In this document: piece after piece, positions 1 through 64,000 of the stretch
Layout: every line of letters begins with the position of its first letter
Position numbering within the stretch: the first letter of the stretch is position 1
NCBI GenBank assembly: GCA_021234155.1
Contig: JAJEKV010000033.1
Coordinates: 7,368,635 to 7,432,634, forward strand
Length of the DNA stretch: 64,000 nucleotides
DNA from: Isoetes taiwanensis
Lineage: Eukaryota > Streptophyta > Lycopodiopsida > Isoetales > Isoetaceae
Direction: 5' to 3'
Program-made: the position numbers and the translations under genes
The notes under the pieces: generated by a model
Database searches by the model: none
What the model saw: the letters and a program-made list of their open reading frames with translations, nothing else
What the model was told of the DNA's origin: nothing

Positions 1-1079
1 TTGCTTTAGGTTTGTGGCCTTGCCCTTCCAAATCCGAGTTTGTTTAGCAGGAAATCCTGCTCTTCATGCCCTTCTGCTATTCGGCCTATCCTCTGCTATT
101 AGCCTAAGTGCGGGAGATCCGGCTCTTCTGCTGTTCGGCTTAGCCCTTTTTGGGTGAAATATTTAGTCCAGGATAACGCCCCTTTTTGCCTATTATAACA
201 TTACTTATTGATAACTATTTTAACTACTTATAATTTATAGCCCCGTTTTGTGTCTATTATAACATTACTTACATATTTGGAATCTCATTCATTTTTTAAG
301 ACATGTAGAGAAATAAGAGTTCCTTGGGATGCGGCTTAGATGTCGTACCCTTTTTTTTTTTTTATCTATTTTTTAACTCTATTTTCTAATGATTGGTGAT
401 CTTGGCTTTCCATTCATTCAATTTACGCCTTTATCAATGGTGGATATCTCTTTGACCATCTTTGCTCATATGTCACTTCTCTTACCCAATTTTTTGGCTT
501 TTCTTTGCCATCTTCCTATTTTTTCCTTGGTGACTATATTAATGGATAGTTCCCTTTTTTGCCGTTTCTTTCTTTGAAAACGATTTACAAGCAATCTATA
601 GTTTCCAACTCAACTTACGTAGCTCATAAGATTTGCTCAAAGTTCTGCCTAATAGATTTCCAATCTTTTAATGTTTTTCTAACCTTTCTTTTGGTAAAAT
701 TATGTTTCGATGATGTTTTTTCCTTCTTTGCTTGCTTAGGATAAATATCCTAGACGGATTGCTTTTTTGTTTTGGTTGACAAGGTTCTATGGAAAGCTCT
801 TTTTATACATTGTTGGATTAACATTTTTCTTTCTCTAAATGTCCTAGGCACTTACCATGCTATGTTTCATTATCTCATGCGCATTTTTGTGCCTAGGATA
901 ATATCCCCTTTTGTAACATCTCCCTAGTAGTAGTCGTTGTTTTTCCTCAATTTATAGTTACCTCTCACCATCGTGCTTTGGAAAGAACCTTTTGTGGTTG
1001 AGTTGCGTTTGCATTTTTTGTAGCTATGGTTGCTTTATAAATTATATTTGTTCGTAATTGTTCTTGTATTTCCGAGACG
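1..1079. other. AT-rich non-coding stretch, no gene
   Basis: I see no convincing coding sequence here; the open frames are short and rich in Phe, Leu and Ser, as expected from pyrimidine-rich DNA. A short phrase (tctattataacattactta, about 190-212 and 251-273) occurs twice. Wording near 60-150 about 'ctgctattcggcc' loosely recalls purine-rich complements near 4,950-5,090, so the stretch may be an outer part of the dispersed family described next. Confidence 0.5.
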
Positions 1080-2420
1080 TGGATGTTATTTCCTTATATT
1101 CTATTTTCTTTGAGTGCGCATTATTTCCTTAAATTATTTATTCCATTATTTTTTCCATGTTTTTCCCCTTCCTCTTGTTTTTTATTTGTTGGGTTTGACC
1201 TTTAAACTACGGTGGATTTCTCTTTGAGCTTTGGAAAACGATGAACCATACTGTATCGAAAACTTTTGTGCCTTTATAAATTTCCATGTGTGTTATGCCA
1301 TGGCAAAGCATCTTAGGCCCAAGATTATTCCATATGTTCTCTTCCTTGTTCAAAACTAACCGTCTTCCTCCTTTGATATGCCAAATTCATGCCATCTAGG
1401 TCCCAAGAAACCCATCACTTTCCTTCTTCTCAGCAGCATCACCGGTCGTACTCAGGGTTGCCCTTAAGGCAAAATCTGTCTAAGCATAATTTAGAAGGTC
1501 GGGCGAATAATAGAGTTGCAAGGTTAGCTATGCTGGCGAATGTTTTCTAGACATGAATGCTTTTTATAGAAATCTAGGCGAATCATGGCCAATATTATTT
1601 TGCTAAGATTTAAGTGTCTTTATTTTTCAAGTGCAATTTCTGTGGTGAGATTTTATTCATCGGCATCTATATTTAATCAAGAACACAAACACATTATAAC
1701 TATAGTTGCATGATGCAATACGACAACTTAACCTTTGCAAATGAGAACGCGGCTTATCCTTGTACATAAAACAAATCTATTAAAAGGGAGGTCTGTAAAA
1801 AATGCTCTCCAGTGCATCCTTAGAAGTATTTGAAACACAATAGCTACAAAAACACCTCTTAAAATTATCATATGTATCCGGATGGATATAGAGAATAGAT
1901 TAGGTTATGAAGAAAGCCTGGAATACTAGGCGATTCTTTAAGAAATCTTCGAGAAGGAGGGTAGAGGATAAGGCGAATCCATAGTTATGACGCTTAGTGG
2001 ATGTGACGAATTTTCAAGTGGAGTGAGATTTGTTTGTAGAAAAGTTGGCTAATTTTATTTTTTTCATCTATACGGGCCCTACTAAACCATAGCATCAAAA
2101 TTTCTCGATACCCTTAAAAAATAGCCTTTTGGCGAACTTTCGTCCTTAAGGGCTACCCTGGTCGTACTAGTCTGTTTATTTGTTAAGTGATTTTCAATTC
2201 ATTCTAGACTCTTTTATTTGCTAGACCCCTTTTTATATAGTGTGGTTCTTACTTTCATTGCTGTTTGAGCTTTCTCTTTCAAGTCATGGACACTGGAGAA
2301 ACTCTTGGAGGAAAACTTTTAGAGCGTAAAGAAAAATCATCTAATGCTTCTCAGCATAATCGCATATTTCAAAGGAGCTTGGCCACTACCCAATACACTT
2401 GATTAACCCTATCTTTTTTT
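1080..2420 (+). repeat. Dispersed repeat family R, copy 1
   Basis: Blocks here recur in the same order at 10,140-10,980. About 1,080-1,440 matches 10,155-10,480 (shared wording around ggtggatttctctttgagc), 2,160-2,290 matches 10,495-10,595, and 2,335-2,400 matches 10,910-10,980 (shared ttggccactacccaatacac). The segment 1,440-2,155 has no counterpart in the second copy, so one copy gained or lost about 700 bp. No protein is encoded. It is probably part of a large non-coding transposon or LTR, but I could not find its termini. The empty SINE site corresponding to 10,595-10,830 lies here near 2,279. Confidence 0.65.
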
Positions 2421-2596
2421 CTTCCACTTTACTTGAGCGTTCAAAGTACAATAGCATAGTACAATAGCATAGTAGTAAAGACGATTGGCTAGAAAGATAG
2501 AAAGCCAAAATAAACCCCGGAAGTAGACAATTACCGAGGGTTTCAATAAGAAATGAGATAAGCCACAATGGATTTCAAAGTTAGAGATTTATCAAC

Positions 2597-2634
2597 TGGA
2601 ATAAAAACCCCGCCCTTTTGGGTTTTCGAGGAAA
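2597..2634. repeat. Palindromic C/G block shared with the DIRS-like element
   Basis: The sequence around aaaaccccgccc, followed by gggttttcgaggaaaacc, is the reverse complement, almost base for base, of 56,436-56,475 near the right end of the DIRS-like insertion 54 kb away. The block can fold as a short stem (AAAACCC/GGGTTTT). The flanks show no further similarity by eye. Confidence 0.6.
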
Positions 2635-2639
2635 ACCAT

Positions 2640-4095
2640 GGAGATAAATAACCGACTGAAAGTCAAACAAGTGCATCATCCAACCATCATTGACAATAAT
2701 CCCCGTGCATGTGCATCTGCAGTCTTCACATAACAATTGCAAACTCCAAATGGCCATGGAAGCTTGACAGAGTGCGAAGCTGTTGAAAATTCATCCATAG
2801 TTATGAAGCCACGACACCACCTCGAATGCGGCATGAAGATGTCCATAGTCATGAAGCCATGGCCGATCGAATTCAAATGCGACTTGAATAGATCTACAAG
2901 AACAAAGAACCTGAAACTGAAACACATTAAGCAACCATTAATCATGTCAAAGTCCATAAACAAGCATACGAGAAAATATTTTCAGTTCAATATGAAGCAA
3001 GAACTGAGCAAGCCACCCATATAAAATGAGCATAAGCGAAGGGACGAGGAAGAACATCCGCCTAGCCAGGAAAGACATCTGCGAACTAGTACGGGGAAGA
3101 ACATCCGTCCAAACAACTCAACTCAGAAAATGGAGCGGGGAAGAACATCACGAAAGATATCAAATGCAACTAAAGCAAGGAAGAACATCCGCCCATAGAT
3201 TACAAATGAAGAAAACATAAACAAATAAGGTGAGGAAAAAAGACCACACATTCCAAGTATATTGCGAAAGGGCATGGGAGGGTGGGAAAGTAGGAAGACA
3301 AAACACAAAAAGATGGAACGCTCAAGAGGAAGGCCGATGATGAAAACCTAGAACTGATGAGATATATAGCCTGTGAAAAAGATCTGATGGAAAAAATAGG
3401 CGTTCCAAAAAAAAAAAGGACCGTCTTCTCCAAGAATGATGGTTCTATGTTGCCATAGAACCATTGCATTCTTGGGAAGACTCTTCTAGCAAAACAACAA
3501 CAACATATGGCCGAAAGAAGAGGAACACTCCACTTTAAACCCTAGGTGTAATGGTAGATGGCAAGAAAGTCTAGCAAGAAAGAAAAGATGAGATGCAAGA
3601 CAAGACAATAGGAGAAAAAGAAGTCAACAAACATCAAGAAAGAAAAAAGGGAAAGAGAATGAAAATTAAATCCTTTTGAGACAACAAGCTACGTCAAATT
3701 GAATAAGAGGGAAAGAAGCTCAAAGCATTTTAGATGCAAAGAAATTAAAGCAAGACCCATGAAATTTGAGCACTACGCAGCCCCAAGCAACGTTGTAGCC
3801 AAGGGGAATATATATAGAAAAGATTGGGTTAATCAAGTGTATCGGGTAGTGGCCAAGTTCATTTGAAATATGCGATTACCCTGAGAAGCATTAAATAACT
3901 TTGTAACTTTGGAGACCAACCAATCAAATAAATAATAGTATAAGAACAATCCTAAATATACGTGACCCATGTAAAGATGTCTAAGAGAAAATAAAAGTAA
4001 AGACGTAGAAGAATATTGCCTAGGATGTTGGAGCGGACGAAGTTGTAGAATAATGGAAAAAGCAAGAAAATATCCAGTCTCTAAATTCAAATCCC
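2640..4095 (-). repeat. Dispersed repeat family R, inverted copy
   Basis: Reverse complement of the plus-strand sequence at about 10,910-11,990. The block 3,830-3,900 mirrors 10,915-10,985, 3,410-3,515 mirrors 11,298-11,400 (the 'atggttctatg...catagaacca' hairpin), and 3,230-3,330 mirrors 11,470-11,570. Between 3,043 and 3,195 the motif ggaagaacatccgcc recurs with irregular spacing; its complement recurs at 11,610-11,765. The strand is strongly purine-rich. Nothing resembling a protein domain is visible in the frames. Confidence 0.65.
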
Positions 4096-4361
4096 ACCTT
4101 AGCTATGGTCCGACTAAAAGGGGCTTAATATGTGATAAATTCTAGATTACCATGAAAACGAAAATTGGAAGATGTGATGCGAGAGTGATATTGTTAAATT
4201 GAGGTTATGAACAAACAAGTTATGAGTCGAGAAAAACTACAGCCACTTGAGGTAATAAACAAAAAAGTTATAAGGCTTGAAAAGAATAGAGCTAAGGATG
4301 ATAATGTGGCATCAAGATGGTAGAGTCGGAGCCAGAATGACAGGAACCTTAGAGTGACAGG

Positions 4362-4466
4362 TACCTATATAATCTAAGGCAACTAGGCAAGAAAGATATC
4401 ACGAAAGAGCAAGTACCTATGAAATCTAAGGCAACTAAGCAAGAAAGCTATCAGGAAAGAGACGAG
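4362..4466. repeat. Tandem duplication, 52-bp unit x2
   Basis: Two adjacent units starting at 4,362 and 4,414 share 'tacctat.aaatctaaggcaact' wording with a few substitutions. They lie in non-coding sequence. Confidence 0.75.
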
Positions 4467-6055
4467 TCCGTAAGAATAATACTTTGGTTCAAGTGACCAC
4501 GGTAAAAAATTGTAGCCAACAAGAATAATACAAATATACCTATTGAACTTGGAAAGATTGCCTAGAAAAAACCATGGCATGGGGCTAATGTCAATGGTGA
4601 ATTAAAGCATTGAATAATCATCGTAAAGGAGAAGGAAAGAACGGACCATTACCTAGTTGGGACGAAGACCATAAAGAACTATGAGAGTTGGATAAAAAAA
4701 AAAAAAAAAATAGCAAGGTTTAAAGTTAAGATGGTTGCCAAACAAGATATTTATGCAAGAAAAAAGGCGCACGATTGAACTCCAGAAAAAGCAAACGCTG
4801 TAAATTTTTGCTTCAACACTGGATTTAGGGTCTTCTGGCGGCACTGAGGCTGGAGTCGGAATCGGAACTAAGCCATACGGCCTAGTCTTAAATCCAAAAT
4901 AGGGCTAACCCTAAAGAAAGAGCCGAAAGAGTGGAACTGCCTGCCCAGTTGCCGATTTGATCAGAAAGAAGCCGGATATGCAGGGATCAGGAGCGATTGC
5001 TCAGGTTGAGGCCGGTTAAGCATTTAGAAATAGCACAGGATCAGGTTCGATTGCTCAGGTTGAGGCCGGATAAGCAGGGTTAGAAATAGCACACAGTCGG
5101 ATCTTCAAGACTAAGACCGCACAAGGCCAGAATACCGAGCAAGAATGACAGGTACAAGAAAAATCTACCCACTTAATTATGGATTACTGGAAGAATGTTT
5201 CAAAGAAAACGAGCAGGCTAAACAAAAAGAGAACTGGCTGGGTTCTTGGAACAATCAGAGCAGCAAAGGAAATTCAAATTATTTCCAATAAGTATGAGAA
5301 ATGGATTTTTGGAGCAGCGATTGTGTAAAGGTAAATTGTTCAATCCAGAACTCGAGATTTGGTTTTCAAACACAGCATACTCAAATTCTTGTGCTGGAAG
5401 CCTCTGGCATCTAGAAGCCCGCTGCCAAATTCATAGCTCCCCTCCTTTATCAACAAGAAAGATCTGTAGAGACATTGTAGAAAAAAGGCAGAGGAGAAAA
5501 ATTGGGAATTTTGGCAACCGAAAGCCCACAAATCGAAACCCCAAACTTATTTCAATTGGGCAAAAGGCTTCTCATATCCCGACAATGCTAATGTATCTGT
5601 AAGCAGAACAGGCAATAATAGGCAACAAGAGCCTGGCGGACAAGAGCAGAGTCCAATGATGCACTATATTTTTGTATCCTGTAGAGACCAGCTAATTGGG
5701 CAAAAAGGTCTTTAGATCTCTGATTTTTTACAATAAGTTCAAGAAAAGAACGAGAGGTTTTCTAAGAAGACACAAGTAGTGATTTCTTAGCTCGAGCCAT
5801 AAAAAAGTAATCATAGCTATTTTGAAGCTTGAAGAGCACACAAAAACTGTCGGTTCAATAGCAAAAAAGAAGAAACTTCTTCAGATATAGGCGAAAAAAG
5901 CAAAAACAAACTTTCACAAGAAACTCTTTGAGATTTTCCTTTTCAAAATCTACATTCAAGTTAAACTACATTCAATTCTAAAAGCTAAGCAAACTATCAC
6001 AACTAGAAATTCAAGCAAGTAGCCTATAAACAAAGAGAAAAGTAGGAAGACAGAG
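4467..6055. other. Non-coding stretch, no gene
   Basis: No domain or family is recognisable. It contains a poly-A run at about 4,693-4,710. A tandem duplication of about 55 bp at 4,985-5,038 and 5,039-5,094 shares gattgctcaggttgaggccg. The longest open frame, 5,246-5,602 (118 codons), has no recognisable composition or motif and is probably chance. Confidence 0.5.
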
Positions 6056-6123
6056 AAAAGTAGGAAGACAAAACACAAAAAGATGGAACGCTCTATCTTT
6101 TTGTGTTTTGCCTTCCTACTTTT
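6056..6123. repeat. Near-perfect 29-bp inverted repeat (hairpin)
   Basis: Arms 6,056-6,084 and 6,095-6,123 are reverse complements with one mismatch and a 10-base loop. Each arm is also a fragment of family R: the left arm matches 3,293-3,325 and the right arm matches 11,490-11,520. The hairpin therefore marks a head-to-head junction between oppositely oriented family R sequences rather than a stand-alone structure. Confidence 0.85.
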
Positions 6124-9100
6124 CACTACTCTCTATGCTACTTGGCTTAATTATCTAGTTGTGGTTAGGTTGCTAAATTCTTAAGAACTCAAGTGTGCTT
6201 TTTTATGTTGTAGGTGGTGTGTAATGTTAGATTCACATGGCTGTTTAGGTAAAAGATTGCTCTATTCTTTCTCGTGTGAGTCTTATAAGTTTACTTTGTT
6301 GTTGACGATTCTTGTGGGCTTTACTGCAATCATAGCAATCATATCGGAGTGTTTTAACTAATTGTTTTTTGCTTTTAGGAACCGTTGGGTTCTTGCCTTG
6401 GTACTTGTTTCTAAGAAATCTCTTTGTTCTTTGAATCTTTGTGCTCTTCTCTTCTCCGAATCTTGATACTTGTTTAAAAGATTCTTTCTTCTTCTCTCAA
6501 TCATTTTTTCCGCTTATTATAACCAGATCAGGATGACGGGCTCTTTGTATTTGTTCCAATCCAAGAAAACTTTCTCTTCTTCACTTGGACCGATGCTCAC
6601 GGTTGTTTTGTTGTCTTTAGTTGCTTTAGTTTTCTCTGGATAAAGCTTGGCTCTTCATCTTCTGAGCCAAATGCTCGTCAAAATTGTTTACCCCTTTTGT
6701 TCTGGATCCCAGCTCCTTTACATAGTTATAAAGGGAAAAGGTCTATTTTCCCAGAATATTTCCAGCGACCCTATTTTATTTGAGCAGAACCTATTCTTTT
6801 CAGATCATTCAGATTGTTGGATTGTGATGCGGCTTTATCAGAGCCTATCCAGCCTAAGTTAAGCCTTGCAGCCTATTTCCAAACTCCTGAGATGGGATTT
6901 GGTTGTATCATTCTGTCTTGACCCTTGCCTTATATTTTGGCCTCATGTTTTTTCCCTATCTGTTCTGTCACTGCCTCTCTGTAGAAGGCTTATGCCACTG
7001 CTTCTCTGTAGAAAGCAATCCAGACTATTCAATCGGCAGTGGCTGATTTGTTTGCAGCAGCTAATCCGCTGCACTCTGCTGATTTAGTCATACGATACGG
7101 CCTGCCTGGCTGTAAAATTTCGGCATGAGCATTGTAGCTTGATTCCAAAACCACCAAAAGCTTTGCCGTTTTTGCTTTATGCCGTTATGCCATAACTGAA
7201 TATTAAGTATTTTCTCCCACTTAAATCAACGAACGTCCCTTGAGCATTTCGTTGGGGCTCCAATGATCCAGTTTCGAATTTGTCTTACATACTGTAATTT
7301 ATTCTAGTTTGAAGTTGCTCCGTGCCCACAATTTTATTCTAAAACTAGATGTAAAACGAAGATTCGATTTTGACAATAGACTTATCCTAGTTTGAAGTTG
7401 CCCTGTGCCCATAATTTTATTCTAGACTAGACTACCATAAACTATGGTTTAATTTTAGTTTGAAGTTGATGTTCCTGTACTCATAACACTCATAATGTTT
7501 TTTCCTTAACTACAGTTTTTATTCTTGTTTAACTACAATTTTTATTCTTGTTCAAGGTTGTAAAATTGTAGTTTATGTTCCTGAACTCAATAGCGTTTTC
7601 GCTCGAAGACCTTTGCTCCAAGACCATAGTTTTCATTCTAGTCCTTTGCAAGCATCCTCGCCTGCCTTGATCCTTGTAGATTCTCCCATATACACTTCTA
7701 TAGCTCGTATAATCATCTTTTTATCATTGAATTGAGTGGGATATTGTTATTTCTTCTTACAGTTTTTCTTGAGCATTTATTTATCCTTATATGAATCTGT
7801 ATATGATCTCATTCATGTCTTTTGATGTCTATAAACCATAGGGCCAAGGTTGCACTTTAGTATCTTATTGTTGCATTGGCAACTTTGAGTTATTCAAGAT
7901 GTCCTGTTGCTTATAAAGTTATTCAAGATATCATGTGGCTTCATCTTCCATCTGCTTTACCTCCAACTCAAACTTCTCGCTTGACTCATTATAGACCTTG
8001 CATCTTTCTTCTAAATTGGATTTGTTGGTTTCCAAACTCTAGCTCCGAGTGCTTCAAGTTCATTCCTTATATCATTGTTCTTATTAACAAGTTCAAAAGC
8101 ATGGATTCCCAACTCTGCATTTTCGAACCTGTATGTTTCCTTCTCCTCCATGCAGCAAATTAGGTGTTAGTATACCTGTGTTTTAAGGTCATCTGGCCCC
8201 AGTTTTGCTTGTAGAATTTGCAATATCATATGCCTCCATTAAGGAAAGTGCAATTGCTATTGCATGATAACTAGCTGTAATCTGGAAGGTTCATCATATT
8301 TGTCAATATTACAAGAAGTTGTTGGACATGTATTGCTCGTATGGAATACATGTCCCTATTTGTCAATATTACAAGAAGTTGTTGGACATGTATTGCTCGT
8401 TTGGAATACATGTCCCTTTTTGCTCTGCGCATGCATTATGTCTCATCACCTATTGCATATTTGAGAATAACCTCTTGCCAAACTCTAATTTTTTCTCTGT
8501 AAATATTCCAAATCTCCGACTATCATTTTTGGATCTAGATTCCTCTTCTTTCTCTGCGCTCTTGCACTATAGACTTCAAAGAAGGTATTCTTTGTGCATG
8601 CAACTTCTTCTTCATGATCATGCAGGATTAGTAGATTTAGGAATTGATAATTGAACTTTGCTTCACTACATCACCTTCATTCCAGCACCTTATGATCATT
8701 TTCTGCTCTCCAAACTTGGTTCTTTGTGTCTCGGCTTCAATATATTCTTGACTATCCCTCTATGAAACATTCCTACATTTACAGGGGCATTGAGAGTCTC
8801 TTCTTCGATCTGGAACATCAATATTTTACTCTTGTCATATATTAGACTATGTATTCTTGATTTGCGGCATGTATCTTGAACCCTCCCTTGGTCTTGACAT
8901 CTCGTCTCACTTCTTGTTCAGCAGCCACAATTTGGTCCATCTGCAATTTGGTCTTCCACAAATTCTCTCTGGATTGCTCTGATTGTGCCGGCACTGTCTT
9001 TTATGTTCACTCTGAGGCAAATTCTCTTCGTAGTTTTCTCTGAGGCAAATGCTCTTCGTAGTTTTCCTTGAGGCAAATGCTTCTGCAACTATAATTTCCG

Positions 9101-10139
9101 CGGCATTTTTTGACTTTGCAACCTTCTCTTGTACCATTGACACCATATGCATCTTATTGGATCCATCATGCGATATGTTTTTCGCTTCGCAGAAATGTTT
9201 TTGGCTTCGCAGAAATGTTTCTCTGCTCTCTCACTGCACCTGAATCAATTTCTTCTTTAATAGGGTGGTTTTTTGTGCATTCTTTTGTGCTTTATCTTCC
9301 TATTTCCTTCTTCTAGCTATGTGTAGATTATTTGCTAAGTTCTCTAGCTATGGTCAGAATCATTAATACCTTAAGTTACTTCTCTTGTCAATCTCAGACA
9401 GCCTAGTGCGTAAGTAGATTTAAATCTTAAATGGGTAAAGAATGTCTATCTAGTCTTTAACACTTTGCATGTTTTCTGTCTTGCTTGCTTTAGAATTGCT
9501 TGTAGAATTGCTCTATGTTTCAGAGCTTTTAAACCTCACGTGTTAACCGACGAAGCTATGTCGTTATTGCAATACATATTTTGACCTGTCTTGTTCATTT
9601 ATATTATATCATACTAATTTATTTTTGTCATTCTAATGTCTCTTTAGTTTTCTAGTTGGAACCTGGTTTGTTAACCTAGAAACCCACTTTGGACTTGTTG
9701 GGAACTTTAGTTTTATTCTGGTTCAAAGTTATCTGAGACCATAGTTTTATTCTAGACTAGATGTCAAACCATAATTCATATTATCTCTCCTAACGTTTGG
9801 CTCCAAGGGCATAGTTTTATTCTAAAAATTTTATCTCTAAAACCATAGTTTTATTCTAGGTGTTTTTAGAATTTTAACTGTAGACATTTCATAATTTTTT
9901 CCATGAACCATACCCCATTCATAGAGTTCTAAACAAGTATCTCAGGATTACATGGTTGGACCTTAGGTTGTTATCTCATCGACTCAATTCGAACTTGCTC
10001 ATGACCATATTTTATATTTTGTTCTAATTGACTCAAGTTAGAATTTGCCCAAAGCCATATTTCATATCTTTTTAGGTTTGGTTTCATTGGGTTTAATATT
10101 TGCTAATATGTTGAAAATACCTTTGCTCGAATTTGAAGA
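6124..10139. other. 4-kb AT-rich non-coding stretch with short tandem repeats
   Basis: No gene is recognised. Visible structure: an exact-length 60-bp tandem duplication at 8,297-8,356 and 8,357-8,416, each unit containing an 11-bp palindrome (ggacatgtatt/aatacatgtcc); three 28-bp units at about 9,011-9,085 (gaggcaaatgctcttcgtag); a 21-bp doublet at 9,181-9,222 (cttcgcagaaatgttt); and scattered degenerate repeats of catagttttattctag at 7,300-7,640 and 9,700-9,870. Short open frames here have no recognisable domain. Confidence 0.55.
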
Positions 10140-11990
10140 CACGCACGTTATTTTCCTTAAATTCTATTTTCCCTAAGTGCGCATTATTTTTCCATGTTTT
10201 TTCCCTTGCATCTTGTTTTTTATTGTTGGGTTTGGCCTTTTAAACAATGGTGGATTTCTCTTTGAGCTTTGGAATATGTTGTTGAATCGTACTATCAAAA
10301 ATTTTTGTGCCTTTATAAATTTCCATATGTGTTATGCCATGGCAAAGCATCTTAGACTCAATATTTTCACATATATTCTCTTCCTTGTTCAATACTAACC
10401 GTCTTCCTCCTTTGATATGCCAAATTCATGCCATCTAGACCCCATTAACCCCATCGCTTTCCTTCTTCTCTGCAGCATAGCCAGTTGTACTAGTCTTTTT
10501 TCATTAGGTGATTTTCAATTCGTTCCAGACTCTTTTATTTGCTAGATCCCTTTTTACATAGTGTGGTTCTTACCATTGCTGTTTGAGCTTTCTCTTTACA
10601 TTGCGTCTGGGTGTTTGGTCTAGTGGTAACACACTAGTTCTTGCAACTATAGGTCTCGAGTTCGAGACTGCCCAGAATCGCACTATGAACTGTTGGGTGT
10701 CAAAACCCACAGACGCAATGTAAAGTGGTTGGGGGCAGGGCCCAACTGAGCAATGTAGTGTGGTGTGTGGTCACATGTGCAGTTGGATGCTGCCTAGTGG
10801 CGTGACGTTAAAATATTATCTATCTATCTTTCAAGTTATGGACAATGCTGGAAAAACTCTTGGAGAACTTTTAGAGCATGGAGGAGAACTTTTAGAGTAT
10901 AAAGGAAAATCTTCTGATGTTTCTCAGCATAATCGTATACTTCAAATGAACTTGGCCACTACCCAATACACTTGATTAACCTTATCTTTTCTATATATTT
11001 CTCCTTTGATTTTAACATTGCTCGGGTCTGCATAGTGCTCAGATTTCATGGGACTTGCTTTAACTTCTTTGCATTTAAAACACTTTGAGCTTCTTTCCCT
11101 CTTATTCATTTTGACGTAGCATGTTGTCTCAAAAAGATTTATTTTTCATTCTCTCCTTTTTTCTTTCTTGATGTTTGTTGACTTCTTTTTCTCCTATTGT
11201 CTTGTTTTGCATCTCATCTTTTCTTTTCTCACTAGATTTTCCTGCCATCTACCATTGCACCTAGGGTTTATGAGGTGGAGTGTTCCTCTTCTTTCGGCCA
11301 TATGTTGTTGTTGTTTTTGCTAGAGGAGTCTTCCCAAGAATGCAATGGTTCTATGGCAACATAGAACCATCATTCTTGGAGAAGACGGGCCCTTTTTTGG
11401 AACGTCTATTTTTTCCATAAGATCTTTTTTACATATTATATATCTCATCAGTTCTAGGTTTTCATCATCGGCCTTCCTCTTGAGCGTTCCATCTTTTTGT
11501 GTTTTGCCTTCCTACTTTCCCACCCTCCCATGCCCTTTTGCGATATACTTGGAATGTGTGGTCTTTTTTCCTCACTTCATTTGTTTATGTTTCCTTCATT
11601 TGTAATTTACGGACGGATGTTCTTCCCTGCCTTAGTTGCATTTGATATCTTTCTTCTAGGCAGATGTTCTTCCCCGCCTTGTTTTTCTGTATTGAGTTAT
11701 TTGGACGGATGTTCTTCCCCGCACTAGTTTGTGTCATTCCTGGCTAGGCGGATGTTCTTCCTCGTCCTTTCGCTTATGCTCATTCTATATGGGTAGCTTG
11801 CTCAGTTCTTGCTTCAGATTGAACTGGAAATATTTTCTCGTATGCATGTTATAGACTTAGACATGACTAATGGTTCCTTAACAGGTTTCAGTTTCAAGTT
11901 TTTGTTCTTTCAGATCTATTCAAGTCGCATTTGAATTCGGTCATGGCTTCATGACTATGCCATATGTTGTTGTTGTTTTGCTAGAAGAGT
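10140..11990 (+). repeat. Dispersed repeat family R, copy 3 (interrupted by a SINE)
   Basis: Homologous to copy 1 (1,080-2,420) up to about 10,980 and to the inverted copy (2,640-4,095) from about 10,910 to 11,990. It contains a hairpin-like atggttctatgg/catagaaccat at 11,344-11,372. The motif cggatgttcttcc repeats at irregular 40-60 bp intervals over 11,608-11,765. The phrase catatgttgttgttg...agagtcttcccaagaa occurs twice, at about 11,299 and 11,960. Pyrimidine-rich and without coding potential. Confidence 0.65.
10595..10830 (+). mobile_element. tRNA-derived SINE with intact pol III boxes
   Basis: The head has an A-box-like element ttggtctagtgg (10,615-10,626) and a B box gagttcgagac (10,658-10,668), spaced as in a tRNA, with a residual acceptor stem (ctggg/cccag). 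A tRNA-unrelated body follows, then an (atct)n tail ending at 10,830. Copy 1 of the host repeat near 2,279 runs straight through the insertion point (ctttctctttcaag), so both boundaries are visible. A perfect 15-bp inverted repeat (10,595-10,609 and 10,710-10,724) brackets the tRNA-like part. It is not a functional tRNA gene, because the cloverleaf is imperfect and it sits in a longer tailed unit. Confidence 0.85.
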
Positions 11991-13162
11991 CTTCCCAAGA
12001 AGTGCCCATGGCGATACATAAAAATCTTAGGACTTCATTTCATTGGCCTAAATATTTTCTTACAGTAAAGCTACCTATCTACCTCTGATAATGTACCTTC
12101 TCAGAACCTAGCTTTGCTAGAAACAACGAATTAGGACTTCTGGCAGCTTTTCTTGGAGCAGAATACCCAAAATAGCAAGTGCCGCTTCAGTCTCACGCAT
12201 GAGAGTCGACTTCAGTACCAGATTCGTGGTAGGTACTCTGTTTTTGCTAAGTCTTGTGTAAGACCATTTAGGTCAAAACATATCCATACTGTGAAAACCG
12301 ACCACTCAAAATATCAAACTCATCGAGTTTTATCTGAAGGGAAGAACGCTGATTGATTGTAAAGACCGGCTTACCTAATTTCCTAGTCTTCTTGTTTACA
12401 TGGAGTGGAAGTATGGTTTTGAAGGCTTGCCAATAAATTCCGTCTCTCAGGTAGAAACCGTGAGAGGAAAATGACATGAGAGGAAAATGGTTGGAAAATG
12501 AGCTTCTGTTTGTTAATCCCTGACTAGATGGCCGAGCACTTCCATGCCATTCGAGGTGCATCGAATCTGAAAGGGAAAGCTTGCTTTTTTCCAAAAGGAA
12601 ACTATGGCAATGAAAGGAGTAGTAATGGTGCTAAAGATCTGCATACTGGGGTATCCTGCAACAAAAGATTTGACTATTCGTGAGGAAATGCAACAATATG
12701 AAGGATATGTTTCATATCAAGGACGAAATCCAGGTATCTCTTTAATGGAGTTTAGAGTCCATGCATTGATCTAAGCTACAACAGTGTGATCAAAGTGTTG
12801 ATCAAACGTAATACAATTGTTGCAATAGACTAAAAGGAAGTACAAGTTATTTTCTTCACCAATGCATTCTGCTCTCTTTTCTTATGAATTTTAAATACAA
12901 TTCTAGCATGTTCTACTAACTGGGCAGAAAGGTTACAAGGGCTGATCGGCTATAAACCGAGAGGCTCCATTGTACCTTTTGGCCCTTCACGCGTTACCGA
13001 TTTATTGCTAATGTCATGATGATTGGCTGCAGGTACCGGACCTCTCTTGCCCTTGTCTCATTTTTGCTTGAAGTTTGTGAATTTGCTAGGATCTGGAATT
13101 GGAAGCGGCACCCCTACTTTATGGGAAAACATTAATGTTGGAGATACTTATGCAAGCACTGC
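11991..13162. other. Non-coding stretch, possible gene debris
   Basis: Short open frames at 12,153-12,356 (+), 12,268-12,594 (-) and 12,604-12,774 (+) carry no motif that I recognise. The last 5 bases (actgc, 13,158-13,162) are the left target-site copy of the LTR element that follows. The sequence resumes at 17,493. Confidence 0.45.
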
Positions 13163-13787
13163 TGTTGACGGATTTTCCCCACAATCCCCAACAAGTGGCC
13201 TCAAGAGGCAAAAATCAAGATCACTAGTGCTGCAACAAGAAGAGGAAGAAAAATCGAGAGAGAAAGCAAAGAGAGTCTGGGCCCAAATTTCTTTATATAA
13301 TAAAAGGAGAAGAAATACAAATGAATTTTTTTTTTTGAAGAAATACAAATGAATGAGCCCTCCATGCCTCTGAAACATGGAGGACCTCTGATCTTGAACC
13401 AAGCAAGAGGCTGCCACCCTCCTGCAAGATTCGTGGAGCAGGGAAAGAGGAGGAGCTCGTGCTCCTCATTTTTCTTTTATAATTCTTGCCTCTTAATCTC
13501 ATCCATCCATCTCAACCACTTCATCTCCACCATCCTTTTTTGCCTCTTCATCTTTACCCTTCATTTCTGCCTCTTCATCCTAGCCTTAGATAATGTACCC
13601 CTCTTCAACCATTAACAAAAATCTTAGAAGCCCTTAAATTTAAACAACTAGATCTAGGCCCTTTAATTTTTTTGGTGCCTTAGACCTTTACAACATTTGG
13701 GCTTTATAATTGACCCCCCTTCACCTTTAAGCATGCAAGATTACATGGTTTTACCATGTTGACTGGGTGCCAAAAACCCGGTCAACA
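13163..13787 (+). repeat. 5' LTR of the LARD-like element
   Basis: 625 bp, TGTTGAC...GTCAACA. It contains a 28-bp insertion around 13,323-13,350 (a poly-T run with a duplicated gaagaaatacaaatga) that is absent from the 3' LTR, and lacks 3 bp (aac) present there. Open frames inside it are duplicated in the other LTR and are not genes. Confidence 0.95.
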
Positions 13788-13864
13788 TCTCGCCCAAACA
13801 AAAAATGGGCCGGTCCCCTCGGCCCAAATGCTTCAACTTCTTCTTCTCCATTTGAGTACAATGA

Positions 13865-14130
13865 TTTGGAGGTTTTAGGGTGTTCTCCAACACCATAGAA
13901 TGATAATAAAACTTTGGAGGTTTTAGGGCGTACTCCAACACCATAGAATGATAATAAAACTTTGGAGGTTTTAGGGTGTACTCCAACACCATAGAATGAT
14001 AATAAAACTTTGGAGGTTTTAGGGTGTACTCCAGCACCATAGAATAATAATAATATTTGGAGGTTTTAGGGTGTACTCCAACACCATAGAATGATAATAA
14101 AACTTTGGAGGTTTTAGGGTGTACAACACC
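13865..14130. repeat. Minisatellite, 48-bp unit, about 6 copies
   Basis: Units start at about 13,865, 13,913, 13,961, 14,009, 14,055 and 14,103 and share tttggaggttttagggtgta and ccaacaccatagaatgat. The unit length is a multiple of three, so the minus strand shows a repeating 16-residue open frame (containing VLEYTLKPPKFYYHS), an artefact of the period. Confidence 0.9.
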
Positions 14131-14244
14131 AGAAAATGATGATAATATATTGTGTCAAAATAATGGAATAATGAGATGTCAAAATTTCGCATAAGAACTT
14201 TGGGGTAGGGCTTAAGTGCAATGGGGCTATATCATAAAAATATT

Positions 14245-14460
14245 GGGGCAGGGTGAGCTAGGTACGCCCAAACAAAAAATGTTTCATGCAAGATAAGCAA
14301 TGTTGGGGCAAAATAAAAATATAAGGCTCAAAATATGCAAGAAGATAAAATATTGGGGCAGGGTGAGCTAGGTACGCCCAAACAAAAAATGTTTCATGCA
14401 AGATAAGCAATGTTAGGGCAAAATAAAAATACAAGGCTCAAAATATGCAAGAAGATAAAG
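14245..14460. repeat. Direct duplication, about 110-bp unit x2
   Basis: Units start at 14,245 and 14,355 (ggggcagggtgagctaggta) and are nearly identical over their length. Each contains gcccaaacaaaaaatg, which also follows the 5' LTR at about 13,791-13,807, so the interior seems to have grown by copying its own leader. Confidence 0.85.
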
Positions 14461-14540
14461 ATGTGGTGGCAAAAAGTCACGTGGTCATGATGGTGAGTGG
14501 CATTAACATCGAAAGTGGGTGGATATGTCATAAAGTATTA

Positions 14541-14665
14541 GGGAAAATGCCTCATGAGGATTTTCCGGGGGATAATCCGCGAGGCGGAGCCGCGAGTGCG
14601 CCGCCACCGCCGGCGGCGCCGCCTTGCGGATTATCCTCCGGAAAATCCGAGTGAGGCATTTTCCC
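14541..14665. repeat. Long GC-rich hairpin, 40-bp arms
   Basis: Arms 14,541-14,580 and 14,626-14,665 are reverse complements at 36 of 40 positions, starting GGGAAAATGCCTCA. They enclose a 45-base loop that is almost pure G+C (ccgccaccgccggcggcgcc). It looks like a foldback MITE, but I find no clear target duplication. It abuts the TIR of the next element. Confidence 0.85.
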
Positions 14666-14669
14666 GTGC

Positions 14670-15885
14670 GTAATGCACGCCACCTGGGATTACGTCCAAT
14701 ACTGGGCCTCCACGTCACTGCCACGTCATGATGAATATATTGTACTTTTTTCTGTCATTTTTTTGCGGAGCTCCTGGCTATGGCGCATGCCAACGTATTG
14801 CTGAAGCTCCCATGATGGCGCTGTGCTTCATTATCATGGCGCTTGGTTTGTAGGCCATGGCAGATGTGTTTTAGTGGATTGTTAGGCGGATTGACGACGG
14901 ATTTGGTGATGATTTTGTGTTTTCTGCACAGATTTGTTGATCTGTTCTTCGGTGATGCTTGCATGTCAGTGAAACTTGTTGGATAGGATCTTGGCGACGT
15001 TTCTTGGAAGAAATTGTTGGCGGTTTTGTTGTGAGGTTTACTGTGAGGTTTATTGGAGCTCCGATGATGGCACTGTGCTTCATTATCATGGCGCTTGGTT
15101 TGTAGACCATGGCAGATGTGTTTTAGTGGATTATTAGACGGATTGACGACGGCTTTGGTGAGAATTTTGTGTTTTCTGCAGAGTTTTGTTGATCTCTTCT
15201 TGGGTGATGCTTGCATGTCAGTGGACGTTGTTTCATAGGATCTTGGCGACGTTTCTTGGAAGAAATTCTTGGCGGATTTGTTGTGAGGTTTACTGTGAGA
15301 TTTTGTTGGCCGATTTCTTCTCATTTGTGGCAGATTTTTGATTATCCTTGGTCTTAAAGAATCTGTGGCCGATATTGGCGACTTTTGGAGCATATCTTTG
15401 GCGATCTTTTGCTCTATCCTTGTGATCTTTTTGTGATTTGGTGGCTTTTCATTACTGGCCGAGTTCAGAGTATGGATTGCTTTGTACCTTACTTGAAGAT
15501 GGATCTTTATTTGATTCTGTTTTTGTTGTTAAGTAGAATGGCTCAGAATCCAGGGCCTTCACAGCCTTCTTTTACACTCTGCTCTCTAGACATGACAAAT
15601 GATGATGTTTCTTTGGAAGAAAGTGACATGACAAATGATGATGTCTCTAGACATGACAAATGATGATGTTTCTTTGGATGATAAGAAACTTTGTAATTTT
15701 GTGATCTTTTTGTATAAGGGAAACTTTGATGACATAAAACTTCGTTATTTTTTATGTGATTAAGTGTGTAATGGTTAATTTCTGTAATGGATAAACTTTA
15801 TAAAAATTATGGCTGTGGTGGACGTGAAATTACCTAAAATAATTTTAAGCTAAAATACCAGTAATCCCAAGGTGGCGTGCATTAC
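14670..15885. mobile_element. Putative non-autonomous DNA element with 24-25 bp terminal inverted repeats
   Basis: 14,670-14,693 and 15,861-15,885 are reverse complements apart from one extra base (GTAATGCACGCCACC then tgggattac). No transposase is visible. The interior contains a 252-bp tandem duplication (from 14,806 and from 15,058) that is open on the minus strand for 212 codons, and three copies of gacatgacaaatgatgatg at 15,588-15,670. The target duplication is unresolved and the superfamily is unassigned. Confidence 0.6.
14806..15310. repeat. 252-bp tandem duplication
   Basis: The two units begin gctcccatgatgg (14,806) and gctccgatgatgg (15,058) and stay aligned for about 250 bp (shared tgcttcattatcatggcgct and gatcttggcgacgtttcttg). 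The minus-strand frame across both (14,755-15,393) contains the same peptide twice. I regard it as repeat-driven, without a recognised domain. Confidence 0.85.
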
Positions 15886-16892
15886 TACAAGAACATAAGA
15901 TTAAGAAGTGGCGAAAACCAACGTGAGAAAAAGGTGGAAAAGAAGATTGCAAAATGGTAGATAAGGAAAAAAGATTAAGAGTGGACGTGGCTATTCATGG
16001 CAAGAAAGGGCAAAAATATTTTTCTCTCTCTCTTTCTGAAAGCGGCAGCACACAGGAAAACGGAATGGATTGGCAGCAGCAGAGCCTTGTGCGGCTATGG
16101 CGGATGATTTCGGCGGCTTCTTCCTTCCTCTTCTTCTCTTGCAGGTTCAGCAATAGGCTATGGCGTATCTTCTTTTTCTTCCCTTCGACTGCTTCCCCTC
16201 CCATTTCTTCTTGCAGATGGCAACAGGGTAGGCAGACGGAATGGCGGTGATTATGGCGGACAGAGAGATGGCTTTGCAAGTCTGGCTTATGCTGTTCTTC
16301 TAAAAATCCTCTGAATGCAGCATTGCTTAACCTTTCTCTAGGCTTTTGCAGATAATGAGGACCAACGGTGCAGAAAGTGACAGATATGGTAGAAGAGTAG
16401 ATGCCAATCTGAATGTTTTTTTTTTTGTGCTCCATCCTTTTTTCTGTAGGTTCAGCAGCAGGAAAAAAGAATAATCATGGCATCTTTTAGGCTTTGGCTG
16501 AGCGCAGGGCATCAACAGAAGCAAGGCAACGGTATAACATCAAAAGCCCTCTTCTTTCTTAAACTTGCACCATCCAGCAAGCAGAACTTTAGGCATAACA
16601 AAATGAGATGGAGGGCTGGCTTTTTTGCTGGCTCTTCCGAAATAAATCAAGCAGTATCATTATCCATCACATTAGAGCTTCAAAAATCCGAAAATATGGA
16701 ATGATAGAGAGCTTATTTCTCTTCTTCTTCTTGCAGCAGAAACAATGCATGGCATAAAAAGATCATTGGGGCAGAATATAGCAGAGATGGAAAAGAAGAC
16801 AGAGTTGTGGCTATGGCAAGAAACAAGAACAAATCAAGCAGCACCAAAGCATGATCTTGGGGAAGATTACAATCTCGGTAGGACCTCCATTT
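15886..16892 (+). other. LARD interior with repeated splice-acceptor-like phrases
   Basis: Several degenerate copies of a pyrimidine run ending in tcttgcag or ctgtaggttcagca, followed by a 'ggctatggcg'-like phrase, occur at about 16,085-16,160, 16,195-16,260, 16,435-16,500 and 16,715-16,760. Open frames of 70-146 codons exist on both strands but show no domain. It may be captured host-gene sequence or internal amplification. Confidence 0.4.
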
Positions 16893-17492
16893 TGTTGACG
16901 GATTTTCCCCACAATCCCCAACAAGTGGCCTCAAGAGGCAAAAATCAAGATCACTAGTGCTGCAACAAGAAGAGGAAGAAAAATCGAGAGAGAAAGCAAA
17001 GAGAGTCTGGGCCCAAATTTCTTTATATAATAAAAGGAGAAGAAATACAAATGAATGAGCCCTCCATGCCTCTGAAACATGGAGGGCCTCTGATCTTGAA
17101 CCAAGCAACAAGAGGCTGCCACCCTCCTGCAAGATTCGTGGAGCAGGGAAAGAGGAGGAGCTCGTGCTCCTCATTTTTCTTTTATAATTCTTGCCTCTTA
17201 ATCTCATCCATCCATCTCAACCACTTCATCTCCACCATCCTTTTTTGCCTCTTCATCTTTACCCTTCATTTCTGCCTCTTCATCCTAGCCTTAGATAATG
17301 TACCCCTCTTCAACCATTAACAAAAATCTTAGAAGCCCTTAAATTTAAACAACTAGATCTAGGCCCTTTAATTTTTTTGGTGCCTTAGACCTTTACAATA
17401 TTTGGGCTTTATAATTGACCCCCCTTCACCTTTAAGCATACAAGATTACATGGTTTTACCATGTTGACCGGGTGCCAAAAACCCGGTCAACA
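16893..17492 (+). repeat. 3' LTR of the LARD-like element
   Basis: 600 bp, TGTTGAC...GTCAACA, followed at once by the target-site copy actgc (17,493-17,497). It differs from the 5' LTR by two indels and about four substitutions. Confidence 0.95.
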
Positions 17493-17497
17493 ACTGC

Positions 17498-19431
17498 CAG
17501 CATAACAGCATAACAGGGTTTGCTATCATTCTATTTTTCGTCTAAATATATGTTATATTGCCTATGAAATGTCTTGGATAAACAATAGACAAAATATAGA
17601 AGCATTAAATAGAGGTGTTTGTTTACTGCATTGAAAATGTGGTATTTTGTCCTATATTTATGTATAATACAATAATGGAAGTTTATTTAAGGTTTAAAGT
17701 TGTAAACAGCCTTTACTTTAAAGAACAAGGTATTGGTTATGGAAAGCCAGTGTCAATGAGTTGTGGCTTGTCCAAAATTTTAAGTAGAGTCTTATAAACA
17801 GCTGGCTGCATAAAGGTAGCACGGAAGTGGTAAAACAGGCTTTCCCTTTTGAAGTGTCTAAAAGAAGCCTTTCTTATAGTATTCCATGCAATTAAAATAA
17901 AGGGAGGGAAAATAAAGAGGCATATAGATGCAGAATTACTATGGTCGCCTTTTGACTAGGACATGGACTTCAACAAGGTTACGGATATGGAAAACCAGTG
18001 CCAAAGCTCTATGGGCCGTGGGAAAATTGTATGTAGAGTTATGCATTTTGTCAGGTACCATTTGGTCAGATACCATGCATTTTGTCTCTTGAAGTGTTGA
18101 AATATAAAAATGATGGTGGGAGAATAAATATGGCATGGTAGTGCTAAAACATGCCTCCTCTTTGAAATAATAAAATGAAATTAATCCTGAAATGTTTGGC
18201 TTATTGGCTTGTATGACTATGGTCTTTTTGGAAAAATTGTCTATTAAGTTTAGTATTTACAGAAAGTGGGGTGCTAGAGGCTAAAGGATAATGAGTACCA
18301 GTTTCATACATAATTACGTATCCGGATTGATAATACAGTTACTGGGATTGACCGAGACTGATGTTCGACCTAGGGATCTAGGTTTTGACCGTTTTTTTTT
18401 TTTTTTTTTTTTTTTTATAGAGGACGTGGTTCTAAAAATAACATGATGTTGGAAATATGAAAACGAGGGATTAAAAAAAAAAAATCGATCATCAAAGTCT
18501 GTTAAATCCAAAGCAAATAGTTGAGGGACATGCATAATTATTCATACTGTTATAAATGTTCAAACTATGAAATGGAGTTAAAATTAAGAAGTTGGTCAGG
18601 CATATTTTGATTTTTCTTCCAGGTTATAATAATCGTTTGTTTTGTTTATCGTTTGTTTTGGGCCATTGATGAACACAATATTCTTATGGATATTCGTTTT
18701 GCTGCATTTCAGACCGTCCACCAAGTCCATGATGGGGTCAAATCCCCATTTCCACCTCAGCATAAGATTTCCCAACCTTTGCAATAAGTCAAAATACAAG
18801 TCAATATAACAACATCTCACAGAACAGCTCATGAGGGGATTTGAACCCCAGTTGCCAGAGAATTCAGCTAAAGTACAATGAGCTGAAGTACATCAACAAA
18901 TTCACAACAGAAACTACAATGAACTCAAATAGAACAACAAATTCTGTAAGAGTATGCAACAAACCCCTTAACCTTCAAACGGAACCATGAACAAAAGCAC
19001 TTCGGCTGGATGTATGGTGGCAGCAGTATGTACATGTCATCTCACCTTCTTCTGCATGCAAACCTCCTGAGTGAGGCAGCAAGCCAAACATGTATCTGCG
19101 AAAGTGCGTAGGAAAACAATTCAAACATTTCAAATCCTGCAATGACATTCTGATTTCGCTCCATAGCCACGACATGTCCTATACAAGGTCACCCAGCAAT
19201 TACATCTACAGTTTCCGGCTGTTACCCACTTAGTCACTGAAATTCATTCCATCCAGATCAAACTTCTAATATCTGTTTCCAACAAAATGCATGACTGCGA
19301 GAATGTGCAGGTAAGCTCCAATGACAACTTCTTGCAGGCTGGCCATTCCTTTGTATATCCTTCTCTCAAATTACTGTTCCAGTTTTCAGTGCTGCTCCTT
19401 TCACCCATGTTCTACACACTTTAAGAACCAA
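17498..19431. other. AT-rich intergenic stretch
   Basis: No gene is recognised. It contains a long poly-T run at about 18,391-18,417. On the minus strand two B-box-like phrases, ggggttcaaatcccc (about 18,838-18,852) and ggggatttgacccc (about 18,735-18,750), share surrounding wording. They may be decayed tRNA-derived SINE heads, but I could not find matching A boxes. The region lies downstream of the UGT pseudogene. Confidence 0.4.
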
Positions 19432-20550
19432 CTACTTACAAATGTCTATGGCATATGTACAGATGCCAAGCACTATAGAAGTAGAGAAGACCACGTTTAA
19501 CCTGATCATGTTTCCAACTGCTAGAAGCCCGCAATTTGAGGTCGCCAACTCCTTAAACCTGACAGACACAGCGGCCCATCTTGTAGCTTGAAGTGCTAAT
19601 TCTTTCACTTCTCTTATTCTCATGCGACACGCTTTACCTTCACTCCCATCCATTAACCTCACAACACATGTTTTAATACCCTCTGCAGATCTAGATCCAT
19701 TTTCATCCCTAGAAGCATCTTTAAAATCCAGTGCAATCTTCCATACTTGGGTGAGGAACCTAAGATTAAGAGGTTGCTCACTCATGCAGGGCCAACCAAG
19801 CATAGGGACACCAGCAGAGATGCTTTCAAGGGTAGAGTTGCAACCACAGTGAGTGAAGAAGCCGCCTATGGAAGGGTGAATGAGGACCTCTACTTGTGGA
19901 GCCCAGTTTACAACCATCCCTTGACAACCATCCAAGATTTGAAATATCAAGTCCACAACATCTTGATCCCCACTCAAAGTTGGTCTTTGCACCCACAAGA
20001 ATGGTTTTTTGCTAAATGCAACACCCTTCGCAATATTTATGAGTTCAGTTTTACTCACAACTGAAATGCTCTCAAATGCAACATACAGCAGAGAGCCTGG
20101 AGCCTGTGTATCCAGCCATTCTAGGCAAGACCTGTCTTCAACTGTGAGACCAATTCCTTTGGCATAGGACTGAAGGGGAGCAACTGGCAGGAAATTCCTT
20201 ATCTCCTTTTTGATATGCTCTATGCTCTTAGGTTCTAGCTCTTCAAATGTGTTTGCCAACACCCAATCTGCATCTTTTATTCTGGAATGCCCCTATGCCC
20301 GTATGAGAACTCTTCTGGGCAAGAGAGGGAACATCTTCTAGCATTATGGGCAGATCTGGAATGAGGGAAATGATAGGGCTATTTATTCTGTCTTCTGCAC
20401 ATGCCCAAACCCTTTCTAGCCTGCCCCTTGAGCATATCTGATGATCGAGAACTGCCACCACCAAATCCGGCCTCTTCGATACAAATAACAGCAGCAAACA
20501 ACAGACTAGCAGAAAGCAAGGACTATGGCATACCTGTAACCGGCCTCCGC
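19432..20550 (-). pseudogene. UDP-glycosyltransferase (family 1) pseudogene, 5'-truncated and frameshifted
   Basis: Plant family 1 UGTs transfer sugar from UDP-sugar to small acceptors in the cytosol. The 276-codon frame from 20,262 carries the C-terminal sugar-donor half. The PSPG box (about 19,774-19,905) begins WAPQ, continues with HCGCNST and ends in the Glu-Gln pair. The near-invariant Trp of HCGWNS is Cys here (codon about 19,840-19,842). Upstream, a second frame (down to about 20,275) reads SPIISLIPDLPIMLEDVPSL, the typical mid-protein segment, and joins the main frame only after a frameshift near 20,275. The N-terminal acceptor domain with the catalytic His (roughly 150 residues) is missing and no start is credible. 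The C-terminal end runs to a stop at 19,432. No neighbouring biosynthetic genes are seen. Confidence 0.9.
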
Positions 20551-20614
20551 TCTTAAATCTCCGCCATGCCGACCACCTCGCCACAGCTTCAATATGCTGC
20601 AACCACGCCGCCAT

Positions 20615-22350
20615 CTGGAATCCCGATCTCTACCAGCTCATCGGCTCCTCACGCCTTATCTAAAGAATCGGACTTCAAAACCATCGGAAATGCTCCGACA
20701 CTCCAACTCCAATTTCCAGCATCAAATTTATACGTATTTCTATACGAATACGATCCCAAAAACCATACTAAACCATAGGGTACCCGATACCCCATTCACA
20801 TTTTTGGAGCCTTATATCATGATACATTGGCCCTTCGATTCGAGGGCTCCAAAACTACAACATATAACGAAGCCAATTGTTACAAGAATAAAAGCTGTAA
20901 CTGCCATTGTTCTTACTGTTACCATAGAAAAAGAAAAAAATGTTGTATTTTCGACCAAGCTTCTCCATTTCAAATCCATGCCAAACCTCAGTGCAAGGTC
21001 CAGAAATTCGCTCCAATACAAATTGAATAAAAAACCCTTCCAGATCGGGTCTGCATCAGATAGAAGAAATTGGGATGTTGGTTCCCACAGAACAGGGGTG
21101 GCGAGGGCCTGGACAAATGGGTATACCGCAGGACTCTATTGTGTTGATACTTGTGTTTGTGCTTAAAGCAAAAGCACTAAATTTCGTTTAGAAAAGCTGA
21201 AGCAACAAAAGCTTCATACTGTAACATTCATCACTGTATTCGGGCTGCATGAATCCCGGCCTCCATAACTGATTCCGATGAGTTTTCTGTTGTCCAGAAC
21301 TAAGCCATCTCTTGGCTTTGCTAGTTCGAAACTCTATTCCATTCTAAAGCATCACACATGGTTCAGACGGCCCAAAAGCAAAAATCAACAGCAAACTGCC
21401 AGGATCTCAGGGTCGGCCATATCTGGCCTTCTTCGCAGGACAAATGCATGGATCAGTGAGGCCAATACTGCTAAAGTACTGGGGAAATGACACAGATCCA
21501 ACAATAAAAATCTATTCAAAACTATGAATCCGGCAAGAAAATGCAGATCTGGATCCTTGAAGAGAAGCAAAGGAGGTCCAACAGAACATGACCAGAAGGT
21601 GAGAGAAAGCCAGAGAATGGCGAGGAATCTAAATATAGAAACGAAGAAGGGGATTGGAGCTCGCCAAAAAAACCCGCCGCCCACCGCCAGAACGTACAAG
21701 CCAATGAAATAGAAGGACCAGAATCAAAATCTAAGCCCTTGGTTCATTTTCTATCCGACGACCCTTATAAGTTATCACATAATATTAGAATTCAAACTTA
21801 TCAATAGATCTTTTTCCAATTCGAACTTATAAAAAAAAATCCCCTTGTGAATAGATAGATACCCTTTTATAAATATATAGACATTTAGCAAATGAAATTC
21901 CGATGGTCAATGACTGATCCTCACTTGTAACTCAATATCTTCTAGGTTGTTTTCAATTCCAATAGCTCTAATAGCACAGGCGGCATTGCCCAGATTTGTT
22001 TAGCTCTTGTTTTACAACCACTTAAAAACTACACCTACTTAAAAACCACACCTAAAAAAACTATACTTTTATAAAAAACAACTACTTAAAAACTACACCT
22101 AGTTATAAACTACACCTCAAAAAACAACACCTTAAAAACAACACTCCTCTAAAAAAAGAAAACGACTTCTTTTAAAGAAAACGACTTCTTTTAAAGAAAA
22201 AAAAGAAAACGTTTTCTTTTAAAGAAAACGACGCCTAAAAAAAACAACCACACCTTCAAAAAAAAAAAAAACTATAGCTCTGTAAAAAAGCTACACCGCC
22301 TCCTTAATAAACCACACCTCCATATAACCACATGTAGATTTTTTGGAACA
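20615..22350. other. Intergenic stretch with A-rich simple repeats
   Basis: No domain is recognised in the frames at 20,594-21,166 (+) or 21,385-21,699 (-). From about 22,020 to 22,300 the sequence is a degenerate low-complexity repeat of 'aaaaactacacctacttaaa' type plus several copies of aaagaaaacgacttctttt, bordering the truncated gypsy element. Confidence 0.45.
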
Positions 22351-23592
22351 ATGACATGTGGTCTTTTTATTACTGTTGTTTTTAGGTGTGGATCCAGAAT
22401 TAGGGTAGTTGTGTCCGTGGCCAAGTACACTGAAGAGTTCATGAGGCTGAGACTCAATGTTCCAAGGATCACGGAAAGACAAGCAGTGGATGGTTACATC
22501 GAAGGACTGCACAGCAACATTAAGAGGTTGGTTCGAGCAATCAACCCAAACACAGTCGGGGAGGCTGAGGATAAGGCTTTGAGCTTGGAGGAAGCGCTAG
22601 TAACTCCAAAGCAGAAACAGCTACCATACAAAGGGAAGACAACGGGACAGTATCAACCCAGGCAAGCACCCTCCACTCCGGCAGGGAGTCAGTACCAAGG
22701 GAAATCAGACAGGAAAGGATCTTATGGGGAGCGCAAACAGCAGGACACCTCAGGGGGCAAGTCAGTAAGATTCCTCTTAGATAGCATCCCCAAAGAGAAA
22801 CGACAGGAATGTATAGAGAAAAGGTTGTGCTTCCAGTGCTTCCAGCCAGGGCACCGAACGTACAACTGCCCTTTTGTTATGCGGGCGGCATTAGCTGAGC
22901 TGACCGACTGGGAGTCGCCAACCGAAGGGGACATCGAGGAAGGCGACCAACAGGAACCCCAAGACTACATAGAAGGTGAGTGTAAAATTTGCGCCGCCAT
23001 TGAGTCAGGGGAGGTTAAGAATCAGTCTAGAGTCATCTCGACAGAAGGAATCATAGATAGCAAACCATATGTAGTCGTGATAGATACAGGTAGTTCCCAT
23101 AACTTTGCCTCTCCAAGACTAGCTGCTCTAATGAAGAATAACATTCTGAAGTCAAAGCCTAGGCCGGTCAGCATGGCAAGTGGCACGATCCGCTACACTA
23201 AGGGGAGGAGAATTAGTTTTGAAATAGACCTTAGTGGAAGCAAATAGCCTATGGGTGCGGAAGTCATGGACATTGGGAAGTACGACTTGATAGTAGAAAT
23301 GGAGTTCCTGAGGCCAGCAAAAGCTATGATAGACTGCGACAGGAGCGAGATCGCTATGACGGTGCCAGAAGGGACTCGATACATAGTCAAAGGTAAGAAG
23401 ATAACTTCAACTATGCAGTATATCTCCATGCAGAAAAGCATAAGTAAAGATAGGGTAGACCACATCCTCAGGCTAGAGGTAAGTGAACCTAGTCAAGCGA
23501 AGAAAAGTGAGCCCAATCTGAGCCAGTTGCCTAGACCAATAGCAAGGCTCATAAAGGAGTTTCATGATGTATTCACGGATGAAATCCGTTAG
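22351..23592 (+). pseudogene. gypsy gag-protease, broken
   Basis: The frame from 22,351 carries a gag core (EYTEEF-type segment near 22,430), a basic linker and one CCHC zinc knuckle (22,828-22,869, C-x2-C-x4-H-x4-C). The aspartic-protease motif DTGS lies at about 23,083-23,094. A TAG at 23,245-23,247 interrupts the frame, which then continues in register to 23,592, so this is a simple nonsense mutation. The first residues after 22,351 lie outside gag similarity and the ATG there is fortuitous. Confidence 0.88.
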
Positions 23593-23609
23593 TTACCACC
23601 CATAGGGGC

Positions 23610-24410
23610 GTGGAGTGTGAGATCATGCTAGCACCAGATGCTAAGCCTACCAGCAAGGCCCCCTACAGGATGAGTACTCCAGAGCTAATTGAGCTCAAGA
23701 AGCAGTTGCAAGAATTGCTTGAGCTCGGGTCACAAGAGCAAGCCTGTCACCTTTTGGAGCACCCATCCTTTTCGTCAAGAAGAAAGATGGAAGTCTAAGG
23801 ATGTGCATTGATTATCGTCAGCTCAATAAGCAAATGATAAAGAACAAGTATGCATTGCCAATGGCGGATGATTTAATGGACCAGCTCCAGGGAGCAAAGG
23901 TCTTCTCCAAAATTGACCTAAGGTCGGTCTATCATTAGATAAGGATCAAGAAAGAATATATCCACAAAACCGCTTTCAGAATGCGGTATGGTCATTATGA
24001 ATTCACGGTAATGCCTTTCAGCTTATCGAACGCCTCAGCAATATTTATGCGCTTGATGAACGACATCTTCAGGGAATTCCTGGACGAATTTGTCATTGTA
24101 TTCTTTGATGATATCCTAATCTATTGTAGGAATATAGAGGAACATGTATTGCATTTGAGGAGAGTGCTAGAAAGCTAAGGCGGCATCGCTTATATGGCAA
24201 ACTCTCAAAGAGCTACTTTGCAACAGGTAGGGTGGAATATTTGGGGCATGTAATTACAGCTGAAAGAATTTCGACAGATCCAGTGAAGATGGAAGCCATA
24301 GTGGATTGGCCAGCACCGAGGAATGTGGGAGAAGTAAGAAGCTTCTTTGTCTTGGCAGGGTACTATCGCAAGTTCGTTAAGGACTTCACGAAGTAGGCAT
24401 CTCTTTTGTC
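23610..24410 (+). pseudogene. gypsy reverse transcriptase, broken
   Basis: Segments in changing frames read [19 protein letters not shown] (from about 23,780), then an SKIDL motif. A TAG replaces the usual Gln of GYHQI near 23,937. The block continues as [14 protein letters not shown] and the catalytic box reads VFFDDIL (about 24,097-24,117) instead of the usual YxDD-type start. The thumb and connection continue to about 24,400 with a further stop at about 24,177 and another at about 24,395. Confidence 0.88.
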
Positions 24411-24890
24411 GGATCTCACTAAGAATAAGAAGGTGAAAGATTGGGTGCAACGTTGGCTTGAGAATGTCCAAACCTCCATTGAGAAGCTCAAAGAGGCATT
24501 GACCACAGCATCAGTTCTTACCCTCCCAGATCCAAGCAAGGACAATTTAGTGGCAACGAATGCTAGTAAGCTAGTGACAGGAGGAGTCCTTATGCAGGAG
24601 GAAAGAGTAGTCGCATATGATTCGAAGAAGATGAATGACGCCGAGCAGCGCTATCCGACTCACGATCAGGAACTCTTGGCCATAGTGAGAGCCCTAAGGA
24701 TTTGGAGGCACTACTTGTTGGGTAGAAGGTTCCAATTGGACATATACCACCAAAGCCTCCAGTATATCTTTACGCAACCACTCCTAAATCTAAGACAAAG
24801 GAGGTGGATGGAATTCCTCGAGGAGTTGAGATAGTCTACAAGCCTGGGGAAGTTGAATGTGGTTGCGGACGCACTCTCTCGAAGGCCGCT
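24411..24890 (+). pseudogene. gypsy RNase H
   Basis: The frame 24,406-24,834 reads GGVLMQEERVVAYDSKKM and RYPTHDQELLAIVRALRIWR, the standard gypsy RNase H core. The first catalytic Asp position reads TNAS rather than TDAS. After a stop at 24,832-24,834 the NVVADALSRRP motif continues from about 24,853. Confidence 0.85.
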
Positions 24891-25838
24891 AGAAACAAAA
24901 GTCTACTACAACGCCATATCGACACTCACTAGTGAGTATGGCAAAAAGATTGAAGAAACGTTGCCATCGGATGGCGACTTCAAAGAAGCTTGGACAAGCC
25001 TCTCTAAGGAGGCAAGAACGAACAAAGAGAGGGAAACCTTCAAACATTTTAAGAAGGAAGGTAACCTATTGTACCGTAAGAATAAATTGTGCGTACCAGA
25101 GTCATTAGGAGTCAGGAAGTTGATACTCCATGACACACACAATAGCCCAATAGCCAGACATGCAGTTTCATGAAGACCTATTTTAAGATCAGAAGTAGTT
25201 ACTTCTAGCCTGGTATGAAGAAGCAGATAGCTAAATATATTCGACAGTGCCAGCTATGTCAGCAGAAGAAGGCAGAGCAACTCCGAATTCCTTGAGCATT
25301 GGAACCATTGCCTGTGCCGAATGCGAAATGGGAGGTAATCAGCATGGACTTTATCACAGGGCTCCCGAGAACCATAAGAGGCAAAGATGCCTTGATGGTA
25401 GTAGTGAACAAATTGTCAAAGATGGCGTACTTTGTGCCATGTAGGACAACGGACACAGCGTTAGATACTGCCGTATTGTTCACTAAGGAGATTTTCCGAT
25501 TCCATGGGATGCCAAGAGAAATAATTTCGGATAGAGATTCAAAGTTCATGAGCGCATTCTGGCAAGACTTATTCAGCAGTATGGCGTATCATCCTCAGAT
25601 AGATGGGCAGATGGAGCGCATGAATCGAATCAAAGAAGATATGTTGAGGAACTATGTCTGGAACAAGCAATCTAAGTGGGACGATTTCATTCACTTGGTG
25701 GAGTTTGCCTATAATAGCACCAAGCAAGAATTTTCTCAGACGTCCCTCTACATGATCAATTATGGGTATCAATGCTTGACGCCAGATACGTGGCACAATC
25801 CAGTGTCCAAGGTTGAAGATCTGATATGCAGTAGCTAA
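24891..25838 (+). pseudogene. gypsy integrase, broken
   Basis: The HHCC zinc region (about 25,085-25,320) is disrupted by several stops. The catalytic core in the frame 25,299-25,838 keeps all three acidic positions: MDFITGLP, then SDRDSKF, then MERMNR. The core continues through KWDDFIHLVEFAYNST and ends at a stop at 25,838. The DDE triad survives although the protein cannot be made whole. Confidence 0.88.
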
Positions 25839-26290
25839 TGGAAGAAGTCAGAGGATATCTTCTAGCAGCAAGGAGTCGGCAGAAGAGTGTAGCCGATAGG
25901 CATAGGATCGCAAGAGAGTTCCAAGTAGGGGACAGTGTGTGGCTCAAAATCAAGGTCAAGCAAGCCAAGCTTCGAATCGGCAATTATAAGGAGCTTGCTC
26001 CTAGGTGGGCAGGTCCCTTCAAGATTTTCGAGCGAGTAGGGAGCCAAGCCTACAAGCTCGACTTGCTGGCACACGGTCTTCCATATGAGCCTGCTAAAAA
26101 GGCACAATCCAAATCCAGATGAGGTTTTGGAAACTCCAACGTTGTTGGAGATGACGGAGGAACAAGTTGAAATAGTGCCCGAGTTAATCCTTGATAAGGC
26201 ATTCAAGAAGACCAGAAGGTCTCAATTCCTCCAATATTTGGTTAAGTGGAAGCACTGCCTGTGGAAGACGCAACTTGAGTATTGAAGCAA
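25838..26290 (+). pseudogene. gypsy integrase C-terminal domain and chromodomain
   Basis: One frame (25,838-26,122) has the GPF/Y-type segment (WAGPFKIFERVG...YKLDL). After a frameshift a second (about 26,085-26,285) reads PELILDKAFKKTRR...QYLVKWKHC, a chromodomain in which the usual aromatic cage is partly altered. Chromodomains direct chromovirus integration to particular chromatin. Confidence 0.82.
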
Positions 26291-26299
26291 GATCTAGAG

Positions 26300-27060
26300 A
26301 AGCAATACATGGATTTTATGACGGAGTTCGACGGCCGAGTCATCTCCGAGCTGGTCGACACCGATTTGCCAGGTGCTTAGCTAAGTCGTATGTCTTAGTA
26401 TAGCTTTAGCAAGGCATATGCATTCACATTAGTGGAGTGCATATGCCAAAGTCTTGGAAGTGTAGGCGATGATGAGATATGCTCTAAAGGCATTCTCTAA
26501 GCCAACAACACCAAGAGTGCGCATGACCAGGAGGGTCATGTGAGAGGAAGAGAGGCATGGTGGACGATGATGAGACCATCTTTCGGATGATCTCTATGCG
26601 ACGATGCAGGGCAAGCGCACCTGACCATAGGGAGGTCATGGTAAGGTATGAGTGATCATGCGCGATGATGGGATCGTGAGATGTTCCCTAGCTTAAACCC
26701 TCAGGGGCATGAGGCACTGCGGGTGTACTCGATCAAGGGGATCATGTACAAGGTAGCACCTAATTATGGGCAATGATAGGATCATCTTAAATGGTCCTTA
26801 AGCTCAAACCCTTATGAGGCCATGATCGAGTGCAAGGTAGTAGGGTAACCTTGAGCTAGTAGTTCGGCTCAAGGAGGTAGTTAAGGTGGTGGTCCCTTAA
26901 AACCACAAACTTATTAACTAAACTAACGTAATGTGCTACTTGTGCAGGCCAGTGAAAGAGGAGCACAGTTGAGGAGCGCATTACGTGGAGATGGGGAGTC
27001 ATGGTTTAGACTTAAATTATGAACCCTAATAACTATTGTGATGATGTTTTGAATTACTAT
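26300..27060. other. Non-coding stretch after the gypsy element
   Basis: Probably the 3' untranslated part of the gypsy element, rich in 'gatgatg.gatcatg' phrases. No LTR, polypurine tract or gene could be identified. Confidence 0.4.
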
Positions 27061-27064
27061 AATG

Positions 27065-27530
27065 AGTAACTTCATCAAGTGAAATGGTCCACTAAGCAAA
27101 GCCACCATAAACAATCAATGTCGCATAGGTTGTCCTACTTTGAGGCGCTTAGTAGCCTCATCATAATCAATATGCTCTCTTACAGTTACTTCATCAAGAA
27201 CGCTATCTTAGCTATTAAAATATCTGAATGATGCAAAGATGGGGTCTAAACCATTAGGAATATGATATTAGAAGATGAAAATACTGAGGCGGCATCTAGT
27301 TGTACGCTATCAAATATTTTTTTTTTTGAAGAAGAAGATAAATATCTTATCATGAGAAAAATCAAGATACATCAAGAAAAAATCGTAATATGAGACTAAA
27401 ACCCTAGTAGATGAAATGGTCCACTAAGCAAAGCCACCATAAACAATCAATGTCGCATAGGTTGTCCTACTTTGAGGCACTTAGTAGCCTCATCATAATC
27501 AATATGCTCTCCTACAATTACTTCATCATC
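27065..27530. repeat. Direct repeat of about 120 bp, two copies 340 bp apart
   Basis: 27,076-27,197 and 27,412-27,531 share gaaatggtccactaagcaaa and gtcgcataggttgtcctact with few differences. The second copy overlaps the minus-strand frame at 27,447-27,656. The arrangement could be a local duplication or the ends of a small element. Confidence 0.75.
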
Positions 27531-28490
27531 GATAGGCATCATGTTATCATACCATTGAATACTAGGAGATGGAGATGATGCATGAAACATCATCTCCGCA
27601 TCAAAAATATGCTTTTTCCTGACAATCATCCATTTACTTTGATGCCATGACTCCATCTAACATCGATCATCAATACCATCGAACATGGCCTCATCAGGAC
27701 CATGGACGTATTCAAAAGTTTGTACACTATGAGGATCAACTTTAAGAGGAGCAATGGATGAAGAAGCATGTGTCACACTAAGAGCACATGCGAAGAGCTC
27801 TACTACTGGACATGCAAAGAAGCAAGAACTAAAGGTTGAACATGAGTAGAAGGTTCTAAAGCATCTATATGAACCTGAGGCTAGATATCACGTCGAAAAG
27901 AAGCAAAAGCCTCATGCTTAGGAAACAAAGAAGCCAATTTTGAACTGTTCAGCAGTTTCAAATCTAGCTTTTTATACCTTAAGCCATTCTTTATTACAAA
28001 ACAATCTGGCAATGGTGAGCCAGGTGTTAAAGAAACACAAATTCTAGGGCCATTTATAATAGAATGAGAAATATGTGTTTCAAGACCATTTGCAATGGAA
28101 GTCACAAATTGATGAGCCATCAAATCAGGAGGTACATTAGGAATTAAAAACCAGCAGGGCATTTTCAATGCACTAACTATACTAGGAGAAAACCTAGTAG
28201 AGTAATACTGATACATCAGATAAGCACTTACCAAGTGGATCAATTCCTCTAGACACCAAATTATCCACCACTGCATCACTGCTCTCAAACACCATAATTT
28301 TTGTTAATGACTTAATATATTGAAAAGGGAGAGATGAAGACGCCATAGTAAACTTGACAATCAGATATGGAATCATAAAGTCTAGATTATCACTCGTAAA
28401 GTACCCAATCATTGCACATGAAAAGTTCTTAGCACATCTAACATGTGCCTGATGATCTACCTTTACCACAGGAATTCCAGAGGCTTGAAC
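27447..28490 (-). pseudogene. DUF4283 / zf-CCHC_4-type protein remnant (plant LINE or gag-like ORF)
   Basis: Read on the minus strand from 28,469, the frames give a ferredoxin-like DUF4283 pattern (IPYLIVKFTMAS..., KIMVFESSDAVVDNLVSRGI). After a frameshift they give MPCWFLIPNVPPDLMAHQF...ICVSLTPGSPLPDCFVIKNG, the segment that precedes the zinc knuckle in these proteins. The frame 27,447-27,656 may be a further piece. Several frame breaks exist and no zinc knuckle is visible. Proteins of this type are usually LINE-1 ORF1 or domesticated derivatives in plants. Assignment rests on pattern memory only. Confidence 0.5.
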
Positions 28491-31060
28491 AATATTTTGA
28501 CAGTCAGGCTAGTAAAACACATCATCAAGGGGGTAATTCAACAGGTTGTCGAGCTTTTATGCATCCCAAATTGTAGTCAATTCTTCTTTTTCCCCAGACA
28601 AAACCTGCAAAGCTGCTGAGGCACGAGCCTTTCTAAAGGCTCCAATTACATCCTTACACATCTAAACACTTATTACTAAAATGACACTCTTGATATGACG
28701 ACTGCCAAACACCAATATTAACTAAATCTTGAGGAGTAGAAGCCAAACCTAACTGTGAAAACTCACCATTAGAACCCTGACTTGCAGCAGGAACACCTTG
28801 CAAAGGCAAAAAGTCCCCTTCTTGAAGAATTGCAGGATTGTCCTTAATCAAAGAAGATGTATTTGCTATGAATTGCTTACCTCAAATTGTCCGTTCCGTT
28901 CAAGCTGAGCATGCTAAACAAAATTTTGCATGGCTTTTAAAGTAATAGACAATTGAATAATAGAAGCATTTGCCGTATTTTCCTATGTGGTTTTAGGAGA
29001 ATCATGCTTCGACAAGATAGAAGTAGCCTTCTGTTGATTCATGGCCCACTTTGATGCTTCTTTGGCTTTCTATCCCATCTCGCATAAGAGGGCCAAAACA
29101 AAACAGGCCAAGTCCGGCCCCCAAATTGAAAGTTAACCATATCAAAAGTGATGCTAATGGAAAGCTCTCTGAAAAAACTTTCTAATGAGCTAAAGAATGC
29201 CAAAAATGAGTCCTGATGCAAGAATTATGCTAAAAATCTAATTGCCATCCTCAAGAAAACCTCTTTCACAGGTGTCGTTCTTGACGTTGCCATCAATATC
29301 TAGCATAATAATAGGGGGGGTTTCTTTTGTATTTTTATACATTTTTCCCTATGGTTTTCACATGTTTTGATGGATGTATTTTGCGGGGTATAGGATGTTT
29401 CTTTGGACAAGACTTCGAACTACAATTCATGGCACTACTACTGATTAAAAAGTCTATCTACATCTTAAATCTATTATCACTAGTACAAGTTGTGGTCCTG
29501 CTCCTACTCAGACAGGTAATATTGATTAGTTTTTGAATGGCAAATCCTGCTACCAAGTCACCACAATGTGCAAATCAGTCAATGACACTGAGATTACCAA
29601 CAGAACTATGTTTAAATGTTGCATCAATGTGTACCATTGTTTCCCAATATATGGCTGGTTGTGGCACTGAATGCCAAGATATGATGCCTGACAATGTACA
29701 CAGGAACATGAAAACTCATCTTGGATCACCATTGTCTGAATTTTCTCTCAAAGATCTTCTTATGCCTCCTCAAGGAGACCTTGGACCACCATATTATGGC
29801 ACTTGCATCTCTACTCATGTTGCTCCGTGAGTGCTCGCCGAATATCCTCTATTTGATGGGCATCAGGCTAGGTGGGTCAGCTGGCTAGGGAATGTTGTTT
29901 GAGCTAGGACCTGGTTGGCATTGCTTTGTGTGCTAGCGGCTGCCTGTCATGCTGAGCATGCCAGATGTGCCCCTTGAGATAGATCAATATGGGCAGTGGC
30001 TTGCCTTCAATAGTAAAAACTGGGATCTTAGCTCTTGGTGCGTTGTTGTTTGCTTTTGCTATTCCCACATGCAATGACGTAACTATTCGTGGACCTCAAC
30101 ACGTAGTCCCTTGTCTTGGAAGGAGATTTCCCTTTTTAGATTTCGTATACCAGGGTCCCAATATTAGGATGTTGCGCACCATTCTGTGTAAGGGACTGCA
30201 GTGGGCATGAGATGTGATGGTGGACTATGCTATTCCAGATAAGCTATCTGCTGCCTTATTTTCTTACTATAATAAGTTAAGTAGCTTATATTGTTAATAA
30301 CTTTTCAAAGAGTTTGGGATCTTCTTGTTCTTAATTTGGTGTTGCAATATCTTTTTGAGTTGTATTATTGAGTCTCTAAGAATGGATTTGATTCTTTATT
30401 TGAATCTGGTCATGGTTGGTGGTGGATAGAACTTTTCAAGCTAGTTTAGTCTTGAATAAATCTATGAGTTGGACTGCTAGTGAGCAATTTTACTTGTTGC
30501 AATTGTTTTGGTTCAACCATCCCTTGTGTTTACGTCTATTTGAGTTTTTAGGATGTGATGTGGTAAGTAGACTCTACGCAATGCCACGGTTCTATTGCGA
30601 CAGCAATTCGATAGAACGAGCCTTCTTCTAGCCTCCAAAGCCTGGAGGTCATGTAAATATCTCATTCTAACCTTCGAAACCTGGAGGTCATGTAAGTATA
30701 TTCTATGGATGCTTGATTTTAAGGGTTAGGGTGTATCTTTGGTGTATCTATTGTCCCATGCATTGACATTCTTGTTTTACTTTCTATTATGGTCTTCAAA
30801 CATTTAAATGTTGAAATTGTTTGATCCATAGCATATTGATACATTTCCTTTATATGCATGCATGTAATTATTTGGCGAGCATGCAACTCTTTGCAGGCAA
30901 GAACACTAGACGAAAATCCTCATGTGCACAACGGGAGAGGTAAAAAAGATTACTCCAAGTTTTTGTGAGTTGCTATTTCGGCAGGTCGATAAGCCGACAC
31001 CAGGTAGACCCTCTAATGGGCATGCCATTATTTAAAGCCTTTCCATACCGCCATTCATGT
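28491..31060. other. Non-coding stretch upstream of the transporter gene
   Basis: 28,491-29,220 may be a continuation of the minus-strand remnant, but no motif is visible. 29,285-29,390 is similar to 43,797-43,905 (both contain tagcataataa and ggggtttctttt then catgttttgatggatgta-like wording), so it is a dispersed repeat. The frame 29,537-29,830 (+) is unrecognised. 30,580-30,700 has a short inverted repeat (gttctat/atagaac) and a doublet of acctggaggtcatgtaa. Confidence 0.4.
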
Positions 31061-31092
31061 TCTTACCGCCTTTCAGGTTGCCCAAGTTTTGC

Positions 31093-31100
31093 CTATAAGT
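31093..31100 (+). promoter_or_regulatory. Candidate TATA box
   Basis: CTATAAGT lies 49-56 bases before the ATG at 31,149, a plausible position for a short 5' leader. This is inferred from sequence and spacing only. Confidence 0.45.
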
Positions 31101-31148
31101 AATATCACAATGCGAAATTGATCTGTTACTCAAAATCGATTCTCAAAC

Positions 31149-31955
31149 ATGGGTTCCTCAGAGCAGTCCATTAAGATGGAGGAGGGTGCACCCCACCTGC
31201 AGCAAGTGCACCCAGTTCTGTCAGACCAGGAAGCAGATCTGTGTAGAAAGAAGCACTTTTCGCAGCGGTCCCCTTGGCTCAGAGCTATGGTTCTTGGAGC
31301 CAATGATGGTTTGGTTTCCATAGCTTCCCTTATGCTTGGCATCAGTGCTGTCAAGAGTGATGCAAAATCTGCTGTGTATTCTGGCATAGCTGGCCTCATT
31401 GCAGGCGCATGTAGCATGGCCATTGGCGAGTTCGTCTCCGTGTTCTCGCAGCGCGATACCGAGCTCGCCGATCTCAAAAAAGAAGCAGCAGAACACCAAG
31501 CAGGTCCTCATGCTGCTGCTAGAGAGCTTGAAGAACTCACCCAAATCTATGTCTCTAGGGGTCTCACTTATGGTCTTGCAAAACAAGTTGCTGAAGAACT
31601 TTCCCAAGGGGATGTTATTAAAGCTCATGCTAGGGATGAACTAGGAATTGATATGGATTCTTTGTCTAACCCCGCGCAAGCCGCTCTAGTTTCTGCAATG
31701 GCTTTCTTCTGTGGAGGATTGATTCCACTCTTAGGTGGTGCTTTTGTGAAGAACCATAAGATGAGGATTATGGCTCTAGTGTTGTTCTCTACTGGAGGAT
31801 TAGCAATCTTTGGAGCAATTGGGGCCATGCTTGGTGGTGCTTCCATGCTCAAAGGTAGCTCTAGGGTTACATTTGGTGGTTTGATAGCTATGGGTGTTAC
31901 TTATGGTGTGCTCTATGTTGTTAGCCTCATATCTCATACAAATGTCCAAGCTTAA
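31149..31955 (+). CDS. Vacuolar iron transporter homolog (CCC1/VIT family)
   Basis: Intact single-exon gene of 268 residues. VIT/CCC1 proteins move Fe2+ (and Mn2+) from cytosol into the vacuole. The family signature PWLRAMVLGANDGLVSIASL begins near residue 38 and opens membrane segment 1 (about 38-62). Segment 2 lies at about 70-95 (SGIAGLIAGACSMAIGEFVSV), followed by SQRD and a cytosolic helical region (about 98-172) with Glu-rich stretches (ELEEL, AEELSQG) where the family binds metal. Segments 3, 4 and 5 lie at about 177-200, 204-229 and 236-261. The N-terminal 35 residues are hydrophilic with no signal peptide. The first ATG is used; nothing longer is open upstream. Nodulin-21-like VTL proteins are the closest group I can name; VIT proper is the alternative. 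No introns, no damage and no functional neighbours. Confidence 0.93.
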   Translation: MGSSEQSIKMEEGAPHLQQVHPVLSDQEADLCRKKHFSQRSPWLRAMVLGANDGLVSIASLMLGISAVKSDAKSAVYSGIAGLIAGACSMAIGEFVSVFSQRDTELADLKKEAAEHQAGPHAAARELEELTQIYVSRGLTYGLAKQVAEELSQGDVIKAHARDELGIDMDSLSNPAQAALVSAMAFFCGGLIPLLGGAFVKNHKMRIMALVLFSTGGLAIFGAIGAMLGGASMLKGSSRVTFGGLIAMGVTYGVLYVVSLISHTNVQA

Positions 31956-32328
31956 TTTGGTGTATGGATTGTCCCATTCCAATATCTCCTAGCCGTTTCA
32001 TCCTAAGAAAAAAAAGAATGCTTATACAAATCTTTCTAAGGCAAGCCTATAATCTTTTCCTAAGCTTTGAATGATGGAAGTGAGTTATGTTCTGAACAAC
32101 ATGCATGTTTCATAAAGCCAAGGCAATCTAAAAGATAACGTAGAAAGTGAAACTATGTACTTGCTTGGATGACTTGTTATATCATTTAAATTTGAAGTAC
32201 CTAAACATGTGGTTAAACTATTGTTAGACTAACGACTAGTTTCACCATATCATATTGCAGTGGGAAGAATTTTGCTCTGACATATCAAATATTTATATAA
32301 TGCAATCTTTGTACTCCACTTTTACATT

Positions 32329-32334
32329 AATAAA
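32329..32334 (+). terminator. Candidate polyadenylation signal
   Basis: AATAAA lies about 370 bases after the stop of the transporter gene, preceded by a T-rich stretch (tctttgtactccac). It is plausible but unverified; plant signals are loose. Confidence 0.35.
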
Positions 32335-32541
32335 TGCTAATGCCTTTTCATGTCATTAAAAATTTGTTAGGTTCTTACTTGTTCATCATAAGTCTATTTT
32401 TGTGTACTATGCATGATGTGATTGTTGCCTTTATTAGAGCGAATGTTGCCAATGAGTCATGTGCACATACATGAATTAGATTATTCTAAAAGATATTCTT
32501 ATGTCTTAATCACAATATATGAGTTAGTAGCTAAACTATAT

Positions 32542-32672
32542 TATATATTGGGGAATGGAGGTTAGAACTCCATTCTCGACAGGTGTTAGGTGTTACGACT
32601 GGCATTAGCTGGAATTGGACAACCTGCAAATTGCGAGTAGAGAACCAATCTCCATTCCCGTACAATATATAA
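32542..32672. mobile_element. Possible small MITE with imperfect terminal inverted repeats
   Basis: Left tatatattggggaatggagg (32,542-32,561) and right ctccattcccgtacaatata (32,650-32,669) are imperfect reverse complements, with an inner aatggag/ctccatt hairpin at the left. About 130 bp in all. The target duplication is unclear. Confidence 0.4.
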
Positions 32673-34186
32673 GTTGGGGACGGGTTTTAGACAAATCACA
32701 GATGTTGTGAAGATCATATAGGTTTATTTTGGCATCCTTGCAAATATCGCAGATGTTGCTAAGAGCATTCTTGCGGTGAGAACCATGTATGCTATGAAAA
32801 TCCAGCATTATTTAAAATAACCGAACACAAATGTTTGGGTCGATCTGAAGCCCACCGCCAGATCTAAAGCCCTTTGCTGAATCTTTCAAGATTGCAACTA
32901 AAAATCTTAGTCCAAATATTAGAAAAGAAAAGTAGCAATTCTAGATATAAGATGACATTTTGAACAAGCGCACTAGAGACCAACTAGTTTATAAGATGCC
33001 TACTCCACAAAAACAGATTCAAACTTGATGATTATTTAGTTGATTATCTCAACTAACAATGATTGGAGAAAATAAGATTAAAGGTATTCTTAATTTTTGC
33101 ACTTAGTTCATAGCATCCTCTTGCTTTTGGAAGAACTGTTATGTCGTCTTTATGACGACACATCCTTATCATTCACAAGGTCCTCAAAATTGAATTAGTA
33201 TGATTCTTTTCAAATGGTTTGTTAGTGGAAACTGATTTATAAAATCAATACGTTCATGTGGGGCATAACATCCGAAAATTGTCCAGTTACCATGATTTTC
33301 GCATCGGTTAAGCGAGAAACCGGGAGGGTGGGTTGGTAGAAGGGCAAGCCCTAGGGAAGGTCGTGAGGAATCAGGATATGCAGAATGTTCGAAATAGAAG
33401 GTCGATATTTGTGGAGAGGATACAATTTCTACAGAATATGCTAATTGGACGTCCATAGATAAGAGCAAAATAACAAGATTTAATTTCTCCAATTGCTTCT
33501 AAAAGGAGTTCAGGCGAATATTCTGCGGAGTAAGAGATTGCATGGAATGATTCGAGCACGTGCATTCTGGCTGTTGAAAGTAAGAAGAAATCCCAATTCC
33601 ATTTCCTTATTGTCAATAATCCGACTATGTTTTGCATGATCGTTTTTTGTCATCATGATAGTTTTCTGTAGTAAAGGAAGCGGTGCAGCCAAAGGACAGT
33701 CACTGCTTGCTCCACGCTTGCCTGTAAGTGCAGGTTTTAGAAAGTCTGGCTAATCCTGAAGTCCTTTCTGTTTAAGCAGTTTCTATGGCACGTACAACAA
33801 TTTCCATGGCACATACATCTGGCTAAAACTTCTTTGAAAAACTATCTCAGGCATTATAGGTAAGCTTGTATTTGTAGTCTACTATTTTACAATGATTTGT
33901 TAAAAGCATTTGAGTCTTTTCGCAGAATATGTTTTGCACTAAAATGTTCCAAGAATCACCAATTGCCTCCTAAAATTACCAAGTGGGTCTGGGGCATCAT
34001 GTCTTTATGGCATTAGCCCAGACATTTGCACTCTTGCCAAGGAAATTTTATTTTTTGATCCCTTGTCAAGAAGGATGATAACGTTTTTGAATGAACTATA
34101 TGTTCACTCATATGCCATTTGGCTTTTATAGAAAATAAATAAATATATGCTTTTTTGTTTTCAAAGTATATACGAATTGGCTATAG
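32673..34186. other. Intergenic stretch, no gene
   Basis: No domain could be read in any frame. Small open frames on the minus strand at 33,184-33,692 have no recognisable motif. The 5' part of the Penelope-like element could begin here, but I cannot see it. Confidence 0.4.
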
Positions 34187-36218
34187 GTGGATAAAGACTA
34201 TACCTGCACCAAGACAATTGTTAAAGATGTCAATAACTATAAGCACCTGTCCAGCAAAGGTGTTGACAAGCAGTTACGTATTGTTCATCTGACCTTTTTC
34301 TCCAAAATACTAGAGAAGTTTAGTATTAAAAAAAAATATTTCATACTGTAATGTACGAAGTGTTACATGAAAGAGGAACAGATTAAAGATAAAGTTTATA
34401 AGCCTTTCAAAGTATTTGGAGACTGCTCAAGCAATAAATGCCCATGTGCTAATTCAAATCTGGCCCAGTTTATTGACTATAATATTGGGCACATCACGGC
34501 CACTAATCTAGACATCATACACAATGGAAAACTCAGAAAAGCCTTCACTTGTGGACAACCACATCCCAGATAGTGGCTTTAGTGTACAAGAGTTCATGGA
34601 CGATTTTACCAGATTATGCACACAATTCTTCCAGGTGCACAAATATGACATTTTGGATCTTTCCCATATAGACATTGAAAATATACGTAATATTTTGATT
34701 GAATATGCGCACAGTAAAATTGTTGCATTCAAAGCAAATCTTGCTCCCAAACGGTTTATCTGGAATGATCCATTAGTAATAAAAAAATATTGAATGGCTC
34801 AACGATAATCTATACATTTCTGGTTTGGATAAAGCTTCCAATAATGCTGTTTTTGTTTGTCAAAGACATATTGCTAATATGGCAAAAAGCAGACTGGACA
34901 GCCATGACGTCATAAAAAGTGGACTTTCCCATGAGATTATTAAAAGCAGGTGCTTGATTGAGATTGACAATTTATGAATAGTAAGTCAAATAAAGAGCGC
35001 AAATTACCCTACTTGATGGCTACTTTCAAAGCCCGTAAAGGAGAGTATAGATGGTTAACTAATGCGCACAATACTATCTTCTCCAAACTGGCTAGTTTCA
35101 TTACTGCGGTGCTCAATAACTTTGTTGAAATATGGCTTAAAGTTTGCTTCAGAAAAAATGCAATGATCAGATTATGGAGTAAAAAGAAAGTTAATGCATC
35201 CTGGATCGTAAATTCAGTTCTTGATGTGGTTTTAAACCTGCTTTACAACATACACGAGGTTTTTGCAGTAGATATCACTAGGTGCTATGAAAACATACCC
35301 TTAGATGGTAGTGAAGGCATTATTGAAGTAATCAGTGACGTTGCAGACATGGTATGGGTATTCATGATGGAGGATCAACATCTATTTAACCTTCTTATCA
35401 AAAGCAAGAATGGTGAATACATTGTCAAATGGGCTAGAAACCATAAGGATAAAGAACATGCTAGCTGGGATTTTGTTTCAAGAGAACAGTTCAAAAACAT
35501 GAATACATGGCTCTTAAGCAACTGCTTTCTTCAAATGGGAAATGATGTGTGGAGACAACAAAAAGGAATTCCTGTTGAATTTGCCTACAGTTCATCTTGG
35601 TGCAACTTATATTTGGTATGGTTTGAACTTAGGTTCATTCTTAACCTCGACAAATGTGGCAGATTCACTGATATTTACAGGTTTCAAAATACCTCCAGAT
35701 ACATTGATGATGAACATTATTAATGGGGGTAATTTGCAAGAGTTCTTTTCCTATAATTCTGACCTTACAATCTACAATATAGAACTCTTGGGGATTAAGG
35801 ATGATACTTGCTACAGAGACATTGATGGGACTACGTACTCTAAAGGGATAAATGCTAACTTTCTGAATGTCTCCTTTGAAGTACTGGATCATGAAAGGGG
35901 CTTCTTTAAAATTATCAGATATGACAAGAGAACGAAGCTCCCATTTAAGGTAAATAAGTCATCATGGCCGCCAGCTATAGGCCTTATGGACAAGCATCCA
36001 AGGTAATTATTTCTCAAATTCTTCCATATGTTTATGCACATTCGGATGCTAATAATGCCTTTATGGATATTACTGCACTAATTCTAGGCTTTTGTGACAA
36101 TGGATTTGCAAGAAATGACATCATTAGGAATGCCTTGTCAATACTGCAAACTGAAGCTTTTCTTAGAGTACTATACAATATCATTGACATGATCAGAGGT
36201 CTGAAGGTAGTACTATAA
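34187..36218 (+). pseudogene. Penelope-like element reverse transcriptase, multiply frameshifted
   Basis: Read across changing frames: a Cys-containing segment (about 34,350-34,450, CSSNKCPCAN); GHITATNLDIIHNGKL (about 34,484-34,535), like the pre-RT block of Penelope-like elements; GLDKASNNAVFVC (about 34,825-34,865); then RWLTNAHNTIFSKLA, WIVNSVLDVVLNL, the first catalytic block VDITRCYENIPL (about 35,264-35,300), LSNCFLQMGNDVWRQQKGIP, SSSWCNLYLVWFE and YIDD (35,700-35,711). After a frameshift it continues FLNVSFE (about 35,860) and YDKRTKLPF (about 35,919). The tail with FCDNGFARNDII ends at 36,218. Frame changes near 34,570, 34,790, 34,970, 35,712 and 36,003 make it dead. No GIY-YIG endonuclease was found. 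The block style recalls the Hydra/Naiad/Chlamys side of the group. Confidence 0.8.
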
Positions 36219-37713
36219 TATGAAATGTGGGAAGTTTGGCAGCATAGGTTGGATAGGGCTTTGGCAACAAGGTCCTGCACACCTTGTTGCTCTTAAATAA
36301 AAGTTCAGGTTTTTAACTATGACCCTCCCTAATCTACGGTAGGAGGTAGTTTTTTTTATTTTTATTTTTATTATTATGTGTAATGTGGTTATAGATACTG
36401 TCTTAATGGTAGCTTAAAGCAATAATTGGGCCATTGCTTCATACAATATTGGGACATTTGTCCAATGTCATATAGATGACAAATACTAACTAGGTATATT
36501 TGGGCACATATTTTTTGTTTTGACCTAAAAATTGATGCATACTCAGATGACCTATATTTCTGAAATCCAGTAATACTAAGTGAAAATGCTCGAACACCCG
36601 ATCTGGAGCATTCCATGGATAGATCTGCAAAGCTGGATGATTAAGGGTTGTACACTGCTTTATGTACACCACTCGACTTGGCACTGGTACCCAAGGTATT
36701 ATGCTCTGCTGGCTTAGAATTGTCGGTAGAACCTAGTTTTGTCTACATATACTATTTCATTCTTTAGAGCAGTAGGGTTGCTCGGATTTGCTCATAGTGG
36801 GAAACCCAAATCTGTTAGCATGACCAGAAAGAAAGGGGATTTAAATTTTGTTACCAGGAACAGGATTGCTGAGGAGAAGCAGAAATCTGCCAATAAGTCT
36901 GCCAATATTTTGCCTTTGAGGATAGATGCAGATGCAAATGGAGTAGGGATCTCTAATAGCATTGCTAATGGCAGTACACCGTCTATTGTTGCTGCTACTG
37001 CTAGTTTTGTTGAGCCTAGGTTTGAGCATTGCATTCCAAATAAAAAGCCTGTAGAAATGGAGAGCAGCAATCTAAAGAATGGGCTACCCAAGACTGACAT
37101 GAAGATTACTGGATGCAGCACCAGAAATGAGGCCATTAGGAATGAAAGCAATCTGCAGCAACATCTATAGGTTTGATGATGATACTATTTCTTATATTCT
37201 TGATCTAATTAATAGCATCTGAGTTCAATAATGCAAGAATTTTCTCTAAGTAGATTGAAAATATATACTAGATCATGAACTTGCCACAAATCTAGGCATA
37301 TCGACATGTTGTGCTTGTATTAAACAGAAAGCAGAGGTTCGGCGACAGTCAAGTCGTTTCTCTGATTAAATAGATTCAAAAAGTGTTTGAGATACGCGGG
37401 ATATGTAATTTCTTACGCAATGCAAAACACTCTGCGGGGGCATTCCGGTGACATTTTTAGGAGCAAGAAGAAAAGAGGATTGATAGACATGAGTAGAGGG
37501 AATAATAGCATTAGCAATAATTGCCCTTCCATTTTAGAGAGATATTTACTGTTAAGAAGGTCAGCTTTCCTGCTGAATTTTAGAATAATGTTATTCCATA
37601 AGTCTCTAGCATTAATTTTAAAAGCAAAAGGAATTGTGCATCACCATCCTACATTCTAATAGGAGAGGAATATTTGATGCTTTTTTCTTGATCCTCCATA
37701 GATTTCGAATTTT
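36219..37713. other. Intergenic stretch with one unrecognised open frame
   Basis: The plus-strand frame 36,739-37,170 (143 codons) is hydrophilic, with normal-looking composition (TRKKGDLNFVTRNRIAEEKQ). A pyrimidine run ending in ttctttag precedes it at about 36,758-36,767, so it might be an exon or exon debris. I recognise no domain. The remainder shows nothing. The last five bases, 37,709-37,713 (atttt), are the left target-site copy of the copia element. Confidence 0.4.
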
Positions 37714-38383
37714 TGTTAGAAAAATAGGTTCTTTCAAATTATCTGATATCATGAGAAGTAAGAATTGAGGCAGAAGAGATCAGTAGAAAAAGGGAATAAT
37801 ACAATTCTAACCTATGGTTTATAGAACATAGGTGTGATGGAAGCATTATAGATGTGAAGGTTTATTAACCTAAGTTTGAATGGTGAAGTGCATGAGGTTG
37901 CATGATCGATTGTATCTAGAAGACCCAAGTTCAATGGTAAGTTAAAGCTTTTATAAGACCATTGAACATGAAATATAGTTATGAGACCATCGAATATAAA
38001 TTTGGAACTTAAGGTTCTCGATGGAGGGAATGAATCATTTGAATATAGAAACGGCCGAAGAAGTCGAAGCACCGATCACCTGATGCTATGGATTCTGCTA
38101 GGCGGCCGGATCTGCACCATTCGGTGAGGTCTGGCCCTATATATTGAAGTTGTAATCGAAGATAATGGAAGGCGATCCAGAATGAAGGTGTAACAATAGG
38201 CTTGTGCGATCGGTCAGACAAGCTACAGTAATTGGGTCAAAGCCCAAATGAATAGTGCCTAAGTAATGGTATTCAAGCATTTTTGTGGTATTCCTCATAT
38301 TACTTGATTGACCATGAATTAGATGTTGTCTAGTTAGTCATAAATCCTCGTGAAATTATTCTATTGATCTTGAATCTATCTCA
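37714..38383 (+). repeat. 5' LTR of the copia element
   Basis: 670 bp, same length as the 3' LTR with no indels and about 9 substitutions. Short open frames in it are duplicated in the other LTR and are not genes. Confidence 0.96.
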
Positions 38384-38385
38384 TT

Positions 38386-38397
38386 TGGTATCAGAGC
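38386..38397 (+). promoter_or_regulatory. Primer-binding site (initiator tRNA-Met)
   Basis: tggtatcagagc begins two bases after the 5' LTR. It is the standard complement of the 3' end of plant initiator tRNA-Met used by copia elements. Confidence 0.95.
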
Positions 38398-38405
38398 TGA
38401 CAATT

Positions 38406-39248
38406 ATGACTACTAGATTGGGTGCATCTTTGTTAAGTGCAGTGGAAGTATTTAAGGGCACAGGAGGCTTCCAGGTGTGGAAGGAAAAGATCAAGGAGAT
38501 CTTGGAAGTAGAGGGACTTTGGTCCTATGTTGGAGAGGACACTGGAAACAATGATATCAGTGGCACTGCAGCTGTGACTATCAGTGCAGTAGAGGAAGGT
38601 TCCAGCTCAGGGGATGTTGAGGTAACTAGCTCAAACATGAATGCTAAGTTGATTGAAGCTAAAAGTATTGTCACAGTGAAATTGAGTCCTAGTATTTTAT
38701 TGAAAGTGAGAGGGATGCAACCGAGAGCAATTTGGAAATACTTAATCAAAACTTATGAGAACAAGACATCATCACAATTGGATGTACTTGATAGAGAACT
38801 CAGAAATTTGAAATATCATGAGAAGGATGACATAACTGATTTCTTCCAAAGATTGGATAACTTAATTGCAGATCTGGAAGCAGCAGGTGTGACAATAACA
38901 AATGAACATCAAGTGATGTCCATTGCTAGGGCTTTTTCTGATTATGATCAGCTATCAACCTTGGTTAGGAATATTGCTAAATCTAGGGAAGATGCTGAAC
39001 TAATGGTAAAAACTGAACTTGAACAGAAGAAACTAATAGGGGAACATGAACAACATTCTGAGATTCTGTTTGCTGGCAAAGGAAAAATCAGAACAGAGAA
39101 AGGTAAGATAGGGCCATGCTATCATTGTAACACTTATGGTCATCTTAAATACAATTGTCCTAAGTTGGGAAAGGACAATAGATGTTATAACTGTGATGGG
39201 CTGGGACATCAAGCAGCAAATTGCTCCAAGTCCAAAGGATTTTGCTAA
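38406..39248 (+). CDS. copia gag
   Basis: 280-residue capsid-nucleocapsid protein from the ATG at 38,406 (MTTRLGAS); an in-frame ATG at 38,364 lies inside the LTR upstream of the primer-binding site and is unlikely to be used. It contains the UBN2/retrotran_gag pattern (WKEKIKEILEVEGLW; later LDRELRNLKYHEKDDITDF and FQRLDNLIADLEAAG) and two CCHC zinc knuckles (39,117-39,158 and 39,183-39,224). It stops at 39,246-39,248 just after the second knuckle. Pol overlaps in the +1 frame, whereas most plant copia elements have gag and pol in one frame. Confidence 0.93.
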   Translation: MTTRLGASLLSAVEVFKGTGGFQVWKEKIKEILEVEGLWSYVGEDTGNNDISGTAAVTISAVEEGSSSGDVEVTSSNMNAKLIEAKSIVTVKLSPSILLKVRGMQPRAIWKYLIKTYENKTSSQLDVLDRELRNLKYHEKDDITDFFQRLDNLIADLEAAGVTITNEHQVMSIARAFSDYDQLSTLVRNIAKSREDAELMVKTELEQKKLIGEHEQHSEILFAGKGKIRTEKGKIGPCYHCNTYGHLKYNCPKLGKDNRCYNCDGLGHQAANCSKSKGFC

Positions 39249-42200
39249 AGGGAGAGGAAGAGGAGATCCAAGGAGAAATACAAGAGGCAAGTTTTTTAAC
39301 AAAGGAAAAGGAAGAGGCAGAAACACATCAGCTGTAAACTTGGCAAAAGAAGTGGACAACTCAGAGAAGGAGGAGTTGGACGAAAATGAAGAGGTAAGAA
39401 AAGAAAGTTTCAACACATTGATTATGAATGAGACTAAAAATGATGATAACTTGCTTGTGTTAGATTCAGGAGCTGAGAGATGCGTGATCAAACAAGCAAA
39501 TCAACTCAAGAACAAGACAAAGAAAGTCTCAAGCTTTATTCAACTTCGAGATGGAAAATTACAGCAAGTTGAAGAAGCTGGAATGTTGGAGATCTTTGAT
39601 TTGGCTGGGAAACCAGTTGAACTGAAAAATGTATTGTGTGTGCCTTCTATAATCAGAAATTTGATTTTTGTTAGCCAATTGGTTGACCTTGGATATAGAG
39701 TGTGTTTTGAGAAACACCATTGCAACATTTACCTCAATAAAGAATTAAGATTTTTGGCAAAAAGAGTAGGCAATTTATTTGCACTTGACAAAGCCAATGT
39801 TGAGGGTAAAATAAACTTGGTTACAGCAAAAGAATGGCATGAAAGGCTGAGCCATACACATATGAACAATGTAAATTACATGATAAAGAAAGGTTTGATA
39901 ATAGGAGAAGAACAAAGGGATCATTTCTTGTGTGAAGGATGCTTATTGGGAAAACACTCCAGACTTAGTTTCAAAAGATCAACAAAAAGAGCCAGTGGGA
40001 TTTTAGACCTAATACACACTGATTTGTGTGGTCCAATTAATGTTACAAGCATGACAGGTAAGAAATACTTTATAACATTTATAGATGATCATTCAAGGAA
40101 AACTAAATGCTATTTGTTAAGGCATAAAGATCAAGCATTTGCAGCATACAAGTTATTTGAGCAGGAAATGGAGAGACAAACTGGAAGAAAAATAAAATGT
40201 GTAAGGTCAGATCGAGGAGGGGAATTTCTCTCAGGAGAGTTCAAAAGACATTGCAAGATAAATGGAATTAGAGGACAACTAACCTGCAGGTACACACCTC
40301 AGCAAAATGGAGTAGCAGAAAGCAAGAACAGGACAATTTTGGATGCAGTTCGATCCATGCTAAAGCACTCAGATATGCCAAATTTTTTATGGGATGAAGC
40401 AGTTAAAACTGCTGTACTAATCCAAAATAAGCTACCTTCCTCATCTATCAATGGTAAAACACCTGATGAGATGTGGAATGGAAATGTGCCATCATATGAA
40501 ATGCTTAAAGCATATGGATGCATGGCATTTGTGCATGTTTCTAAAGAACTTAGAAGAAAATTAGATGATAGGGCAACAAAATGTTTTTTGGCAGGCTATG
40601 ATGAGCAAGCAAAGGCATACAAGCTGTTTGATGAGTCTAAGAGACAAATAATTATTAGCATGGATGTGGTCTTCAATGAAAATATACTTTACAAAGACAG
40701 AAATAACGTGCAGGCACATGGTGAAACAAAAACATTGGAATCAAACAGAAATGAAGAGGATGCTCAGGTGAATAAGTTTGCTGATATAGAGAGTGATGGG
40801 GAAAATGATGAAGAACAAGATAACCGGGGCACAAGGGAAAATACAGTCACAGAAGGAGAAGGGATTGAGCTGGAGAAAGGGCAAGTAGAGAAAGTCAAAA
40901 GAAAAAGGAAAACAGAGTTGGAAAGGCTCAAGGAGAACTTAGAAATGGATGCAGGTGAATATGGGAGAACAGAGGATGGGAAAAGTAAAAGACTGGGTAA
41001 TGAATTAGTGGATATAAATCAGGTCCTGGCCATTTTTGAACCAAAGATACCTATGAGTTATGAGGAAGCCATGCAGTCAGAAGAATCAGCAAATTGGGAG
41101 CAAGCAATGAAAGAGGAAATAAATGCTTTTGTGAGAACAAACACGTATCATGTTGTAAGAAAACCTGATGACAAAAATACTATTGGCTACAAATGGATCT
41201 ACAAGCTAAAGACTGGAGCAAATGGTGAACAAAAATACAAAGCCAGGCTGGTTGCACAGGGATTCAATCAAAGGAAGGGCTTAGATTATGATGAAACCTT
41301 TTCACCCATTGTAAAGCTAACAAGCATAAGAATTCTGCTAGCCTATGCAAATGCAAACAACTTGGAAGTGCACCACATGGATGTGAGCATGGCTTTTCTA
41401 AATGCTGAAATAGATGAAGAGGTGTACATGAAACAAGCACCTGGGTTTAACGATAAAAGAGATAACATGGTATGGAAATTAAACCGAGCTGTTTATGGCC
41501 TAAAACAGTCTCCAAGATTATGGTATAAGTGCATAGATAAATATTTGCAAGATCAAGGATTTATACAGTTTTTGAATGATGGGAACATGTACATTTTAAA
41601 CAGAGGAGACCATTTCTGTATCATAGCACTATATGTGGACGATAACATAATGGTTGCAAGTGACATAGACATTCTAGATCATTGCAAACAAATACTAAAG
41701 AATAAATACCAAATGGTTGATCTAGGGGAATTGAAAAAATTTCTTGGTATGGAAGTTAACAGGGACAGAAGAAATAGAAGACTGACAATTACCCAGGCAT
41801 GCAACATTCAAGGGATGCTTAACAGGTTTAAAATGACAGATTGCAATATATCTAAGACACCCATATCTCCAGGTCTCAAACTCTCAGCAGAAATGAGTCC
41901 TAAAACAGGAATAGAAATGGCTCAAATGGAAAATGTCCCATATAGGGAACTAATAGATTGCTTGTTATTTATTTCAAATAGTACAAGACCTGACATAGCA
42001 TTTACTGTAAGTCTATTGAGCAAATTTTGCAATAATCCAGGTTACCAACATTGGACTGCAGGGAAAAGAGTGTTGAGATATCTGAAATATACCATGAACC
42101 ATGGACTTACATACTCTAATGATGATTTGACATTAAAAGGTTATGCAGATGCTGATTGGGGCAGTGACATAGACACTAGAAAGTCAACCTCAGATTTTTG

Positions 42201-42633
42201 TTTGATGTTAGGGGGAGCAGCAATTGCTTGGAAAAGCAAGAAGCAATCTTGTGTGGCCATGTCTACTGCAGAAGCTGAGTATAACTCAGCAACCCTGGCA
42301 GCTAAAGAGATTGCATGGACAAGACGTCTTCTAGAAGAATTGAAGGTATGTCAAAGTTTGCCAACAATACTTTACTCAGATAGTTTAAGCTGCATAGCTA
42401 TCACAAGAAATCCAGTGCTACACCAGAGGACAAAACACATAGAATTGCATGTGCACTTTATAAGAGATATGGTGGCCAAGAATGGTGTATCAGTTCAGTA
42501 TATTGGAATAGGTGAGCAGATTGCAGATGTGCTCACAAAAGGTCTGTCAGAAATTAAATTCACAAAGTTCAAAGGTAACTTGGGTGTAATGGATTTCAAT
42601 CAGAACAGGATTGTTACAGTTATGGAAAACTAA
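39136..42633 (+). CDS. copia pol polyprotein (protease, integrase, reverse transcriptase, RNase H)
   Basis: 1,165 open codons; the true pol segment starts where the frame is entered near the end of gag (about 39,226), and the ATG at 39,136 need not be used. Protease: LVLDSGAERC near residue 110. Integrase: zinc region WHERLSH...CEGCLLGKH (about 234-275), then the core with HTDLCGP, RSDRGGEF and QQNGVAESKNR supplying the D, D and E (about 295-395). RT (about 650-900): YKARLVAQGFNQ, MDVSMAFLN and the catalytic YVDD near residue 833. RNase H: GYADADWG (about 1,002), STAEAEY and LYSDSLSC, with conserved acidic residues present. No stop or frame break inside. The host-side role is only self-replication by reverse transcription. 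Confidence 0.95.
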   Translation: MVILNTIVLSWERTIDVITVMGWDIKQQIAPSPKDFAKGRGRGDPRRNTRGKFFNKGKGRGRNTSAVNLAKEVDNSEKEELDENEEVRKESFNTLIMNETKNDDNLLVLDSGAERCVIKQANQLKNKTKKVSSFIQLRDGKLQQVEEAGMLEIFDLAGKPVELKNVLCVPSIIRNLIFVSQLVDLGYRVCFEKHHCNIYLNKELRFLAKRVGNLFALDKANVEGKINLVTAKEWHERLSHTHMNNVNYMIKKGLIIGEEQRDHFLCEGCLLGKHSRLSFKRSTKRASGILDLIHTDLCGPINVTSMTGKKYFITFIDDHSRKTKCYLLRHKDQAFAAYKLFEQEMERQTGRKIKCVRSDRGGEFLSGEFKRHCKINGIRGQLTCRYTPQQNGVAESKNRTILDAVRSMLKHSDMPNFLWDEAVKTAVLIQNKLPSSSINGKTPDEMWNGNVPSYEMLKAYGCMAFVHVSKELRRKLDDRATKCFLAGYDEQAKAYKLFDESKRQIIISMDVVFNENILYKDRNNVQAHGETKTLESNRNEEDAQVNKFADIESDGENDEEQDNRGTRENTVTEGEGIELEKGQVEKVKRKRKTELERLKENLEMDAGEYGRTEDGKSKRLGNELVDINQVLAIFEPKIPMSYEEAMQSEESANWEQAMKEEINAFVRTNTYHVVRKPDDKNTIGYKWIYKLKTGANGEQKYKARLVAQGFNQRKGLDYDETFSPIVKLTSIRILLAYANANNLEVHHMDVSMAFLNAEIDEEVYMKQAPGFNDKRDNMVWKLNRAVYGLKQSPRLWYKCIDKYLQDQGFIQFLNDGNMYILNRGDHFCIIALYVDDNIMVASDIDILDHCKQILKNKYQMVDLGELKKFLGMEVNRDRRNRRLTITQACNIQGMLNRFKMTDCNISKTPISPGLKLSAEMSPKTGIEMAQMENVPYRELIDCLLFISNSTRPDIAFTVSLLSKFCNNPGYQHWTAGKRVLRYLKYTMNHGLTYSNDDLTLKGYADADWGSDIDTRKSTSDFCLMLGGAAIAWKSKKQSCVAMSTAEAEYNSATLAAKEIAWTRRLLEELKVCQSLPTILYSDSLSCIAITRNPVLHQRTKHIELHVHFIRDMVAKNGVSVQYIGIGEQIADVLTKGLSEIKFTKFKGNLGVMDFNQNRIVTVMEN

Positions 42634-42700
42634 TAGAAGAAGTATAGTTAAACCTTACAGTAACAGTTATAAACAGCATAAATGATATGGCAGACATTTT

Positions 42701-42715
42701 GAAAGAAAGGGGAAA
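42701..42715 (+). promoter_or_regulatory. Polypurine tract of the copia element
   Basis: gaaagaaaggggaaa ends exactly at the 3' LTR start and is the expected plus-strand primer. Confidence 0.93.
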
Positions 42716-43385
42716 TGTTAGAAAAATAGGTTCTTTCAAATTATCTGATATCATGAGAAGTAAGAATTGAGGCAGAAGAGATCAGTAGAAAAAGGGAATA
42801 ATACAATTCTAACCTATGGTTTATAGAACATATGTATGATGGAAGCATTATAGATGTGAAGGTTTATTAACCTAAGTTCGAATGGTGAAGTGCATGAGGT
42901 TGCATGATCGATTGTATCTAGAAGACCCAAGTTCAATGGTAAGTTAAAGCTTTTATAAGACCATTGAACATGAAATATAGTTATGAGACCATCGAATATA
43001 AATTTGGAACTTAAGGTTCTCGATGGAGGGAATGAATCGTTTGAATATAGAAACGGCCGAAGAAGTCGAAGCACCGATCACCTGATGCTATGGATTCTGC
43101 TAGGCGGCCGGATCTGCACCATTCGGTGAGGTCTGGCCCTATATATTGAAGTTGTAATCGAAGATAATGGAAGGCGATCCGGAATGAAGGTGTACCAATA
43201 GGCTTGTGCTATCGGTCAGACAAGCTACAGTAATTGGGTCAAAGCCCAAATGAATAGTGCCTAAGTAATGGTATTCAAGCATTTTTGTGGTATTCCTCAT
43301 ATTACTTGATTGACCATGAATTAGATGTTGTCTAGTTAGTCATAAATCCTCATGAAATTATTCCATTGATCTTGAATCTATCTCA
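42716..43385 (+). repeat. 3' LTR of the copia element
   Basis: 670 bp, TGTTAG...TCTCA, followed immediately by the target-site copy attt(t) at 43,386-43,390. Confidence 0.96.
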
Positions 43386-43390
43386 ATTTT

Positions 43391-46075
43391 CACCATATCC
43401 TTAAGCCTTCCTAGCTGTCTCTTGCAGATTGCTCAGTGATTCCAGTGCGTCCATAAGGAGTTCCTAGCAAATTTCTACATATACGAACACACTATGCAAG
43501 GCTGCTATGAGTACACTGGTTGCAACATTCGGATCTCCTTTATTTCGTGTTATGCTAAACCAAAGAGCAAAAAACAGCAATAATTGAACTGGGCTCATTC
43601 CACCTCTGAATTGAATTGCGCAAGCATTCTCTACCTCAGAGAACCCTAATTAGGGCTCTATTATAGCTATAAATTAGGTCGTGGATGAATTGACCGATTT
43701 CTCATATCTACAAGAACCTAATCCATGTAGAATCAAAGCCATACCTTTTATTAAGGGTTCAGGATCTCTCCAAACGTTCTTATGCCAGATGTGTTGTGGC
43801 CAATATATGTAGCATAATAACAGGGGGTTTCTTTGTGTTTTTGTACGCTTTTCACTAAGGTTTTCCTATGATTTCGTGATGTATTCAAATGGATGTACTA
43901 ATGCGTACATCTAGAGTGCACCATTTCTGAGCCATTGATTTTAGCCTTTTTTTTTTAATGGTCAACAACCAATGGCTCACAACAAAAGCCCTTTTTTTGT
44001 GCGTGTGGTGCATAATGGTCAACAACCAATGGCTCACAACAAAAGCCCTCTTTTTGTGTGTGTGGTGCATAATGGGCACATGAAGGGCTTGAAGGGCGCA
44101 TGTAGTGAAGTTTCCCCGCCGGCAACACATTTCTTATCATAACTTTTGATCCAGAGCTCTGTTTCAGATGATTTTTATTGCGTTGGAAAGCTCTCTCTGA
44201 GATCTTTTTGATAGTGTATGATATGGATATGTTTGGCTAAGTTATCTATGCCAAAACTTTTGATCCAGAGCTCTGTTTCAGATGATTTTTATTGCGTTGG
44301 AAAGCTCTCTCCGAGATCTTTTTGATAGTGTATGATATGGATATGTTTGGTTAAGTTATCTATGCTAAAACAGCAATTTTTCGGCCGGGTTTGGTAGGCT
44401 TTCACATCCTACCAGCTGATTAATACAGGATTGCGCTATTGGATATTGTTTTATGGCTCATTCCGAATGAAGCTTGCAAAAAATTACCATGCATTTTTAG
44501 ATTTTGAGGCAGTTATTAAGCAAATTCTAAGGCTTCTAGATCCTTGTGCTAACAAGCAGAAAAGTTTTCCACTTTGGTTTCTCACCACAAGAATCCATGG
44601 AGGCCAAAGGCTGCTGTTAAATTCCAGTTGAAAAATGTTTGTGTATGGGTGTTGCAAACTTTATGACTTTCAGAATAATGGGATCAATCTGCTCTATCTT
44701 TATGGTAAGTTTTACTTGTGTTCTATTTGTTTTATTGTGATGAAATTCAAAAGCTACAGGTGATGAAAGCCTCAAATGAATTCTAGTTTTTTTCTGGCTT
44801 GAATTCTAAAATTTTTGTCACACCGGGGGGGGGAAGGGGTTGACGTCCCTAAAGCCCCGAAGGGGCCAAAAAAAATTTTTTGCAACACAAACTATTAACA
44901 TCCAACATATAAAAAATAAATCCCCCAACACATAACAACCAACACATAACATAACAACCATTGACATTAACAACCAACACATAACTACCATTGACATTAA
45001 TTAACACAACCATTGGGTCCAACACATTTAAATTAAAATCTCCCTTAAACCCCCTTTGATTTGGGTGCATATTCACACGGGGGATGACGTAGGGCAGCGA
45101 GAGCCCTCATAATTGTATTTTGCACGTACGAAATCAACACCATATAGTATTCCGCTTGAAATCTTATAGTATTTTGCGAATCTTGTTATACAGTATAGCA
45201 AATTTTGTACTTGCATACCCCACAAACGAGGAACTTTACATACGGTGTAGATTAAGGAATAAGGGGTCAATATGCCTATCCAACAGCTCTCGTTGCCTGG
45301 AGTCACCCCCCATGTGCATATGCACCCAAACCAAAGGGGGTTTAAGGGGGTTTAAGGGGGATTTAAGCTTATTTGTTCCTGCAGTGCTAGTTCTAACAAT
45401 TGTGCCAAATTTTTAGGGCACAAAATGTATTTCGTCCATGGTATATTCCATGGATTCTTTATCCAAACAACGGTTTTCTTTATCCAAACATTGTGTACAT
45501 ACTCTAGACCATCAGAATAAGTGGATGGCAATGTCCATTCTTCATGCAAATAAATGCAATTTAGGATCCTCTCTACCTATGAGCTTAATGCCCAAAATTC
45601 AATCACTATAATATCTTTTAGAGTCCATGTCATCCATGATACCATGTTCATTCCATGTCCTGCTTCTTAGAGCCATGAAATGTGTAGAAAGCTTCATTCA
45701 TCATTGGACAATTGTTAACCCATTGAATCATGGAACTAAGTTGAACCATCGTACTTGGTTTCAATTTCCTCTCTTTTCCAGCCCTTAAAGGTCTAAACAA
45801 GCCTCAAGAGTTTTTTTATTGTCAATACCGAGTTCTCCATGTAAGCAAGTGCGTCCATATCTTTAGAACCATTGAGGGCAAATTGAGCTTATTGGACGCA
45901 TTATTAGGCCTTGGCCAGTAAACCACCAAGTCCTTTAAGATACAACTATATCCAGCTATAGAAAATTTTCTTAGTTGGGCCACATTTTCATAACTTATAC
46001 AAGTCTAACAAATCAAATAAACCCCTGTATCCAGTGTATATGCATTCCATATTATCCACAATAAAAAAAAAACCC
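43391..46075. other. Non-coding stretch with several short repeats
   Basis: No gene is seen. A 57-bp tandem doublet lies at 43,957-44,070 (ggtcaacaaccaatggctca). A 114-bp tandem doublet lies at 44,143-44,256 and 44,257-44,370 (gatccagagctctgtttcag). An A/C-rich minisatellite of caacacataac type lies at about 44,884-45,005. A G-run with a short hairpin (aagccccgaaggggcc) lies at about 44,825-44,868. 43,797-43,905 is the second copy of the dispersed repeat seen at 29,285-29,390. Confidence 0.55.
45035..45364. mobile_element. Foldback / MITE-like element with about 50-bp inverted arms
   Basis: Left arm 45,035-45,088 and right arm 45,302-45,364 are reverse complements over about 50 bases with a handful of mismatches (shared core gcacccaaaycaaagggggt). 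The right arm carries an extra expansion of the 12-13 bp unit gggggtttaa. A 213-bp spacer lies between. No coding capacity; the target duplication is not resolved. Confidence 0.7.
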
Positions 46076-46211
46076 CCAGTCACAGCTAGCCTTAACCTCA
46101 GTCAACTAGCCGGAACATCTACCGAGGTCAATCCCTACGGTAGTATTATCTGCCCACACTAAGACACAAAGTCTATGGTGGCATTTGTTGTCCCAAACTT
46201 AAAGTATTTAA

Positions 46212-46459
46212 AGGTGTTTTTTTGCTAGTGGTACACAAAAAAATGAAATTCAAGCACTAAATCAGCACCTTCATAGGTAACGCATGTAATCAGTAATCAC
46301 ATTGCCAATATGCTCATTATGTTATACCCAATATTTTTTGAAGGGCAATGAAGGACATAGGGAAGGGCAATGAAGGGCAGCTTGAAGGGCAATCAGCACT
46401 AAATCAGCACCTGTGTCGCGACATGCTAAATTGTACATCACTAGTAAAAAAAAGACCCT
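46212..46459. mobile_element. Tourist-like MITE, 248 bp
   Basis: Present only in unit A; units B and C read gtatttaaccc straight across. The element is flanked by TAA (46,209-46,211 and 46,460-46,462). Its ends are inverted repeats (AGGTG then seven T then GCTAGTG, against AGGGTC then eight T then ACTAGTG on the other strand). A 3-bp TAA/TTA duplication and AGG-type ends are typical of PIF/Harbinger-derived MITEs. An internal gcactaaatcagcacct duplication is visible. Confidence 0.85.
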
Positions 46460-46886
46460 TAACCCATATCCACGACCATGAAATAAACCATTACGACTCC
46501 AATTATACAAAGTCTATAGTTCAAACTAACACGTTATACTTTGCCCTTTCCTTGTGTCAAACAATCCTATATGTACCATTCTCAACAAATAAACTTACTT
46601 GCATCCCCAATCAAATGCTATTTGCCCATAGGGCCTAAAAAAAGCCTTTACCGAATGGAAGGATAATACTTAGTATTTAGATTTCAGAAACAAATCATGT
46701 GCAAATCATGTTCACATGATATTCTTGACCTCAGAATATGTTCATGACCAGCTTAACCAAAACCAGAATTTACATAGTGGATATTCCATGGAAACAGCAA
46801 GAAATAGAACATGCAGATTTGTGGACCATGTTCAGTCATTACTATCAGCATCATAACTTCATAGTGATTTGTTCCACACTTTTAAG

Positions 46887-47050
46887 ATAAGATAAGATAA
46901 ATTTTTACATCCACGGGAACCCAACAGGTTATGGGACGGCACATGCAAGGGCAACAACCCATCTAAAACCTGGGGACTAGGCCCCATCAGCAAACACAAT
47001 AACCAAATATTAAAAGGCTACCAAGAATAAGATAAGATAATGCTAATGCT
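46887..47050 (-). mobile_element. SINE-like insertion with (TCTTA)n tail
   Basis: Absent from units B and C. Read on the minus strand it ends ...gttcccgtggatgtaaaaa then ttatcttatcttatctt, very like the 3' end of the SINE at 10,830 (gttaaaatattatctatcta). (taaga)n tracts lie at both borders and could be target duplications. No clear A/B boxes were seen, so it may be a 5'-truncated SINE. Confidence 0.5.
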
Positions 47051-47506
47051 AGTAGTAAATACTGATCATAACTCCTTCAAAGTATAAAATCGTCCATCCT
47101 CAAGCCCATAATCCAGAAAAAGCAAATAAATGACAAATAGAAGAGAAACCTAGTACCTGCAACCAATCAGTACTATATTAGCATAAAAATGGTAATATAG
47201 CAAGGGCCAAAAGGTACAGATGGTTTCTCGGTTCTTCACCGGTCACCATTTGTAACCTCTTTGCTCCTTACAAAATTAAAAAGCATCAAGAACGGACAGA
47301 ATGTAGAGTTTAAAATACTCATCCTAAGCATAAAGCATACTGAACTTTATATTTCAGAGAAATAGAAGCAAGAGCCAAACATTGAATCAGAGTAATCTCT
47401 AATATTCAAAAATTACAGCAGTGAAACTTGTCCTTAAAAAATTAAATCGTATCAGCATTTTATCAGGCTGCCACATCTTTTATAAAAAATACTTAACTAG
47501 CTTGAA

Positions 47507-47824
47507 TCAAACCTGATACTCGTCTTGTTCATAATCAGACTCATTGTCTGATGTCTGGTTGTTGGTATAACCCATTGAGGAGGACCCCCCCTGTTTATTT
47601 CCAGCCCTGACTTGCTTAGCCCAGTGAGTATTACCCCTGTCAGAATTGTATCCTTGCTCATCTTGTAGAGGGCGTTTTTGCCCATTTGCATTGCTGCCAT
47701 GCATCTCCTCCATTATCTCAGACAAATCTTGAATGGAAGAATATAATAGTTCGTCTTCAATCAAATGGCAATCGGAATCTGAACTGACTGAGCGTCCATC
47801 TGAGTCATACTCATATCCATACAT
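47507..47824 (-). CDS. Exon-like acidic frame, unit A (unrecognised)
   Basis: 105 residues beginning MYGYEYDSDGRS and ending NESDYEQDEYQV, acidic and low-complexity, with no recognised domain. The same frame recurs at 58,953-59,273 (unit B) and 62,181-62,411 (unit C, altered), with changes that break its start region in B and shorten it in C. It is probably an exon of an unidentified minus-strand gene. Conserved AG/GT dinucleotides occur around other segments of the unit. Confidence 0.35.
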   Translation of the reverse strand: MYGYEYDSDGRSVSSDSDCHLIEDELLYSSIQDLSEIMEEMHGSNANGQKRPLQDEQGYNSDRGNTHWAKQVRAGNKQGGSSSMGYTNNQTSDNESDYEQDEYQV

Positions 47825-48370
47825 GTCTTAAAAAGCCCTAAAGTTCTTGGTGGGAAAAAATTAAAGACTAAGGTATGTGGAATATATGGTGCATCATCAT
47901 GAAGCATGTGAATATCATCCAGGGCTACCGGCAACCATGCTTTTCAGGAAAACCAAGAATTTTTGTGGTATAAAAGAACTTGCCTTGTGCCAGAAGTTTT
48001 CGACAGAGCAACCGCCATATCTTTACTTCACAGGAAAAAATCCCCCCAGTACCTTGTGCAAGAGGTTCATGGCGGATCAACTGCCATATCCTTACCATGC
48101 AGAGCATGTACTGAGTACTCCGGTGAACAGGTCTCACGCTTCCCCGGTCTATTCTATGCAGAACTAGGTTAAACTAGCAGTGGACCAAGGTTTTGGTCCG
48201 AAAAGATAAACCTATTTTATGGAGTTAGAAAAAACGAAAACCCTTTTACTATAAAGGCCTTTATGCTCCAAATTAAAATACATTATTTATGTCACCATGG
48301 TAATCTCAACCATTACACATCAAATAGAATAAAGATAAAGCATTGAATGACTTAATATATGAGCAAAATG

Positions 48371-48509
48371 GCATCGATCCGAGCCGTCGGATCGGCATTC
48401 TGGGAAGGGGCGAGCTGCTATATGAGACGTCATTCCAGTTGTAGCAGGTTATCGGCGTTCTTCTCACAGCAGCAGCAGTTCTCCATCTTTGCCTTTGACT
48501 CCCTCCTCA
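48371..48509 (+). repeat. A1 repeat, left end of the DIRS-like element
   Basis: 139 bp, repeated as A2 at 55,694-55,835 with small differences in the first 45 bases and near-identity afterwards (ctatatgagacgtcattcca onward). It includes a small hairpin (atccga/tcggat) and a TATA-like ctatatgag at 48,418-48,426 that could be part of a promoter. Confidence 0.92.
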
Positions 48510-51500
48510 AAGATTCGCTTCACGCGATACCGTTCTACTCAGCAGCGCTTCTTCCTCACATGGATCGAGATCCTTTTCTTCGAGAGCTAGCTGGGGTGGT
48601 TTTTCTCATCAGTCTGCTCGTCTTACTCTGGAAGGTATGGCCTCTTCTCCTCAATTGCCTGTCTGCACAGGTATAGCCCCTTTTTCGGTTGGTATTTTTC
48701 CGCTTGTTGGCGGTTGTAGGATGATTCTTTTGATTGGTTTATGAGATGGGGCTGTCGAAGCAAACAACGTGATTGATTGGGTCGGGTCCCTCCGGATCTG
48801 GTTTCTTTGGGGATTTGGTTTTCAGCTAGGTATGCAGGTTCATTTGGGAGATGGTGGTGGTTCGCCCAGTTTGTCTGATGCAACAAGCATGCTTTGTTTT
48901 TTGGGAAGAGATTTCATGGTTTGTTGGGGACATGCAGGTGCTTTTCCCGTTCGAGATCTAATCCATCTTAGCATATCTTAGCATGCAGGTTGCGATTCAG
49001 GTCAGCCCTTTGGCCCCTGCCTCCCCCCTCTGATCATCGCTTGGGATTCTTGTCTGGGCAGGCCCCAGCCCGGCTTCGGTGATATATGCTCGCCCGTTCT
49101 CCCGGGAGGGTCGATTTGCAGACCCGGCGGCTGGTTCTTTTGTGCGGTAAGGGGACCTCGGTTGTTCAACCATTGGTCCAAGCACAGGCATCGGAAGAAG
49201 GAAAAAAGGGGGGGGGAGGTCTAATTTCTCTGGCTAGATCAGGAGCGGGACAGGATCATAAGCGATCTTGGCGGCGGAGTTCGACAACCATAGTGGGGGA
49301 GGTTTAGCCACCGCCGTCGTCCCAGTCTGAGCTTCGACGAGGCGATCGAGGCGATTTTTTTTTTGCCGATTTCCTCGCTGGTCGATTCAGCCTCTCTTCC
49401 TCGTTTGCCATCTCTGCGGCTAGTTTCAGATGAGTTTTTATTTGGGTTATCTCTGATCTTTTTTCGATTTCATGGTTGACATTTGTTTTTATTTTTAGTA
49501 CTGCTTATTGGTTCTTCTTTAGCTTTCACTACATGCATGGTTATGTTTAGGCTTAGCTTATCAGTGGTCTAATTTGGGCATGCATGGTGGGCGTTCCTTG
49601 CATTAGGCTGGTTTGCGGTCGGTTTTCATTATGCTTATTTTATGGATGGTTGTTTTGGGTTGATTTATCCTCACCAATGTTTATTGAAAGCTTAATTGTA
49701 AATTTGGTCTTAGGTTTGTTTTTTGCCCAACCCTTTTTTAAGCCCCTTTCTTTCTCCTCTCATGCATTGCTCCTACTTTTTCCCTGGCTTGCTTTCTCTG
49801 CTCTCATAGTAAACCTTTGCTGTTCGATATGGCTTTTGGTTGTCCTTGTTGTTCTACGGATCTGGGCTCTGTTGGAGTTTTCTCACCCCCTTCATCACCC
49901 CCCATGGTTGACATGGCGCGACATCATCTTTACACGGAGCACTTGGAGGTGCTTCACCCCTCTGCGAGGAACGGTTTGCAGTGGGAGCGAGAGGACATCG
50001 ACTGGCCAGCCGAGTTTTTCCGATCATTATACCTTTATGCCTCCTTGTCTCCTTCGGCGCGGCGAGTGTTTGGGCTTTCGGTAGCGTGGATTCTCATCGC
50101 CATCGCTTTCTTGGCGATGTCATTCTACAATGGGGCTTTCGGCCCTCGAGCCACTTTCTCGAAGGAGATTCTTTACATCCTCAAGGCCCCGCCCACCCCA
50201 TTTTCTTCCCATATACCCGGCGTTAGGCATGGGGTGGCTGGCGTGATTCCTTTGAGGTTGGGTTGTGGTTTTTTGTAATAATCGGCATATCCGCCGTTCT
50301 AAGGAATAAGGGGGCAAAACCCCATTTGATTTTTTGTGCTATGTTTAAACTCTTTAGTTGTTTATCCGTGTTGGTAATGTTATGGATGGCTTAGTGCTTT
50401 TTAGGGCGCTTTTTTATAAGTTCCAATCGTATTTTTAGGTATGGCTAGATTAAATTCTCATGGGGGATCGGGTGGCATTCTTATTTCACTTATGTGTATT
50501 TTTTTGTAGACTTTAAATTCCTTTTTATGTTTCCTTTTTCAAAGTAGTGCTATGGTTGTTTTTGCATCCGCCATATGTGCTAAGGGGTTGAAATTCTTGC
50601 ATCATTATCTTAGATGGTTTCTTATTAAGTCTTGCATACTTCATGATTCTTACTTGGGGGGGGAGGCTAAGGTTAGCATGCATCCGGTTTTTCCCAATTA
50701 TGTCTCAACTCTTTGGTGGTTGTATTTGTGTTTTTAACGTTGTGGATGGCTCATTGCTTTAGGCATTTTCCTATTATAAGTTCCTTCAAGATTCTCTTCT
50801 ATTTTGGCTAGACTAACTTCTCATGGGGGGCCTAGGGTGGCATTCTTATTTTCGGCTATGCGTAATTTTCGTAGACTTACATTTCATGTTTTTCCCTTTC
50901 AAGTTTGGTATTATGATTGTTTGGCATCCGACATATATAAGGGTTGATGGTTTTTGGTTTTGATGGGGGCGAAGTTCTTAATCCTTATTCTAATGGTTTT
51001 ATTATTAGTTTTGTAGATTTCATGATTTTACTTTTAGGGGTGAGGCTTCCGGTCTTAGTTTTCTTTGCACCCGGAGGGGGTACTTACAAAATATGTTTGT
51101 GGAAAGGGGGTATAGGCCCATCTAACATTGATATGCATTGGCAACAATGGTACTTATTTTTGGTCAGGCTACCTATGGGGATGATGTCATTCATTATAGT
51201 CTGTTTTTTTGCATAGCTTTTTCTATTCGTCTTGTGGTTTGTATTGTCTTCCCAGAAGGTTGCTCTCATCCTAACTATGTTGGCTTTTTATCTTGTGCTG
51301 TTTTCGGGGGGGGGAGGACCAAGAAATGGTACTTTGGTGTTTCTTTTCTTTGTGGCCCAAGGTTTTAGGGGTTTTTTCGCTGTTGTGTCCATAGGCTTAA
51401 GGTACATATCATGGGGCGCATGGGGTCGTGACGTGCCTTTCCTCTTTTCCACCTCGTTTCATGCCGCAGTTTTTTCTTTCGTATCTATTCTTACGTGTTC

Positions 51501-51511
51501 CTCGTTTGCAG
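48510..51511 (+). other. DIRS-like element, 5' region with unclear reading frames
   Basis: A short frame (MDRDPFLRELAGV, hydrophobic core, about 48,560-48,636) ends at a gtatgg donor-like site. A 153-codon frame (49,817-50,278) includes MVDMARHHLYTEHLEVLHP and one hydrophobic segment; its function is unknown. 50,280-51,510 is non-coding and ends in a pyrimidine-rich acceptor-like cgtttgcag at 51,503-51,511, so an intron is possible. Confidence 0.45.
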
Positions 51512-52580
51512 GTTATTGAGCTCATCCCTTCCGCTTCCGGAACCACGGCTTCTACCTCGTCCGGATCTCTTTCCCCCCAACGTCTAGCCCGGGCTGCGGG
51601 TGCACGTCGTCAGCGAGAAGCCTCTCTTTCTCCTGACACGGATTCAGGGGAGCCTGCCTCGGTTTCCCCCCCGTCATCACCCTCCACCTCTTTTTCCTTT
51701 TGGCCCTCATTTTTTTGCGTCACCTTCTTCCCTTTTCTCCATCACGGGGTTGCTTCCCCTTGTTCTCTCCCCATATGGCTCCGCTTTTTTCATCCACTCC
51801 ACCTCTTTTTGGCCCCTTCTCCTCCCTCTTGCCTCTTCTCCTTTTGATTATACCCAATTTGTTATGCGAGCTCCAACAAGGGAGGGCTACTTTGCGGGAG
51901 TCCGGTCTTGATTACACAGCAGCTCTCCGTCCAGACGCGAACTTGAACACCTTGCCCGGGATATAGAGAGAGCTGCTTTCGGCCGTGCCGACTTTTTGAG
52001 CAGCGACTCCCTTACGACATTATTACGAAGTTCGGCGTCGGCTATGGACACCGGTTTCACTTTGGATCTATGGACGGCTCGCCATGTTGGGGGCGGCTAT
52101 TGGGAGGGCGTCTTTTTATGGCGGAAGAAGGTAAACGTTTGGCGGACAAGAGATGAAATTTGTTTTGATTGCCGACCAACACGGCCCGCGAGGTTGCCCT
52201 TCAGTTTAGTGAGTCCCCACGTCTTGGTTTTCTTCCGATGAATCTAAACGAACGCAAGGCCAAAAGTTTGCCCATGAGAAACGTCTATCCCGTTCAGCGT
52301 TCTTCTCCTTATCCTGCCCCTCCCGTTTATCCCCTTCTTAAGCCCTCCCGCGCCAACCCATCCCTCTCTTATTTTTACTTGCGGCCGTTTTTATGTCCAT
52401 AAAATTTGGTTTTTTTCGTCGACTTTTTCTCACAATGCAGTTCCCCCCATGTCTCCACCTTTTTCTCCACTTTTTTCTCAGACTGCACCACTTGCTCCCT
52501 CTCCTTTGTTGACTCTATCTCCTCAATCACCCCAACCCCCTTTGCCTCCGTCATCTCCATCCTGGTCTTCGTAATGTCCA
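51512..52580 (+). pseudogene. DIRS-like element gag-like region
   Basis: After the putative acceptor the frame reads IELIPSASGTTAS and SLSPQRLARAAGARRQREAS, a Ser/Pro/Arg-rich disordered start, then after several frame changes (TREGYFAGVRS, about 51,865-51,905; later EEGKRLADKR) a region in the place of gag. No zinc knuckle. Assignment is by position before RT rather than by a domain. Confidence 0.5.
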
Positions 52581-52934
52581 TGCAAGTGCATTTTTAGTGT
52601 CTCTGATGTAATTATGGTTTGTGTCATCAATAAAAAGCGTGCTTAATTTGATGTGTTATCTTTTTCTGCAGATTGCCAAGTTTTCGCCTCTCCCTTGCCT
52701 CATTTCCCCTTTGACCCTACCGCCCTTGATACCCACTATGCTACTTTTTGTGGCCGCCTCTGCCTTGTTTACCATTTTGGCACTCTATTTCCATGAACCC
52801 CTTGTTATTTCTTGGATTCAGCCAGTTTACCCCCTTCCTTGGGCACACGGGCCCCCTTCCCAACCATTTTTCCGTCCCAACCTTTTCATTATTTGTCCTC
52901 CCAACTCCCATTTGCCCGCTCCATTATTCAGGTG

Positions 52935-53365
52935 ACCTTACGCGGGGAGCAATCATGCAAGTTCGACCGCCCTTTCTTTTGTTCTCCCTTGGGAGTCGTC
53001 CCCAAGGGGCCCACAAGTTCGCCTTATTCTTGATTCGCGTCACCTTAATTCTTCCTTATGGGTCCCATCCTTCCGTTCTGAGTCCCTTTCTGATGCCTTG
53101 TCATTACTTCCAACCTCTCGATTTTCTTTTTACTCTTGGATTTAAAGTCGGGACTATCATCATGTTCCTATCGGCCCCCCCACACCATACCTTCTTGGGT
53201 TTCCAACTCGACGGCTTATTTTATGTATTTACAATGCTCCCCTTTGGTCTTGCATCCGCCCCTTTGTTTTTACCAAACTTATCGCCCCTTAGTTCGTCAC
53301 CGGCGTCTTTCTTAGGTCCGGCGCACTCCTTACATGGGCGATTTTCTTTTCTTGACCCAACGTGA
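52935..53365 (+). pseudogene. DIRS-type reverse transcriptase, broken
   Basis: Blocks in several frames: FDRPFF.SPLGVVPKG (about 52,960-53,010); LILDSRHLNSSLW (from 53,023); a TAA at 53,143-53,145; then RDYHHVPIG, LLGF, and a segment reading MLPFGLASAP in another frame (about 53,235-53,265); FVFTKLIAP; and YMGDFLFL at the catalytic position (usually YLDD), near 53,328. These blocks and their spacing are those of DIRS reverse transcriptases. At least three frameshifts and a lost catalytic Asp make it inactive. Confidence 0.85.
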
Positions 53366-53729
53366 ACTGTCGCCCTCAATATGATTATCATTTCTGATCG
53401 CAACATGCCGGTTTTCTTATTGCATGGCCTAAATGTCGTCTCCAGATTTCCCATCGCACAATTTTCCTTGGGTTCCTCCTTGACTCTTCTTCTATGATTA
53501 TTTGTTTGTCGTCCAAGAAGTTAGAAAAATTTTTCCGACTTTCCTCATCTATTCTCTCTTCCTCTCGTTTGACTTTCGCCATCTTGCTAGATTCCTTGGT
53601 TTTCTCGCAATCTCTCCGTGATCGTTTTTCGGTTCCTTGGTCTCTTCCCTCACCTTTTCTCTTATCTTCTCATCTGACCTTTTTTACGGGATGCCCCTAT
53701 TTCATTATCATCGTTAGCCCGCATGGAAA

Positions 53730-54490
53730 TTTTGCTCGGGAATGATGGCCCAGCTCTCTCTCGTTTTCGCCCTATTTTCTCCTCTCGGGTCGGGCCGTCC
53801 ATTTGTTTTAGGTTTTGATGCTAGCGCTTTTTGGTTGGGGGTTGGTTGCCGCAGCCAAAACCGTGTTGATTTTATGGGTCTTTTTCTGCGGCTGAATGCC
53901 GGGTCATCCACATGGCGTGAGCTTTTGCTTTTTTCACGGTCCTCTGATCGGCTTTACCTTTTATCCATTCCGGTGGTCACGGTCCGCGGGGATAATTTAA
54001 ACGTCGCCTCCATTCTTCGGAAGGGTGGTTCGCTTCTCCGATATTCACCTCTCGGCTTTGGAAATTTTTCTTCGTGTTTCCATTGTGCTATTTACGTAGA
54101 GCGGTTTGGATTCCCGCTCGAGCGAATGGGCGGATTACCTTTCGGTTTGCCTCGGTCCGATGAGTTTGCCCTCGGCGCCATGGTGTTTCCAAAGCATATT
54201 GATTCTCAGATGGGGCCCGCATCATGTTGACCGTTTTGCTTCACCTATTAATCACAAACTCCCCGTTTTTAACACCCGGTTTGCATATCCCCATCGTATC
54301 CCGCCAGACGCCTTCACCTATGATTGGCACATCTTTAATAATTACTGTTTTCCCCCCGGCTATGATTCCCCGTGTCTTGCACCATGCGGCGGCTTGTCGC
54401 GTTCAGATGACTTTGGTGGTTTTATATTGGCCCTCAGCCCCCTGGTGGCCTCTTCTATGCAATGGCGAGTCATGGGCACCTTTTATTGTG
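53730..54490 (+). pseudogene. DIRS-type RNase H and downstream conserved block
   Basis: The frame from 53,742 reads LGFDASAFWLGVGC (first Asp near 53,817), STWRELLLFSRS (Glu) and VRGDNLNVASILRKGG (Asp, Asn). A frame change leads to ADYLS and then WGPHHVDRFASPINHKLPVF and NTRFAYP (about 54,204-54,280) and DWHIFNNYCFPPGY. The HVDRFAS...N.RF segment immediately after RNase H is a hallmark of DIRS-group polyproteins. Confidence 0.87.
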
Positions 54491-54649
54491 GATGTATTAT
54501 TTTTTGATGCTTTTTCTCATGCTTTGTTGCCAAGTTTGTCAACCTCATTTACGGGGTGTCGACGTCATGTAGCTATTTATGTTCTTCGCTGTCACTTTAA
54601 TACGGAATAATATTTGGATTCTCTTGGTTTATTTCGTCGTCAATTTAAT

Positions 54650-55620
54650 GTGGATTAACGAGTGCATTCTTTCTTTTGTGGCAGCTGCTTCGCGCTTAAT
54701 TCCTCCTGCTCACATTCCTCTATTCTTTTCTTCGCTCCCCGTAGTTTTTTCATCCCGCGCCCCTTCTACCATCTCTGCCTATGTTGCTATGTTTCGGCGT
54801 TTTGTACTCTGGTGCCGCTCACACTCTATATCTTATCTCCCTGCTTCCCCTTTCGCTGTCGCGGCGTTTTTGCTTCTCTCCACCAACCGGATATGTCTTC
54901 CTCCCCGGTCGCCACAGCCTCGGCTGCGATATCCTTTTTTCATCAGCTTTTCAATCTTCCCTCGCCCTCGGTTCTCCCCTTGCCATCTTTAGCTCGTCAC
55001 GCCGCATCTCGTCATGCCGCCCTCCTCGCACTTTTTGCCTCTTCTTCCCCATCACGTCGTTCCATGTTACTCGGTTTCGCCCCCCACGGCCGCCTTTTGC
55101 GTCCCAGGCTTTCGGGCCGCCCTCATTCTCCTTTCCAGCGGCTTTTTGCGCATCTCAGGCCCCGGCTTTGAATTGGCCGCGACTTATCCTTCTCTCGCCC
55201 CACGTCAGAGATTTTTATCCCGTCCGGCCCAAGAGAATCCGGCTTGCCGGGGCCACACCATTTCGCTTAGCTTCGTTTGCCCTCCCACCTTTGCACGGTC
55301 ACTATTCTTCAACGTCTTGGCCGTCACCGGCTACCCTCTCTTGGACCCTCCCTCGTGACCCCTTTTCGCTTTAACCCAGTCCCTGCGCCCCTATCCTATC
55401 GAGCGGCTACCGTTCTTGGTGCGGCGGTGTTTGCTTTCAAGGATTTGGCCTTAGGCCCTTTCGGTAGGGGGACACATTCCATTTCCGGGTGAAACTTCAG
55501 CGGCATCTCGAGGGGTTTTCTCCGGACTGGCGGCCAGCGCGACTGCAGACGATGGCGTTGACCGTCACACTCTCGCTATGTGTTGCATGACTCGAGTCAT
55601 CACCGGAGGTCTCCGCAGCT
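54650..55620 (+). pseudogene. DIRS-type tyrosine recombinase, broken
   Basis: This enzyme replaces integrase in DIRS elements and inserts a circular DNA copy. The N-terminal core-binding domain is readable (SSRAPSTISAYVAMFRRFVL from about 54,750, then LPASPFAVAAFLLLS; next frame VATASAAISFFHQLF). The first catalytic Arg sits in GFLRIS (55,140-55,157). Farther on, the HxxR region survives only as PFR-stop-GDTFHF (55,456-55,487), with the His position reading Gly. I could not identify the nucleophilic Tyr with confidence. Several frame changes. Confidence 0.75.
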
Positions 55621-55655
55621 TGGGCCTTTAGATTGAGAAGTTCTCTGGCGGGTCG

Positions 55656-55686
55656 GCCGGTTTGGTGTGCATTGCGAGTCCCTTAC
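55656..55686 (+). repeat. B1 repeat (internal copy of the right end)
   Basis: 31 bp (gccggtttggtgtgcattgc then gagtcccttac), identical to B2 at 56,632-56,662. It lies 7 bases before A2, so B1-A2 reproduces the joined ends of a circular form. Confidence 0.93.
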
Positions 55687-55693
55687 TGAATCG

Positions 55694-55835
55694 GCATCGA
55701 TCCGAAAGCCGTTTGATCGGCATTCCGGGAAGGGGCGAAGCCGCTATATGAGACGTCATTCCAGTTGTAGCAGGTTATCGGCGTTCTTCTCACAGCAGCA
55801 GCAGTTCTCCATCTTTGCCTTTGACTCCCTCCTCA
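55694..55835 (+). repeat. A2 repeat (internal copy of the left end)
   Basis: 142 bp match to A1. Both copies end at cctcctca, after which they diverge. Confidence 0.93.
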
Positions 55836-55939
55836 CCCGCCCCATAGGTTGTTCCCAGGTTTTGTTACATTGTTTTGTTTCATTTAAGTTGTTGTTACAC
55901 CTGCGGGTGCATGTTATTTTCCACCTTTGGAGGTCATGC

Positions 55940-56165
55940 AGAACTTTATATATCTATTTTATCTGGTCCACCCACAGGGTGATGCGCTGCGTATATATAT
56001 GTATTTTTTCAGCTGGTCCACCCATGGGGTGATGCGCTGCTTTTTCATGTCTACATATATCTATTTTTATCTGGTCCACCCTCAGTCATGCGCTGCTTAT
56101 ATATCTATATGTATATTTTTTCATCTGGACCACCCTTGGGGTGATGCGCTGCTGTTTCATGTTGT
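55940..56165 (+). repeat. Minisatellite between A2 and B2
   Basis: Four degenerate units of 50-75 bp share ctggtccaccc and ggtgatgcgctgc, separated by (ta)-rich stretches (atatatctat). They lie in the non-coding right part of the DIRS-like element. Confidence 0.8.
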
Positions 56166-56435
56166 TATGGTGTTATTCCAGTAGGTTGATCCACCTTCAG
56201 GCGATGCGGGTTTATTAGATTTGTCACCACATGATCTACTCCACACCAGGTCCTTTTGCACAGGTGGGTTGGTTCCATCGGATATTTTTTGGGTCTAACC
56301 TATGACGGGTGCTTGCTTATGGTTTTCTTTCAGGTCCTTAGACATCTCGCACTCAAGTCCGTGATCCAGCTCTAGCGTGCTCCTTGGCTATGGTTGCAGG
56401 CAGCTTATGAGGGGGTGGTGACGGTTTCTCATTAG

Positions 56436-56475
56436 GGTTTTCCTCGAAAACCCGAAAGGGCGGGGTTTTTCATCC
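56436..56475 (+). repeat. Palindromic block shared with position 2,597
   Basis: ggttttcctcgaaaacccga and agggcggggtttttc form stems (AAAACCC/GGGTTTT), and the block is nearly the reverse complement of 2,597-2,634. Within the element's 3' region it could help RNA 3' end formation. Confidence 0.6.
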
Positions 56476-56631
56476 CGATGAGAAGGTGTCACCACTAGCC
56501 TCGTCTTGTCTTGCCTATGTATTATATTTATGAGGGGGGCTCGACGTTGTTCCTATGGTCAGCCCCCCACTGACTACATTTTTTTGAACTGCTGTAAACT
56601 GCTGCTGTGATGAATGAAAAGCCCTATCTAT

Positions 56632-56662
56632 GCCGGTTTGGTGTGCATTGCGAGTCCCTTAC
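56632..56662 (+). repeat. B2 repeat, right end of the DIRS-like element
   Basis: 31-bp match to B1. Three further bases (cag) precede the resumption of the host unit at aatgtggtgt. Confidence 0.93.
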
Positions 56663-57491
56663 CAGAATGTGGTGTACCCAACATCCAAAGGTTCTTTAGA
56701 GACTAAACTTAGAACTGCATAATATAAAGCCCCAGGATACCACCCCAAAATGCCAATGTTCACAGAGAAAAAAGGATATATGGTCAAAGACCTTTAGATT
56801 GAAACAGATTCCCCTTGTACAGGTCAATCATGGTTGGATTACACCATAAAGCTTACCACACAGTCAATACAATGGATAGTTTAAAGATCACTTTGTTCCC
56901 CCAGATTTTTATTCGAGGAGCACTGAGTAAATAGCTTTAAGCCCAATCAAAAAAAGCCTACCACCTACCGTAGGAAATGAATGGCCCCAGTATGGTTATG
57001 CCGTGAACATAGGGAGGTGGACCCCTACTGTCACAGCAGAGGTCCGACCCATAACCTATTATTAAATCAACCCAATATTGAAGTAAAATGTACAAAACAT
57101 CAGGGCGATACGTACCCTTCAAAAAGCAGCAGAAATTTCATGTATCAGGTCTTTGGCATCATAAGGTAAGCCTGGGAATGTGTGTTCCTTGATATATTTG
57201 ATAACTCTTCTTCTTATACCATACTGGTCGAAACCATTGTCCACAAAACATTGCATCAGATCTTTAATGTCAGCAGCCGCTCCAATAGGGCACTAATTTA
57301 GAGTCTGCCCTTAGACCATTATACGTTTTCGTGCACACCTTGCTATTGGACATTGGTATTCTGCAAATAAATATTTTTTATAGTCATATACACAAAGTGT
57401 AAGTAGTGTAAGAAGAAAGGAAAACTTTGCCATACTTGGTCAAAGTATCCAGCAATATATGATAGGCCGAGTGGCATAAAGGTATGAAACT

Positions 57492-57812
57492 TTAGTCAGG
57501 TAGTGAGTCATAAATAGAGTTAATGACTAGATAAATACTGTCCCAATTGTCACCAGCTTTATTGATCCGAGGTGCCACAGAAATCAACTCACTAAAATCC
57601 AGTAGAAAACTCTTCAGCCTTTCTGGCCTCTCTCTTTGTACAATATATTCGTGTGCCTTAATGTCCTTTATGCACCCAAGAATGGTCTGGACAGCATAAC
57701 TAGGGCACTCGATTTTGATGTTGCTGTAACCAAGGTCAGCTAGATCTTTTTTCCAAGTAGGTAAAATCAGTGGAATCTGGATATCTCTATCCTGAATAAA
57801 ATGCAAGTACAT
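57492..57812 (-). CDS. Exon-like frame, unit A (unrecognised)
   Basis: 106 residues (MYLHFIQDRDIQ...NSIYDSLPD) with balanced composition; protein-like but not recognised. The same frame recurs at 60,643-60,951 and at the window end (63,776-64,000) with few changes. An exon of a minus-strand gene is likely: the downstream segment at about 57,354 begins after a typical acceptor (tttatttgcag on the minus strand). Confidence 0.4.
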   Translation of the reverse strand: MYLHFIQDRDIQIPLILPTWKKDLADLGYSNIKIECPSYAVQTILGCIKDIKAHEYIVQRERPERLKSFLLDFSELISVAPRINKAGDNWDSIYLVINSIYDSLPD

Positions 57813-58952
57813 GCAAGTTAGGTGTAAATAAATAAAAGGTGCAGCATGAATATAGTATAATCAACATGAGCTAAATACTTAAGTTTGGGATTGGTAAGAC
57901 CAATGAACAGAAGTATCTAAAAAAAAACCAGTCGCAGCTAGCCTTAACCTCAGTCAACTAGCCAGAACATCTACCGAGGTCAATCCCTACGGTAGTATTA
58001 TCTGCCCACACTAAGACACAAAGTCTATGGTGGCATTTATTGTCCCAAACTTAAAGTATTTAACCCATATCCACGACCATGAAATAAACCATTACGACTC
58101 CAATTATACAAAGTCTATAGTTCAAACTAACACGTTATACTTTGCCCTTTCCTTGTGCCAAACAATCCTATATGTACCATTCTCAACAATAAACTTACTT
58201 GCATCCCCAATCAAATGCTATTTGCCCATAGGGCCTAAAAAAAGCCTTTACCGAATGGAAGGATAATACTTAGTATTTAGATTTCAGAAACAAATCATGT
58301 GCAAATCATGTTCACATGATATTCTTGACCTCATAATATGTTCATGACCAGCTTAACCAAAACCAGAATTTACATAGTAGATATTTCATAGAAACAGCAA
58401 GAAATAGAACATGCAAATTTGTGGACCATGTTCAGTCATTACTATCAGCATCATAACTTCATAGTGATTTGTTCCACACTTTTAAGGGAAGATATTACTT
58501 GTAAATACTGATCATAACTCCTTCAAAGTATAAAATCGTCCATCCTCAAGCCCATAATCCAGAAAAAGCAAAGAAATGACAAATAGAAGAGAAACCTAGT
58601 ACCTGTAGCCAATCAATACTATATTAGCATAAAAATGGTAATATAGCAAGGGCCAAAAGGTACAGATGGTTTCTCGGTTCTTCACCGGTCACCATTTGTA
58701 ACCTCTTTGCTCCTTACAAAATTAAAAAGCATCAAGAACGGACAGAATGTAGAGTTTAAAGTACTCATCCTAAGCATAAAGCATACTGAACTTTATATTT
58801 CAGAGAAATAGAAGCAAGGGCCAAACATTGAATCAGAGTAATCTCTAATATTCGAAAATTACAGCAGTGAAACTTGTCCTTAAAAAATTAAATCAGATCA
58901 GCATTTTATCGGGCTGCCACATCTTTTTATAAAAATACTTAACTAGCTTGAA

Positions 58953-59273
58953 TCAAACCTGATACTCGTCTTGTTCATAATCAGACTCATTGTCTGATGT
59001 CTGATTGTTGGTATAACCCATTGAGGAGGATCCCCCCTGTTTATTTCCAGCCCTGACTTGCTTAGCCCAGTGAGTATTACCCCTGTTAGAATTGTATCCT
59101 TGCTCATCTTGTAGAGGCATTTTTTGCCCATTTGCATTGTTGCCATGCATCTCCTCCATTATCTCGGCAGACAAATCTTGAATGGAAGAATATAATAGTT
59201 CGCCTTCAATCAAATGGCAATCGAATCTGAACCGACCGAAGGCCCATCCGAAGTCATACTCATATCCATACAT
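58953..59273 (-). CDS. Exon-like acidic frame, unit B (altered)
   Basis: Counterpart of 47,507-47,824; near the start two small indels turn the SDGRSVSSDSD segment into a different reading (FGWAFGRFRFD) before the frame is recovered. It ends with the same NESDYEQDEYQV. The damage suggests that this copy is not under protein-level constraint. Confidence 0.3.
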   Translation of the reverse strand: MYGYEYDFGWAFGRFRFDCHLIEGELLYSSIQDLSAEIMEEMHGNNANGQKMPLQDEQGYNSNRGNTHWAKQVRAGNKQGGSSSMGYTNNQTSDNESDYEQDEYQV

Positions 59274-60642
59274 GTCTTAAAAAGACCTAAAGTTCTTGGT
59301 GGGAAAAAATTAAAGACTAAGGTATGTGGAATATATGGTGCATCATCATGAAGCATGTGAATATCATCCGTATACCTACCGGCAACCATGCTTTTCAGGA
59401 AAACCAAGACTTTTTGTGGTATAAAAGAACTTGCCTTGTGCCAGAAGTTTTCGACAGAGCAACCGCCATATCTTTACTTCACAGGAAAAAATCCCCCCAG
59501 TACCTTGTGCAAGAGGTTCATGGCGGATCAACTGCCATATCCTTACCATGCAGAGCATGTACTGAGTACTCCGGTGAACAGGTCTCACGCTTCCCCGGTC
59601 TATTCTATGCAGAACTAGGTTAAACTAGCAGTGGACCAAGGTTTTGGTCCGAAAAGATAAACCTATTTTATGGAGTTAGAAAAAACGAAAACCCTTTTAC
59701 TATAAAGGCCTTTATGCTCCAAATCAAAATACATTATTTATGTCACCATGGTAATCTCAACCATTACACATCAAATAGAATAAAGATAAAGCATTGAATG
59801 ACTTAATATATGAGCAAAATGTGGTGTACCCAACATCCAAAGGTTCTTTAGAGACTAAACTTAGAACTGCATAATATAAAGCCCCAGGATACCACCCCAA
59901 AATGCCAATGTTCACAGAGGTCAAAGACCTTTAGATTGAAACAGATTCCCCTTGTACAGGTCAATCATGGTTGGATTACACCCTAAAGCTTACCACACAG
60001 TCAATACAATGGATAGTTTAAAGATCACTTTGTTCCCCTAGATTTTTATTCGAGGAGCATTGAGTAAATAGCTTTAAGCCCAATAAAAAAAAAACCTACC
60101 ACCTACCGTAGGAAATGAATGGCCCCAGTATGGTTATGCCGTGAACATAGGGAGGATGGACCCCTACTGTCACAGCAGGGGTCCGACCCATAACCTATTA
60201 TTAAATCAACCCAATATTGAAGTAAAATGTACAAAACATCAGGGCGACACGTACCTTTCAAAAAGCAGCAGAAATTTCATGTATCAGGTCTTTGGCATCA
60301 TAAGGTAAGCCTGGGAATGTGTGTTCCTTGATATATTTGATAACTCTTCTTCTTATACCATACTGGTCGAAACCATTGTCCACAAAACATTGCATCAGAT
60401 CTTTAATGTCAGCAGCCGCTCCAATAGGGCACTAATTTAGAGTCTGCCCTTAGACCATTATACTTTTTCGTGCACACCTTGCCATTGGACATTGGTATTC
60501 TGCAAATAAATATTTTTTATAGTCATATACACAAAGTGTAAGTAGTGTAAGAAGAAAGGAAAACTTTGCCACACTTGGTCAAAGTATCCAGCAATATATG
60601 ATAGGCCGAGTGGCATAAAGGTATGAAACTTTAGTCGGGTAG

Positions 60643-60951
60643 TCAGTCATAAATAGAGTTAATGACTAGATAAATACTGTCCCAATTGTCACCAGCTTTA
60701 TTGATCCGAGGTGCCACAGAAATCAACTCACTAAAACCCAGTAGAAAACTCTTCAGCCTTTCTGGCCTCTCTCTTTGTACAATATATTCGTGTGCCTTAA
60801 TGTCCTTTATGCACCCAAGAATGGTCTGGACAGCATAACTAGGGCACTCGATTTTGATGCTTCTGTAACCAAGGTCAGCTAGATCTTTTTTCCAAGTAGG
60901 TAAAATCAGTGGAATCTGGATATCTCTATCCTGAATAAAATGCAAGTACAT
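60643..60951 (-). CDS. Exon-like frame, unit B
   Basis: 102 residues, counterpart of 57,492-57,812, with substitutions such as YSNIKIE to YRSIKIE and LLDFSEL to LLGFSEL. No family recognised. Confidence 0.4.
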   Translation of the reverse strand: MYLHFIQDRDIQIPLILPTWKKDLADLGYRSIKIECPSYAVQTILGCIKDIKAHEYIVQRERPERLKSFLLGFSELISVAPRINKAGDNWDSIYLVINSIYD

Positions 60952-62180
60952 GCAAGTTAGGCGTAAATAAATAAAAGGTGCAGCATGAATATAGTATAAT
61001 CAACATGAGCTAAATACCTAAGTTTGGGATACAAAAGTCACTGGTAAGACCAATGAACAGAAGTATCTAAAAAAAAACTAGTCACAGCTAGCCTTAACCT
61101 CAGTCAACTAGCCGGAACATCTACCGAGGTCAATCCCTACGGTAGTATTATCTGCCCACACTAAGACACAAAGTCTATGGTGGCATTTGTTGTCCCAAAC
61201 TTAAAGTATTTAACCCATATCCACGACCATGAAATAAAACATTACGACTCCAATTATACAAAGTCTATAGTTCAAACTAACACGTTATACTTTGCCCTTT
61301 CCTTGTGTCAATTCTATATGTACCATTCTCAACAAATAAACTTACTTGCCCAATCAAATGCTATTTGCCCATAGGGCCTAAAAAAAGCCTTTACCGAATG
61401 GAAGGATAATACTTAGTATTTAGATTTCAGAAACAAATCATGTGCAAATCATGTTCACATGATATTCTTGACCTCATAATATGTTCATGACCAGCTTAAC
61501 CAAAACCAGAATTTACATAGTAGATATTCCATAGAAACAGCAAGAAATAGAACATGCAGATTTGTGGACCATGTTCAGTCATTACTATCAGCATCATAAC
61601 TTCATAGTGATTTGTTCCACACTTTTAAGGGAAGATATTACTTATAAATACTGATCATAACTCCTTCAAAGTATAAAATCGTCCATCCTCAAGCCCATAA
61701 TCCAGAAAAAGCAAAGAAATGACAAATAGAAGAGAAACCTAGTACCTGTAGCCAATCAATACTATATTAGCATAAAAATGGTAATATAGCAAGGGCCAAA
61801 AGGTACAGATGGTTTCTCGGTTCTTCACCGGTCACCATTTGTAACCTCTTTGCTCCTTACAAAATTAAAAAGCATCAAGAACGGACAGAATGTAGAGTTT
61901 AAAGTACTCATCCTAAGCATAAAGCATATTGAACTTCATATTTCAGAGAAATAGAAGCAAGGGCCAAACATTGAATCAGAGTAATCTCTAATATTCGAAA
62001 ATTACAGCAGTGAAACTTGTCCTTAAAAATTAAATCAGATCAAGATTTTATCGGGCTGCCACATCTTTTATAAAAAATACTTAACTAGCTTGAATCAAAC
62101 CTGATACTCGTCTTGTTCATAATCAGACTCATTGTCTGATGTCTGATTGTTGGTATAACCCATTGAGGAGGATCCCCCGT

Positions 62181-62411
62181 TTATTTCCAAAATACGACTT
62201 GCTTAGCCCAGTGAGTATTACCCCTGTTAGAATTGTATCCTTGCTCATCTTGTAGAGGGCGTTTTTGCCCATTTGCATTGCTGCCATGCATCTCCTCCAT
62301 TATCTCAGACAAATCTTGAATGGAAGAATATAATAGTTCGTCTTCAATGAAATGGCAATCGGAATTTGAACTGACTGAGCGTCCATCTGAGTCATACTCA
62401 TATCCATACAT
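62181..62411 (-). CDS. Exon-like acidic frame, unit C (truncated)
   Basis: Counterpart of 47,507-47,824, keeping MYGYEYDSDGRS. Small changes near 62,178-62,192 (ccccgtttatttccaaaatacg) shift the frame after HWAKQV, so the acidic tail is lost. Confidence 0.3.
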   Translation of the reverse strand: MYGYEYDSDGRSVSSNSDCHFIEDELLYSSIQDLSEIMEEMHGSNANGQKRPLQDEQGYNSNRGNTHWAKQVVFWK

Positions 62412-63392
62412 GTCTTAAAAAGACCTAAAGTTCTTGGTGGGAAAAAATTAAAGACTAAGGTATGTGGAATATATGGTGCATCATCATGAAGCATGTGAAT
62501 ATCATCCGGGGCTACAAGCAACCATGCTTTTTCGGGAAAACCAAGACTTTTTGTGGTATAAAAGAACTTGCCTTGTGCCAGAAGTTTTCGACAGAGCAAC
62601 CGCCATATCTTTACTTCACAGGAAAAAATCCCCCCAGTACCTTGTGCAAGAGGTTCATGGCGGATCAACTGCCATATCCTTACCATGCAGAGCATGTAAT
62701 CGAAAACTCCGGTGAATGTGTCTCACGCTTCCCCAGTCTATTCTATGCAGAACTAGGTTAAACTAGCAGTGGACCAAGGTTTTGGTCCGAAAAGATAAAC
62801 CTATTTTATGGAGTTAGAAAAAACGAAAACCCTTTTACTATAAAGGCCTTTATGCTCCAAATCAAAATACATTATTTATGTCACCATGGTAATCTCAACC
62901 ATTACACATCAAATAGAATAAAGATAAAGCATTGAATGACTTAATATATGAGCAAAATGTGGTGTACCCAACATCCAAAGGTTCTTTAGAGACTAAACTT
63001 AGAACTGCATAATATAAAGCCCCAGGATACCACCCCAAAATGCCAATGTTCACAGAGGTCAAAGACCTTTAGATTGAAACAGATTCCCCTTGTACAGGTC
63101 AATCATGGTTGGATTATACCCTAAAGCTTACCACACAGTCAATACAATGGATAGTTTAAAGATCACTTTGTTCCCCTAGATTTTTATTCGAGGAGCATTG
63201 AGTAAATAGCTTTAAGCCCAATAAAAAAAAACCTACCACCTACCGTAGGAAATGAATGGCCCCAAGATGGTTATGTCAGTGAACATAGGAGGGTGGACCC
63301 CATCATCACAAGAGGGTCCGACCCATAACCTATTATTAAATCAACCCAATATTGAAGTAAAATGTACAAAACATCGAGGCGACACGCACCTT

Positions 63393-63626
63393 TCAAAAAA
63401 AAAAGAAAATTTCATGTATCGTGTCTTTGGCATCATAAGGTAAGCTTGGGAATGTGTGTTCCTTGATATATTTGATAACTCTTCTTCTTATACCATACTG
63501 GTCGAAACCATTGTCCACAAAACATTGCATCAGATCTTTAATGTCAGCAGCCGCCCAATAGGGCACTAATTTAGAGTCTGCCCTTAGACCATTATACTTT
63601 TTCGTGCACACCTTGCCATTGGACAT
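63393..63626 (-). CDS. Exon-like frame, unit C (unrecognised)
   Basis: 77 residues (MSNGKVCTKKYNG...AKDTIHEI then a Phe run). A single-base deletion at about 63,555 joins two frames that stay separate in units A and B (gccgctccaataggg there, gccgcccaataggg here). On the minus strand the segment follows a clear acceptor (tttatttgcag, about 63,638-63,648), and in A and B it precedes a gtacgt donor-like site. The central ADIKDLMQCFVDNGFDQYGI is the most protein-like part; family unknown. Confidence 0.35.
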   Translation of the reverse strand: MSNGKVCTKKYNGLRADSKLVPYWAAADIKDLMQCFVDNGFDQYGIRRRVIKYIKEHTFPSLPYDAKDTIHEIFFFF

Positions 63627-64000
63627 TGGTATTCTGCAAATAAATATTTTTTATAGTCATATACACAAAGTGTAAGTAGTGTAAGAAGAAAGGAAAACTT
63701 TGCCACACTTGGTCAAAGTATCCAGCAATATATGATAGGTCGAGTGGCATAAAGGTATGAAACTTTAGTCGGGTAGTGAGTCATAAATAGAGTTAATGAC
63801 TAGATAAATACTGTCCCAATTGTCACCAGCTTTATTGATCCGAGGTGCCACAGAAATCAACTCACTAAAACCCAGTAGAAAACTCTTCAGCCTTTCTGGC
63901 CTCTCTCTTTGTACAATATATTCGTGTGCCTTAATGTCCTTTATGCACCCAAGAATGGTCTGGACAGCATAACTAGGGCACTCGATTTTGATGCTTCTGT

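Follow-up and report, generated by a model that had tools for sequence, protein, structure and literature searches.

A PAT-type retrotransposon of the DIRS group, almost certainly hosted by a land plant, can be recognized with high confidence in the window, meaning the whole analysed stretch of 64,000 nucleotides, as one copy of a multi-subfamily lineage with open gag, pol and recombinase genes elsewhere in the Isoetes taiwanensis assembly, whose members likely moved as circles. A 2022 review covering the transposable elements of land plants (PMC9033089) omits DIRS elements on the ground that green algae were their only known hosts, and a 2024 review lists DIRS among the plant retrotransposon classes with no case given in the relevant text (PMC11630846). 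Automatic DIRS labels are already present in tables for the fern Ceratopteris and for pine, and searches of an open-access library found no paper describing the structure of DIRS elements in land plants. The sequence-only reading of the window had proposed an under-described family in this plant lineage; a multi-copy family was indeed found, and the automatic labels temper the novelty. Judged from sequence, the Isoetes copies would represent a structurally documented, multi-copy PAT family with open genes in a land plant, the host being a probable lycophyte.

The element is bordered by tandem 3.15-kb host units and carries split direct repeats in the order A1, ORFs, B1-A2 and B2 (Table 1). A1 and A2 are direct repeats whose aligned parts (48,367-48,509 and 55,689-55,835) have 94.6% identity over 147 columns, and B1 and B2 (55,656-55,686 and 56,632-56,662) are identical at 31/31 positions. 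This comparison confirmed the repeats at the places given by the sequence-only reading, which had also correctly located the reverse transcriptase (RT), the RNase H with its HVDRFAS...N.RF block and the GFLRIS motif of the recombinase (55,140-55,157), and had seen the uninterrupted target kept in two adjoining tandem units. Its definition of the ends by these empty sites stands with coordinates corrected by up to 3 bases, and the MT-like region and the upstream ORF are additions to it. Further recombinase landmarks in the window are the His of HxxR at 55,475 and the Tyr codon at 55,577-55,579. At two loci (L031 and L032) the 3' tail is also found in solo units that contain A and B2.

Table 1. 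Features of the element and its empty target sites in the window.
Feature	Position	Strand	Remarks
Whole PAT-type element	48370..56668	+	8.3 kb; from repeats, empty sites and junction comparison over 13 copies
Terminal split repeat A1	48371..48515	+	
Upstream ORF0	49829..50275	+	138 aa in open copies
gag region	51369..52571	+	frameshifted in window copy; zinc knuckle maps near 52,374
pol region	52647..54607	+	RT 53,001-53,476; RNase H 53,805-54,147; MT-like about 54,171-54,607
Tyrosine recombinase region	54651..55612	+	frameshifted in window copy
Internal repeat B1	55656..55686	+	
Internal repeat A2	55694..55838	+	
3' tail between A2 and B2	55839..56631	+	imperfect tandem repeats of about 50 bp
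Terminal split repeat B2	56632..56668	+	final letters CAGAAT
Empty target site, next tandem unit	59804..59835	+	
Empty target site, second tandem unit	62942..62973	+	

Unstitched tblastn of 57 homologues on the raw window returned 168 pieces, 141 of them inside the element, the others lying on a separate Ty3/gypsy RT at 23.6-24.2 kb (25 pieces) and near 39 kb (2 pieces). Pfam gave nothing meaningful for ten window frames scanned without stitching (a single match at chance level, 0.36) or for the stitched pol string of the window copy, and only a sub-threshold SAM-like match (0.0047) for its stitched recombinase string; scanning the window for Rfam families and tRNAs gave no matches.

The genes are open in other copies. 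Locus L009 encodes an open gag of 404 aa with a CX2CX4HX4C zinc knuckle, which is also found in the gag of L025, and an open pol of 662 aa. The open ORFs of L023 matched the Pfam families RVT_1 (1.9e-15) and Phage_integrase (4.3e-8), and the open recombinase ORFs of L023 and L022 bear FLRISE, SKRDQ, HSAR and SRYV, so that the R, HxxR and Y residues are found in open copies and the window copy holds only frameshifted pieces; in the recombinase of L030, R, K and HAGR are present and the Tyr region is lost. A 367-aa frame of L009 was considered as the recombinase and rejected as the wrong frame. In three homologues the Dam-like domain (PF05869) aligns to the end of pol, marking the MT-like region there; when the plant pol was scanned directly, Pfam listed no MT domain at E-values up to 0.1. 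Between L009 and L023, pol shows a dN of 0.12 and a dS of 2.28, the latter saturated, with 108, 46 and 348 differences at the three codon positions over 654 codons. The 138-aa ORF0, located in a leader of about 2.9 kb, is conserved under purifying selection and present in two subfamilies, and was not found in the family-3 loci L029 and L030; searches against Pfam and PDB sequences gave no match (best E-values 0.26 and 0.33). As assembled, the window ORF0 diverges in frame from its relatives near 50,072, with further pieces in other frames.

At least three subfamilies share the A1/B1-A2/B2 layout in the genome (1.658 Gb searched). The DNA search, with 40 of 190 candidates scored, gave at least 14 copies at 84% identity or more, the window copy included, and the pol search, in which 67 of 9,662 candidates were scored, gave 75 matches, at least 13 being full-length and stop-free. 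Of the family-1 copies fetched, 12/12 had the A pair and 8/12 a separate match for the B pair; both pairs were found in five of eight family-2 loci and one of two family-3 loci. The genome-wide check suggested by the sequence-only reading therefore came out positive, with the layout recurring and an open recombinase bearing R, K, HxxR and Y. The A1 of the other fetched family-1 copies is identical to that of the window in 5/12 and within one difference in 8/12.

The junctions point to the manner of insertion. The left flank of family-1 ends in AT in 12/12 copies and in AAT in 9/12, the thirteenth copy (L014) being excluded because it abuts another element; AT is also found in 4/5 family-2 flanks, giving 16/17 over all insertions, with L022 ending in TTT. 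GAAT forms the right end in all seven of the 13 family-1 copies with the exact B2 motif twice (CAGAAT in six, GAGAAT in one), and the host bases beyond differ. Because of these GAAT ends, and because the G of AT/GGCATC (the slash marking the junction) also lies within the internal junction, the element is delimited as in Table 1 with the AT ambiguous. No target-site duplication was found beyond the short shared core, as judged for the window copy from two empty sites and for the other copies from their left flanks only, 15/16 of which have AT as their final letters. Flanks of this kind are expected if a circle is joined to a short target. Transcription would run from A1 to B2, and the internal B1-A2 copy would allow the missing ends to be rebuilt. 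B1-A2, which reads CCCTTACCAGAATGGCATCG in L011, L014 and L015, is also the junction predicted for the circle. This junction (...CAGAAT/GGCATC...) would then recombine with a chromosomal site that ends in (A)AT, and for that reason no target-site duplication would arise. It is likely that the element moved as a DNA circle joined by its own recombinase to a short (A)AT target.

The sequence-only reading had called the window copy dead, with active relatives expected elsewhere. Real mutation of its frames since insertion would agree with the 48 gap events that change the frame and the 108 mismatches in the pol region relative to L009, with frame-changing gaps in 12/12 family-1 comparisons (14 to 81) and with the four substitutions and two gaps between its A1 and A2, yet this explanation is rather unlikely in view of where the differences fall. 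The published assembly was built from ONT R9.4.1 reads with racon and pilon. In 9/13 copies A1 lies within one difference of that of the window, but A2 is affected, with three or more differences, in eight of these nine (L011 is clean), and the nine A2 repeats total 39 substitutions and 43 gap events. Among the substitutions, 26 are A>G or T>C and only 4 are C>T or G>A, a spectrum opposite to that of methyl-cytosine deamination, which was therefore rejected as the cause of divergence. Interior mismatch rises with CG+CHG density (Spearman 0.69, 118 bins), and in CG/CHG-rich bins it amounts to 15.4% inside (20 bins), as against 0.97% near the ends (3 bins); near the ends, the average for bins of middle density is 6.6% (3 bins). 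A1 is noisy too in four of the 13 family-1 copies (L014, L017, L018 and L020), and internal repeats are not always noisy, as A1 and A2 of family-2 agree at 97.8-99.3% in four of the six loci with an A pair, the other two standing at 96.9% and 87.9%. The A2 changes, with their A>G/T>C substitutions and short gaps, likely reflect nanopore repeats that were left unpolished and not decay, and the frameshifts of the window copy are probably in large part nanopore assembly errors, so that it cannot be called dead from the current assembly. Some real decay may exist alongside these errors.

As for class, PF05869 was listed among the matches of 10/57 and 12/35 RT homologues in two protein searches. 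The assignment of the RT and RNase H to the DIRS type, as the sequence-only reading had it, holds on these Dam-like-domain relatives, with a tree whose homologues are mostly unnamed and include no labelled PAT or Toc reference. In this tree, rooted with the gypsy RT of the window and omitting three of 87 rows (P0054, P0056 and Closterium P0206; proteins <440 aa were not entered), four plant copies form one clade inside the homologues (SH-aLRT 99, and 95 with P0001-P0003). The omitted P0206 is a streptophyte-alga relative that matches 28% of the query at 45% identity.

A Dirs1-like (inverted-repeat), Ngaro or VIPER element would share the RT and RNase H common to tyrosine recombinase retrotransposons, and the MT-like domain occurs in Dirs1 too, but such an assignment is very improbable, as inverted repeats of at least 20 bases were absent from 46.0-59.5 kb, direct split repeats occur in three subfamilies, and the MT-like domain argues against Ngaro and VIPER by the definition in PMC3266345. 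DNA of a contaminating alga or protist could have entered the assembly, since the Isoetes plants were grown non-axenically; this is slightly less credible still, because the window lies within a 15.8-Mb scaffold with plant-like genes and tandem host units bearing the empty site, and the copies are spread over many large scaffolds. A land-plant host is also indicated by the vacuolar iron transporter of the window, whose nearest proteins among the matches listed come from an unnamed source, Sphagnum, Diphasiastrum, a liverwort and Selaginella. Least credible of all is a gypsy-type or caulimovirid element with acquired DIRS-like repeats, for which there is a parallel in the charophyte KnitGypsy-Dnmt3, where such repeats surround gypsy genes according to PMC5890265, as well as Ty3-G among the nearest solved RTs and in the source name of homologue P0053, but against which stand the open recombinase ORF with its phage-integrase match, the lack of an rve match in the scanned pol, gag and recombinase ORFs, the Dam-like domain of the homologues and the position of the window gypsy RT far outside in the tree, albeit on a very long branch.

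With a PAT-type element as the preferred assignment, it appears reasonably likely that land plants were never DIRS-free, and that a living, diversified lycophyte PAT radiation with its own ORF0 was overlooked because of nanopore errors at methylated CG/CHG sites. If so, intact and recently moved copies had looked like debris. The contrast between A1 and A2 serves as a practical warning that "dead" copies in nanopore plant assemblies may be intact. The open-gene family and its Closterium relative make vertical descent versus horizontal arrival directly testable. The family also bears on the plant ALOG factors, which have been traced to DIRS-type recombinases (PMC3537659).

Among known systems, the ALOG-containing DIRS1-type elements of Ectocarpus and marine animals are similar in their DIRS-group membership, MT-like domain and extra 5' ORFs, whereas their terminal repeats, as outlined in PMC3537659, are of another kind, and Pfam listed no ALOG domain for the L023 recombinase ORF. 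Kangaroo of Volvox carteri shares the PAT-type split direct repeats and a DIRS-group pol, but by the outline in PMC4157794 its recombinase is inverted, its Gag has no zinc finger and its internal repeat lies between MT and recombinase; the Isoetes recombinase is encoded on the pol strand and is thus not of the inverted Kangaroo type. The Toc elements of green algae share the PAT layout and same-strand recombinase, and Toc3 differs, in the same outline, in having no Gag zinc finger, in contrast to the gag of L009 and L025. Closest in structure is the echinoderm form of Pat1-like elements (SpPat1), also recorded from Volvox carteri, Lottia and Nematostella (features from PMC4157794), with split direct repeats, a zinc-finger Gag, an MT-like domain, a same-strand recombinase and an internal B1-A2 downstream of it, this last position following from our interpretation of that text. 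Unlike SpPat1, the Isoetes elements have a land-plant host, a leader of about 2.9 kb with a conserved ORF0 in two subfamilies, and three divergent subfamilies in one genome.

The split direct repeats A1, B1, A2 and B2 lie where the sequence-only reading had placed them, all four positions having stood up to re-examination, and the empty target that it had described in neighbouring tandem units was recovered as well. The host sequence around the element consists of several 3.15-kb tandem units, the element sits inside one of them, and the uninterrupted target GAGCAAAATGTGG is kept in two neighbouring units. A search of 46.0-59.5 kb of the window for inverted repeats at least 20 bases long was negative. 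RT, RNase H and recombinase stretches follow one another in this order on the + strand, with the reading frame shifting between stretches.

Coordinates of features in the window and, where a locus is named, in element loci fetched from the same genome
Feature	Position	Strand	Remark
Terminal repeat A1	48,371-48,515		
ORF0	49829-50275	+	found by profile of six copies
Internal repeat B1	55,656-55,686		
Internal repeat A2	55,694-55,838		
Terminal repeat B2	56,632-56,662		
Solo A-tail-B2 units	L031:4984-5931, L032:4989-5970		AT junctions
Direct B/A junction	L014:357-640		
Broken Ty3/gypsy element	22195-26119	+	RT and integrase pieces; RT is the outgroup of the RT tree
Adjoining open frames	34512-36000	+	up to about 250 aa; YIDD motif; no Pfam match
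Ty1/copia element	37714-43389	+	674-bp terminal repeats, 98.5% identical; pol open, 1,172 aa, RVT_2 7e-78
Host tandem units	46000-64000		3.15 kb, about 97% identical among themselves
Small repeated frames in host units	47510-47827, 57495-57860	-	no Pfam match

The pol string stitched from the window matched 57 proteins at E values up to 1e-3, with RVT_1 in 55 and the Dam-like domain PF05869 in 10; names are rare among these homologues, P0053 being Ty3-G according to its source. When all 57 were compared by tblastn with the raw, unstitched window, 141 of 168 pieces fell inside the element, and the remainder fell on the gypsy RT at 23.6-24.2 kb (25) and near 39 kb (2); as these pieces come from the raw window, the homology of the element is independent of stitching. 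Open frames were found in other copies, including a pol of 658 aa (RVT_1 1.9e-15, Pfam) and a recombinase of 340 aa (Phage_integrase 4.3e-8, exceeding its Pfam cut-off) in L023, and the gag of L009 and L025 carries a CX2CX4HX4C knuckle; all three frames, gag, pol and recombinase, were shown open together in no one copy. The motifs FLRISE, SKRDQ, HSAR and SRYV in L023 and L022 supply the recombinase with R, HxxR and Y that had been anticipated for other copies. The C-terminal part of pol aligns to the Dam-like domain of three homologues, and a direct Pfam scan of the plant pol gave no match to this domain at E up to 0.1. The open plant pol matched 35 proteins, of which 12 contain PF05869 and one carries the name Closterium.

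Searches of the genome gave lower bounds on family size. A 601-base RT probe yielded 40 scored matches among 190 candidates, 14 at 84-100% (window copy counted) and 26 at 70-73%, and the pol protein probe gave 75 matches, with 67 scored among 9,662 candidates. At least 13 of the scored candidates hold a stop-free pol spanning at least 653 of 658 residues, six at 82-100% identity (query included) and seven at 56-57%. The predicted A1/B1-A2/B2 layout recurs in all three subfamilies: the A pair was present in 12/12 fetched copies of family 1, to which the window copy belongs, and in 8/12 the B pair was matched separately as well; the eight family 2 loci showed both pairs (5), the A pair alone (1) or neither (2); in family 3, L029 has an A pair of 162 bp at 98.1% and a B pair of 32 bp at 100%, while both pairs were not found in the other locus, L030. 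Both unpaired A matches that were fetched proved to be solo units made up of A, tail and B2, about 0.95-0.98 kb long and bounded by junctions of the same kind, possibly a solo-LTR counterpart or a non-autonomous form. The RT tree uses 213 columns and 84 of the 87 rows and takes the window's gypsy RT, on a very long branch, as its root; in it four plant copies, drawn from all three subfamilies, group as a single clade (SH-aLRT 99), which three unnamed proteins join (SH-aLRT 95).

The leader of about 2.9 kb between A1 and gag contains an ORF of 138 aa (ORF0) that begins MxFxCPxCS, is single-frame in L021, L022, L023, L025 and L026, and is nearly so in L011. A profile built from these six copies detected ORF0, whole or in pieces, in 12/12 family 1 and 6/8 family 2 loci, and in neither of the two family 3 loci. 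Differences by codon position between L025 and L021, L022 and L026 were 22/12/55, 22/12/54 and 23/13/71 with 0-3 gap columns, the 300-base flanks being flat over positions and gappy, and dN/dS was 0.12-0.13 in pairs with dS near 1. The window and L011 count against this pattern, with even differences (32/26/34; dN 0.20, dS 0.26), as expected if the window copy carries errors or decay. No credible match was found in Pfam or PDB sequences, and the codon pattern suggests an orphan upstream ORF under purifying selection.

The insertion junctions bear on integration. In the 12 family 1 copies with a normal left flank, GGCATC is preceded by AAT (9), GAT (2) or TAT (1), and the left flanks of five family 2 copies give AAT (3), GAT (1) or TTT (1); on the right, seven family 1 copies with an exact B2 motif end in GAAT followed by host bases that differ. 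The variable left triplet suggests an origin from the target, the constant right end an origin from the element. The internal B1-A2 junction reads CCCTTACCAGAATGGCATCG in L011, L014 and L015 (in L014 at the left end). Element DNA would circularise through B-A joining, its ends being rebuilt using the internal B1-A2 copy, and the circle would recombine with a short chromosomal target of matching letters; the junction letters match this prediction. The start of L014 abuts another element's tail and B end directly, the arrangement expected had a circle been joined to the end of an element already in place. DIRS1-like elements integrate without target-site duplication, according to PMC3266345.

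The window copy had been called dead, a verdict that the uneven distribution of its divergence does not uphold. Its pol region differs from that of L009 by 108 mismatches and 48 frame-changing gaps. Its A1 is identical to that of 5/12 other copies and differs by at most one base in 8/12, whereas divergence in the interior blocks locally reaches 20% or more. A1 and A2 have the same sequence and so control for composition: in the 9/13 copies with a clean A1, A2 totals 39 substitutions (A>G 14, T>C 12, C>T 2 and G>A 2 among them) and 43 gap events, affecting 8/9, the A2 of L011 being exactly the window's A1. Interior mismatch rises with CG+CHG density (Spearman 0.69, 118 bins), and in CG/CHG-rich bins the mismatch is 0.97% where they lie no more than 240 bases from the ends (3 bins) and 15.4% in the interior (20 bins); for the three terminal bins of middle density the average is 6.6%, a poor match of L010 and L015 at B2 being probably part of the reason. 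The Isoetes assembly used R9.4.1 nanopore reads, racon and then pilon polishing with 2x150 Illumina reads, as described in PMC8566536; short reads with an anchor in the unique flanking sequence would mend the ends of the element and miss its interior. Much of the damage is therefore read here as base-calling error at sites within the repeat that are presumably methylated. Part of it may be real decay. A1 is noisy too in four copies, and the internal repeats of family 2 are mostly clean (97.8-99.3% in 4/6), perhaps because these copies are distinct enough to let short reads be mapped.

The host genome is very probably that of Isoetes taiwanensis. The nearest relatives of an iron-transporter gene in the window (about 70%) are unnamed sequences and Sphagnum, followed closely by Diphasiastrum, liverworts and Selaginella, and a UDP-glycosyltransferase gene is also present. 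DIRS elements are left out for land plants in PMC9033089, and the term does not occur in the main text of the Isoetes genome paper as available (PMC8566536). Small amounts of DIRS are listed in automatic tables for Ceratopteris and pine, so that the present work is, within the open-access literature searched, the first structural account of a land-plant DIRS element and not the first label. On the feature list of PMC4157794, the window element does not fit Kangaroo or Toc3 and fits the echinoderm form of Pat1-like elements.
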